A DNA stretch of 32,277 bases from a virus, in IMG/VR virus record IMGVR_UViG_3300042380_000300, positions 1 through 32,277 of that record, one strand, 5' to 3'. The notes under the pieces were generated by a model. The model was not told where the DNA came from and searched no databases. It saw only the letters and a program-made list of their open reading frames with translations. Of the stretch, positions 1 to 32,277 are shown one piece after another; positions within the stretch are counted from its first letter, which is position 1, and every line of letters starts with the position of its first letter. The position numbers were made by a program, and so were the translations under genes.

Positions 1-39
1 CGCAGCGCCTGGCTGGTTTTTGATTATTTCTTCTGACAT
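1..39 (-). CDS. start of a gene after the protease-scaffold; probably major capsid protein (partial)
   Basis: Only the first 13 codons are in the window, reading MSEEIIKNQPGAA. The ATG at 39-37 follows a near-perfect Shine-Dalgarno site, AGGAGGTGA, at 47-55 with a suitable 7-base gap, so the start is secure and translation should be strong. It lies 23 bases after the stop of the protease-scaffold gene. In tailed phages the gene right after portal and protease/scaffold is usually the major capsid protein, and the strong ribosome site fits a highly expressed product. That identity comes from position only, because 13 residues carry no family signal. Confidence 0.6.
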   Translation of the reverse strand, partial: MSEEIIKNQPGAA

Positions 40-46
40 ATTGTCA

Positions 47-55
47 CCTCCTAGT
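47..55 (-). promoter_or_regulatory. strong Shine-Dalgarno site of the downstream (probable capsid) gene
   Basis: Minus-strand AGGAGGTGA, one of the two best matches to the anti-SD sequence in the window, seven bases before the ATG at 39. Confidence 0.8.
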
Positions 56-62
56 GATTTGT

Positions 63-641
63 TCATTTGAATAGATCGGCTGTTTTGAGGAAACTACCGC
101 CCCATAGGGATTTTTCAACCGTTTCAGGTTGATTCTGAAAGATATCGCCGATATCTCCAGACTTTCGGAATGCGGTGTCTGCTTCCACAGCGTCTACTCG
201 TTTTCCAAATTCATTAAACTCATTTGATACTGCTGCAATATCTTTTGCAACTGCTGCAAATGAATCCTTTACTGTATCAACATCGACCTTTGAAGACTTA
301 AGAAGTTCTACTTCTGCTTGCAAAGACTTTACTGTTGACACTAGATCGCTAAAGGCTGATTCTAGAGTATTTTTCATTTCAGTAACTGCTTCTGCAATTA
401 CCTCTTCTGACTTAGATACTTCTACAACTGCTTCTGTTACTGCCTCGACTGCTTCAGCATCTTCTGCTTTTACAATCTCTTCTGCTACAACTTCATCAGT
501 CTTGACAACATCTGCTGTCTCAACCTCTTCTGCCTTAGCAACTTCCTCAGTAACTTCTGCAACTGATGCATCTGCCTCTGGAGCGACCACAACATCTTCA
601 ACTACATCTGTCTTTTCAACTTGTGTTTTTGATTTTGTCAT
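63..641 (-). CDS. nested in-frame scaffold protein (internal start of the protease gene)
   Basis: 192 residues beginning MTKSKTQVEK at the ATG 641-639, in frame with the protease gene and sharing its stop. The support is an AAGGAGGT Shine-Dalgarno site at 649-656 with a seven-base gap, much better than the start region of the full gene. The product is acidic with long heptad-like stretches and lacks the protease residues. Lambda C/Nu3 is the known precedent for a protease whose C-terminal part is also made separately as scaffold. The existence of the second product is inferred from the ribosome site. Confidence 0.65.
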   Translation of the reverse strand: MTKSKTQVEKTDVVEDVVVAPEADASVAEVTEEVAKAEEVETADVVKTDEVVAEEIVKAEDAEAVEAVTEAVVEVSKSEEVIAEAVTEMKNTLESAFSDLVSTVKSLQAEVELLKSSKVDVDTVKDSFAAVAKDIAAVSNEFNEFGKRVDAVEADTAFRKSGDIGDIFQNQPETVEKSLWGGSFLKTADLFK

Positions 642-1400
642 AGGTTGTACCTCCTTGTTAATCTTAGAAGTATTAATGCCTTTAGCACTATCAACTAAGA
701 ATTTTATCATGTCTGTCTTTTCATTATCTGTTTTTTCAACGAAACCTATATTTTCCATTTGCTCACCAGTAGTTGGGCTTACCTCTGACTCATTTTCTGA
801 AACCATTACAAGTCCTGATTCCTTATCATAAAAAACATTCTCTAAAACTGTTTCGTCACCCTTAATAACATTTACTCCGTCAACCTTTTCAACAGATACA
901 ATGTTTGCAAATTGATTTGCTGGAGAATCTACAAGACTCAACTCAATCAAATCATATTGCTTAATAATTCTAATTGCCTTGTCTGACTTCTCGTCAAACC
1001 CTTCATCCCACTTGTTCATACGTCCACCAATAGAAAAACCAGTTAGTGTTCCATCTAGAACTTTTTCCCAAGTATCTTGTGCACCCTTTGAAACATATGC
1101 TGATACGAATACACCGTTATAAAACTTCTTTGAGTCTGGATCAAAATACTTATCTGCTTTGAATGAGACCATCTTGCCTACTGCTAATGGCTGATGCATT
1201 TCTCTAATGTTCCCTCGGAATTTTGCAAACGCATCCATTGATGCTTCTGCTGTTACAATGTCATCTTGCTTGTCAACATTGTCTAAAGATGCAAAACCTG
1301 AAACGATTCTACGCTCCTTGTCCACCTTAGTAAGTGGCATGGAAAGACGTAAATTTTCCCCATCTGAGTTCCAATGGGCCTTGGATATATTGCTCACCAT
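63..1400 (-). CDS. prohead serine protease fused to a scaffold-like region
   Basis: 445 residues. Residues about 15-175 resemble the phage prohead protease group (S78/XkdF-like): an early SGFASLDNVDKQDDIVT segment, the likely catalytic His in REMHQPLAVGK (about residue 69), the likely catalytic Ser in LTGFSIGGR (about 123), and the conserved ELSLVDSPANQ strand. Such enzymes process scaffold and capsid during head maturation. Residues 254-445 are acidic, rich in Glu, Val and Ala, with a probable coiled coil around 340-410, as in scaffolds. A perfect internal Shine-Dalgarno site and in-frame ATG (codon 254) suggest the scaffold part is also made alone. The gene follows the portal and precedes the probable capsid gene. 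The ATG at 1400 has a GGAGGG site nine bases upstream. A TATAAT box overlaps this leader and would instead place a leaderless start near the GTG at codon 2, so the exact N-terminus is uncertain by one residue. Confidence 0.85.
   Translation of the reverse strand: MVSNISKAHWNSDGENLRLSMPLTKVDKERRIVSGFASLDNVDKQDDIVTAEASMDAFAKFRGNIREMHQPLAVGKMVSFKADKYFDPDSKKFYNGVFVSAYVSKGAQDTWEKVLDGTLTGFSIGGRMNKWDEGFDEKSDKAIRIIKQYDLIELSLVDSPANQFANIVSVEKVDGVNVIKGDETVLENVFYDKESGLVMVSENESEVSPTTGEQMENIGFVEKTDNEKTDMIKFLVDSAKGINTSKINKEVQPMTKSKTQVEKTDVVEDVVVAPEADASVAEVTEEVAKAEEVETADVVKTDEVVAEEIVKAEDAEAVEAVTEAVVEVSKSEEVIAEAVTEMKNTLESAFSDLVSTVKSLQAEVELLKSSKVDVDTVKDSFAAVAKDIAAVSNEFNEFGKRVDAVEADTAFRKSGDIGDIFQNQPETVEKSLWGGSFLKTADLFK
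649..656 (-). promoter_or_regulatory. internal Shine-Dalgarno site for the nested scaffold
   Basis: Minus-strand AAGGAGGT within the protease coding sequence, seven bases before an in-frame ATG (641). A full eight-base match inside a gene at the domain boundary is unlikely to be chance. Confidence 0.75.
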
Positions 1401-1403
1401 TAT

Positions 1404-1409
1404 ATTATA
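1404..1409 (-). promoter_or_regulatory. -10-like TATAAT before the protease-scaffold gene
   Basis: TATAAT lies three bases before the ATG and six bases before the GTG of codon 2. It lacks the TGn extension seen at the other promoters of this window (here GGG), so it is weaker evidence. Initiation from it would give a leaderless message starting near the GTG. The 52-base gap it sits in (1401-1452) holds nothing else recognisable. Confidence 0.4.
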
Positions 1410-1452
1410 CCCTCCATTTTATATAAGTATCACATTGTGGACAAATTGGACA

Positions 1453-3045
1453 TTAAGGAGTTTTTCTTCCTTCACCCTTTGGGTTTCGTCCAGCGACAGT
1501 CGATGAACTGTCAGAATTATTATTTGTTCTTTCGGCGTCTCTTGCTCTTGTCGTGGTTGCCTCTGCTGCTGCTTCTGGCTTAAGGTCTAGGACCTCATCT
1601 CCACCGTCTCTCTGTGGCATATCCAAAACAACTCTTGCTTCATTAGGAGTCATGATCTGATTCTTAACGTAACGCTCAAGAATTTGAGACTGGGCAATCT
1701 CATCTGTCAGTGTCAACTCGTTAAATACAAACTCAATGATATCTGTCTTTTCACGAATAATCTTGTTGATCATTTTTTCAAGTTGTCTCTGTGCTGGTCT
1801 TGCAACCTGCTCCTTAAAGGTACGATCCTGTGCAAGTGCTGCTGCTATAGATCCAGAATCGCCACCTCCAAGTTTAGACAGTGGTACCTGATGTGCTACT
1901 AGGATGTCATCACGGTTTTGCTTACGATACTCTTTAAATGAGCCGTCCTGTATACCGTCTTCGATGGGCTCCATCTTGAATTCGACTTTGTTATTTTCGC
2001 TATCACCTGGAAGTGGAATATATAGCGTTCTGTGTGACTGCCCTCTGAGATTTGTCTGCAAGAATCGGAACATCTTATCTTCTGCATCTCCAGAAAGTTT
2101 TGCACCCTTTAGTGTTACAACGTAGCGTGGGACTGCCTTGTTTGCAAAGTAGTCAATATTGTATTGTGAAGCAAGTGAGTCTCCGTGTAGTGAGTTGATA
2201 GCCGACATGATGTCTGGCACTCCGTAGAATGTGTTGAGAGGTGAGTACTGCTTAAAGTGAATAATCTCGTTTGGTCTAGCATCTGTTGTTAGTGGGTTTT
2301 GATTCTTTGCACCAAAGTTGCGGAAGTAGACAATCTTATTTCCAATGATCTGAACATATCCATCCTTTAGTCTTCTAACTCGCATTGTTGTCGCTGGGAT
2401 ATGCCCAACATAACCAATCTCTCCACGAGTTGTTCTACCAATTTCAAGATAACCATTTCCAGTTGACTGTAGGTCTGTGTAAACCTTTTCCATTGTGGCT
2501 GTAAATGAGTCATCGTCATTAAGTGACTCTAGCCAGTCTCTTGCTTCAATCTTTGTTCTTTCAATTCTTTTTCTTGCTTTCTGTGTTGCACTGTTATCTT
2601 CTGAAGACTCAAGTCTCATCATTGTTCTTTGAGAAACCTTAAACTCATAACCTAATCCAACAATGTTTTCTACCTTGGCATCAATTGCTGCGTGGTTTGC
2701 AAATGAAGTGTCATAGTAGTTTGCTAATTCATAAAGGTTCCATGGTGGAGTAATAACATCAAACATTCCATAGCCATTTACATATACTAACCCTGGGTTT
2801 ATCTCTTTTGACTGTGCTCCATCAATACCGCTTTTTCCAGCAAGTGCTGCAGTCGTATATTGTGTTGTTGGCTCAACCATCTTGGTTGCAGATCTGCTAA
2901 TGCGTCTTTTAAAGTTTGCTTCTAGTCCATCAAGAGATTTTAATGTTTCCCAGTTACCATTGAATGGATCTGACTTTGAGAATGTGTCATCCTTCTTTAT
3001 TGCATCATCAATTCTTGCGTGGATTTCATAATCGTTGTCTTCCAT
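1453..3045 (-). CDS. phage portal protein
   Basis: 530 residues. It resembles the HK97/PBSX-type portal family, the dodecameric ring at the capsid vertex through which DNA enters and leaves. Family-like segments include NGYGMFDVITPPWNLYELAN, the TGNGYLEIGR strand, a PNEIIHFKQYSPLNTFYGVP segment near the middle, and a long helical part (YRKQNRDDILVAHQVPLSKL) after residue 370. The C-terminal ~60 residues are Ala/Thr/Ser/Arg-rich and probably disordered. The start ATG at 3045 has GAGGAG as ribosome site, inside the last codons of the preceding gene (stop at 3048). Gene order portal, protease-scaffold, capsid is standard. No terminase lies upstream in this window, which is unusual for a head module. 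Confidence 0.92.
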   Translation of the reverse strand: MEDNDYEIHARIDDAIKKDDTFSKSDPFNGNWETLKSLDGLEANFKRRISRSATKMVEPTTQYTTAALAGKSGIDGAQSKEINPGLVYVNGYGMFDVITPPWNLYELANYYDTSFANHAAIDAKVENIVGLGYEFKVSQRTMMRLESSEDNSATQKARKRIERTKIEARDWLESLNDDDSFTATMEKVYTDLQSTGNGYLEIGRTTRGEIGYVGHIPATTMRVRRLKDGYVQIIGNKIVYFRNFGAKNQNPLTTDARPNEIIHFKQYSPLNTFYGVPDIMSAINSLHGDSLASQYNIDYFANKAVPRYVVTLKGAKLSGDAEDKMFRFLQTNLRGQSHRTLYIPLPGDSENNKVEFKMEPIEDGIQDGSFKEYRKQNRDDILVAHQVPLSKLGGGDSGSIAAALAQDRTFKEQVARPAQRQLEKMINKIIREKTDIIEFVFNELTLTDEIAQSQILERYVKNQIMTPNEARVVLDMPQRDGGDEVLDLKPEAAAEATTTRARDAERTNNNSDSSSTVAGRNPKGEGRKTP

Positions 3046-3047
3046 GA

Positions 3048-3434
3048 TTACTCCTCATCCCCATATTTAGCAATAGTGTCCTTGGCTGCTTGTACTGCTC
3101 CAAGGTCATTTAGAGAAGGTATAAGTCCAGCATTTAGTCTGTCAACTTGTTCAGAATATTCTTCTTCAGAAACTCTTGTTAGTCCTGGAACAAACACACA
3201 GGTACCGTCTCCTGGGTCTCCGTAATACATTGCAGTCTTTTTTAGTTCTGCCATTCTAGAGATATCATTTTTGTCTGAAGGTATATTAAGGACTGAGCCA
3301 TTTCCATCAGTAAACCACTTGCCATTTGCCTTCTTGTATACATAAAGACCCCAGTCATAGTTCTTTTCAATGACTTGTCGTCTAACATTTTTTACAATTG
3401 GCTCACCAGTTTTTGGGTTTATTAAAGAATCCAT
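3048..3434 (-). CDS. small conserved-looking phage protein of unknown function
   Basis: 128 residues from the preferred start MDSLINPKTG. No family is recognised. The middle (NYDWGLYVYKKANGKWFTDG) looks like a beta-hairpin, followed by a Gly/Pro loop (YYGDPGDGTCVFVPGLTR) and a helical acidic C-terminus. Position directly before the portal suggests a head-assembly or connector role (inference). An ATG two codons upstream (3440) is possible. The ATG at 3434 is preferred because a TGG-TATACT promoter ends seven bases before it and there is no Shine-Dalgarno site, so it would be the first codon of a leaderless message. The portal ribosome site is within its last codons, so the two are probably translationally coupled. 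Confidence 0.75.
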   Translation of the reverse strand: MDSLINPKTGEPIVKNVRRQVIEKNYDWGLYVYKKANGKWFTDGNGSVLNIPSDKNDISRMAELKKTAMYYGDPGDGTCVFVPGLTRVSEEEYSEQVDRLNAGLIPSLNDLGAVQAAKDTIAKYGDEE

Positions 3435-3441
3435 AACCATA

Positions 3442-3450
3442 AGTATACCA
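3442..3450 (-). promoter_or_regulatory. extended -10 promoter TGG-TATACT, leaderless for the 3434 gene
   Basis: The hexamer TATACT with upstream TGG ends seven bases before the ATG at 3434. The expected transcription start falls on or next to that ATG. No Shine-Dalgarno site is present. This promoter would serve the portal and protease module. Confidence 0.6.
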
Positions 3451-3452
3451 TA

Positions 3453-6400
3453 TCATACTGGATCGACAACGTATTTGACCCAGTTAATATCCGTATACAC
3501 AGAATATCCGTAATCCTTTAACGTTACAGGGGTATCATCTCCAACAATTAACTTATTGGTTCCCGTATAACTCTTGTAAACCTCTGCTGGATTAACTCCA
3601 TAAAAACTCTTTTCTGCTAAAACAAGAACATTCTGCCAGTTAAATGAAGGAGAATCCCAAAATTCCCAGTCTAGGACAGAGCCAGACAAAACCTTAACTC
3701 TAAACCATGGTCTGTCTGAGACGTTCTGAACCTCTTGTAGGTTTGTTGACTGGTAGTATGAAATGCTATTAAATAGCAGTGGCCCTGTCAATCTTATTGC
3801 TCCCTCGAAAGATGAGAATATTAGGCTGTCAGCAAAACTTATACCCAAGAATCCCCACTCTTGAAGAGTTAGAACTGGTTCTTTAACAACCTTCCCATTC
3901 CAATAAAAACCTATGCCATTTTGAACTAAACCAGTCTTTGCATCTATTGCATAAATCTTTGCTCTTCTTCCGCTTGGATCGCTTGCAACCATGTAGAATT
4001 TTAGATATGCCGTTTTACTTTCTATCTCAAATATTTGTGTAGGTGCGTAAGGGAAATAATCTCCATCAAATCTAACGGCCATCTGCATTGCGATTGCTTT
4101 AAAATCATCTGCTCTGCTAGTATTGATTGGAATCAAAAGACCTCTGTTTACTAGTGGGTCATACTTTCCTCTAACCTGTATTCCGCTTGTCTTGGTTAGG
4201 TAAAGGTATGATGATGATCCACTATATATCGAGAATGGGTTTTGCTTTTTAAAGTCATAATATATTCCTGTTTTTGTGTAAGGATAAATAGGAGTTCCAA
4301 ACCTTGTTCCGATTGGACTTGCGTCAGATTCGTTTAATGCTTGTGAGGCATAAGAAAGTTTTTTAATAATAACATTTCCAATATCAGAATCTTTGATGTT
4401 CATGTCAATATGTGTGACAATAGAAAGATCATTAAAGTCTACCCCTGAAGGTGGATAAATGATCATGTTATCTACAACTTCATATTTTGTTGTCATCCAG
4501 TCTGTTCCAGGAACCAGTATGCCATTCCTGGAAGGTCTTTCTGTTTTTGTAAAATAGAACGGTGTTGCGTTTGCTCCTAGTTCAGTGTATTGGAAAGTTA
4601 CATAACTTTTTACAATGGCTCCGTCTGTATCATACCTATAATCTTTTGCTATTTTATTTTTAAGATCTTCGTAATCGTTATACCCAGTAAATAAATAATT
4701 GTCAAGTGACTCATAGGTTCTTTGAACTGGCAGACCATATTCATTTGCAAGTTCTGCGTATGTCCAGTCAACTGGGTCGGTCTCTATTGCAATTGTTTTT
4801 GATGTTACTGGATAGTCTATGTTAAACTGAATAAAATCAAGATCAAAATATTGGTCTCCTCTTTTATCAATAACAGACTCAGCAAAATAAGTTAGTGGGA
4901 TTTGATCTTCCCAGTAGGCATTTGCAGATACTGATAGTTTATAGGTGTCAAAGACCTTATTAGGAGCAAGGGTATAACTTGCAATATGATCAATAAGTGC
5001 GTCTTCATCATCAATAAAAACCCCTCCACCAGATATAGCACCAAGAGCAGTTGAAGTTGGACCTCCAGAAGGTGGCATTGAGGTTGTGTCTATTCCACCA
5101 TCTATACCGACTAACTGATTGTTTTGATATATAGCGAATAGGTCTTCATTCCATATTGGTACGCCTAGTTCATTAAATAATCCCCTGATTTTTTGAAAAT
5201 TGTATTTTGTACAAAAGCCAATCTTATAAATTTTACCAGTGAAAGTTGAAGTGTTGTTCTTTTTTCCACCTGCATACAATCTCAAATCAGATAAAGATCC
5301 AAAGAAGTCTGACGCTTGATCTCCAAATCTTTCAACAAAGGCTGGAATGTTTAATCCAACATCGACTAACTCTCCTGGCTCAGCCACTAATGGTGAGTAT
5401 AGCGTTTGTAAGGTTCCGTTATAATTCATAGAATACGATATTTGATTATTAAGCAACTCTATTGCAAAATAACTATTGCTGTTTTCTTTTTCAATTCTAA
5501 AGAGAGTTTGTGCTTGAGGAGATGACTGTGGTAATCTAAAGCATCCGTAAAAAGCGGACACAGAACTTTTTAAGAAATCAAAATTTTCAAACAAGATATG
5601 CCCAGAAACGGTGTCCCAGGTAGGATTTGGTTTAAATGAAAAAAAGTTTAATGTGTCTGATGACTGTATAGCATTGCAATCTGAAAACAACTCATCCTGT
5701 GTTTTTGAAGACAGAAGAATTTGTGGAAGTGGATTTTTTGATACTGATAAACCTTTGCCCTGAATTAAAGTATTATCGTTAAAGGCTTGCTTCCAAGAAC
5801 CAATTTTGGGATACTGATAGTTAGCAGAATAATTTGCAAAAGCATAATCAATAAAAACAGAAGTTCCGCTATACGATGTGTTAATGTTTTCTGGTATTTC
5901 TACACCCTGACCAAACACAAACTTTCTTTTTGTAACAGCAGTAGGAATAACGTATGGATAAATTGCTACACAATCTATATCAATTGGGAAAACATCTTCA
6001 TGTGCATAAAAGCCTATCCAGTCTTGCTCTTTTCCATTTAAAATCATTTCTGGGAAATCTAATGTGTCAGGATCATAAGTAAAAGATATAACCTCTTGCC
6101 CATTAATTACAAGAGAGGCAACATCTTTTCCAAGTCTTAGGTGTACGAGCATTGGCCTTGTCCATTCGCCAACATAATATGTTTGATACTCGTCGCCTAT
6201 CTTTAATCCAATTGAAGGACCATCAACATAGATTCCATCATCAGATGCTATGGGGCCAATGATTCGTTTTCTGTCATTTGTATATGCGTTAACTCTGAGC
6301 CAAGTTTCTAAAGTATACTCTTTAAATTTTCCAGACTCATTTAAAAATCCTAATCCAGGAATTATGATTGATGGGTTTATTCCATTTGGATACAGTGCCG

Positions 6401-7175
6401 TTAAACTAGATGTTCCATAAACAATTGGAATTCCTAGATTTTTTGCTTTAAGCATCTTGTCAGAAACTAAATAATATCCATTAAGTTCTTGCAGACCATA
6501 ACATTTTGCAACAACACCTTTTTGTGGAGCAATTGCGATTGTTGATGGAATGTCTATTGGTGTTACCCCAAGAGATGTGGAAGAAAACTCTTCTGACCAT
6601 TGTCCGAAGGTTATTCCGTTTACTAAAAATGCATCCTCTATACCTGAGCCTCCAATAAAGTTAATCTTAAAGACTAGTTGAATCTGTGCATCCTCTGGAG
6701 GTATATCAAATGTTTCTGACACAAAAACCCAGTTGTTGTTGATTATGGTGTCATAGTTTTTTAAGTGTGTGATTATCTCTGCGCTAGTTGGATCTTCATA
6801 CCTGTACCCAATTTCAAAACCAGCAATGTAGGTGCTTTCAGAATAGAAATATGCTCCAACACAAAATGTTTTTAGATAGGCATTAAGTTCGTTAAGATTC
6901 ATGATCTCGTCGCTTATTGCAACAATAGATGCAGACTCACTAGATGTTGGAGTAGCAACGATTCTATGAACATAACTATCAATAAATGGTTCATCTACTG
7001 ACTGTGGATATATAGATACAGTTCCACCCGTTACCGTCCACTTTATACCGTTAGAGAGATCTCTCTGGGCCTCTGAAATTAAAGAAACATAGTCTGCGTT
7101 ATCATCCAAAGCCCATAGGCCAGTCGGATGCTCAGCAAAGGCTTTTTCGGCATATAGGTTTGATGGAGTAGACAT
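3453..7175 (-). CDS. large virion protein with LamG/concanavalin-like repeats
   Basis: 1240 residues, by far the largest product here. It starts NLYAEKAFAEHPTGLWALDD, a pattern typical of LamG-type jelly-roll domains in phage minor tail or fibre proteins. Further beta-sandwich segments recur: EYTLETWLRVNAYTNDR with IGFYAHEDVFPIDIDCVAIY (around 280-410), FFGSLSDLRLYAGG with TGKIYKIGFC (around 620-655), and a third around 1040-1180 (MAVRFDGDYFPYAP, SFEGAIRLTGPLLFNSISYY). LamG folds bind glycans or proteins, so a host-surface role is plausible, but no enzymatic motif is seen. No signal peptide or transmembrane segment is evident. It sits between the ribonucleotide reductase and the portal module and lacks a Shine-Dalgarno site. 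A TGG-TAAAAT box ends nine bases before the ATG. Confidence 0.75.
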   Translation of the reverse strand: MSTPSNLYAEKAFAEHPTGLWALDDNADYVSLISEAQRDLSNGIKWTVTGGTVSIYPQSVDEPFIDSYVHRIVATPTSSESASIVAISDEIMNLNELNAYLKTFCVGAYFYSESTYIAGFEIGYRYEDPTSAEIITHLKNYDTIINNNWVFVSETFDIPPEDAQIQLVFKINFIGGSGIEDAFLVNGITFGQWSEEFSSTSLGVTPIDIPSTIAIAPQKGVVAKCYGLQELNGYYLVSDKMLKAKNLGIPIVYGTSSLTALYPNGINPSIIIPGLGFLNESGKFKEYTLETWLRVNAYTNDRKRIIGPIASDDGIYVDGPSIGLKIGDEYQTYYVGEWTRPMLVHLRLGKDVASLVINGQEVISFTYDPDTLDFPEMILNGKEQDWIGFYAHEDVFPIDIDCVAIYPYVIPTAVTKRKFVFGQGVEIPENINTSYSGTSVFIDYAFANYSANYQYPKIGSWKQAFNDNTLIQGKGLSVSKNPLPQILLSSKTQDELFSDCNAIQSSDTLNFFSFKPNPTWDTVSGHILFENFDFLKSSVSAFYGCFRLPQSSPQAQTLFRIEKENSNSYFAIELLNNQISYSMNYNGTLQTLYSPLVAEPGELVDVGLNIPAFVERFGDQASDFFGSLSDLRLYAGGKKNNTSTFTGKIYKIGFCTKYNFQKIRGLFNELGVPIWNEDLFAIYQNNQLVGIDGGIDTTSMPPSGGPTSTALGAISGGGVFIDDEDALIDHIASYTLAPNKVFDTYKLSVSANAYWEDQIPLTYFAESVIDKRGDQYFDLDFIQFNIDYPVTSKTIAIETDPVDWTYAELANEYGLPVQRTYESLDNYLFTGYNDYEDLKNKIAKDYRYDTDGAIVKSYVTFQYTELGANATPFYFTKTERPSRNGILVPGTDWMTTKYEVVDNMIIYPPSGVDFNDLSIVTHIDMNIKDSDIGNVIIKKLSYASQALNESDASPIGTRFGTPIYPYTKTGIYYDFKKQNPFSIYSGSSSYLYLTKTSGIQVRGKYDPLVNRGLLIPINTSRADDFKAIAMQMAVRFDGDYFPYAPTQIFEIESKTAYLKFYMVASDPSGRRAKIYAIDAKTGLVQNGIGFYWNGKVVKEPVLTLQEWGFLGISFADSLIFSSFEGAIRLTGPLLFNSISYYQSTNLQEVQNVSDRPWFRVKVLSGSVLDWEFWDSPSFNWQNVLVLAEKSFYGVNPAEVYKSYTGTNKLIVGDDTPVTLKDYGYSVYTDINWVKYVVDPV

Positions 7176-7184
7176 TATGAGTCT

Positions 7185-7193
7185 ATTTTACCA
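7185..7193 (-). promoter_or_regulatory. extended -10 promoter TGG-TAAAAT before the large virion gene
   Basis: TAAAAT preceded by TGG, nine bases from the ATG at 7175, in the 25-base gap after the reductase gene. No ribosome site lies between, so a leader of about 0-3 bases is predicted. Confidence 0.5.
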
Positions 7194-7200
7194 CAGAAGA

Positions 7201-9234
7201 CTACTTGTTTATTTTAATTTCACAGTAATCTGTGGTGCAGTACATCTCTCCTTGAGCCTCAAGATTTTCTGCTCCATCATAAATAGCAGCAAAATCAATG
7301 TGCTTCAACTTGCCAATATATGACTCATACTGCTCTTCAGTGATCTGAGTATAAGGCTGCTGAGGATAAACAGTGTTTCCCATTGGAAGGAATGAAACTG
7401 CCTTTAGTTGTCCCTCGTACATGTGAAGTGCTGGAACAACATGCTTTGATTCTGTTTCCTTGTCAAATGAAAGTGTTACAGAAACTCCATTATCAGACCA
7501 GTACTTCTGAGCAGTTGCAGCAAGAGCAATCTTTTCAAATAATGTAACATCCTTTTCAGATCTTGGATGACCTGACTTGATTGGGAAGTAAACTACTGAT
7601 GTGTTTGCTGATACTACGTCATCTTCAATTGTGTACCCTGCTGCTTTGAACAAATGCATCATTGGATCTGTGTTTCCAAATCGAACTGCACGAAGGAAGA
7701 AGTTTCCTCCAGGTCCCCAGTGAACTCCAGGAGTTGCACCTGAAAGAATTGAAACTGATCCTGATGGCTTAACTGTTGTTACACGAATTGATTCACGAAC
7801 ACAAAGCCATTCTGAATACTGATGATCGTAGTGACGAATCTTATTGTATCCTTCATCCATCCACTCACGAACAATTGGCAAACCCTTTTGATCTGCAAAA
7901 GATGCAATGCCTGTAAGTGATGTACCAATACGACGATTACGCTGCATAATACCGTTTGTTTGTGGCCAGTGTGTTGGAACAAGTGTTACGGTCTTTCCAT
8001 AAAGGTATGCAAACTTCAGGGTACGCAGGAAGTCCTCCTTAGATTCGTGACGATTCAAGTGCACTTCTACAAGTGTACATAGTTCGTATGATTCTAATGG
8101 CTGCTCCGCACATGGGTTGAACCCCATCACACGATAATCCTTACCGTCTGGCGCATCCTTTAGTCGTCCATAATTACGAGCAACATCGAGCCAGATAAAA
8201 CCTGGTTCTCCGTTTTCAGTAATTAAATCTACATAGTCTTCGTACTTTGTTCCTACTTCTGCTGAAATAGAATTATTAGACATCCAAGCCCAACCTGGAT
8301 TCTCTGGGTCAAACGAGTTACGCTCTGGGAACATCTCTGAATTCTTTAGATTCATGAATGTGTCGTCTCCTGCAGTACCCAAAGCAAGTGTTGCTGATCT
8401 GCGAACATTGCCTGATACAACGCATGTACCAATAAGGTTTACCAAGTCTACAATGGCACGAGAATCTAGTGTTTCTCCGCCTCTGGAGCCGATTACACGG
8501 TCTATCTGGTCGTGCAACTTGATAAGAGGTGCAGGTCCTGATGCAACGCCTCCAAAGCCCTTGATAGGGGCTCCAAGAGGTCTGATCAAATCATAGTTAA
8601 ACTTCTGAATGCTCTGGTTTGCTCTCAAATATGAGTTGATTAGAAGTCTGACTGACTCTACCCAACCTTCACGAGTGTCTGGAATTTCGAACACCTGTTC
8701 TGGTTCTGTTGGGGCATAGATTGAAAAATTCTTATCCTGTCCCACTGTATCAAACCCTACACCAATGCCAAGCATCAGAGCATCCATAACCCAAGCAAAT
8801 AGTGCTCCTGGATCATTTTTGTCAAGGTCCTTTGTAGATACCATTGCACAGTTTTGTAGTGCTGCCGAGTTCTTCTTCTCCATAGTCATAGGAGTTCCAA
8901 ATGCCCACATGCCTCGCCCTGGTGGTGTCCACTTTAGTTCAAACATTCTTTGGAATGCTTCTTGTGCTGACTTCTGAGCCTTGTAGTCATTCCATGGCAA
9001 ACGGTTTTCTTTGGCATGATTCTTTTGTACTGAATACATACCCTCGATTACTCGACGACAAACTTCATGCCATCTTTCCTTAGTTCCATCTTCCTTCATT
9101 CGAGAATATGTACGAATAAAAGTAATTTCTCCAAGTGAGTTTTCTGCTGCATCCTTAAACCCAAATGGGCTTTCTTGGCTCTTGTACTTTTCTACGAAGT
9201 CCTCTGGAAGTTTAAAACTAAAAAAATCTGACAT
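7201..9234 (-). CDS. nrdJ: adenosylcobalamin-dependent ribonucleoside-triphosphate reductase (class II, monomeric)
   Basis: 677 residues. It reduces ribonucleotides to deoxyribonucleotides for phage DNA synthesis using coenzyme B12. The key residues of the Lactobacillus leichmannii-type enzyme are all visible. The radical site is N373-P-C375-A-E377. The active-site pair is C129 (LQNCAMVS) and C386, the latter 11 residues after C375 as in the reference enzyme. A C-terminal redox pair C-x4-C (CTTDYC, about 666 and 671) corresponds to the thioredoxin-reducible tail. It is somewhat shorter than the 739-residue reference. It forms its own unit: a terminator from the upstream dehydrogenase ends just before its TGC-TATACT promoter, and an AAAGGA site lies 11 bases before the ATG. 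Finding it among structural genes is odd. It should allow aerobic or anaerobic dNTP synthesis when cobalamin is available. Confidence 0.95.
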   Translation of the reverse strand: MSDFFSFKLPEDFVEKYKSQESPFGFKDAAENSLGEITFIRTYSRMKEDGTKERWHEVCRRVIEGMYSVQKNHAKENRLPWNDYKAQKSAQEAFQRMFELKWTPPGRGMWAFGTPMTMEKKNSAALQNCAMVSTKDLDKNDPGALFAWVMDALMLGIGVGFDTVGQDKNFSIYAPTEPEQVFEIPDTREGWVESVRLLINSYLRANQSIQKFNYDLIRPLGAPIKGFGGVASGPAPLIKLHDQIDRVIGSRGGETLDSRAIVDLVNLIGTCVVSGNVRRSATLALGTAGDDTFMNLKNSEMFPERNSFDPENPGWAWMSNNSISAEVGTKYEDYVDLITENGEPGFIWLDVARNYGRLKDAPDGKDYRVMGFNPCAEQPLESYELCTLVEVHLNRHESKEDFLRTLKFAYLYGKTVTLVPTHWPQTNGIMQRNRRIGTSLTGIASFADQKGLPIVREWMDEGYNKIRHYDHQYSEWLCVRESIRVTTVKPSGSVSILSGATPGVHWGPGGNFFLRAVRFGNTDPMMHLFKAAGYTIEDDVVSANTSVVYFPIKSGHPRSEKDVTLFEKIALAATAQKYWSDNGVSVTLSFDKETESKHVVPALHMYEGQLKAVSFLPMGNTVYPQQPYTQITEEQYESYIGKLKHIDFAAIYDGAENLEAQGEMYCTTDYCEIKINK

Positions 9235-9271
9235 AATATGTATCGTCCTTTCAAAAACGGATTAAGTGTTA

Positions 9272-9280
9272 AGTATAGCA
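9272..9280 (-). promoter_or_regulatory. extended -10 promoter TGC-TATACT of the reductase gene
   Basis: TATACT with upstream TGC, about 37 bases before the ATG at 9234. The stretch just upstream (TTTTTTGAAAA) is also found in the plus-strand lysozyme promoter at 24.08 kb, so the two promoters look related. A -35-like TTGCTT lies in the U-tract of the preceding terminator. Confidence 0.6.
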
Positions 9281-9286
9281 GAGTTT

Positions 9287-9328
9287 TCAAAAAAGCAAAA
9301 CTCTCCCCTAAATAAGAGGTTGAGAGTT
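9287..9328 (-). terminator. intrinsic terminator of the seven-oxygenase operon
   Basis: On the minus strand a hairpin with seven-base arms AACTCTC and GAGAGTT (9322-9328 and 9299-9305) is followed by a T-rich run, TTTTGCTTTTTTG. It begins six bases after the dehydrogenase stop codon and separates that operon from the reductase gene. Confidence 0.75.
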
Positions 9329-9333
9329 AGTAA

Positions 9334-10014
9334 TTATTTACCACTAAGTATGTGATTTATCTCTATATGATTTATGTTAACATGTTTAGGTAAACTTGCT
9401 ACCCATCTTATAGACTCAGCCATATCTTCAGCAGTTATTGCAATCTCTCTTTTTTCTTCTTGTGTGTCAATTGTACCTGGACAAATTTCAGTAACTTTAA
9501 TACCGTACTCTGGAAATTCTAGTCTCATGGTATCTACAAGAGCCATCATTCCTCTTTTAGCATTTGTGTAATTTCCTCCAGATCTGTATGGATACTTTCC
9601 ACCAAGAGAACTAACAAAAATTATTGTTGCGGACTCTGACTTTTTCATACATGGAACAAAAAGTTGAGAAAGATACATTGGGCCAGAGACATTTATATCA
9701 TAGGCTCTTCTAAAGTTATCCATTGTTTCATTAATAATGCTGGTTGGTCCAGCACCTCCTCCTGCATTGTTTACCAGCAGATCTAGAGTTATGTCTTTAT
9801 ATTGATCATAAAACTTTTTTAGTTCGTTGGCATTTGTGATATCCATTTGATAAACTTCTACATTGTCCCCAACTAAGTCTGAAACTTTAGAAAGATCTCT
9901 TGAAACAGCAATAACTCTATAGCCGTTTTCAGATAAAAGTTTTACTGTTGCATAACCAACACCTTTGCTTGCTCCTGTGACAATTGCTGTTTTATTATTT
10001 ATAGTGTGTCCCAT
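9334..10014 (-). CDS. short-chain dehydrogenase/reductase (SDR)
   Basis: 226 residues, classical SDR layout: NAD(P)-binding TGASKGVG at 13-20, NNAGGG at 82-87, the catalytic Ser in IFVSSLGG (about 135) and the Tyr-Lys pair YTNAK (Y149, K153). Such enzymes oxidise or reduce alcohols and carbonyls, often of sugars. An Arg at about 39 (AVSRD) after strand two may favour NADPH. The substrate cannot be told. Its ATG overlaps the end of the methyltransferase gene by 16 bases, so it belongs to the same operon and is its last gene, with the terminator right behind. Context (methyltransferase, oxygenases) suggests a role in making or trimming a modifying group. Confidence 0.9.
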   Translation of the reverse strand: MGHTINNKTAIVTGASKGVGYATVKLLSENGYRVIAVSRDLSKVSDLVGDNVEVYQMDITNANELKKFYDQYKDITLDLLVNNAGGGAGPTSIINETMDNFRRAYDINVSGPMYLSQLFVPCMKKSESATIIFVSSLGGKYPYRSGGNYTNAKRGMMALVDTMRLEFPEYGIKVTEICPGTIDTQEEKREIAITAEDMAESIRWVASLPKHVNINHIEINHILSGK

Positions 10015-10592
10015 TTAAAGTACTCTCTATATTTTTCTAAGCCAATTGCTGTTGGATCTACCCACCAGTCTTCATGTATTTGCCTAACAACTAAAGAATA
10101 GCCCAATGAGTCAAGGATTTCTCTTTGTGCATCACGCATCGCTGTATTTCTCCAGTACATGTTTGAGTCGTGCTCAAAAGTGATAACTGTAAACCTATAC
10201 TTATTTAGTGGCACGGCAATTAGTCCGTGTAGAGTTGTATAGTGATTTCCAGCAGGTCGTCCGTCTGTTTGATATCCAGCATCAATGTCTACCTGAAGAT
10301 AGTCTATTTGATTTGGAAAATTGTTTTCCTCAAAGTATTTTATATAATCAAACTTTGTGGCATCCCCAAGAATACAAGGATTTTTCCTATTTTCAGATAC
10401 CTCTTTATGTAGTTCTGGAACAATTTCAAAAGAAACGCCCTTCCAGTCAAACTCATTCTCAAGTCTGTAAGTATTGCTTCCATTTTTTGAATGAGCAGCA
10501 CCTAACTCAACATAGTATCCCTCTTTTTTGTTATCAAGTAAATTTAAAACAAACTGTTCTTGATCACTAAAATTTTGATACCCCTGAGTCAT
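9999..10592 (-). CDS. FkbM-like SAM-dependent methyltransferase
   Basis: 197 residues from MTQGYQNFSD. The nucleotide-binding start GYYVELGAAHSKNGSNT (about 25-41), the acidic strand after it (WKGVSFEIVPE) and the later LGDATKF and IDYLQVDIDAG segments match the FkbM/Methyltransf_21 type, which often O-methylates sugars or related small molecules. The ATG at 10592 is chosen because it is one base after the stop of the last oxygenase gene (TAG T ATG). A further ATG 13 codons upstream would overlap that gene. The last ~40 residues are Trp/Tyr-rich. As a penultimate operon gene it may methylate a hydroxyl created or exposed by the other enzymes (inference). Confidence 0.8.
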   Translation of the reverse strand: MTQGYQNFSDQEQFVLNLLDNKKEGYYVELGAAHSKNGSNTYRLENEFDWKGVSFEIVPELHKEVSENRKNPCILGDATKFDYIKYFEENNFPNQIDYLQVDIDAGYQTDGRPAGNHYTTLHGLIAVPLNKYRFTVITFEHDSNMYWRNTAMRDAQREILDSLGYSLVVRQIHEDWWVDPTAIGLEKYREYFKWDTL

Positions 10593-10593
10593 A

Positions 10594-11223
10594 CTAGTGA
10601 ATCCAGTGTTGAGGAACCATAATCTTTTCACCGCTTTTAACTAGGTGGGCAGTGTGATGATATGGTGGTGATGGTGGGAATACAATAATGCTTCCAGCCT
10701 TTGGCTTAATAGCAAAAGTATAGTTTCCATTGTGCTTTGCTTCTTCAAAATCTGCTTCTGGGCTTGAGTGTTGCAAAACACCGTCTGGGGAAGCAATAGT
10801 GAAAGATAGTTCTCCGCCTTCATAATCATCGTTAAGATACATTACGAAAGAAACCTTTAGTCTCTCATCTCCCTCTTGCTGATCAAAGTGAGCACCCATG
10901 TATGTTCCTGCCTGATACTTCTTGATTGGATACTGAGGAAACAGTTTTGGTTCATCCGTGATACCTTGAGCCTTTGCGTAATCTCTTGCAACATCATCAA
11001 ACGCCTTTTGTAAAGTATTGTAGATGTACTTATCTTTTTCATCAGCCTCTGCAGTTAATGCAATAGTTTTATCTGTTCCATAGACATAGTGCTGGCCACT
11101 ACATGCCATCCACTCGCCCCATTCATCCTTGTTGTCGTTCTCAATTGCATCAACAAGTTTCTTAGGGTCTTCTATTACGTTTGTGTAATAATAAACCTTT
11201 TCTTCAAGTATTTCTCTGTCCAT
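10594..11223 (-). CDS. 2OG-Fe(II) oxygenase, prolyl-4-hydroxylase-like (seventh in operon)
   Basis: 209 residues. The double-stranded beta-helix core is at about 105-209: iron ligands H112-F-D114 (GAHFDQQ), then SFVMYLNDDYEGGELSF, PKAGSIIVFPPS and the distal His in YHHTAHLV (H193 is the best fit). The basic residue for 2-oxoglutarate is Lys (K200, SGEKIMVP), as in collagen prolyl-4-hydroxylases, not Arg. A 25-residue insertion rich in Glu/His separates the two halves of the core. An AAGGAGA site lies a few bases before the ATG. Reaction: O2 and 2-oxoglutarate dependent hydroxylation. Substrate unknown. Confidence 0.9.
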   Translation of the reverse strand: MDREILEEKVYYYTNVIEDPKKLVDAIENDNKDEWGEWMACSGQHYVYGTDKTIALTAEADEKDKYIYNTLQKAFDDVARDYAKAQGITDEPKLFPQYPIKKYQAGTYMGAHFDQQEGDERLKVSFVMYLNDDYEGGELSFTIASPDGVLQHSSPEADFEEAKHNGNYTFAIKPKAGSIIVFPPSPPYHHTAHLVKSGEKIMVPQHWIH

Positions 11224-11234
11224 TTTATATCTCC

Positions 11235-11897
11235 TTAGTATTTATTTTTCTCATAAAAACCTGTTACTTTCATAAATCCTACGGTAACATATCTTATGGG
11301 TCCTTCTCCTACAAACCTTACTCCATGCTCATATTCTTCGTTTCCTGGGAAAATAAGCAATGTTCCTGGTTTTGGCCTTAAGTCTGAATCTTCCTTATTC
11401 TTAAAGAACAAAGTTCCATCCTTATAGTCATCATTAATGTATAGTATAGCAGCATATCTAATGGATGGATCTGTGTGTTGGTCTGTATGAGCCTTTAACT
11501 CAACACCAGCCTGCATTCTTTGAAGTGTTCCAAATCCAGCAAGTTCTAAAGATGGGTCTGCTAGTTCTAGTAGTTTCCCCAGTCTACCTTGAAGAGTTGT
11601 GCTTATTTGTTTAGTTGTAATATTTAGATTCTTATCTTCCCAGCCTTGGGTAATTTCAAATTTACCTTCTGCGACCAGGTTATCTACATCATCTCTGCCA
11701 AACTTTTCCATACAGAATCTAGCAAGATTTTTTGTATACTCTATAGCCCAGTCTTCGTTAGGGGTGGTATCAATTATTTCTAAAATAGTTTCTAGTTCTT
11801 CTGGTTGCAAAAAATCTTTTACAAACAAAACATGATCATGAAAGACTTCAGTACTATAGCCAGCATCGTCAAACTCTTTTTTTAAAAATACTTCCAT
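11235..11897 (-). CDS. 2OG-Fe(II) oxygenase, prolyl-4-hydroxylase-like (sixth in operon)
   Basis: 220 residues. N-terminal helical part FVKDFLQPEELETILEII, then core: H137-T-D139 (KAHTDQHTD), YAAILYINDDYKDGTLFF, PKPGTLLIFPGN, distal H191 (YEHGV) and R202 (GPIRYVTV). All ligands are present, so it should be active. A segment EYTKNLARFCMEKFGRDDV around residue 55-72 is not seen in the other copies. The ATG directly follows the stop of the previous gene (TAA ATG), with GAGGAT as ribosome site. The substrate is unknown. Confidence 0.9.
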   Translation of the reverse strand: MEVFLKKEFDDAGYSTEVFHDHVLFVKDFLQPEELETILEIIDTTPNEDWAIEYTKNLARFCMEKFGRDDVDNLVAEGKFEITQGWEDKNLNITTKQISTTLQGRLGKLLELADPSLELAGFGTLQRMQAGVELKAHTDQHTDPSIRYAAILYINDDYKDGTLFFKNKEDSDLRPKPGTLLIFPGNEEYEHGVRFVGEGPIRYVTVGFMKVTGFYEKNKY

Positions 11898-12644
11898 TTA
11901 TAGATCCTCAACCTTATACTTGTTTCCGTCAGCATCAAGTTTCCATCCCTGCTTTAGCAACTCTTGCCATTCTGCTCTTTCAATTTCTTGCTTTGCTCTG
12001 GTCTCTTTCATTTCTGCAGCCCAGGCATCTCTTAGTTCTTGAGGGTAATCAGACTCTTCTCTATCATCCCAGAATGAGCCGATGGTATATCTAACCCCAC
12101 TGGTTATAAGAGTTACTTCGTGCATATTGTTAAATCCCCCGTCAAATGCAGCAAGCATTCCAACTTTAGGTTGAAGGCTTATCTCTTGATCTGGGAACTG
12201 CAACATGCCACCTTCGAAGTCATCGTTCAAATATAAAAATGCTGCATATCTACTTCTTGTAAAAGCACCAGAGTGGCCATGCTCGTCTGTGTTGTCAGAA
12301 TGCTTTCTTGCATAGGCTCCTGGTTCCCACTTCTGTGTGTGGTACCCAATTTGAGAAATTATTTTTGGATCAAGATCGTGAACACTTGCAACAGCATCAA
12401 TAATTCCTTGCTTAATTTGTGAGAATATATCGCTTGGCAGTTTCTCATTCTCTACATGCTCATCATTGTCTTGTGGCAATACTGAAGAATAAGACTCATA
12501 GAATGATATTGGCATCCATGTAATTAATCCAAGTTCTGCATGCTTATCTAAAACCTTTACAAGTTTAGCAGCAGTGTCTGCATCAATAAAGTTTTCATAA
12601 ACAACAATATCCTTTGTTATTCTTTTTTTGTTATCTAGGTTCAT
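11898..12644 (-). CDS. 2OG-Fe(II) oxygenase, prolyl-4-hydroxylase-like (fifth in operon)
   Basis: 248 residues. Core: H115-S-D117 (RKHSDNTDEHGH), YAAFLYLNDDFEGGMLQF, PKVGMLAAFDGG, distal H175 (NNMHEVTL) and R185 (SGVRYTIGSFW). The C-terminal ~50 residues form a charged helix (DAWAAEMKETRAKQEIERAE) ending in a short WKLDADGNKYKV segment, which could be a protein-binding extension. The start overlaps the previous stop as ATGA, so translation is coupled. It is clearly a different subtype from its neighbours, so not a recent tandem duplicate. Confidence 0.9.
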   Translation of the reverse strand: MNLDNKKRITKDIVVYENFIDADTAAKLVKVLDKHAELGLITWMPISFYESYSSVLPQDNDEHVENEKLPSDIFSQIKQGIIDAVASVHDLDPKIISQIGYHTQKWEPGAYARKHSDNTDEHGHSGAFTRSRYAAFLYLNDDFEGGMLQFPDQEISLQPKVGMLAAFDGGFNNMHEVTLITSGVRYTIGSFWDDREESDYPQELRDAWAAEMKETRAKQEIERAEWQELLKQGWKLDADGNKYKVEDL

Positions 12645-13513
12645 TTTATCCTTCTTTCTTTGTCAGCATTATTTCTGTTTGGATTGTCATCTCTAAACTT
12701 TTGCATAATATCTTGTTGCATTTCTTGCCACTTTTCTTTACCAAACTTTTCTTCATTTTCAAACCACTCTGGGGCACCGACAGAGTACTTTGTCCAGTAC
12801 ATTCTTGAAAGGTACTTCGAATTGTGATTTACAGGCATAACTCCATGAAGATAGATAGACTCTTCAGACATCAAAAATTCTGGATGTCCTGATGGGAAAA
12901 CAAGAAGATCTCCAGCCTCTGGCTTATACATATATGCCTCACCATTTGCTATAAAGTCAATTTCTCCACCCTCATAGTCATCGTTAAAGTATGTTAAAGC
13001 AGTAATTGCAAACTTATGTCCTGGGCTTACTATTGGCTCTCTTATATAGTCTGTGTGGTATGTCATTGCTAGTGGGTCTTCAATGTCTATCTTATATCTT
13101 GCTATAGATGGTCCTGTGTATTCCCACTCCTTAACATCGTTCCCTCTTTCATCTTTGATGTCTGGGATAAGTCTGTTTTCATCAAAATCAACATTGTTCT
13201 TTGCAATATAGTCTTTTGTTGCTATCATAAAATTATTAAGAATTTCTAAAAGAACTTGCTTGTGCTCTTCTTGTTTTTCTGTTGAGGTTGCTACTTTTTC
13301 AACATGATCTATTTTTAAATTATCATGATATGTTCTAAAAATTGGATTAATGTATTCGCCAAACCTTGACCATGGTGACCATGGACTAAATAGTCCATCT
13401 TCTTCTCCTTGTGACTCCTTCAAAAGACTATAGGTCTTATGAATGTCTTTAAAAAGACCTTTATATACAAAAATCTTTGGGTATACTTCAATTACATTGA
13501 GAGGCTCTGTCAT
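12641..13513 (-). CDS. 2OG-Fe(II) oxygenase, prolyl-4-hydroxylase-like (fourth in operon, longest)
   Basis: 290 residues from MTEPLNVIEV. Core: H153-T-D155 (TYHTDYIRE), FAITALTYFNDDYEGGEIDF, PEAGDLLVFPSG, distal H223 (YLHGVMPV), then NSKYLSRMYW, where K233 or R237 could bind 2-oxoglutarate. The N-terminal ~140 residues are longer than in the others, and a basic tail (EKWQEMQQDIMQKFRDD to the end) follows the core. The ATG at 13513 is chosen because it overlaps the upstream stop as ATGA. An ATG 12 codons earlier would overlap that gene by 40 bases. Confidence 0.9.
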   Translation of the reverse strand: MTEPLNVIEVYPKIFVYKGLFKDIHKTYSLLKESQGEEDGLFSPWSPWSRFGEYINPIFRTYHDNLKIDHVEKVATSTEKQEEHKQVLLEILNNFMIATKDYIAKNNVDFDENRLIPDIKDERGNDVKEWEYTGPSIARYKIDIEDPLAMTYHTDYIREPIVSPGHKFAITALTYFNDDYEGGEIDFIANGEAYMYKPEAGDLLVFPSGHPEFLMSEESIYLHGVMPVNHNSKYLSRMYWTKYSVGAPEWFENEEKFGKEKWQEMQQDIMQKFRDDNPNRNNADKERRIK

Positions 13514-14184
13514 GGCTTTCTGTCTCCTGTATGCTCTGTAATTTCCCAAAAGAATGGACAGGTGTATCTAATACCACTCTTAATTTCTGTTACTCCGTGA
13601 ATATAATTCATATCCCCTGGGAAAAAATAAGCAGCACCCTTCTTTGGCTTAAACTGAACACCCTGATTTGGAAAGTATAACTCTCCGCCTTCATAGTCTT
13701 CGTTTAAATAGAAAAGGCTTGAAAGGTCGTAATTTGGAAAATCATTTGGAAGTCCTGCATCTGGACCTTCATGCAGTTCTTTGTCTGCGTGAGGCTTCTG
13801 AAACTGCCCTGGAAGCCATCTAACGATAGTTGTTCCAGTAGGAGTAACCTTTACCTTATAAAACTCTTCGACGATTGGCTTTAGTCTTTCAAACAGTCCT
13901 GCAATTATTGGTGCAATTGATGGATCGTTTTTATCTAATGTAGGACTAGTTGCAACCCTATCTTTCCAGTAGTCTGAATCATAAACGACTGTTCCATTTT
14001 CATTTACATGGCTTTCAGTAACATCCCAAATCGTCAATGACTTTGCAGCCTTTTCTAAAAACTCTATTTCTTGTTCTGTCATAAAGTTTTCTAACTCAAC
14101 GATCATTTCTTTGCCATCACCGAACCAGCCAGAGGGTGTGATTGATGGCTTTCTTTGTACTACCTTATATTCGTCCATGTTCAT
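13510..14184 (-). CDS. 2OG-Fe(II) oxygenase, prolyl-4-hydroxylase-like (third in operon)
   Basis: 224 residues. N-terminal VELENFMTEQEIEFLEKAAK is the usual helical lead-in. Core: H132-A-D134 (KPHADKELHEG), SSLFYLNEDYEGGELYF, PKKGAAYFFPGD, distal H196 (YIHGVTE) and R206 (SGIRYTCPFFW). All catalytic residues are intact. The start overlaps the preceding stop as ATGA; a second ATG two codons later is possible. Of the seven copies in this operon it is among those with the most standard bacterial P4H arrangement (Arg as 2-oxoglutarate ligand). Confidence 0.92.
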   Translation of the reverse strand: MNMDEYKVVQRKPSITPSGWFGDGKEMIVELENFMTEQEIEFLEKAAKSLTIWDVTESHVNENGTVVYDSDYWKDRVATSPTLDKNDPSIAPIIAGLFERLKPIVEEFYKVKVTPTGTTIVRWLPGQFQKPHADKELHEGPDAGLPNDFPNYDLSSLFYLNEDYEGGELYFPNQGVQFKPKKGAAYFFPGDMNYIHGVTEIKSGIRYTCPFFWEITEHTGDRKP

Positions 14185-14897
14185 ATTGTATCACCATTCA
14201 TATTATTTTTAACTGAAAGTTTTAATGCTTTTACTTCATGAGAGCCTAGACTTTCTCCCTTTTCATTAACAGCATCTCTATACCAGTCTGTCCATTGTCC
14301 AGATTTATTAACTTCTTGTGCTGCTTCACCATAGGCCCTATTTGCATTTTCTTTTGATCTGTCTTCATCCTTATACTCAACAAGTTCTATGGTTGTGTTA
14401 TTTAGATTTGTTAGAGATATCGGAATAATAGTTGCTATTGGAGTTCCTGCTTTTATGACCACTCTTTGATTTGCTTTTCTTGCTTTAATTGCTAATGGAA
14501 GTGGATTAGGATAAAAAGATGTGCTAACTAAGTTAGACAAAGTTTCAAAGTCTTCGCTAAAATAATTTACTGGATTAATTGTCCAAATGCTAATGTTGGG
14601 ATCTGTTCTAAAAACCAAACTAGTGTTTAAACTTATGGAGGCCTGTCCTCTTCCAGCATAAGAGCCTGTCGGACTAAATATTGTTACATGTTGATCTGTT
14701 TGATCAGTTATTCCGTCCCACTCAAACTCAATATCTTCTGTGCAAGAAAGGTTCCATCCAATGACATTTGCCTGTGTTACTGGAAAACATCTATATGCAT
14801 GATTGTCTGAGGTTTCGTCCATCCAATCTCTTTTAATTGACATTGGACTAATCTCAAAGTTACTACCTTGCATTTTTTCTACTGAAATATTTAGCAT
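14181..14897 (-). CDS. DUF6065-like protein of unknown function (second of two)
   Basis: 238 residues from MLNISVEKMQ. It looks like the DUF6065 type: CFPVTQANVIGWNLSC, FEWDGITD, then WTINPVNYFSEDFETLSN, SFYPNPLPLAIKA and IKAGTPIATIIPISL, a probable all-beta fold. No function is known to me. The same order of segments appears in weaker form in the 15591-16358 protein, so the two are probably distant paralogues. The C-terminal ~65 residues are charged and helical. The ATG at 14897 overlaps the upstream stop (TAATG); an ATG five codons earlier is possible. It sits between oxygenases two and three, and shares their transcript. Confidence 0.75.
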   Translation of the reverse strand: MLNISVEKMQGSNFEISPMSIKRDWMDETSDNHAYRCFPVTQANVIGWNLSCTEDIEFEWDGITDQTDQHVTIFSPTGSYAGRGQASISLNTSLVFRTDPNISIWTINPVNYFSEDFETLSNLVSTSFYPNPLPLAIKARKANQRVVIKAGTPIATIIPISLTNLNNTTIELVEYKDEDRSKENANRAYGEAAQEVNKSGQWTDWYRDAVNEKGESLGSHEVKALKLSVKNNMNGDTI

Positions 14898-15580
14898 TAC
14901 TCTTGATCCCATTTTGAATCATACATGTCTGGTGTATGATACTTTTTGCTGTAATCTAGCATAGTAACGATTGAATACTTTGTACCAGAGTGTACTGGCA
15001 TTGCTTGATGAGGGTACATAAAGTTAGATGGGAATACATAAAGATCCCCAGCCTTTGGCTTAATATTTAAACCCTGCAATCTAAAGAATAGTTCTCCACC
15101 ATCATAATCATCATTTACATATGCGACCAAAGAAAGAGTGCAGTTGTAAGAATATCCATGATCGTGATGCTCTTTAAAGTGTTGGCCTGGGCCATACTTA
15201 ATAAAATTAAATGCCTCCCAATATTTAAGTGGCATGATGTTGTAGTCTCTTCTGTAATCTTCTACTGCTGCAAACTGTGCGTCATAGATGTCTTGCCATA
15301 ATGCTTGAAGATTTAGTGAGTCTTGGCTTTTATCTAATTCTATATCTGTTTTCTTAAACTTAAAGTCAACGCAGTCCCTATAGTCTGGCATAAGTTGTTG
15401 ATATCCTACGTATGCTGGCATCCAGTGGTATCTTTTTCCTTCTGCTGACAACTCTCCATATCCAGCAACTGATCCTAGATTGGCCTCAAGTCTGTTTATT
15501 ACATCAAACTCTTTTTTAATTACGCCTCTATAGCAAATAATTCCATTGCCAAGATCTTCTTTTTCTGTCCATGTCTGCAT
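14897..15580 (-). CDS. 2OG-Fe(II) oxygenase, prolyl-4-hydroxylase-like (second in operon)
   Basis: 227 residues from MQTWTEKEDL. Core: H138-H139-D140 (FKEHHDHGYSYNCT), LVAYVNDDYDGGELFF, PKAGDLYVFPSN, distal H191 (YPHQAMPV) and K201 (SGTKYSIV). The segments WEAFNFIKYGPGQHF and YNCTLS closely match the first oxygenase of the operon (16358-17071), so these two form a subgroup with Lys rather than Arg as 2-oxoglutarate ligand. The ATG at 15580 has an AAGGAG site overlapping the stop of the previous gene. An upstream ATG would overlap that gene and lacks a ribosome site. Confidence 0.92.
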   Translation of the reverse strand: MQTWTEKEDLGNGIICYRGVIKKEFDVINRLEANLGSVAGYGELSAEGKRYHWMPAYVGYQQLMPDYRDCVDFKFKKTDIELDKSQDSLNLQALWQDIYDAQFAAVEDYRRDYNIMPLKYWEAFNFIKYGPGQHFKEHHDHGYSYNCTLSLVAYVNDDYDGGELFFRLQGLNIKPKAGDLYVFPSNFMYPHQAMPVHSGTKYSIVTMLDYSKKYHTPDMYDSKWDQE

Positions 15581-15590
15581 TGTATTCTCC

Positions 15591-16358
15591 TTATTTATAT
15601 TCTCTGCGGGACCAAACTTTTTTAATGTACACTCCTCCATCAGGTTGCCGATAGAATTTTGCGTTATCTACCATTTTACCATATATCTCAGACTGTCCTA
15701 AAATCTCTATCTCGTGTTCCCAGTTTTCTCTTTTAAATGGAAGTACCTGCATGTATGGGGTTCCAGCAGGAAGCGTTCCTTCCCAGCCTTCTGCTATAAA
15801 AAATGGGAAACTTCCAAGAAGATGAACTTTGTCAGAGTCTACAACTCCAGTTGTGTTCATAAACGGAAGATCAAACCTATTCATTGGTGTCATAAATAAT
15901 GCGCTATATCCTTCTGGTAACTCTAGACCCCATGGTGAACTCCATGCAAAATGGTATTGGTAATACCCTTTAGGATGTTCGAACTGTGGCATTGGTGGTC
16001 TTTGTGTACAAAAGTCTTTATACTTGGGGTCATCAATTGTGACATTAATTATACCCTGAGAATTTTTAGCAAATGTTAGGTCACAAGGAGTTTTAAATAC
16101 ATATCCAGTTGCAAACGCATCCATAATTGCAGGACATGCTTTCCATGTAGGTATCTTCCCATAATCATCTGTTGTGCCTTCTTTAGGAAATGGACAAACC
16201 TCTTTTGGTGCTTTGTAGTATTCTCCGTTTGGCATTTTAGCAAATCTGTCTGCGTCTTTATACCAATCTGGCATTTCTTTTTGTGTTGGGACTGGTGTAG
16301 AAATGTTTTCTTTATCTAACCAGGGCCTGAAGGATCTAAACTTGGCGATTAAAGACAC
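15591..16358 (-). CDS. phage protein of unknown function, distant relative of the DUF6065-like neighbour
   Basis: 255 residues, GTG start overlapping the upstream stop (TAGTG). N-terminal TPVPTQKEMPDWYKDADRF, then TWKACPAIMDAFATGYVFKT, YYQYHFAWSSPWGLELPEGY, FMTPMNRFDLPF, LGSFPFFIAEGWEGTLPAGT and a C-terminal basic end. The pattern of TP-x-N-x-F, then S-F-x-F, then AGTP-x-x-x-x-x-P parallels the 14181-14897 protein. I recall similar proteins from cyanophages and other aquatic phages next to oxygenase genes, without known function. No catalytic residues can be assigned. It could bind a carbohydrate or be a non-catalytic partner of an oxygenase (inference). Confidence 0.72.
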   Translation of the reverse strand: MSLIAKFRSFRPWLDKENISTPVPTQKEMPDWYKDADRFAKMPNGEYYKAPKEVCPFPKEGTTDDYGKIPTWKACPAIMDAFATGYVFKTPCDLTFAKNSQGIINVTIDDPKYKDFCTQRPPMPQFEHPKGYYQYHFAWSSPWGLELPEGYSALFMTPMNRFDLPFMNTTGVVDSDKVHLLGSFPFFIAEGWEGTLPAGTPYMQVLPFKRENWEHEIEILGQSEIYGKMVDNAKFYRQPDGGVYIKKVWSRREYK

Positions 16359-17071
16359 TACTTGTGTCCTAGTTCATTAATGTCTGTCATTACGACAACA
16401 CAATACTTTGTTCCCTCTTTCATAGGCAATGAAGCATGTTCATAGATATAGTTTGATGGGCAGAGAACAATATCTCCTATTTTTGGAGCATGTGTGTAGT
16501 TGTCCATTCTTGGAAATCTAATTTCGCCACCCTCATAGTCTTCATTAATGTAGATAACAGCAGACACTGTACAGTTGTACATTGGGCCGTGGTCTGCGTG
16601 TATGTTAAAGTGAGTTCCTTGTCCTTCGTATTTTACAAAGTTAAATGCCTCATAATATACAACATTGATACCCCAATATCTAGCATAATCATCAACGCAC
16701 AACTTTAACTTTTGATAAATTTCTTCATGAAGATCAATAAGTTCAGAATTATGTTCATCTCTTGGCCCTAAGTTTTCTTGCTTAAATCTAAAGTCTACTG
16801 CATCTCTGGCCTTCTTAATTGGAACATCAGAATTAGTTACTTTTGCTTCTGACCATTTATATTTACCATTCCCGCCAAGATTTGACTCTAGAATCTTTAT
16901 GTATCTTTCAGAGTCTTCTTTTGAAAATACGTTTCTATATAGATTGATTCCTAATGCTGGGTTTTCAACTAAAACATTGTTTTCAATAGTTCTTGATGGA
17001 TATCTGTTTACTGCAGTTTCTGATCTATCCTTAGTAAACCAAGGGGTCTCATTTTCATCATAAGTTGTCAT
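16358..17071 (-). CDS. 2OG-Fe(II) oxygenase, prolyl-4-hydroxylase-like (first in operon)
   Basis: 237 residues. Core: H158-A-D160 (HFNIHADHGPMYNCT), SAVIYINEDYEGGEIRF, PKIGDIVLCPSN, distal H212 (YEHASLPM) and K222 (EGTKYCVVV). It shares YYEAFNFVKY and MYNCT with the second oxygenase. It is the leading gene of the eleven-gene operon ending at 9334. Every following gene overlaps or nearly abuts the one before. The leader of about 30 bases carries AAAGGAATAGGG as ribosome site, and the promoter lies in a 22-bp inverted repeat. Confidence 0.92.
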   Translation of the reverse strand: MTTYDENETPWFTKDRSETAVNRYPSRTIENNVLVENPALGINLYRNVFSKEDSERYIKILESNLGGNGKYKWSEAKVTNSDVPIKKARDAVDFRFKQENLGPRDEHNSELIDLHEEIYQKLKLCVDDYARYWGINVVYYEAFNFVKYEGQGTHFNIHADHGPMYNCTVSAVIYINEDYEGGEIRFPRMDNYTHAPKIGDIVLCPSNYIYEHASLPMKEGTKYCVVVMTDINELGHK

Positions 17072-17099
17072 AAATTATTTCCCTATTCCTTTGTTTTAG

Positions 17100-17121
17100 T
17101 TGTGATTATATTATATCACAA
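17100..17121. promoter_or_regulatory. operator-like inverted repeat over the oxygenase operon promoter
   Basis: Perfect seven-base arms TTGTGAT (17100-17106) and ATCACAA (17115-17121) around an eight-base AT centre. The minus-strand -10 box lies within it. A dyad over a -10 element is a typical repressor site; no candidate repressor gene is in the window. Confidence 0.5.
17110..17118 (-). promoter_or_regulatory. extended -10 promoter TGA-TATAAT of the oxygenase operon
   Basis: TGA followed by TATAAT, with a second overlapping TATAAT five bases on (17105-17110). The expected transcript starts near 17100-17104, giving a leader of about 30 bases with a ribosome site. The only other gap of note here (17072-17144) is explained by this leader and promoter. 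Confidence 0.65.
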
Positions 17122-17144
17122 AACAATTGTCTAGATATTTTTTA

Positions 17145-17573
17145 TTAAACTGGTGAGATTTCTCTGGTTACTTGATTGTATGAAACCTTTGTTCCATTAA
17201 CTGCAAAAGCACACTTTACCAAGAAAACTTCGCCAGAAAAGGCTGCATCATAAAGTTCTGCCTTCTCATTATCAGAGTCAATACTCATTCTGTGAATAAT
17301 CTTGTTTTCACACAGGAAGGCATACTGCTTGTATGAGTCTTTTTCTGCTTGTGATAGTGCTAAAAAGCCTTCGTTTGCAGTTCCATCAAATGATGTCCCA
17401 TTCCATGTTGAGCCTTTTGTGGCTGTTGCCTTATGGTCTGTTATGTTCATACCAACTACAGGAAGACCTTTATCCCACTCAGAATCAAGAGAGGCTCTTA
17501 CTTCCTCCGTAGTTCTAAGTGCTGAGATTACATCATAGGTATCTTCAGTATCTTTAACAATTATTGCGTACAT
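17145..17573 (-). CDS. small protein of unknown function, probably virion-associated
   Basis: 142 residues beginning MYAIIVKDTEDTYDVISALR. No family is recognised. The segment ATKGSTWNGTSFDG resembles short WNG-x-x-F loops found in phage fibre and fibre-assembly proteins. No signal peptide or membrane segment. It has its own TGT-TATACT promoter and an AAAGGAGAT ribosome site. It follows a repetitive fibre gene, so a role in the virion or fibre assembly is likely but unproven. Confidence 0.65.
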   Translation of the reverse strand: MYAIIVKDTEDTYDVISALRTTEEVRASLDSEWDKGLPVVGMNITDHKATATKGSTWNGTSFDGTANEGFLALSQAEKDSYKQYAFLCENKIIHRMSIDSDNEKAELYDAAFSGEVFLVKCAFAVNGTKVSYNQVTREISPV

Positions 17574-17594
17574 AGTTTAGATCTCCTTTAGTAT

Positions 17595-17603
17595 AGTATA
17601 ACA
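17595..17603 (-). promoter_or_regulatory. extended -10 promoter TGT-TATACT
   Basis: TGT followed by TATACT, with a second TATACT overlapping by one base (17590-17595), directly before the ribosome site of the 17573 gene. Predicted leader of about 10-20 bases. Confidence 0.55.
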
Positions 17604-17609
17604 TATTTA

Positions 17610-18548
17610 TTAGCATCCACAACTACCGCAGCAACCAGGACATGCTTGCCAGCAATAACTTCTGATACATCCTGAACAACCACTGCTAGAGAAGGTTGGT
17701 GGGAAGAACGGTGGGAAGAACGGGAAGAATGGGAAGAACGGTGGGAAGAATGGGAAGAACGGGAAGAATGGGAAGAATGGTGGGAAGAATGGGAAGAATG
17801 GTGGGAAGAACGGTGGGAAGAACGGGAAGAATGGTGGGAAGAATGGTGGGAAGAACGGGAAGAACGGTGGGAAGAATGGGGGGAAGAATGGGAAGAACGG
17901 AAAGAATGGTGGGAAAAATGGAGGGAAGAATGGGAAGAATGGGAAGAACGGAGCAATAGTAGTTACGTTATTAGATGCTGGTGACACTGCAGAGTTACCA
18001 TTAGCGTTTGTTGCATAAACTGTATATGTCTGTGCTGTATTTGCTTCTTGGGTAGGTGATGCCGAAGTTCCTGCTGTTGTGGCTCCCTTTCCATCTGATG
18101 ATGCCCAGGTATAACTAGTTATCGCAGATCCACCATTTGCTGGTGCTGTCCAAGTAACTGTATCCTGATCTACTCCTGCTGTAGCAACTGGTGCTGAAGG
18201 AGTTGCTGGTACTGTTGTAATAGTTATTGCAGCAGATGCAGCAGATGCAGCAGAAGTTCCTGCAGCGTTAGTCGCTGTTACTGTAAATGTTGGTGTTGCT
18301 GACGAAGCAATTCCAGTTACAGTTAATGGAGATGATGCTCCAGTTGCTGTCTGTCCTGTGCTTGCTGTTACTGTAAAAGATGTGGCAGCAGGAGAAAGTG
18401 CTGGTAAAGAAAAAGAAACAGTGGCTGCACCATTATTAAATGCTCTTCCTGTTCCTACATTTGCTGCTGAAACACCTGTTGGTGCTAAAGGCTCCAAAAA
18501 GTCATTTGACGCTTGGGACTTTTTACCTATCTTCTTACCTGCTGCCAT
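17610..18548 (-). CDS. virion protein: two FN3 domains, Pro-Phe-Phe repeat, eight-cysteine C-terminal tail
   Basis: 312 residues in four parts. Residues 1-19 are basic. Two fibronectin type III-like domains lie at about 20-112 and 113-198 (PSAPVATAGVDQDTVTWTAP and TYTVYATNANGNSAVSPASN are typical strands). Residues 199-285 are almost only Pro and Phe in units FFP and FFPP. The tail at 288-312 has eight Cys (GCSGCIRSYC, then CPGCCGSCGC). FN3 domains are common in surface-exposed phage structural proteins. I know no precedent for such a Pro/Phe tract; it would be very hydrophobic and may be buried, packed with partners, or act as an adhesive or membrane-active end. The same Cys tail ends the 28346-30505 fibre. 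AGGAGA precedes the ATG. The reading frame through the repeat is supported by the shared tail after it. Confidence 0.82.
   Translation of the reverse strand: MAAGKKIGKKSQASNDFLEPLAPTGVSAANVGTGRAFNNGAATVSFSLPALSPAATSFTVTASTGQTATGASSPLTVTGIASSATPTFTVTATNAAGTSAASAASAAITITTVPATPSAPVATAGVDQDTVTWTAPANGGSAITSYTWASSDGKGATTAGTSASPTQEANTAQTYTVYATNANGNSAVSPASNNVTTIAPFFPFFPFFPPFFPPFFPFFPFFPPFFPPFFPFFPPFFPPFFPFFPPFFPPFFPFFPPFFPFFPFFPFFPPFFPFFPFFPPFFPPTFSSSGCSGCIRSYCWQACPGCCGSCGC
17694..17954 (-). repeat. tandem repeat coding for (P)FFP units
   Basis: About 260 bp made of 9-base and 12-base units (minus strand TTCTTCCCR and TTCTTCCCACCR). The plus strand is almost all purine, with single T or C interruptions. 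The mixed unit lengths keep frame, so slippage would change the number of Phe-Phe blocks without frameshift. Confidence 0.9.
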
Positions 18549-18580
18549 TTGTATCTCCTAATTTCTTATTGAATTTTGTA

Positions 18581-20185
18581 TTACGCTGTCAAATCGCCGT
18601 AGACAACCCATGTGTTTTCTGCTCTCTTGAAAAGAGTTGCAGATGACCACTGAGTTCTCAACTTAAGACCTGGTGTTGCATTTACGGTAACTCCTGCTGC
18701 TCCAGCAATCGTTACTTGACCTGCACCAGTTTGAAGAATATCTAAAGATGTTCCTACTGGGTAAGCAATTGATGAATTTAGCGGAATTGTTAATGTAAGT
18801 GCTGATGCTGAATTCATTTCAATTAAATCATCTCTGTGATCTAGCGTTGATAGAGTATAAGATGCTGTCTTTTGTGTAATTGGTGTGTATGAATCTACCT
18901 TTGCTGCAAGTGATGCTGTAACTGTTGAAGCAAAGTTAGCGTCATCGCCAAGTGCTGCAGCAAGTTCGTTAAGGGTGTTAAGTGCGTTTGGTGCACCATC
19001 AATAACTGCTGTTACTTCTGCAATTGCTTCAGACTTTGCTGTTGCGATTGCTGTTACAGTTGCTGTTGAAACTGGCTTGTCAGCATCTGATGTATTGTCA
19101 ACATTTCCAAGTCCTAGTGTGGTTTTTGTAACTGCTGCCACATCTGCAGTTGTTGCAAGAAGTGATGTGTCTGCAATACCATGGACATTTGTTGTGTCAG
19201 AGTTGTGTGTTGAAACTGCATCATCTGCATATGTCTTGGTTGCTACAGTTGAATCAATATCAAATGCTTCTGAAGTTGCATTCCAGTCAATTCCAACACC
19301 AGCAAGTGTTGATTGGTCTACAACTGCTCCGTTAACTGCATCTGTAAGTTGTGTCTGTGTTACAAGAACAGATGTATCAGCAATTCCGTGAACATTTTCT
19401 GTTTCTAGGTTATGTGCTGTAATGTCTGAAGTTGTTGCTAGAAGTGATGTATCTCCAATACCGTGAACATCTGTTGTGTCTGAATTATGTGTTGATACCT
19501 TGCCATCTGCTGCTGTTGCAGCATCTGCAATTGCTTCTGACTTAGCGGTTGATACATTTGTAACAGTTGCTAGAACTGAAGTATCTGCAATGCCGTGAAC
19601 ATTTGTTGTGTCTGCTTCGTGTGCTGTAAGTGCTGAACTAGCAGAAGATAAGGCAGTTGCAACATTTGCTGTAGTTGCTAGAAGTGAAGTATCTGCAATT
19701 CCATGAATGTTTGTTGTGTCTGATTCATGTGCTGTAGTTAGTAGCAATGATGTGTCAGCAATTCCGTGAACATTTGTTGTATCTGCTTCGTGTGCTGCTA
19801 GTGCTACTGCTGCTCCTGTTGCTGCTGTATTAACATCTCCTGTTGTTGCAAGAAGAGCAGTGTCAACAATACCGTGAATCATAGTTGTATCATTTTGGTG
19901 GTTTGTTAGGTTTGTTCCCATTGTTAGATAAAATTGTGGATCATCATTGATCGCTTGTGCCAACTCATCAAGAGAATTGAGAAGTGCTGGCATGTCGCCA
20001 CCGATGATGGCTGCTAGTTCTGATGCATTAGCAAAGTACTGTAATGCTGACCATGTAGATGAGCCATTACCCATCTTAAACTTACTTGTGTCGGTTTCAA
20101 AACCGATCTCACCTGCTGCTAGAATTGGGTTTGCAGCCGTCCATTGTGCTGCAGTACCTCTGCGCTGTTGCATTCTTGTTGCCAT
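18581..20185 (-). CDS. repetitive tail fibre protein with Mtd-like N-terminus
   Basis: 534 residues. The N-terminus MQQRRGTAAQWTAANPILAA with IGFETDTSKFKMGNG is the module that starts many phage fibres (resembles the Mtd N-terminal domain). Residues about 95-350 hold seven copies of a DTTNVHGIADTSLL-type repeat, probably a trimeric beta or coiled rod. TTLGLGNVDNTSDADKPVST and ALNTLNELAAALGDD are widespread fibre motifs. The last ~100 residues (TASYTLSTLD, LTIPLNSSIAYPVG, WVVYGDLTA) form a head-like domain shared with the 28346-30505 fibre. The leader of about 45 bases has an ATGGG/CCCAT hairpin just before an AAGGAG site. Confidence 0.88.
   Translation of the reverse strand: MATRMQQRRGTAAQWTAANPILAAGEIGFETDTSKFKMGNGSSTWSALQYFANASELAAIIGGDMPALLNSLDELAQAINDDPQFYLTMGTNLTNHQNDTTMIHGIVDTALLATTGDVNTAATGAAVALAAHEADTTNVHGIADTSLLLTTAHESDTTNIHGIADTSLLATTANVATALSSASSALTAHEADTTNVHGIADTSVLATVTNVSTAKSEAIADAATAADGKVSTHNSDTTDVHGIGDTSLLATTSDITAHNLETENVHGIADTSVLVTQTQLTDAVNGAVVDQSTLAGVGIDWNATSEAFDIDSTVATKTYADDAVSTHNSDTTNVHGIADTSLLATTADVAAVTKTTLGLGNVDNTSDADKPVSTATVTAIATAKSEAIAEVTAVIDGAPNALNTLNELAAALGDDANFASTVTASLAAKVDSYTPITQKTASYTLSTLDHRDDLIEMNSASALTLTIPLNSSIAYPVGTSLDILQTGAGQVTIAGAAGVTVNATPGLKLRTQWSSATLFKRAENTWVVYGDLTA
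19160..19880 (-). repeat. seven HGIADTS-type repeats in the fibre gene
   Basis: Repeats share D-T-T-N-V/I-H-G-I-A-D-T-S-L-L at variable spacing. At DNA level they have diverged, so they are old repeats rather than recent expansions. One degenerate copy occurs in the 28346-30505 protein. Confidence 0.8.
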
Positions 20186-20226
20186 TTATATATTCTCCTT
20201 ATGGGGGCTGCCCATTAACTTATCTT

Positions 20227-20235
20227 ATTATAACA
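20227..20235 (-). promoter_or_regulatory. extended -10 promoter TGT-TATAAT of the fibre gene
   Basis: TGT-TATAAT followed by a leader of about 35-40 bases that contains a small hairpin (20201-20215, arms ATGGG and CCCAT) immediately before the ribosome site AAGGAG at 20195-20200. Confidence 0.6.
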
Positions 20236-20243
20236 TCAATTTT

Positions 20244-20693
20244 TTAATTGAAGTTATCTACTACACTACCGCCATCGAATACAACTGTCCACTCTGTTGT
20301 AGAGGGGCCACCTGCATCCAAACCTACACCCAATGGGCTATTGAATGATCCACCTTCATAGAACTGGGATACTATGAAGCCAGTTCCATCAATTGCGGTA
20401 TCGTGAATGTGCTGTGGTAAATTATTTGTATCATCAATAGTTGCTTGGGTATACCAAGTTCCATTGTAATAAAAATTAACTCTATTTGTTAAAGTATCTA
20501 ACCACTGTGTTCCGTTAGTTGGTGAAGAAGGAGCAGTTGAGCCAACAGCCATTGATCGGTTATCGACATACTCCTTAGTTGCTGCATGATCAGCAAGAGT
20601 TGGTGCTCCTACTGTTACTGCATCTCCGAATGTACCGCCGTTAGTTACGACTAATCCATTCTTGACCTTGAAGTCTTTATCGACTGTTGCCAT
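20244..20693 (-). CDS. short fibre/virion protein
   Basis: 149 residues. The first ~18 residues (MATVDKDFKVKNGLVV) match the start of the 541-residue fibre (MATVNKDFKIKSGLVV), suggesting a shared attachment segment. Then ADHAATKEYVDNR and APSSPTNGTQWLDT with NFYYNGTWY are typical phage fibre pieces. The C-terminal end (VVFDGGSVVDNF) is of a kind seen at the end of phage virion proteins. Ribosome site GAGGGAG. No promoter box of the common type is seen before it, so it is probably co-transcribed with the 541-residue fibre upstream. Confidence 0.78.
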   Translation of the reverse strand: MATVDKDFKVKNGLVVTNGGTFGDAVTVGAPTLADHAATKEYVDNRSMAVGSTAPSSPTNGTQWLDTLTNRVNFYYNGTWYTQATIDDTNNLPQHIHDTAIDGTGFIVSQFYEGGSFNSPLGVGLDAGGPSTTEWTVVFDGGSVVDNFN

Positions 20694-20728
20694 TTACTGC
20701 TCCCTCTTCCAACTATTTTTATTTTTTA

Positions 20729-22354
20729 TTAAACTAGAAGTGTTCCCATAACAGTAACTGTTGAGTTATTGTTTGTGGTTGTTACCTGTAGTTGTACGTT
20801 TGCTCCTGAAATACCTGCTGAAATTGATGACGCTGAGCCATTTGTTCCAACAATTCCGTATTCAGTGATTGCAATGTTATCTGAAGAGTCAAGTGTCAAA
20901 AGGACCTTTGATATTTCAGTATGTGCTCCGTAGGCAACCTTTACAAGGTATTCTGCTGAACGGTAGTCAGCCTTTGCGAAGGCGTGTGCTACTTGGATTC
21001 CTGCTGTTGGTGCTGAAAGTGTTGCTGCGACCTGCTTAGCAACTGAGTTTAACTCAACTGAAGTAAATGAACGATTTGTTCCATCTACTGCAGTACGAGC
21101 ACGAGCATCTGTAAAGTAAAGGTTTGTACCTTCTGCAAGATCAGTTGTTGTAGAATCTGCTACACCGTTTTCTGCGGTAATAGTAAGTCCTGCACCTGTT
21201 CCTGTGATTGTAATGTTTGTAAGTGAAGCACCAGTCAAAAGACTTGCTGCTGAAGACTTAGCACGAGCATCTGTGAAGTACTGTGTTGTTCCTTCTGCTA
21301 CATCATCTGTTGTAAGTGCATCTGCGTGTGCGATTGCTGCTGCTTGTGCTGCATTTGCCTTTGAAGTTGCATCTGCTGAGGCAGTTGCTTCTGCTGCTGC
21401 TTGTGCAGCGTTAGCCTTTGAGGTAGCATCCGATGATGCTGTAGCCTCTGCTGCAGCCTGTGCTGCATTAGCCTTTGAGGTAGCATCTGATGATGCTGTT
21501 GAAATTGCATTTGATTCTGCTGAATCAACATATGCCTTTGTTGCTGCATGTAGGTTGCTTGTTGGTGCACCTGAAAGTGTCAAAGCACCTGTCATTGTGT
21601 CGCCAGCCTTTGAAACCTTTGTTCCTACTGATGTAGCAAGGTCTGTTGCATAGTTTGGATTATCTCCAATTGCTGCTGCCAACTCATTGAGTGTATCAAG
21701 AAGTGCTGGTGCTGAATCTACAAGTGCTGCAATTTCAGTGTCTGTGTAAGCCTTAGCATCTACCTCTGCTTGGTCAGCGTATGCCTCGTAAGCAGTTGTG
21801 ATTGCAGTTTCACGAGTGTCTGTGTAAGCCTCTGCTGCTGTCTGAGCAACGCTAATTTCTGTTGCTGTCTTGTATGCTGACCAAACCTCTGTTGAAAGGT
21901 TTGATGCATCATTGATCAAGTCATCTGCGTAGTCTTTAGCATCTTGCTCTGCTGTGTCAGCGTATGCCTCGTAAGCAGTTGTGATTGCAGTTTCACGAGT
22001 GTCTGTATATGCTTTAGCATCTACTTCTGCTTGATCAGCGTATGCTTCGTAAGCAGTTGTAATTGCTGCTTCTCTTCCATCTGTGTAAGAGTTTGCTGCT
22101 GCTTCTGCTGCGTCTGCTGAACCTGCTTCATCATAATAAGCATCTACCACTGTACGATCAAGTGAAAGTTCTCCACCTGCTGAAACATCAAACTGGTTTG
22201 ATACTGACTTGACTAGTGTTTCTCCACCAATCAAATCAAGAATGTATTGATCTCCTGCATTTTCTGTAAGAATTACCTCACCGTTGATTGTACCTTGTAG
22301 GCCTTCAACGACGAGTCCACTCTTAATCTTAAAATCTTTATTTACTGTTGCCAT
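20729..22354 (-). CDS. long repetitive tail fibre protein
   Basis: 541 residues. N-terminal MATVNKDFKIKSGLVV segment shared with the 20244-20693 protein. Two repeat regions: three copies of TDTRETAITTAYEAYAD (about 90-215), and SKANAAQAAAEATAS copies (about 290-345); both are Ala-rich, heptad-like and likely coiled-coil shaft. LLDTLNELAAAIGD and twin YFTDARA segments (with EGTTQYFTDARAK and EGTNLYFTDARAR) are widespread fibre motifs. The C-terminal ~75 residues (LVKVAYG, ITEYGIVGTNGS) resemble the C-terminal half of the next upstream gene product (22373-22819). AAGGAG precedes the ATG. Confidence 0.88.
   Translation of the reverse strand: MATVNKDFKIKSGLVVEGLQGTINGEVILTENAGDQYILDLIGGETLVKSVSNQFDVSAGGELSLDRTVVDAYYDEAGSADAAEAAANSYTDGREAAITTAYEAYADQAEVDAKAYTDTRETAITTAYEAYADTAEQDAKDYADDLINDASNLSTEVWSAYKTATEISVAQTAAEAYTDTRETAITTAYEAYADQAEVDAKAYTDTEIAALVDSAPALLDTLNELAAAIGDNPNYATDLATSVGTKVSKAGDTMTGALTLSGAPTSNLHAATKAYVDSAESNAISTASSDATSKANAAQAAAEATASSDATSKANAAQAAAEATASADATSKANAAQAAAIAHADALTTDDVAEGTTQYFTDARAKSSAASLLTGASLTNITITGTGAGLTITAENGVADSTTTDLAEGTNLYFTDARARTAVDGTNRSFTSVELNSVAKQVAATLSAPTAGIQVAHAFAKADYRSAEYLVKVAYGAHTEISKVLLTLDSSDNIAITEYGIVGTNGSASSISAGISGANVQLQVTTTNNNSTVTVMGTLLV
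21330..21510 (-). repeat. tandem repeats in the fibre shaft (ATSKANAAQAAAEA type)
   Basis: Three units of about 51 bp with high DNA identity coding for the Ala-rich coiled-coil part of the 541-residue fibre. The identity suggests recent expansion or ongoing recombination. Confidence 0.75.
21765..22075 (-). repeat. repeats coding for TDTRETAITTAYEAYAD
   Basis: Three close copies (near 21.77-21.83, 21.95-22.01 and 22.02-22.07 kb) share nearly identical DNA, for example the plus-strand segment GCAGTTTCACGAGTGTCTGT. They lie in the shaft region of the same fibre. Confidence 0.75.
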
Positions 22355-22372
22355 TTTTTATATCTCCTTTTA

Positions 22373-22819
22373 TTATGCCTTAAGTCCAATTCGTGCGAAA
22401 CGAACTGTGACTGGCTTGATCGCTGGGTCTGGAGTGACTGTTAAGGCCACGGTATTTCCAGTGCGAGAGACATTAATGGTGCCAATATTCCCATCATTGT
22501 CGATTGTTCCGTATTCGCTGACATTTACATTTGTACCGTCAACGAGAATTGTAAGTTCGGTTGCATAGAACTTGTTGTCCCCTGCTGTGGTCTTTGATAT
22601 TGAAACAATATACTTGACCATTCGCCAAACTGTAGCGTCAAAGTTATCAACAACAGTTACGTTCTCAATACCAGTGATTGTGTTTTCATTGTTACCTGCT
22701 GAACCCAAGTCTGTTGCTTGAGCGGAAGCGGTATCGATTAAATCTTCATAGTTTTCTTGAGTAGGTCTATCTCCTGTTTGGAATAGAGCCTTAACTGATG
22801 GAATTGATACTTTGGCCAT
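22373..22819 (-). CDS. small virion structural protein
   Basis: 148 residues. N-terminus VSIPSVKALFQTGDRPTQEN with YEDLIDTA, then a beta-rich domain (VKYIVSISK, ATELTILVDG, VSEYGTIDNDGNIGTI, NTVALTVTPD) related to the C-terminal domain of the 541-residue fibre. It probably belongs to the fibre or baseplate. No Shine-Dalgarno site. A TGA-TATAAT promoter ends six bases before the ATG, so a leaderless message is predicted. An 18-bp perfect palindrome covers the -35 area. Confidence 0.8.
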   Translation of the reverse strand: MAKVSIPSVKALFQTGDRPTQENYEDLIDTASAQATDLGSAGNNENTITGIENVTVVDNFDATVWRMVKYIVSISKTTAGDNKFYATELTILVDGTNVNVSEYGTIDNDGNIGTINVSRTGNTVALTVTPDPAIKPVTVRFARIGLKA

Positions 22820-22825
22820 GTAGTG

Positions 22826-22834
22826 ATTATATCA
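22826..22834 (-). promoter_or_regulatory. extended -10 promoter TGA-TATAAT, leaderless for the 22819 gene
   Basis: TATAAT at 22831-22826 with upstream TGA; six bases separate it from the ATG, and no ribosome site is present. Confidence 0.65.
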
Positions 22835-22839
22835 TCCCT

Positions 22840-22857
22840 TTTAATAGTACTATTAAA
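22840..22857. promoter_or_regulatory. 18-bp perfect palindrome over the -35 region
   Basis: TTTAATAGTACTATTAAA, a perfect dyad centred between 22848 and 22849, eight bases upstream of the TGA-TATAAT box. It includes the stop codon of the 22853 gene. Candidate operator. Confidence 0.5.
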
Positions 22858-23098
22858 GAATATAGTTACTATAACCAATAACTTGAAGAGGAATTGGAGG
22901 TGGATTTGTTTTAGAGTATCCAAACACACTTACATTTATAAACTGAACTCTAAACGGCAAAACCTCTTGAACCCTAGCCTTTGGCTGGAAGTGATCGATC
23001 TTTATTCTTTTGACATCAAGATCTTGAATCTGTGTATGAGCAAGCCTATGGGTTGTTCTGTAAAATTCTTGTGATAATGGGGTTAGGTTTGTTGGCAT
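22853..23098 (-). CDS. small conserved-looking virion protein
   Basis: 81 residues. The middle and end (LPFRVQFINVSVFGYSKTN, then NPPPIPLQVIGYSNYIL) have the look of a small conserved phage structural protein, with alternating hydrophobic residues. No named family can be assigned. The ATG overlaps the stop of the gene before it (TAATG), indicating coupled translation. It lies between two beta-rich structural proteins, so it is probably part of the same fibre or baseplate assembly. Confidence 0.75.
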   Translation of the reverse strand: MPTNLTPLSQEFYRTTHRLAHTQIQDLDVKRIKIDHFQPKARVQEVLPFRVQFINVSVFGYSKTNPPPIPLQVIGYSNYIL

Positions 23099-23487
23099 TA
23101 CTGAGTTACATCTTCAAGGATAACCATTGACCCTTTGGCTACCGTCCAAACTCTGCCTTCTGATAGAAGTTCTGTGAGTTGGATGTCGAAGATATCTCCT
23201 GTCTCAAGAAGTTCTGATTGAGAGGATGTAAGGTTTACAGTAAAACTTCCTTCTGTGTCCTGAAACTCAATTGGCTCAGGGGATAAAGAAACAACAACCT
23301 CATCAGTTGAAGGACGATAAATATCCATAGCAACTTCCCAATCATCAAGAAGAAGTGGCTCTCTAGCATCATTGGTTACATAAACACGAAATGCTGCAGA
23401 ATCTCCACGAACAACAGTCCAACGAATTTCTGGTGGTGCTGAACCTAGCGCATAAGAGTCTGTGGGTTGATTTCTGAAGGTAGCCAT
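23098..23487 (-). CDS. virion protein, BppU N-domain-like Ig fold
   Basis: 129 residues. The segment IRWTVVRGDSAAFRVYVTND followed by DDWEVAMDIYRPST and a SFTVNLTSSQSELLETGD turn is the pattern of small immunoglobulin-like baseplate or neck proteins (BppU N-terminal type). The 31121-31585 protein has the same opening pattern (YYKGDTFEFRIY). No Shine-Dalgarno site. TGA-TATAAT ends six bases before the ATG, so it is predicted to be leaderless. It is followed with a one-base overlap by the 81-residue protein. Confidence 0.78.
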   Translation of the reverse strand: MATFRNQPTDSYALGSAPPEIRWTVVRGDSAAFRVYVTNDAREPLLLDDWEVAMDIYRPSTDEVVVSLSPEPIEFQDTEGSFTVNLTSSQSELLETGDIFDIQLTELLSEGRVWTVAKGSMVILEDVTQ

Positions 23488-23493
23488 AATGTT

Positions 23494-23502
23494 ATTATAT
23501 CA
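23494..23502 (-). promoter_or_regulatory. extended -10 promoter TGA-TATAAT, leaderless for the 23487 gene
   Basis: TATAAT at 23499-23494, TGA upstream, six-base gap AACATT to the ATG, no ribosome site. Confidence 0.65.
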
Positions 23503-24048
23503 CGACAATCCGTCTTTGAGTGCTCCCCAAGTACCGTTGCCTTTTGTCTGAACAATTAACATTCCTCCAAGTGCAAGGGTTGCTTGAATTGCAACGACTG
23601 CTATATATCTTGCTGGTCCAGTAGATGGACGGCCTGCAACAAGGGCCCCATTATTATCTACATAAATTTTTGTTCCAGCAGGACCTAAATTTGTTGTATT
23701 CATTTGAATAACTCCAGAGACAATAACAAGCCCGTTGGTGTTTGTTGCAATATCATTTTTTACCAAACCAAGAATTGGAACATCTGGATTATGGGAAACA
23801 CTTGATGGATTATATTTTTCAACTAATGATTTTCCAGAAACACTTCCGCTAATAAAAACTGGAGTACCCTGAGAAATTGCTGCGTTTGTGGTATTTCTAA
23901 CATCAATATATGCTGCTCCGTATCCTAATGGGGGAAGAATATTATTTAACGCATCTACCAATACCTTGAAATCTCCGTGTACATTTACGGGATCTGAGGC
24001 AATAGGGTATGAAAGCGAATTAGGATAGTTAGATGCATATTGTGGCAT
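23500..24048 (-). CDS. virion structural protein
   Basis: 182 residues. The segments GTPVFISGSVSGKSLVEKYN, VPILGLVKNDIATNTNGLVI, GTKIYVDNNGALVAGRPSTG and GGMLIVQT are a module found in phage fibre and virion proteins (a compact beta-barrel-like repeat). There is no enzymatic signature. It is probably surface-exposed. It lacks a ribosome site; TGG-TATAAT ends seven bases before the ATG. The promoter region is shared back to back with the plus-strand lysozyme gene. Confidence 0.78.
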   Translation of the reverse strand: MPQYASNYPNSLSYPIASDPVNVHGDFKVLVDALNNILPPLGYGAAYIDVRNTTNAAISQGTPVFISGSVSGKSLVEKYNPSSVSHNPDVPILGLVKNDIATNTNGLVIVSGVIQMNTTNLGPAGTKIYVDNNGALVAGRPSTGPARYIAVVAIQATLALGGMLIVQTKGNGTWGALKDGLS

Positions 24049-24055
24049 AATCTTT

Positions 24056-24064
24056 ATTATACCA
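24056..24064 (-). promoter_or_regulatory. extended -10 promoter TGG-TATAAT, leaderless for the 24048 gene
   Basis: TATAAT at 24061-24056 with TGG upstream, seven bases before the ATG at 24048. Divergent from the plus-strand promoter that begins only 11 bases away. Confidence 0.65.
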
Positions 24065-24074
24065 CCCTCTAAAG

Positions 24075-24103
24075 TTGTTTTTTGAAAAATCTCATGCTAT
24101 ACT
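24075..24103 (+). promoter_or_regulatory. promoter of the lysozyme gene (-35 TTGTTT, 17-bp spacer, TGC-TATACT)
   Basis: -35 TTGTTT at 24075-24080, -10 TATACT at 24098-24103 with TGC before it; spacing is ideal. Start expected near 24110. It is the only plus-strand promoter supported in the window. Confidence 0.7.
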
Positions 24104-24104
24104 T

Positions 24105-24129
24105 GGTAGTAACACCTACCAGGGTGTTA
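24105..24129 (+). promoter_or_regulatory. overlapping inverted repeats at the lysozyme transcript start
   Basis: GGTAG (24105-24109) pairs with CTACC (24116-24120), while TAACACC (24110-24116) pairs with GGTGTTA (24123-24129). The two hairpins share bases and exclude each other. They could be an operator or an RNA switch just before the ribosome site (AAGGAGG, 24139-24145). Confidence 0.45.
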
Positions 24130-24150
24130 TTGTTTTCTAAGGAGGAAACT

Positions 24151-24714
24151 ATGATTAAATTTATCGAAAGAAACAAAGAGATCATTAGCACACTCAGTAT
24201 CGTAGCATTAGTAACTGTTTTGTCGAACGGAGCCAATGCTGATTCAGGTCTTGATACTAAGAACAATCTTAGCCTTGAACAGGCTCAGACATCGGAAACC
24301 ACCTCGAAAGAGGTTTTTTTGGTTTCTAAGGCAAAAAAGTTAGAGAGTTTTGAAAATAAGGTTTCTCTAACTGATTTAGAACTAAAGGAACTGCTTTCGC
24401 TAGTTGGCTTCAAGGGGAAAGACCTTGTTGTGGCTTGGGCAGTTGCCAAGAAGGAATCTAATGGACGACCATTAGCATTTAACGGAAACCACAAGACTGG
24501 AGACTCGTCTTATGGTATGTTCCAAATTAATATGATCGACAACCTTGGTCCTGATCGTAGGACTAAGTTTGATCTTGAGTCTAACGCTGAGTTATTCAAT
24601 CCCGTCAAGAATGCAGAGATTGCATACTACATGACAAATGGTGGAGACGATTGGTCCTCATGGAAGGGCATCACTCCAAGAACCAAATACTGGATGGCTA
24701 AATTTCCTAAGTAA
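24151..24714 (+). CDS. secreted lysozyme-like peptidoglycan hydrolase (transglycosylase fold)
   Basis: 187 residues, the only plus-strand gene. Start ATG at 24151 follows AAGGAGG with a five-base gap; an in-frame ATG at 24082 lies in the promoter and is rejected. Residues 1-30 look like a Sec signal peptide (Lys/Arg start, IISTLSIVALVTVL core, likely cut after ANA). Residues about 70-187 match lysozyme-like transglycosylases: the probable catalytic Glu is E102 in AKKESNGRP, followed by GDSSYGMFQINM. It would cleave glycan strands of the host wall for lysis or entry. No holin is nearby, and a signal peptide means it could reach the wall by host secretion. Own promoter and a shared terminator make it independent of its neighbours. 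Confidence 0.9.
   Translation: MIKFIERNKEIISTLSIVALVTVLSNGANADSGLDTKNNLSLEQAQTSETTSKEVFLVSKAKKLESFENKVSLTDLELKELLSLVGFKGKDLVVAWAVAKKESNGRPLAFNGNHKTGDSSYGMFQINMIDNLGPDRRTKFDLESNAELFNPVKNAEIAYYMTNGGDDWSSWKGITPRTKYWMAKFPK
24295..24326 (+). terminator. terminator-like hairpin inside the lysozyme coding sequence
   Basis: ACCTC-GAAA-GAGGT hairpin with a GNRA-type loop followed by six T. The flanks GAAACC and GGTTTC can also pair around it. It falls at codons about 49-59, between signal peptide and catalytic domain. It could attenuate transcription; the coding sequence is otherwise intact. Confidence 0.4.
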
Positions 24715-24725
24715 TATATAAAAAG

Positions 24726-24757
24726 AATACCCCCTTGGAGAAATCCTTGGGGGTATT
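24726..24757. terminator. bidirectional intrinsic terminator
   Basis: Arms AATACCCCC and GGGGGTATT around a TTGGA-GAAA-TCCTT inner part. T-rich on both sides (TTTTATTAT on the plus strand, TTCTTTTTATAT on the minus strand). It ends the plus-strand lysozyme gene and the converging minus-strand enzyme operon. Confidence 0.85.
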
Positions 24758-24760
24758 TTA

Positions 24761-25552
24761 TTATCTAAAACTAATCTCTGACTTAACGCCATCTGAGAAA
24801 GTGTAAGAAGGAAACCATCCAAGAAGGTCTCTGTTATCTATTTCTGGTAGAACCGTTAGGTCTGGCAAATGCAAAACGGTATAATTAATAATAACACCAT
24901 TAGCCTTGTACTCATTTACCACATCAATCATAGTAAACTGGTTTCCAGTAAAAATATCTGTAAGCAAAAAGTCATTATCTTTAAGGTACTCAATAGATAA
25001 GACATTGGCTTTTGCTATATCTAAAACATGAACATAGTCTCTTGTTGAAGAGATGCTGTTTATTCTTATGTTTGGATCTTTGTTAATTATTGAAAATATG
25101 TTTCCACTTTGATCGTCTTTTGTTTTACTAGATTTTCCAACAATGTTAAAATATCTTAATATAACAAGTTTTTTGCATAAAGACTTTAAGATCTTCTCTT
25201 CTAAAAGTTTTGACTTGGCGTATGGATTATAAGGATTATAGACTGCTGCTGAGGAAGCAAATACAACTGGGATATCAAAAAATCTAGAGGTCATTCCGAT
25301 AATAAATGTTGAAAAAAGATTATTCATATAATATGAAAGTGGATATTTTATAGAATCTTGAATAGACTTTTTAGCAGATAGATGAATTATGTAAGATAGA
25401 GTATTTGGCTTAATGTGCTTAAATATTAGCCTTGTGTCTTTATTAATTTTTCTATCTATTTCAACTACTTTATATCCGTAATCTTCCAACAACTCTTTTG
25501 TTGCAGTTCCTACATACCCACGAGACCCAGTTACTAATACTTTAGAACTCAT
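24761..25552 (-). CDS. NAD-dependent sugar-nucleotide epimerase/dehydratase (short)
   Basis: 263 residues. Rossmann start VLVTGSRGYVG (GxxGYxG at 9-15), an IHLSAKKS segment, the Ser in FASSAAVYNP (about 100) and the Tyr-Lys pair YAKSK (Y111, K115). This is the extended-SDR family of UDP-glucose 4-epimerase and its relatives, acting on nucleotide sugars. It is shorter than typical members (about 310-340) because the C-terminal substrate domain is reduced, so the exact reaction cannot be told. The ATG overlaps the transferase gene by 11 bases. As last gene of the operon it may supply or convert the donor sugar for the GT60-like transferase. Confidence 0.85.
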   Translation of the reverse strand: MSSKVLVTGSRGYVGTATKELLEDYGYKVVEIDRKINKDTRLIFKHIKPNTLSYIIHLSAKKSIQDSIKYPLSYYMNNLFSTFIIGMTSRFFDIPVVFASSAAVYNPYNPYAKSKLLEEKILKSLCKKLVILRYFNIVGKSSKTKDDQSGNIFSIINKDPNIRINSISSTRDYVHVLDIAKANVLSIEYLKDNDFLLTDIFTGNQFTMIDVVNEYKANGVIINYTVLHLPDLTVLPEIDNRDLLGWFPSYTFSDGVKSEISFR

Positions 25553-26456
25553 AATAATTGTCTAAAATTTCTCCGTTAACAAAGTCAAGTCCACAAAACT
25601 TTCCGTATTCAGATAAAGTTCTTTCTGTTCCAAGTCTTCCTTCTCCGACTATTCCTTCTCCACTTAATACAAACCTAATTTCGTCAACAGATATTTTATT
25701 TAGTTCTGCTGTTTGTTCTGGCCAGTCTGGGTATACAGTCCTTCTTGCGTTTTTACCCTCTGTGCCGTAATAAAGATGATACATAAACATCTCGCTTGGA
25801 ACAAAGAAGTCATATCCGCTAGTATATGCTCTTGCTGCCATAAATATTTCTTCACCGTCAGCAAATATTAGTTTGTTTGGCTTTATGAATTCTCCTTCTG
25901 TAAAAATAGACCCTCCAGATACAGAGATGGAAAATATGTTTCCTTCTGGATTTAAAACAGTGCCCTGCATTGGCATTCTGTTGTGTTTAAATCTTTCTTT
26001 ATCTTTCCAATAAAATTGAGTAACGACCTCTTTATGTTGATTTACTTTTTCTGTATCGCCTTCGTACCAGAATGGCTTTGGGTACTGACTAATTAAGGGC
26101 TTTTTAAATCCATTACCTTTGTGAGTATCTATTTCGTTTATTAAGAATGTGTCCCAGTTCTGATCAAACCTGCTATGAGCATCTATTTGAAAGTAGTAGT
26201 CTTCTCCATTATACAAATCATGAGCGATGGCTCGACCAAGCCCCATTCCAAGATTTTCTGGGGCTTTGCTTTCAATTAACTTAACATTAGCAATATTTCT
26301 TACTGGCTCAATCCAAGAATTGTCTTCATAAAAAATTGAATGCACACCAAAAACTAGTTCTGTTTCTCCTGATGACTTATCTATAGCATTTCTTATAGTC
26401 TTCTCAAGTTCATAGTCATGATAAGATGTTATTTGAATAAAGATGCTTTTTTTCAT
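25542..26456 (-). CDS. GT60-like GlcNAc-type glycosyltransferase
   Basis: 304 residues from MKKSIFIQITSYHDYELEKT. That opening, the GMGLGRAIAHDLYNGEDYYF segment and QIDAHSRFDQNWD (D92-x-H94, probable metal/UDP site) are the signature of the PF11397/GT60 family. Its best known member, Dictyostelium Gnt1, adds alpha-GlcNAc to hydroxyproline of Skp1. Later segments (SGGSIFTEGEF, ADGEEIFMAARAYTSGYDFF) fit the family's catalytic end. The ATG at 26456 is chosen because it overlaps the upstream stop (TAATG); an ATG 12 codons earlier is less likely. Its neighbour two genes upstream is a prolyl-hydroxylase-like oxygenase. That pairing is what makes hydroxyproline glycosylation a concrete possibility. 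Confidence 0.87.
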   Translation of the reverse strand: MKKSIFIQITSYHDYELEKTIRNAIDKSSGETELVFGVHSIFYEDNSWIEPVRNIANVKLIESKAPENLGMGLGRAIAHDLYNGEDYYFQIDAHSRFDQNWDTFLINEIDTHKGNGFKKPLISQYPKPFWYEGDTEKVNQHKEVVTQFYWKDKERFKHNRMPMQGTVLNPEGNIFSISVSGGSIFTEGEFIKPNKLIFADGEEIFMAARAYTSGYDFFVPSEMFMYHLYYGTEGKNARRTVYPDWPEQTAELNKISVDEIRFVLSGEGIVGEGRLGTERTLSEYGKFCGLDFVNGEILDNYYEF

Positions 26457-27391
26457 TATTCTTTCCATATAGCATGAATACAAGTTGTACAAAAGTTCTC
26501 ATATGAATGCTTGATCATGTCCTTTCTTTCTTGACTTTCCCAAATTTCCTTTATTGGAGTATCATTTACATTTCCAAATACCGTTTCAAAATCATAGTCA
26601 TTACAGCAAAGAAACACAGCGCCGTTAGCGTTTATGTGAATCCAGGTGTCTGGTCTGCTGCCCATATTGTTACAACCAACAACACTTCCTTTGCCAGTTA
26701 TCTGGTTTTTCATTATTCCACGGGTATCTAGATATCCTGCTCTATCAACCAAAGAAGTATTTGCATATATGCTTATTTCTGGAAAAGATTCTTTCATTTG
26801 TTTTACAGCAGTAGCCGTATCTCCAGTATTATCATTTAAGTCTATTGCAGGAGCATTTTCTAACAACTCCATGTAGCCAAGAGAAGTTTCATTTATTCCG
26901 TTTACCTGCATTGAAACTCTTTGATGTGGAAAGTTATCTATTGCGTATCTAATATTATCCATAACTCTTTGATGCATTTTTTCAGGTTTGCCCGTCATTT
27001 TTGCCCAAGTGGTAGCGTCGGCAGACGGGGTATTAAAATGAATTATATCAACAACATCGCTGTATTCTTTGATAATATCCATTTTGTCTTTTGTTAGTGG
27101 AGAGCCATTGGTAAGAACCATTGTTCTAAGTCCATGCTCTCTAAATAAGTCAAGCATTTCTCTAAAGTGTTTATAAAGAAGAACTTCATTATAGTGTGCT
27201 GTATAAATAAAAGAAAATGATGGATCTACAAAATCTCCAACACCATTTTTTAATTGCTCAATAACAGATCTAATTGTCTCAATAGGCATGGTGCCTCGCC
27301 CAATGACTGGGTTTTCTTCATATGCTACTGGACAAAACCAACATCCAAGATTGCATAGACCATTAGGGTCTAACTGAACTAATTTTATCAT
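26456..27391 (-). CDS. radical SAM enzyme with SPASM-like C-terminus
   Basis: 311 residues. The iron-sulfur motif is C13-NLG-C17-WF-C20 (CNLGCWFC), followed by a (beta/alpha) barrel (TMVLTNGSPL, VDIIHFNTPSADATTW). The C-terminal ~60 residues hold several Cys (VGCNNMGSR, FLCCNDYDF, FCTTCIHAIW), as in SPASM domains that bind extra clusters. SPASM enzymes often modify peptides, and related ones act on sugars or aminoglycosides. The substrate here is unknown. The start overlaps the oxygenase stop as ATGA. Candidate targets in context are the sugar made by this operon or the Cys-rich ends of the fibres. Confidence 0.9.
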   Translation of the reverse strand: MIKLVQLDPNGLCNLGCWFCPVAYEENPVIGRGTMPIETIRSVIEQLKNGVGDFVDPSFSFIYTAHYNEVLLYKHFREMLDLFREHGLRTMVLTNGSPLTKDKMDIIKEYSDVVDIIHFNTPSADATTWAKMTGKPEKMHQRVMDNIRYAIDNFPHQRVSMQVNGINETSLGYMELLENAPAIDLNDNTGDTATAVKQMKESFPEISIYANTSLVDRAGYLDTRGIMKNQITGKGSVVGCNNMGSRPDTWIHINANGAVFLCCNDYDFETVFGNVNDTPIKEIWESQERKDMIKHSYENFCTTCIHAIWKE

Positions 27392-28059
27392 CTAAGCCAA
27401 CTAACCACTGCATATCTTTCTCCTTCAGTAACAGGAGATACTGAATGATTGTAAACATAGGTAGAAGGAAATATAACCATCTGATTTGCTTTAGGCTTAA
27501 AAGAAAGATTAAATCTTGGAAAATTTAATTCTCCTCCAGAATAGTTATCGTTAAGATAATATAGGGTTGATACTCTTCTATGGTAGTCTGGATGATCATC
27601 TATATGATTTGTAAATTTTTGACCTACTCCATACTTTAATATTTGATAAGAGTCATGCCATGAACAACCTATGCCGTAATTATTTTGATAATTAATTTCT
27701 AAAGGAACTAAATTTTCTAAAAAAAGATTAGCCATAGAAGTGTAAAATGCTGCTCCAATATCTGAGTAATCGTCTTTTTCTATTTCTGAATACGGAATGT
27801 TAATAGTTTGTGTGTCTCTTGACTTTGTGTCTACGTTTGACTCTACAGAATCTCCAACTCCAGTTTTTACCTGGGCTGCAAGCCATTCTATTCTCGCTGA
27901 TTGCATTCCTTCTTCAAGATCAACAACAACAGTTTTAAAAGTTTCTTCGGGTATTACATTTTCATAACACATTATTCCAGGAGCAATCTCAGTTCTTTCT
28001 ATTGCTCTATACTTGTTAAAAATTATTCCTTTATCATTTTCCCAAAATATTTTTTCCAT
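27388..28059 (-). CDS. 2OG-Fe(II) oxygenase, prolyl-4-hydroxylase-like (eighth in window)
   Basis: 223 residues. Core: H152-I-D154 (FTNHIDDHPDYH), VSTLYYLNDNYSGGELNF, PKANQMVIFPST, distal H205 (YNHSVSPV) and R215 (GERYAVVSW). All ligands are intact. It resembles the operon-A enzymes in layout (ICYENVI lead-in, then the jelly-roll core) but lies in a separate operon 10 kb upstream, next to the GT60-like transferase and downstream of the Pro-Thr-rich fibre. The ribosome site AGGGAAATGG overlaps the end of the preceding gene. Confidence 0.92.
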   Translation of the reverse strand: MEKIFWENDKGIIFNKYRAIERTEIAPGIMCYENVIPEETFKTVVVDLEEGMQSARIEWLAAQVKTGVGDSVESNVDTKSRDTQTINIPYSEIEKDDYSDIGAAFYTSMANLFLENLVPLEINYQNNYGIGCSWHDSYQILKYGVGQKFTNHIDDHPDYHRRVSTLYYLNDNYSGGELNFPRFNLSFKPKANQMVIFPSTYVYNHSVSPVTEGERYAVVSWLR

Positions 28060-28060
28060 A

Positions 28061-28300
28061 TTACCATTTCCCTAATGGACATACTGCCCCTTGTAGTTTT
28101 GTTTTTGCTACCATAAAACATCCGCATTTTTTACATTGTTTTGTTAATTTAATTAGTTCTGGACATGCTTTACATATAGAGTATCTTTCTTCTGCTACCT
28201 CGGCAGGTGCCCATTCTGTTGAAGGGTTTACAATATCCCAAGGCCTGGTTTCTCCTAAATTTTGTTTATATCTTTGCCAAGGAGTTAGTTCTTCTGACAT
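28061..28300 (-). CDS. small Cys-rich, probably zinc-binding phage protein
   Basis: 79 residues. N-terminal TPWQRYKQNLGETRPWD, then CKACPE, CKKCGCFM, KTKLQGAVCPLGKW. The six Cys (two CxxC-like pairs plus two) suggest a metal site. Similar small proteins occur in T4-like cyanophages and other aquatic phages, with no firm function. It is the first gene of a five-gene operon. Its AAGGAG site and TATAAT box lie just upstream, and the next gene starts one base after its stop. Confidence 0.75.
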   Translation of the reverse strand: MSEELTPWQRYKQNLGETRPWDIVNPSTEWAPAEVAEERYSICKACPELIKLTKQCKKCGCFMVAKTKLQGAVCPLGKW

Positions 28301-28330
28301 TTATGTCTCCTTCTATAGTTGTTTTATTCA

Positions 28331-28336
28331 ATTATA
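28331..28336 (-). promoter_or_regulatory. -10 box TATAAT of the glycosylation-type operon
   Basis: TATAAT preceded by GTG (TG shifted one base from the extended -10 position). The leader is about 25-30 bases and carries AGAAGGAGA before the ATG at 28300. It lies between the fibre stop (28346) and the operon. Read-through from the fibre is also possible, since no terminator is seen between them. Confidence 0.5.
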
Positions 28337-28345
28337 CACTATAGA

Positions 28346-30505
28346 CTAGCATCCGCAATCGCCATTACAGCATGATGGGCAAGGCTCATAGCAATAATTT
28401 CTAATACATCCAGTGCATGCTGATGTTGGTGTTGGTGTAGGTGCTGGTGTTGGAGCAGTCGTTGGAGCAGGTGTAGGTGCTGGGGTTGGAGCAGGTGTAG
28501 GTGCTGGGGTTGGAGCAGGTGTAGGTGCTGGGGTTGGAGCAGGTGTAGGTGCTGGGGTTGGAGCAGGTGTAGGTGCTGGGGTTGGAGCAGGTGTATTGCT
28601 TGGACAGAAATCTCCTACACAAATATATTCTCCGTATGCTGCACAGAAGAATTGTGCACATGGAGTAGGTGTTGGAGTAGGTGTTGGTGTTGGTGTTGGA
28701 GTTGGAGTTGGAGTTGGAGTTGGAGTTGGAGTTGGAGTAGGAGTTGGAGTAGGAGTTGGTGTCGGTGTTGGTGTCGGAGTTGGTGCTGGTGTGCCATTCC
28801 ATGGAGTTGCAGAACACTCTCCAAATGTTGTGCTGTAATAATATCCACAAGCCTGGCATTGTGATTGGTTAAGAATTGAAGGATCTGTACACAAACTGTT
28901 TGTAGGTGTTGGTGTAGGTGCTGGGGTTGTTGTTGAAGTCGGAGTTGGAGTTGGTGTTGGAGTTGGTGTTGGTGTTGGTGTTCCTGTACTAACACATTCA
29001 CCAAGTGATGCATTCCATACTAATCCACATTCAGCACATTGTGACTGAGGGATTAAACTCCAGTCTGGATTACAAGGAGAGGCCGTTGGCGTTGGAGTAG
29101 GTGTTGGTGAAGGCGTTGGCGCAGGTGTTGGTGTGCCACTGCATGGGAATGCAGGGAATGCTGGATATGATGTTCCTGCTGGTCCATAAACACATATTGT
29201 TGCAGCAACGCTATTGCAACTAGTATTATTGGTGTCGCTTGTGTAATTAGCAGTAGTTCCATCATTTTCTCTTGTAGAGCAATACCATTGACTTGTTGCA
29301 GAAGTTGGTGTTGGTGTTGGTGTTGGTGTTACACAGTTTGGAATAGTTGGTGGTGCAGGGTATGAAACTGTAGAACATGCAACAGCAGAAACGCCACAAA
29401 CAGATCCAGTTATATTGCTATCCCATTCAAACTGTCCTCCTGCCTCTTCAGTATAATTTGATGTGCAGTACCAGACTGTTGGTCCTGGTGTTGGAGTAGG
29501 TGTTGGTGTTCCTGAACTTGGTGTTGGACTTGGAGTTGGAACAATTATTGCAGTTGGTGTTGGAGTAGGTGTTGGTGTTCCTGAACTTGGTGTTGGTGTA
29601 GGAGTAGGAGTTCCTGAAGTTGGTGTTGGTGTAGGAGTAGGAGTTCCTGAAGTTGGTGTTGGTGTAGGAGTAGGAGTTCCTGAAGTTGGTGTTGGTGTTG
29701 GTGTAGATGTAGGTGCAGGAGTTGGTGCTGGAGTAGGTGCTGGGGTTGGAGCAGGTGTAGGTGCTGGTGTAGGTGCTACTGCAACGCCTTCATAAACATC
29801 TCCATACAAAACCCAACTATCTGTTGCAATCTTTACAAGAGTTCCTTTACTGTAAGTTCCATCTAAAAATAGTTGTGAGTTCTTACTTCCAACAGTTACT
29901 CCAGATGCTGGAACAAAAGTTGTTCTTGCTGAACCAATTTCAACTAAATTATATTTATATCCAATTGGTATATTAACAGCAGAATTTAGCGGGATAGACA
30001 AGTTTGTTGGGGATGACATTTGTAAAAAAATTGTTTTATTAACATCGAGGGGATCTAAAGTAAAAGCAGATGTCTTTACTACTACAGTATTATTATTTAG
30101 TAGAGATGGATCAAGATCAAATCTTTCATCGATACCGTTCCATTCAAGGCCATCTCCTGCAAGGTTTGGATATTCTGCTGTAGCACCTTCTAGAGCATTA
30201 ATTACATATGCCTGTGATGCTAGATTTGCAGTATTTGCTATACCGTGGACATCTGTTGTCTTGTTTTGATGAGCAACACGTGCTGCTGTTTCAGCAGCGA
30301 TTGCATCTGTAAGAGTTTTAAGGTAGTTTGCAATTGAGGGGATTGGGAGAGGGCCTGGGGTTTGTGCTGCTGCATCATAAGTGTCTGATCCATAGTGATA
30401 AAGTCTTAATGCTGCTTGGATATCGGCAGGATCTCCGAGTCCTGGCATTTTGGTGTTAAAAGGCCCAGTACCCGTAGGGGTTTTGTCAATATTTTCTGCT
30501 GCCAC
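28346..30505 (-). CDS. mucin-like fibre: head domains, Pro-Thr linkers, Cys modules, eight-cysteine tail
   Basis: 719 residues. Residues 1-100 include a [10 protein letters not shown] piece related to the 534-residue fibre; 138-238 is a beta domain shared with that fibre's C-terminus ([23 protein letters not shown]). From 244 on, Pro/Thr/Ala linkers alternate with Cys modules: type A at 343-391 and 405-455 (WYCTSN and WYCSTR starts), type B at 478-506 and 537-570 ([24 protein letters not shown]), type C at 616-637. The tail at 695-719 ([10 protein letters not shown] to DCGC) has eight Cys and matches the end of the FN3/Phe protein. Start is GTG at 30505 with AGAGGTGA six bases before it. Likely a host-contact fibre. 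Linkers of this type are classic O-glycosylation or hydroxyproline targets (inference). Confidence 0.85.
28461..28595 (-). repeat. five exact 24-bp repeats coding for APTP units
   Basis: Plus-strand unit GTTGGAGCAGGTGTAGGTGC + TGGG repeats five times without a mismatch (28461-28580), plus a partial sixth. Perfect identity implies recent expansion or homogenisation. Confidence 0.92.
28661..28792 (-). repeat. six-base repeats coding for (TP)n
   Basis: Plus-strand GGAGTT/GGTGTT/GGAGTA hexamers code for an uninterrupted Thr-Pro run of about 40 residues. Slippage here changes linker length in frame. Confidence 0.85.
29480..29776 (-). repeat. first Pro-Thr linker, with 33-bp tandem repeats
   Basis: Within it, a 33-bp unit (plus strand ends GGAGTTCCTGAA) occurs three times in tandem at 29586-29684, the first with one change; it codes for an 11-residue TPTPTPTSG-type unit. 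Confidence 0.85.
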
Positions 30506-30523
30506 TATAAATCACCTCTTGTC

Positions 30524-30532
30524 ATTATACCA
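30524..30532 (-). promoter_or_regulatory. extended -10 promoter TGG-TATAAT embedded in the upstream stop codon
   Basis: The end of the 30525-31121 gene (GTG GTA TAA) supplies most of TGG-TATAAT. Start expected near 30517, giving a short leader with the AGAGGTGA site of the GTG-start fibre gene. Confidence 0.6.
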
Positions 30533-31121
30533 CCGTAATAAATAAATGAACACGCTTTGGACCAGCCATAGGCTGCCAAGCGTCATCAATATATTCTACA
30601 CCCTTTATTTCAAGTGGTAGTGCCAAAAAGCCTTGACTAGTTATTAGTGGCTTTATTAAAAGAGTTGTTGCTAAAGGACCAGCAGAGTCTGGTGAGGATA
30701 CTGAGTACTGGATATTGAAGGCATTTGATGTTGCTGCTGTCACACCAGATGATCCGTAAATATCTGCAACATTTATTGGTGTTATTTCTAATGTTCCATT
30801 AACAGCAACTTCCTCTTTAATTGAAGAATAGTAGTTTGTTTTTAGGTTGAACATTGTCGTCCATTGTGTTCCTGTTGCTGTTGCTACTCTTTGAAAAACT
30901 GTCTTATATGTTGCAGATGCTGGATTATAGTCAATTGCAATATCTAATGCTTGAAGGCTTTGAACTATTGCAGCATTAACATTTGCATCTTGTGGATTTC
31001 CATTTGATCCCACGATAATGCTTCCACGATCACCCTGTGGTCCTATATCTAAATCAAGACTAATTGTTTCTGGTCCACCAAAGACTGTTAGGTCGTCATT
31101 TGATAAAAGGATGTCTGCCAT
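30525..31121 (-). CDS. virion structural protein with one collagen-like triplet run
   Basis: 198 residues. N-terminus MADILLSNDDLTVFGGPETI, then LDIGPQGDRGSIIVGSNGNP, a short Gly-X-Y piece as used to start trimeric phage fibre parts. The rest is beta-rich (TLEITPINVADIY, NIQYSVSSPDSAG, GFLALPLEIKGVEYI). No enzymatic motif. The ATG overlaps the upstream stop (TAATG). It lies between an Ig-like protein and the mucin-like fibre and is likely part of the same appendage. Confidence 0.75.
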   Translation of the reverse strand: MADILLSNDDLTVFGGPETISLDLDIGPQGDRGSIIVGSNGNPQDANVNAAIVQSLQALDIAIDYNPASATYKTVFQRVATATGTQWTTMFNLKTNYYSSIKEEVAVNGTLEITPINVADIYGSSGVTAATSNAFNIQYSVSSPDSAGPLATTLLIKPLITSQGFLALPLEIKGVEYIDDAWQPMAGPKRVHLFITVV

Positions 31122-31585
31122 TAAGCACCTGATGTTGCAGACGTTGCGCCTGTAACCTGATCTGTAATTGTTATTTTTCCAGTAAGCAATGTCTGGACAA
31201 CTTCATAACTTCCAGTGCCAGACAATCCTGATGGCTTTTTAACTTCAACGTCATACACATATTCTGTTCCAGCAATCAGTTGATTTCCTTCTGCTGGTCT
31301 AATTGCACACTGTACGAATGTGTTGTCATCTGACACTCTGGCAAAACATTTAAGTGGCATTCCTGTAGCAAGACCAGTGGAGCCACGAACATTTGATATT
31401 GTAAACTGAGCACTATCATATGGAGCAACAGTATCTGTTACATCGTCTGGTGTGTTGGCATAGTTTGTTGGAATATAGAAAGTACTTAGGTCAAAAACCG
31501 TTCCATCGTTCTTTTTCGGGTAGATACGAAATTCAAAGGTATCACCCTTATAGTAGTTAAAATCATAGGTTGCTGGAAATGCCAT
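31121..31585 (-). CDS. virion protein, BppU N-domain-like Ig fold
   Basis: 154 residues. Opening FPATYDFNYYKGDTFEFRIY followed by DGTVFDLSTFYIPTNY, GMPLKCFARVSDD and AGTEYVYDVEVKKPSG, an Ig-like pattern related to the 23098-23487 protein. It therefore probably builds the baseplate or fibre base. The C-terminus is Ala/Thr/Ser-rich. No Shine-Dalgarno site; TGG-TATAAT ends six bases before the ATG. Confidence 0.78.
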   Translation of the reverse strand: MAFPATYDFNYYKGDTFEFRIYPKKNDGTVFDLSTFYIPTNYANTPDDVTDTVAPYDSAQFTISNVRGSTGLATGMPLKCFARVSDDNTFVQCAIRPAEGNQLIAGTEYVYDVEVKKPSGLSGTGSYEVVQTLLTGKITITDQVTGATSATSGA

Positions 31586-31591
31586 GGTTTT

Positions 31592-31600
31592 ATTATACCA
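31592..31600 (-). promoter_or_regulatory. extended -10 promoter TGG-TATAAT, leaderless for the 31585 gene
   Basis: TATAAT at 31597-31592 with TGG upstream and a six-base gap AAAACC to the ATG. The stop codon TAA of the preceding gene (31595-31593) is part of the hexamer. Confidence 0.65.
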
Positions 31601-32277
31601 CGCTGACGTATACAGAATTGAGAATTACGGAGGCATCAAAGTCTGTTCTAATTTGAGGTACTGCTCCGTTGCCCCACATAGCCTTGTCTTCGATAAATAT
31701 ATTTTGAGTAACTGAAAGGTTGTAGACGTTCTGATACTTAAGTGATCCTACAAACTGAACAAACTCCTGATCCTTACTTGCAAAGTATGTCCTTAGCCAA
31801 ACCTCAGTATTAGCCGTATAGGTAGTTAGTTCAAAATTGTATGTTACGAATATTTGTGAGCCTTCTTTGATACCGTGAAAGTTAAGGGCTCTTTGATGGC
31901 TGTTCCAAAGGCTAGTGCAATCTTTTGGAAGGTATTTTTCGTTTTGGTTTTTATCCTTGGTGTCAAGGAGAAGTGTTACCCAGCCATCGTCTCCCTGAGA
32001 GATTCCAAGTTTGATTGGTTTGTCAATAGTATTTGTATACGAAGCCCATCCTGCTTGCTGTCCTGAAGAGGATACAGAACTTGCTCCATCTTTACCTGCT
32101 GGACCTTTATCACCCTTTGGACCTGGCTTTCCTTCTGGTCCTTCAGGTCCTTCTTTTCCATCTCTACCGTCTCTACCTGCGGGTCCCTGTGGTCCTACTG
32201 GGCCAGGGACGGGAAGAAATGAAAGAGCATTATCTACAGTAGGAGATGCTTGACTTTGTTCTACTTGTGCAGCATAA
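31593..32277 (-). CDS. collagen-like virion protein (5' end outside window)
   Basis: The last ~227 residues are visible; the start is beyond the right edge. After YAAQVEQSQASPTVDNALSF comes a run of 14 Gly-X-Y triplets (about 32204-32079; GPVGPQGPAGRDGRDGKEGP and on to GKDG), followed by a beta-rich C-terminal domain (GWASYTNTIDKPIKLGISQG, VTLLLDTKD, YNFELTTYTANTEVWLRTYF). Collagen-like stems joined to a beta head are usual for phage side fibres. Prolines in these triplets are in X and Y positions and could be hydroxylated by the encoded oxygenases (inference). The stop codon is part of the next gene's promoter. Confidence 0.85.
   Translation of the reverse strand, partial: YAAQVEQSQASPTVDNALSFLPVPGPVGPQGPAGRDGRDGKEGPEGPEGKPGPKGDKGPAGKDGASSVSSSGQQAGWASYTNTIDKPIKLGISQGDDGWVTLLLDTKDKNQNEKYLPKDCTSLWNSHQRALNFHGIKEGSQIFVTYNFELTTYTANTEVWLRTYFASKDQEFVQFVGSLKYQNVYNLSVTQNIFIEDKAMWGNGAVPQIRTDFDASVILNSVYVSVV
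32079..32204 (-). repeat. collagen-like Gly-X-Y repeat
   Basis: Fourteen consecutive G-X-Y triplets with mixed Pro and charged residues, as in bacterial and phage collagen-like stalks. Confidence 0.9.

Follow-up and report, generated by a model that had tools for sequence, protein, structure and literature searches.

A candidate tail-fibre maturation cassette next to a Thr-Pro-rich phage fibre

The window analysed here, the whole 32,277-nucleotide stretch of IMG/VR virus record IMGVR_UViG_3300042380_000300, contains a fibre gene followed by a five-gene cassette which, judged from sequence, probably matures the tail fibre: prolines of the fibre stalk are predicted to be hydroxylated and its threonines, for the most part, to be glycosylated. 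The gene content, the catalytic residues and the association between stalk type and enzyme set are established, while the modification itself is predicted. A step in which GlcNAc is placed on hydroxyproline has less support than the link of the enzymes to the stalk. The features are collected in Table 1.

Table 1. Features of the window, with the best evidence for each assignment
Feature	Position	Strand	Evidence or remark
Short-chain dehydrogenase, end of PFF operon	9334..10014	-	PF00106, E 1e-42
Possible FkbM-type methyltransferase (very weak)	9999..10631	-	PF05050, E 0.12, below cut-off
2OG oxygenase G	10594..11223	-	PF13640, E 3e-11
2OG oxygenase F	11235..11897	-	PF13640, E 3e-10
2OG oxygenase E	11898..12644	-	PF13640, E 5e-9
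2OG oxygenase D	12641..13549	-	PF13640, E 1e-8
2OG oxygenase C	13510..14184	-	PF13640, E 1e-9
DUF6065 protein, PFF operon	14181..14912	-	PF19541, E 7e-32
2OG oxygenase B	14897..15640	-	PF13640, E 3e-15
Protein with relatives in haloarchaeal tailed viruses, PFF operon	15591..16358	-	tblastn, 49 phage records; Pfam search empty at E ≤ 1
2OG oxygenase A, PFF suite	16358..17071	-	PF13640, E 4e-10
Fibre 2	17610..18548	-	(PFFPFFPP)n stalk; Cys tip GCSGCIRSYCWQACPGCCGSCGC resembling the fibre 1 tip
Lysozyme-like gene	24082-24714		SLT_3, E 7e-16; convergent with epimerase
Terminator-like hairpin	24732..24753	+	weak; between epimerase and lysozyme-like gene
GalE-like nucleotide-sugar epimerase, 263 aa	24761..25552	-	PF01370, E 3e-23
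Putative GT60-family polypeptide glycosyltransferase	25542..26456	-	PF11397, E 3e-35, 122.7 bits (cut-off 21)
Radical SAM/SPASM enzyme	26456..27391	-	PF04055, E 6e-13, and PF13186, E 9e-13, both above cut-off
2OG-Fe(II) oxygenase, prolyl-4-hydroxylase-like, TP-cassette type	27388..28059	-	PF13640, E 4e-20
Small Cys protein, DUF6171-like, 79 aa	28061..28300	-	DUF6171, E 1e-5, 26.3 bits, slightly below cut-off 27
Fibre 1, 719 aa	28346..30505	-	N-terminal region resembling tail proteins; stalks of (TP)n/(APTP)n interspersed with Cys-rich modules; Cys-rich C-terminal tip
Collagen-like (GXY) tail protein	31593..32276	-	PF01391, E 3e-7; upstream of fibre 1; disfavoured as main substrate

Residues 139–237 of fibre 1 match the minor tail protein family phrog_8780 (E 1.3e-10, profile comparison). 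Its stalk is predominantly (TP)n with additional (APTP)n blocks; counted in an identical copy in locus L001, the P-x dipeptide runs amount to 220 residues, the longest being 44. The initial annotation had described a fibre with long Ala-Pro-Thr-Pro linkers followed by a five-gene operon, and both descriptions hold: every gene it named lies on the minus strand where it had been placed, with its family matched in profile searches, and the genes overlap or abut (a 1-nt gap, an ATGA overlap, a TAATG overlap and an 11-nt overlap), making a single operon likely. The DUF6171-like type of small Cys protein also precedes many of the homologous cassettes. Shuffled sequence would give 4.4 terminator-like sites in the region and eight were observed, which leaves the hairpin beyond the epimerase weakly supported.

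The oxygenase of the cassette is a plausible prolyl hydroxylase. Its nearest solved structures are the prolyl 4-hydroxylases 3itq and 5hv0 (E 4e-9), followed by PKHD-type hydroxylases (from E 4e-4) and EGLN1 (E 0.012). The iron triad H152, D154 and H205 is invariant in 19 alignment rows, and all eight oxygenases of the window retain HxD...H...R/K (from alignment, the R/K read by eye). On the tree the TP oxygenases form a separate clade (100/99). The enzyme scores 16.6 bits against Tet_JBP (cut-off 34.9, E 0.005), which argues against a DNA-hypermodifying system of a TET/JBP enzyme and a glycosyltransferase.

For the GT60 enzyme an ATG start at 26456, giving 304 residues, is likelier from the sequence than the TTG at 26492, which was set aside. 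D92 and H94 of its D-x-H motif, which we take to bind metal as in ppGalNAc-transferases, are invariant in 32 of 32 alignment rows. A structural model (pLDDT 93.6), of the kind the initial annotation had proposed for comparison with Gnt1, is closest to mucin-type ppGalNAc-transferases (Z 22.2, rmsd 3.3, 264 residues aligned), the next other enzyme reaching Z 16.8. Mucin-type polypeptide GalNAc-transferases act on Ser/Thr. The model aligns to residues 134–439 of GalNAc-T2, that is, a ppGalNAc-T-like GT-A fold lacking the C-terminal lectin domain, a lack described as a GT60 trait in part of a review (PMC8724618).

The radical SAM enzyme contains the CX3CX2C motif, its three cysteines invariant in 13 alignment rows. 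Among PDB entries it matches BtrN (E 2e-7), which we take to be an aminocyclitol dehydrogenase, and an anaerobic sulfatase maturase (E 0.002). None of its 25 best NCBIfam rows reached the cut-off of the family concerned, which gives no match to a known RiPP-maturing SPASM subfamily. SPASM enzymes often produce peptide cross-links, and this one may modify peptides as a SPASM enzyme of a new kind. The epimerase matches the galE model at E 1e-26, yet far under that model's own cut-off; given a GalE-like epimerase in the cassette, GlcNAc is not to be assumed as the donor sugar.

Fourteen loci (L001–L014) carry the TP cassette. They represent about ten distinct phages, several being near-identical (the GT60 is identical in L001–L004 and 96% so in L005). 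A (TP)n protein lies upstream of the cassette in all 14, though the N-terminal parts of the fibres differ, so the adjacency is not a matter of chance. Among fibres beginning xSPLxRxPSGIG, those with a TP stalk (L008, L009, L014) are followed by the TP oxygenase, rSAM, GT60 and epimerase, and those with a (PPPIIAT)n stalk (L015 and its copy L017, and L018) by a different three-oxygenase set with a GT60. The cassette is absent from all phage isolates in the collection searched; among the phage records of that collection the GT60 has just three distant matches and the rSAM none in 50,697.

The initial annotation had inferred a sequence like that of Skp1, in which the oxygenase makes 4-hydroxyproline and the GT60 enzyme adds GlcNAc to it. 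Gnt1 of the Skp1 pathway does belong to GT60, according to a passage in PMC6939170, and each of the 14 TP cassettes has both oxygenase and GT60. An enzyme-first survey gave 33 GT60 clusters with room upstream, 26 of them in L001–L045 (3 kb of upstream sequence); stalks, called by set patterns, lay within 6 kb upstream in 23 of the 26 and downstream in none. An oxygenase accompanies all 13 clusters with Pro-rich stalks, but lies within 8 kb of none of the ten with poly-Thr stalks only. Thus 10 of the 23 stalk-bearing clusters depart from a constant pairing of GT60 with a prolyl hydroxylase, and eight of the ten poly-Thr records have no PF13640 match anywhere, although these records may be fragments and a host enzyme is possible. 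These ten and 13 clusters are not independent, the stalk/oxygenase label switching only two to three times on the GT60 tree. Among the distant relatives (L046–L066), none of seven clusters with room has a stalk fitting the set patterns. With a ppGalNAc-T-like fold added to the poly-Thr clusters, and with the near-absence of GT60 from the oxygenase-rich PFF stalks described below, action on hydroxyproline as in Skp1 is disfavoured and the sequence as a whole unlikely; hydroxyproline is a possible second acceptor in the TP stalk.

Starting from the repeat instead of the enzyme gave a looser picture. Most generic (TP)n proteins have no cassette: an oxygenase lies downstream in 9 of 51 and a GT60 in 4 of 51. 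Stalks with Cys-rich modules have them more often (oxygenase 7/14, GT60 4/14) than those without (oxygenase 2/37). The 11 positives comprise seven with an oxygenase and no GT60, two with both (L218 and L247, phages already in the GT60 set) and two with GT60 and no oxygenase within 6 kb (L195 and L224), the last pair also speaking against the Skp1-like sequence. Oxygenase and GT60 are thus often apart, and the neat enzyme split between poly-Thr and Pro-rich stalks is not general. Poly-Thr stalks were expected to carry GT60, but a scan starting from the repeat gave 0/44.

Fibre 2 of the window, a second Pro-rich fibre that the initial annotation of 24761–30505 did not mention, shares its tip type with fibre 1 and differs in stalk and enzyme set, seven oxygenases and no GT60 following the stalk. 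PFF stalks are 95% Pro+Phe and 0.8% Ser+Thr. In a repeat-first survey of PFFP stalks, a same-strand oxygenase lay at most 6 kb downstream in 75/80 loci (63/68 clusters) and upstream in 2/51, against a background of 51/849 large ORFs in L189–L428; a GT60 lay downstream in 1/80. The order ABC(D)EFG is largely conserved among the oxygenases. Of the 92 PF13640 matches in 13 whole PFF records (12 from the PFF scan and one from the GT60 set; a 14th record searched, that of L021, has neither), 79 fall in the first 10 kb downstream of the stalk, a zone of 15.6% of one-strand bases, and 10 of the 13 records have no PF11397 match anywhere.

These patterns bear on a second alternative, in which auxiliary or moron genes occupy an insertion hot spot at the fibre and their enzymes target metabolites or surface glycans of the host, or DNA. 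A passage of a cyanophage paper (PMC10436341) counts 2OG oxygenases among auxiliary metabolic genes, the epimerase and the rSAM, with its BtrN match, can be small-molecule enzymes, and most random TP stalks are without these enzymes. However, oxygenase sets track stalk type rather than anchor or tip, the PFF oxygenases mostly hold their order and sit almost never upstream, and the Tet/JBP match that would point to DNA is weak, all of which makes this quite improbable. Collagen-like tail proteins of the same phage are a very unlikely substrate of the oxygenase in place of the TP stalk: the window, like L001 and L003–L007, has a GXY protein upstream, cyanophage ACG-2014f has a collagen-like gene, a glycosyltransferase and an oxygenase near one another, and part of a survey links viral collagen to P4H (PMC9301287), but L008, L009, L013 and L014 have TP stalk and cassette with no GXY called in the 0.4–5.5 kb of upstream sequence examined, and PFF suites put oxygenases after stalks made almost wholly of Pro and Phe. 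Least credible is action of the rSAM and oxygenases on the Cys-rich modules, as cross-links, in place of the stalk, since Cys-rich tips on both fibre kinds, SPASM cross-linking and the more frequent oxygenases of Cys-rich TP stalks are set against window fibres of one tip type with different enzymes, oxygenases kept in 39 of the 43 PFF loci that have room and lack a Cys-rich module, and an rSAM in 1 of 37 Cys-rich PFF loci.

Maturation of the stalk is therefore the preferred reading. The phage would make fibre 1 with a low-complexity stalk, a dense Thr-Pro array; the 2OG-Fe oxygenase would hydroxylate its prolines, and the GT60 enzyme would add a HexNAc-type sugar chiefly to its threonines. 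The epimerase may supply or tune the nucleotide sugar, and either the sugar or the peptide may be altered further by the rSAM/SPASM enzyme. A stalk matured in this way would be stiff and hydrophilic, comparable to mucins or extensins, and would bear the Cys-rich tips. That the enzymes serve the adjacent fibre and include a plausible prolyl hydroxylase, as the initial annotation held, is upheld by inference from the stalk–enzyme association, the conserved iron-site residues and the P4H relatives; its hydroxyproline-directed transferase is disfavoured. Fibre 2 would follow the same principle with another code, seven oxygenases acting on its Pro/Phe stalk. In a broader version, phages would exchange stalk and matching enzyme suite as pairs, a modular system analogous to mucins and extensins. 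A (TP)n stalk would go with a single prolyl hydroxylase, an rSAM, a GT60 and an epimerase; a poly-Thr stalk with GT60 alone; a (PPPIIAT)n stalk with GT60, a JmjC-like hydroxylase and three oxygenases; and a (PFFPFFPP)n stalk with a mostly fixed series of four to seven oxygenases, which would hydroxylate Pro and perhaps Phe at several positions. This version is evenly balanced between true and false, being made less probable by the random TP stalks that often have one of oxygenase and GT60 without the other.

Viral use of prolyl 4-hydroxylase 'remains cryptic' in the words of a passage of the same survey (PMC9301287), and aquatic phages often carry 2OG-Fe oxygenase genes that lack an explanation. 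The stalk association offers a testable answer: at least some phage oxygenases are proposed to mature repetitive fibre stalks, each repeat with its own oxygenase set. The pattern of stalk and enzymes recurs in many phages and could help to explain phage proline hydroxylases. If the reading is true, dense hydroxylation and mucin-type glycosylation enter phage structural biology, the enzymes offer a compact means of making modified repeat proteins, and there is a bearing on how these phages adsorb to hosts.

Among known systems, plant extensins and arabinogalactan proteins have similar repetitive TP/AP/PPP-type stalks, hydroxylated and glycosylated, but are made in the plant secretory pathway with other transferases. 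The prolyl 4-hydroxylase of PBCV-1 reportedly acts on peptides that are repeats of viral proteins; PBCV-1, however, is an algal virus, and we know of no oxygenase sets matched to stalk type in it. The likeness lies in a virus-coded P4H with peptide substrates (Eriksson 1999). Amino-acid analysis of PBCV-1 virions reportedly detected no hydroxyproline, as cited in a review (PMC7019647), which counts against fibre hydroxylation. Mycobacteriophages also have glycans on virion proteins (Freeman et al. 2023, via PMC12619734), but their targets are the C-termini of capsid and tail tube subunits, and hydroxylases go unmentioned in the citing passage. Protist GT60 pp-alpha-GlcNAc-transferases (T. cruzi, Dictyostelium), placed under mucin-type O-glycosylation in part of a review (PMC8724618), resemble the phage GT60 with its ppGalNAc-T-like fold and Thr/Pro-rich stalks, whereas the phage enzyme has no secretory pathway and has a hydroxylase partner. 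The Skp1 pathway of Dictyostelium and Toxoplasma (PhyA, Gnt1) likewise joins a prolyl-hydroxylase-like oxygenase to a GT60 for probably one protein target; Skp1, however, is a cytosolic regulator with one glycosylated hydroxyproline, whereas the phage target would be a structural fibre with long Thr-Pro arrays, and the phage adds an rSAM and an epimerase and places GT60 also beside poly-Thr fibres with no oxygenase nearby.

In the window, a virus record of 32,277 bases, the TP-stalk tail fibre, fibre 1, combines a tail-protein-like N-terminus, (TP)n and (APTP)n stalks and Cys-rich modules, one of them at the C-terminal tip. Five tightly spaced genes follow it on the minus strand, extending down to position 24761; in these Pfam recognises a DUF6171-like protein (just below the cut-off), a 2OG-Fe oxygenase (2OG-FeII_Oxy_3), a radical SAM/SPASM enzyme (Radical_SAM and SPASM; here rSAM), a GT60 transferase (GlcNAc, PF11397) and an epimerase (Epimerase). 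As these genes and families are present, the initial annotation was right to describe a fibre with an enzyme operon. A small DUF6171-like Cys protein also lies between fibre and enzymes in many related cassettes, GT60-only ones among them. The coordinates of all features are collected in the table.

Positions of the fibres, enzymes and other genes discussed in the text
Record	Positions	Strand	Feature
Window	28346-30505	-	Fibre 1
Window	28061-28300		DUF6171-like small Cys protein, motif CKKCGCFM..KTKL..CP.GKW
Window	24082-24714	opposite to operon	Lysozyme-like gene
Window	17610-18548	-	Fibre 2
Window	9334-18548	-	PFF operon, including fibre 2
Window	15591-16358		PFF-operon protein, 255 aa, function not assigned
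Window	3453-7175		Protein searched for host clues
Window	63-1400		Protein like capsid maturation proteases
L012 (TP cassette)	3346-4707		HAD + nucleotidyltransferase fusion
L015 (PPPIIAT cassette)	6524-7099		JmjC-type protein
G018 (record of L029)	74237-79571		Oxygenase cluster
L430 (HCTV-7)	7144-7977		Relative of the 255-aa protein
L429 (Synechococcus phage ACG-2014f_Syn7803C8)	5862-11338		Collagen-repeat gene to tail fibre

Fibre 2, on the same strand, pairs a (PFFPFFPP)n stalk with the fibre 1 type of Cys tip. Downstream of it lie seven 2OG oxygenases (A–G in gene order), a DUF6065 protein, a protein without known function, a methyltransferase-like protein (a very weak match) and a short-chain dehydrogenase. 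The iron triad and the basic residue for 2OG are retained in all eight oxygenases of the window. Judged by gene content, fibre 2 and its enzymes are a second copy, in the same phage, of the principle of a fibre with its own enzyme set; we know of no counterpart to the seven-oxygenase suite. Relatives of the 255-aa protein of this operon occur in 49 phage records, of which 48 are named as haloarchaeal viruses; the HCTV-7 relative, which matches DUF6065 just over the cut-off, is encoded three genes past a putative adhesin and on the opposite strand.

A GT60 query against viral contigs returned 66 loci. Oxygenase, rSAM and GT60 occur together in 14 of these (L001–L014), with the epimerase in all but L013 (13/14) and a (TP)n protein upstream in every case; since L001–L005 are near-identical, the 14 represent some ten distinct phages. 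Their TP fibres differ widely in the N-terminal parts, and identity to the window in the aligned rows is 83–96% for the rSAM, 78–94% for GT60 and 53–66% for the oxygenase. An extra gene of ~190 aa separates oxygenase from rSAM in L010, L012 and L014, and the HAD and nucleotidyltransferase fusion of L012, between the TP fibre and its oxygenase, would fit sugar activation, hinting at sugar-nucleotide supply. Locus L237, found by a TP repeat scan and missed by the GT60 search, carries oxygenase, rSAM and GT60 downstream of a (TP)n protein; with only 2.65 kb downstream it was excluded from the TP count. That the operon belongs to the adjoining fibre is well supported by cross-locus comparison.

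To avoid choosing loci by enzyme, contigs were also scanned with DNA coding PFFPFFPPFFP. At least 120 loci resulted, of which 117 contained a repeat ORF; 3 kb of downstream sequence was available at 80 and 3 kb of upstream sequence at 51. Repeat-scan loci are samples, mostly fragments. For the locus surveys, oxygenases were identified by a custom HMM that took the window oxygenases as its seed, and HxD/E is present in 500 of its 504 matches in 80 PFF loci (L069–L148); the upstream and downstream counts drew on all 120 PFF loci, not just these. Among the matches listed, an oxygenase lies within 6 kb downstream of the stalk, on the same strand, at 75/80 loci (63/68 clusters), upstream at 2/51, and GT60 downstream at 1/80. 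Where 5 kb of room was available, four to seven oxygenases fall within 6 kb at 50 of 55 loci and none at three, again among the matches listed. The background, large ORFs in L189–L428 with an oxygenase within the same distance downstream, is 51/849. Of the oxygenases found no more than 8 kb from PFF stalks, 316 of 318 have their best match among the window's seven, some at low identity; the order is most often ABCEFG (12 loci), ABCDEFG (10) or ABCDE (6), and a few loci are rearranged.

Whole records were searched with Pfam's own PF13640 model; they were hand-picked and mostly long contigs, those with poly-Thr stalks being one per poly-Thr cluster. In 13 PFF records, 79 of 92 matches fall in the 10 kb after the stalk, and 10 of the 13 are without a PF11397 match. 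PFF stalks consist of 52.6% Phe, 42.9% Pro and 0.8% Ser+Thr, so if the enzymes act on the stalk, their main target would have to be Pro or Phe. At the C-terminus, a simple pattern finds a Hint/intein-like end (...NILTHNK, ...ISHNK) in place of the Cys tip in 10 of 117 PFF repeat ORFs (L085, L091, L104, L128, L138, L155, L157, L159, L170 and L178). The sole one tested, L091, matches Pfam Hint_2 at E 0.003, below cut-off; self-processing of such fibres is possible.

The corresponding TP scan gave at least 120 loci (107 with a repeat ORF, 51 with 3 kb downstream, 52 upstream), as did the poly-Thr scan (107, 44 and 50, respectively). Among the matches listed, generic (TP)n stalks have an oxygenase downstream at 9/51 loci and upstream at 0/52, and GT60 at 4/51 and 1/52. 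For (TP)n with Cys-rich modules the downstream figures, among the matches listed, are 7/14 for oxygenase and 4/14 for GT60. Both enzymes occur at two loci of the TP sample, oxygenase without GT60 at seven and GT60 without oxygenase at two (among the matches listed). The sparse enzymes at generic loci rule out the TP repeat alone as a marker of the cassette. Downstream of poly-Thr proteins neither GT60 nor oxygenase appears among the matches listed (0/44 each). On these counts, which start from the repeat, stalk and enzyme are strongly associated for PFF and genuinely, if only partly, for TP; for poly-Thr no association is seen.

The enzymes appear to track stalk type, judging from stalk swaps on the same anchor and from the two window fibres, which have a common tip type and different stalks and enzymes. 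The anchor xSPLxRxPSGIG occurs with a TP stalk and the TP oxygenase set in L008, L009 and L014, and with a PPPIIAT stalk and a different three-oxygenase set in L015, its copy L017 and L018, in each case with GT60. In the oxygenase tree the TP oxygenases are set apart (support 100/99), joined with one PPPIIAT oxygenase. L015 also encodes a JmjC-type protein (PF08007, E 3e-9) beside its three PF13640-type oxygenases. L109 and L291, whose fibres have a similar SPLxR anchor, do not fit a simple swap of stalk and enzymes: in both, TP and PFF are mixed in the stalk and GT60 is present, and L109 has one oxygenase weakly like the TP type.

The initial annotation went on to propose that the phage makes hydroxyproline on its own fibres, and that GT60 glycosylates it as in Skp1. 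Skp1 Gnt1 is placed in GT60 (PMC6939170), a family described as also taking in protist mucin-type initiators (PMC8724618). The AlphaFold model of the window's GT60 (pLDDT 93.6) matches the catalytic domain of polypeptide GalNAc-transferases with Z 22.2 (rmsd 3.3, 264 residues), the next other enzyme scoring Z 16.8. Of the GT60 clusters with 3 kb upstream (26 in L001–L045, 33 in L001–L066), the 26 have upstream stalks of poly-Thr (10), TP (nine), PPPIIAT (two), PYYAP (one), PFF plus poly-Thr (one) or none by the patterns used (three, two with oxygenase and one without); none has a stalk downstream. Oxygenase is absent from all ten poly-Thr-only clusters and present in all 13 with Pro-rich stalks. 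Eight of ten whole poly-Thr/GT60 records are without a PF13640 match; one has a single match and one has nine, six above cut-off inside 5 kb and far from GT60. Together with the PFF records that have no PF11397 match, this split suggests that GT60 goes with Thr and oxygenases with Pro-rich repeats, and Thr becomes the more probable GT60 acceptor. The record of L029, a phage with GT60 and a poly-Thr fibre, has an oxygenase cluster tens of kb off, perhaps a PFF suite.

This rule is limited by the GT60 tree, on which the stalk/oxygenase label changes just two or three times, and is not displayed by the TP and poly-Thr repeat-first samples. The prediction that a poly-Thr stalk carries GT60 failed there, which counts against the favoured reading, and in the more distant clusters with room (L046–L066) the patterns used find a stalk in 0/7. 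In the initial annotation the link of operon to fibre is well supported; transfer of GlcNAc to hydroxyproline is the weaker part, all of the chemistry being predicted. A collagen-like protein as substrate is not favoured, and DNA modification is rejected, the TET/JBP match being weak.

The rSAM accompanies GT60 in 14/14 TP cassettes, in L015–L017 (PPPIIAT group) and in L022 and L023, and is absent from L018 and L019. Among solved structures it is closest to BtrN and, weakly, to anaerobic sulfatase maturase, so that it may oxidise either a sugar or a Thr side chain. No NCBIfam equivalog among the matches listed attains its own cut-off, and the structure model is poor (pLDDT 63, shallow alignment). 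A genome scan gave one weak partial match, in a Zixiibacteriota MAG (30% over residues 13–119), so this enzyme pointed to neither a cellular source nor a host. Streptomyces phages supply 127 of the 139 records matched by the 63-1400 protein, whose identity to their annotated capsid maturation proteases is about 55% across 57% of its length; at most this suggests an actinobacterial host. The search with the 3453-7175 protein gave no match.

In the phage collection the rSAM matched 0 of 50,697 records and GT60 matched three large phages only. Among the papers listed from open-licence PMC, no description of stalk-matched hydroxylase/glycosyltransferase cassettes in phages was found. According to a 2012 study of collagens in E. 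coli prophages, bacteria and viruses are without prolyl hydroxylases for collagen (PMC3368898). Both viral P4H and the glycosylation of phage virions are already known. A possible parallel in a named phage is the locus of Synechococcus phage ACG-2014f_Syn7803C8, in which a collagen-repeat gene, two hypotheticals, a glycosyltransferase (PF00534), a 2OG oxygenase (PF13640) and a tail fibre lie in that order.
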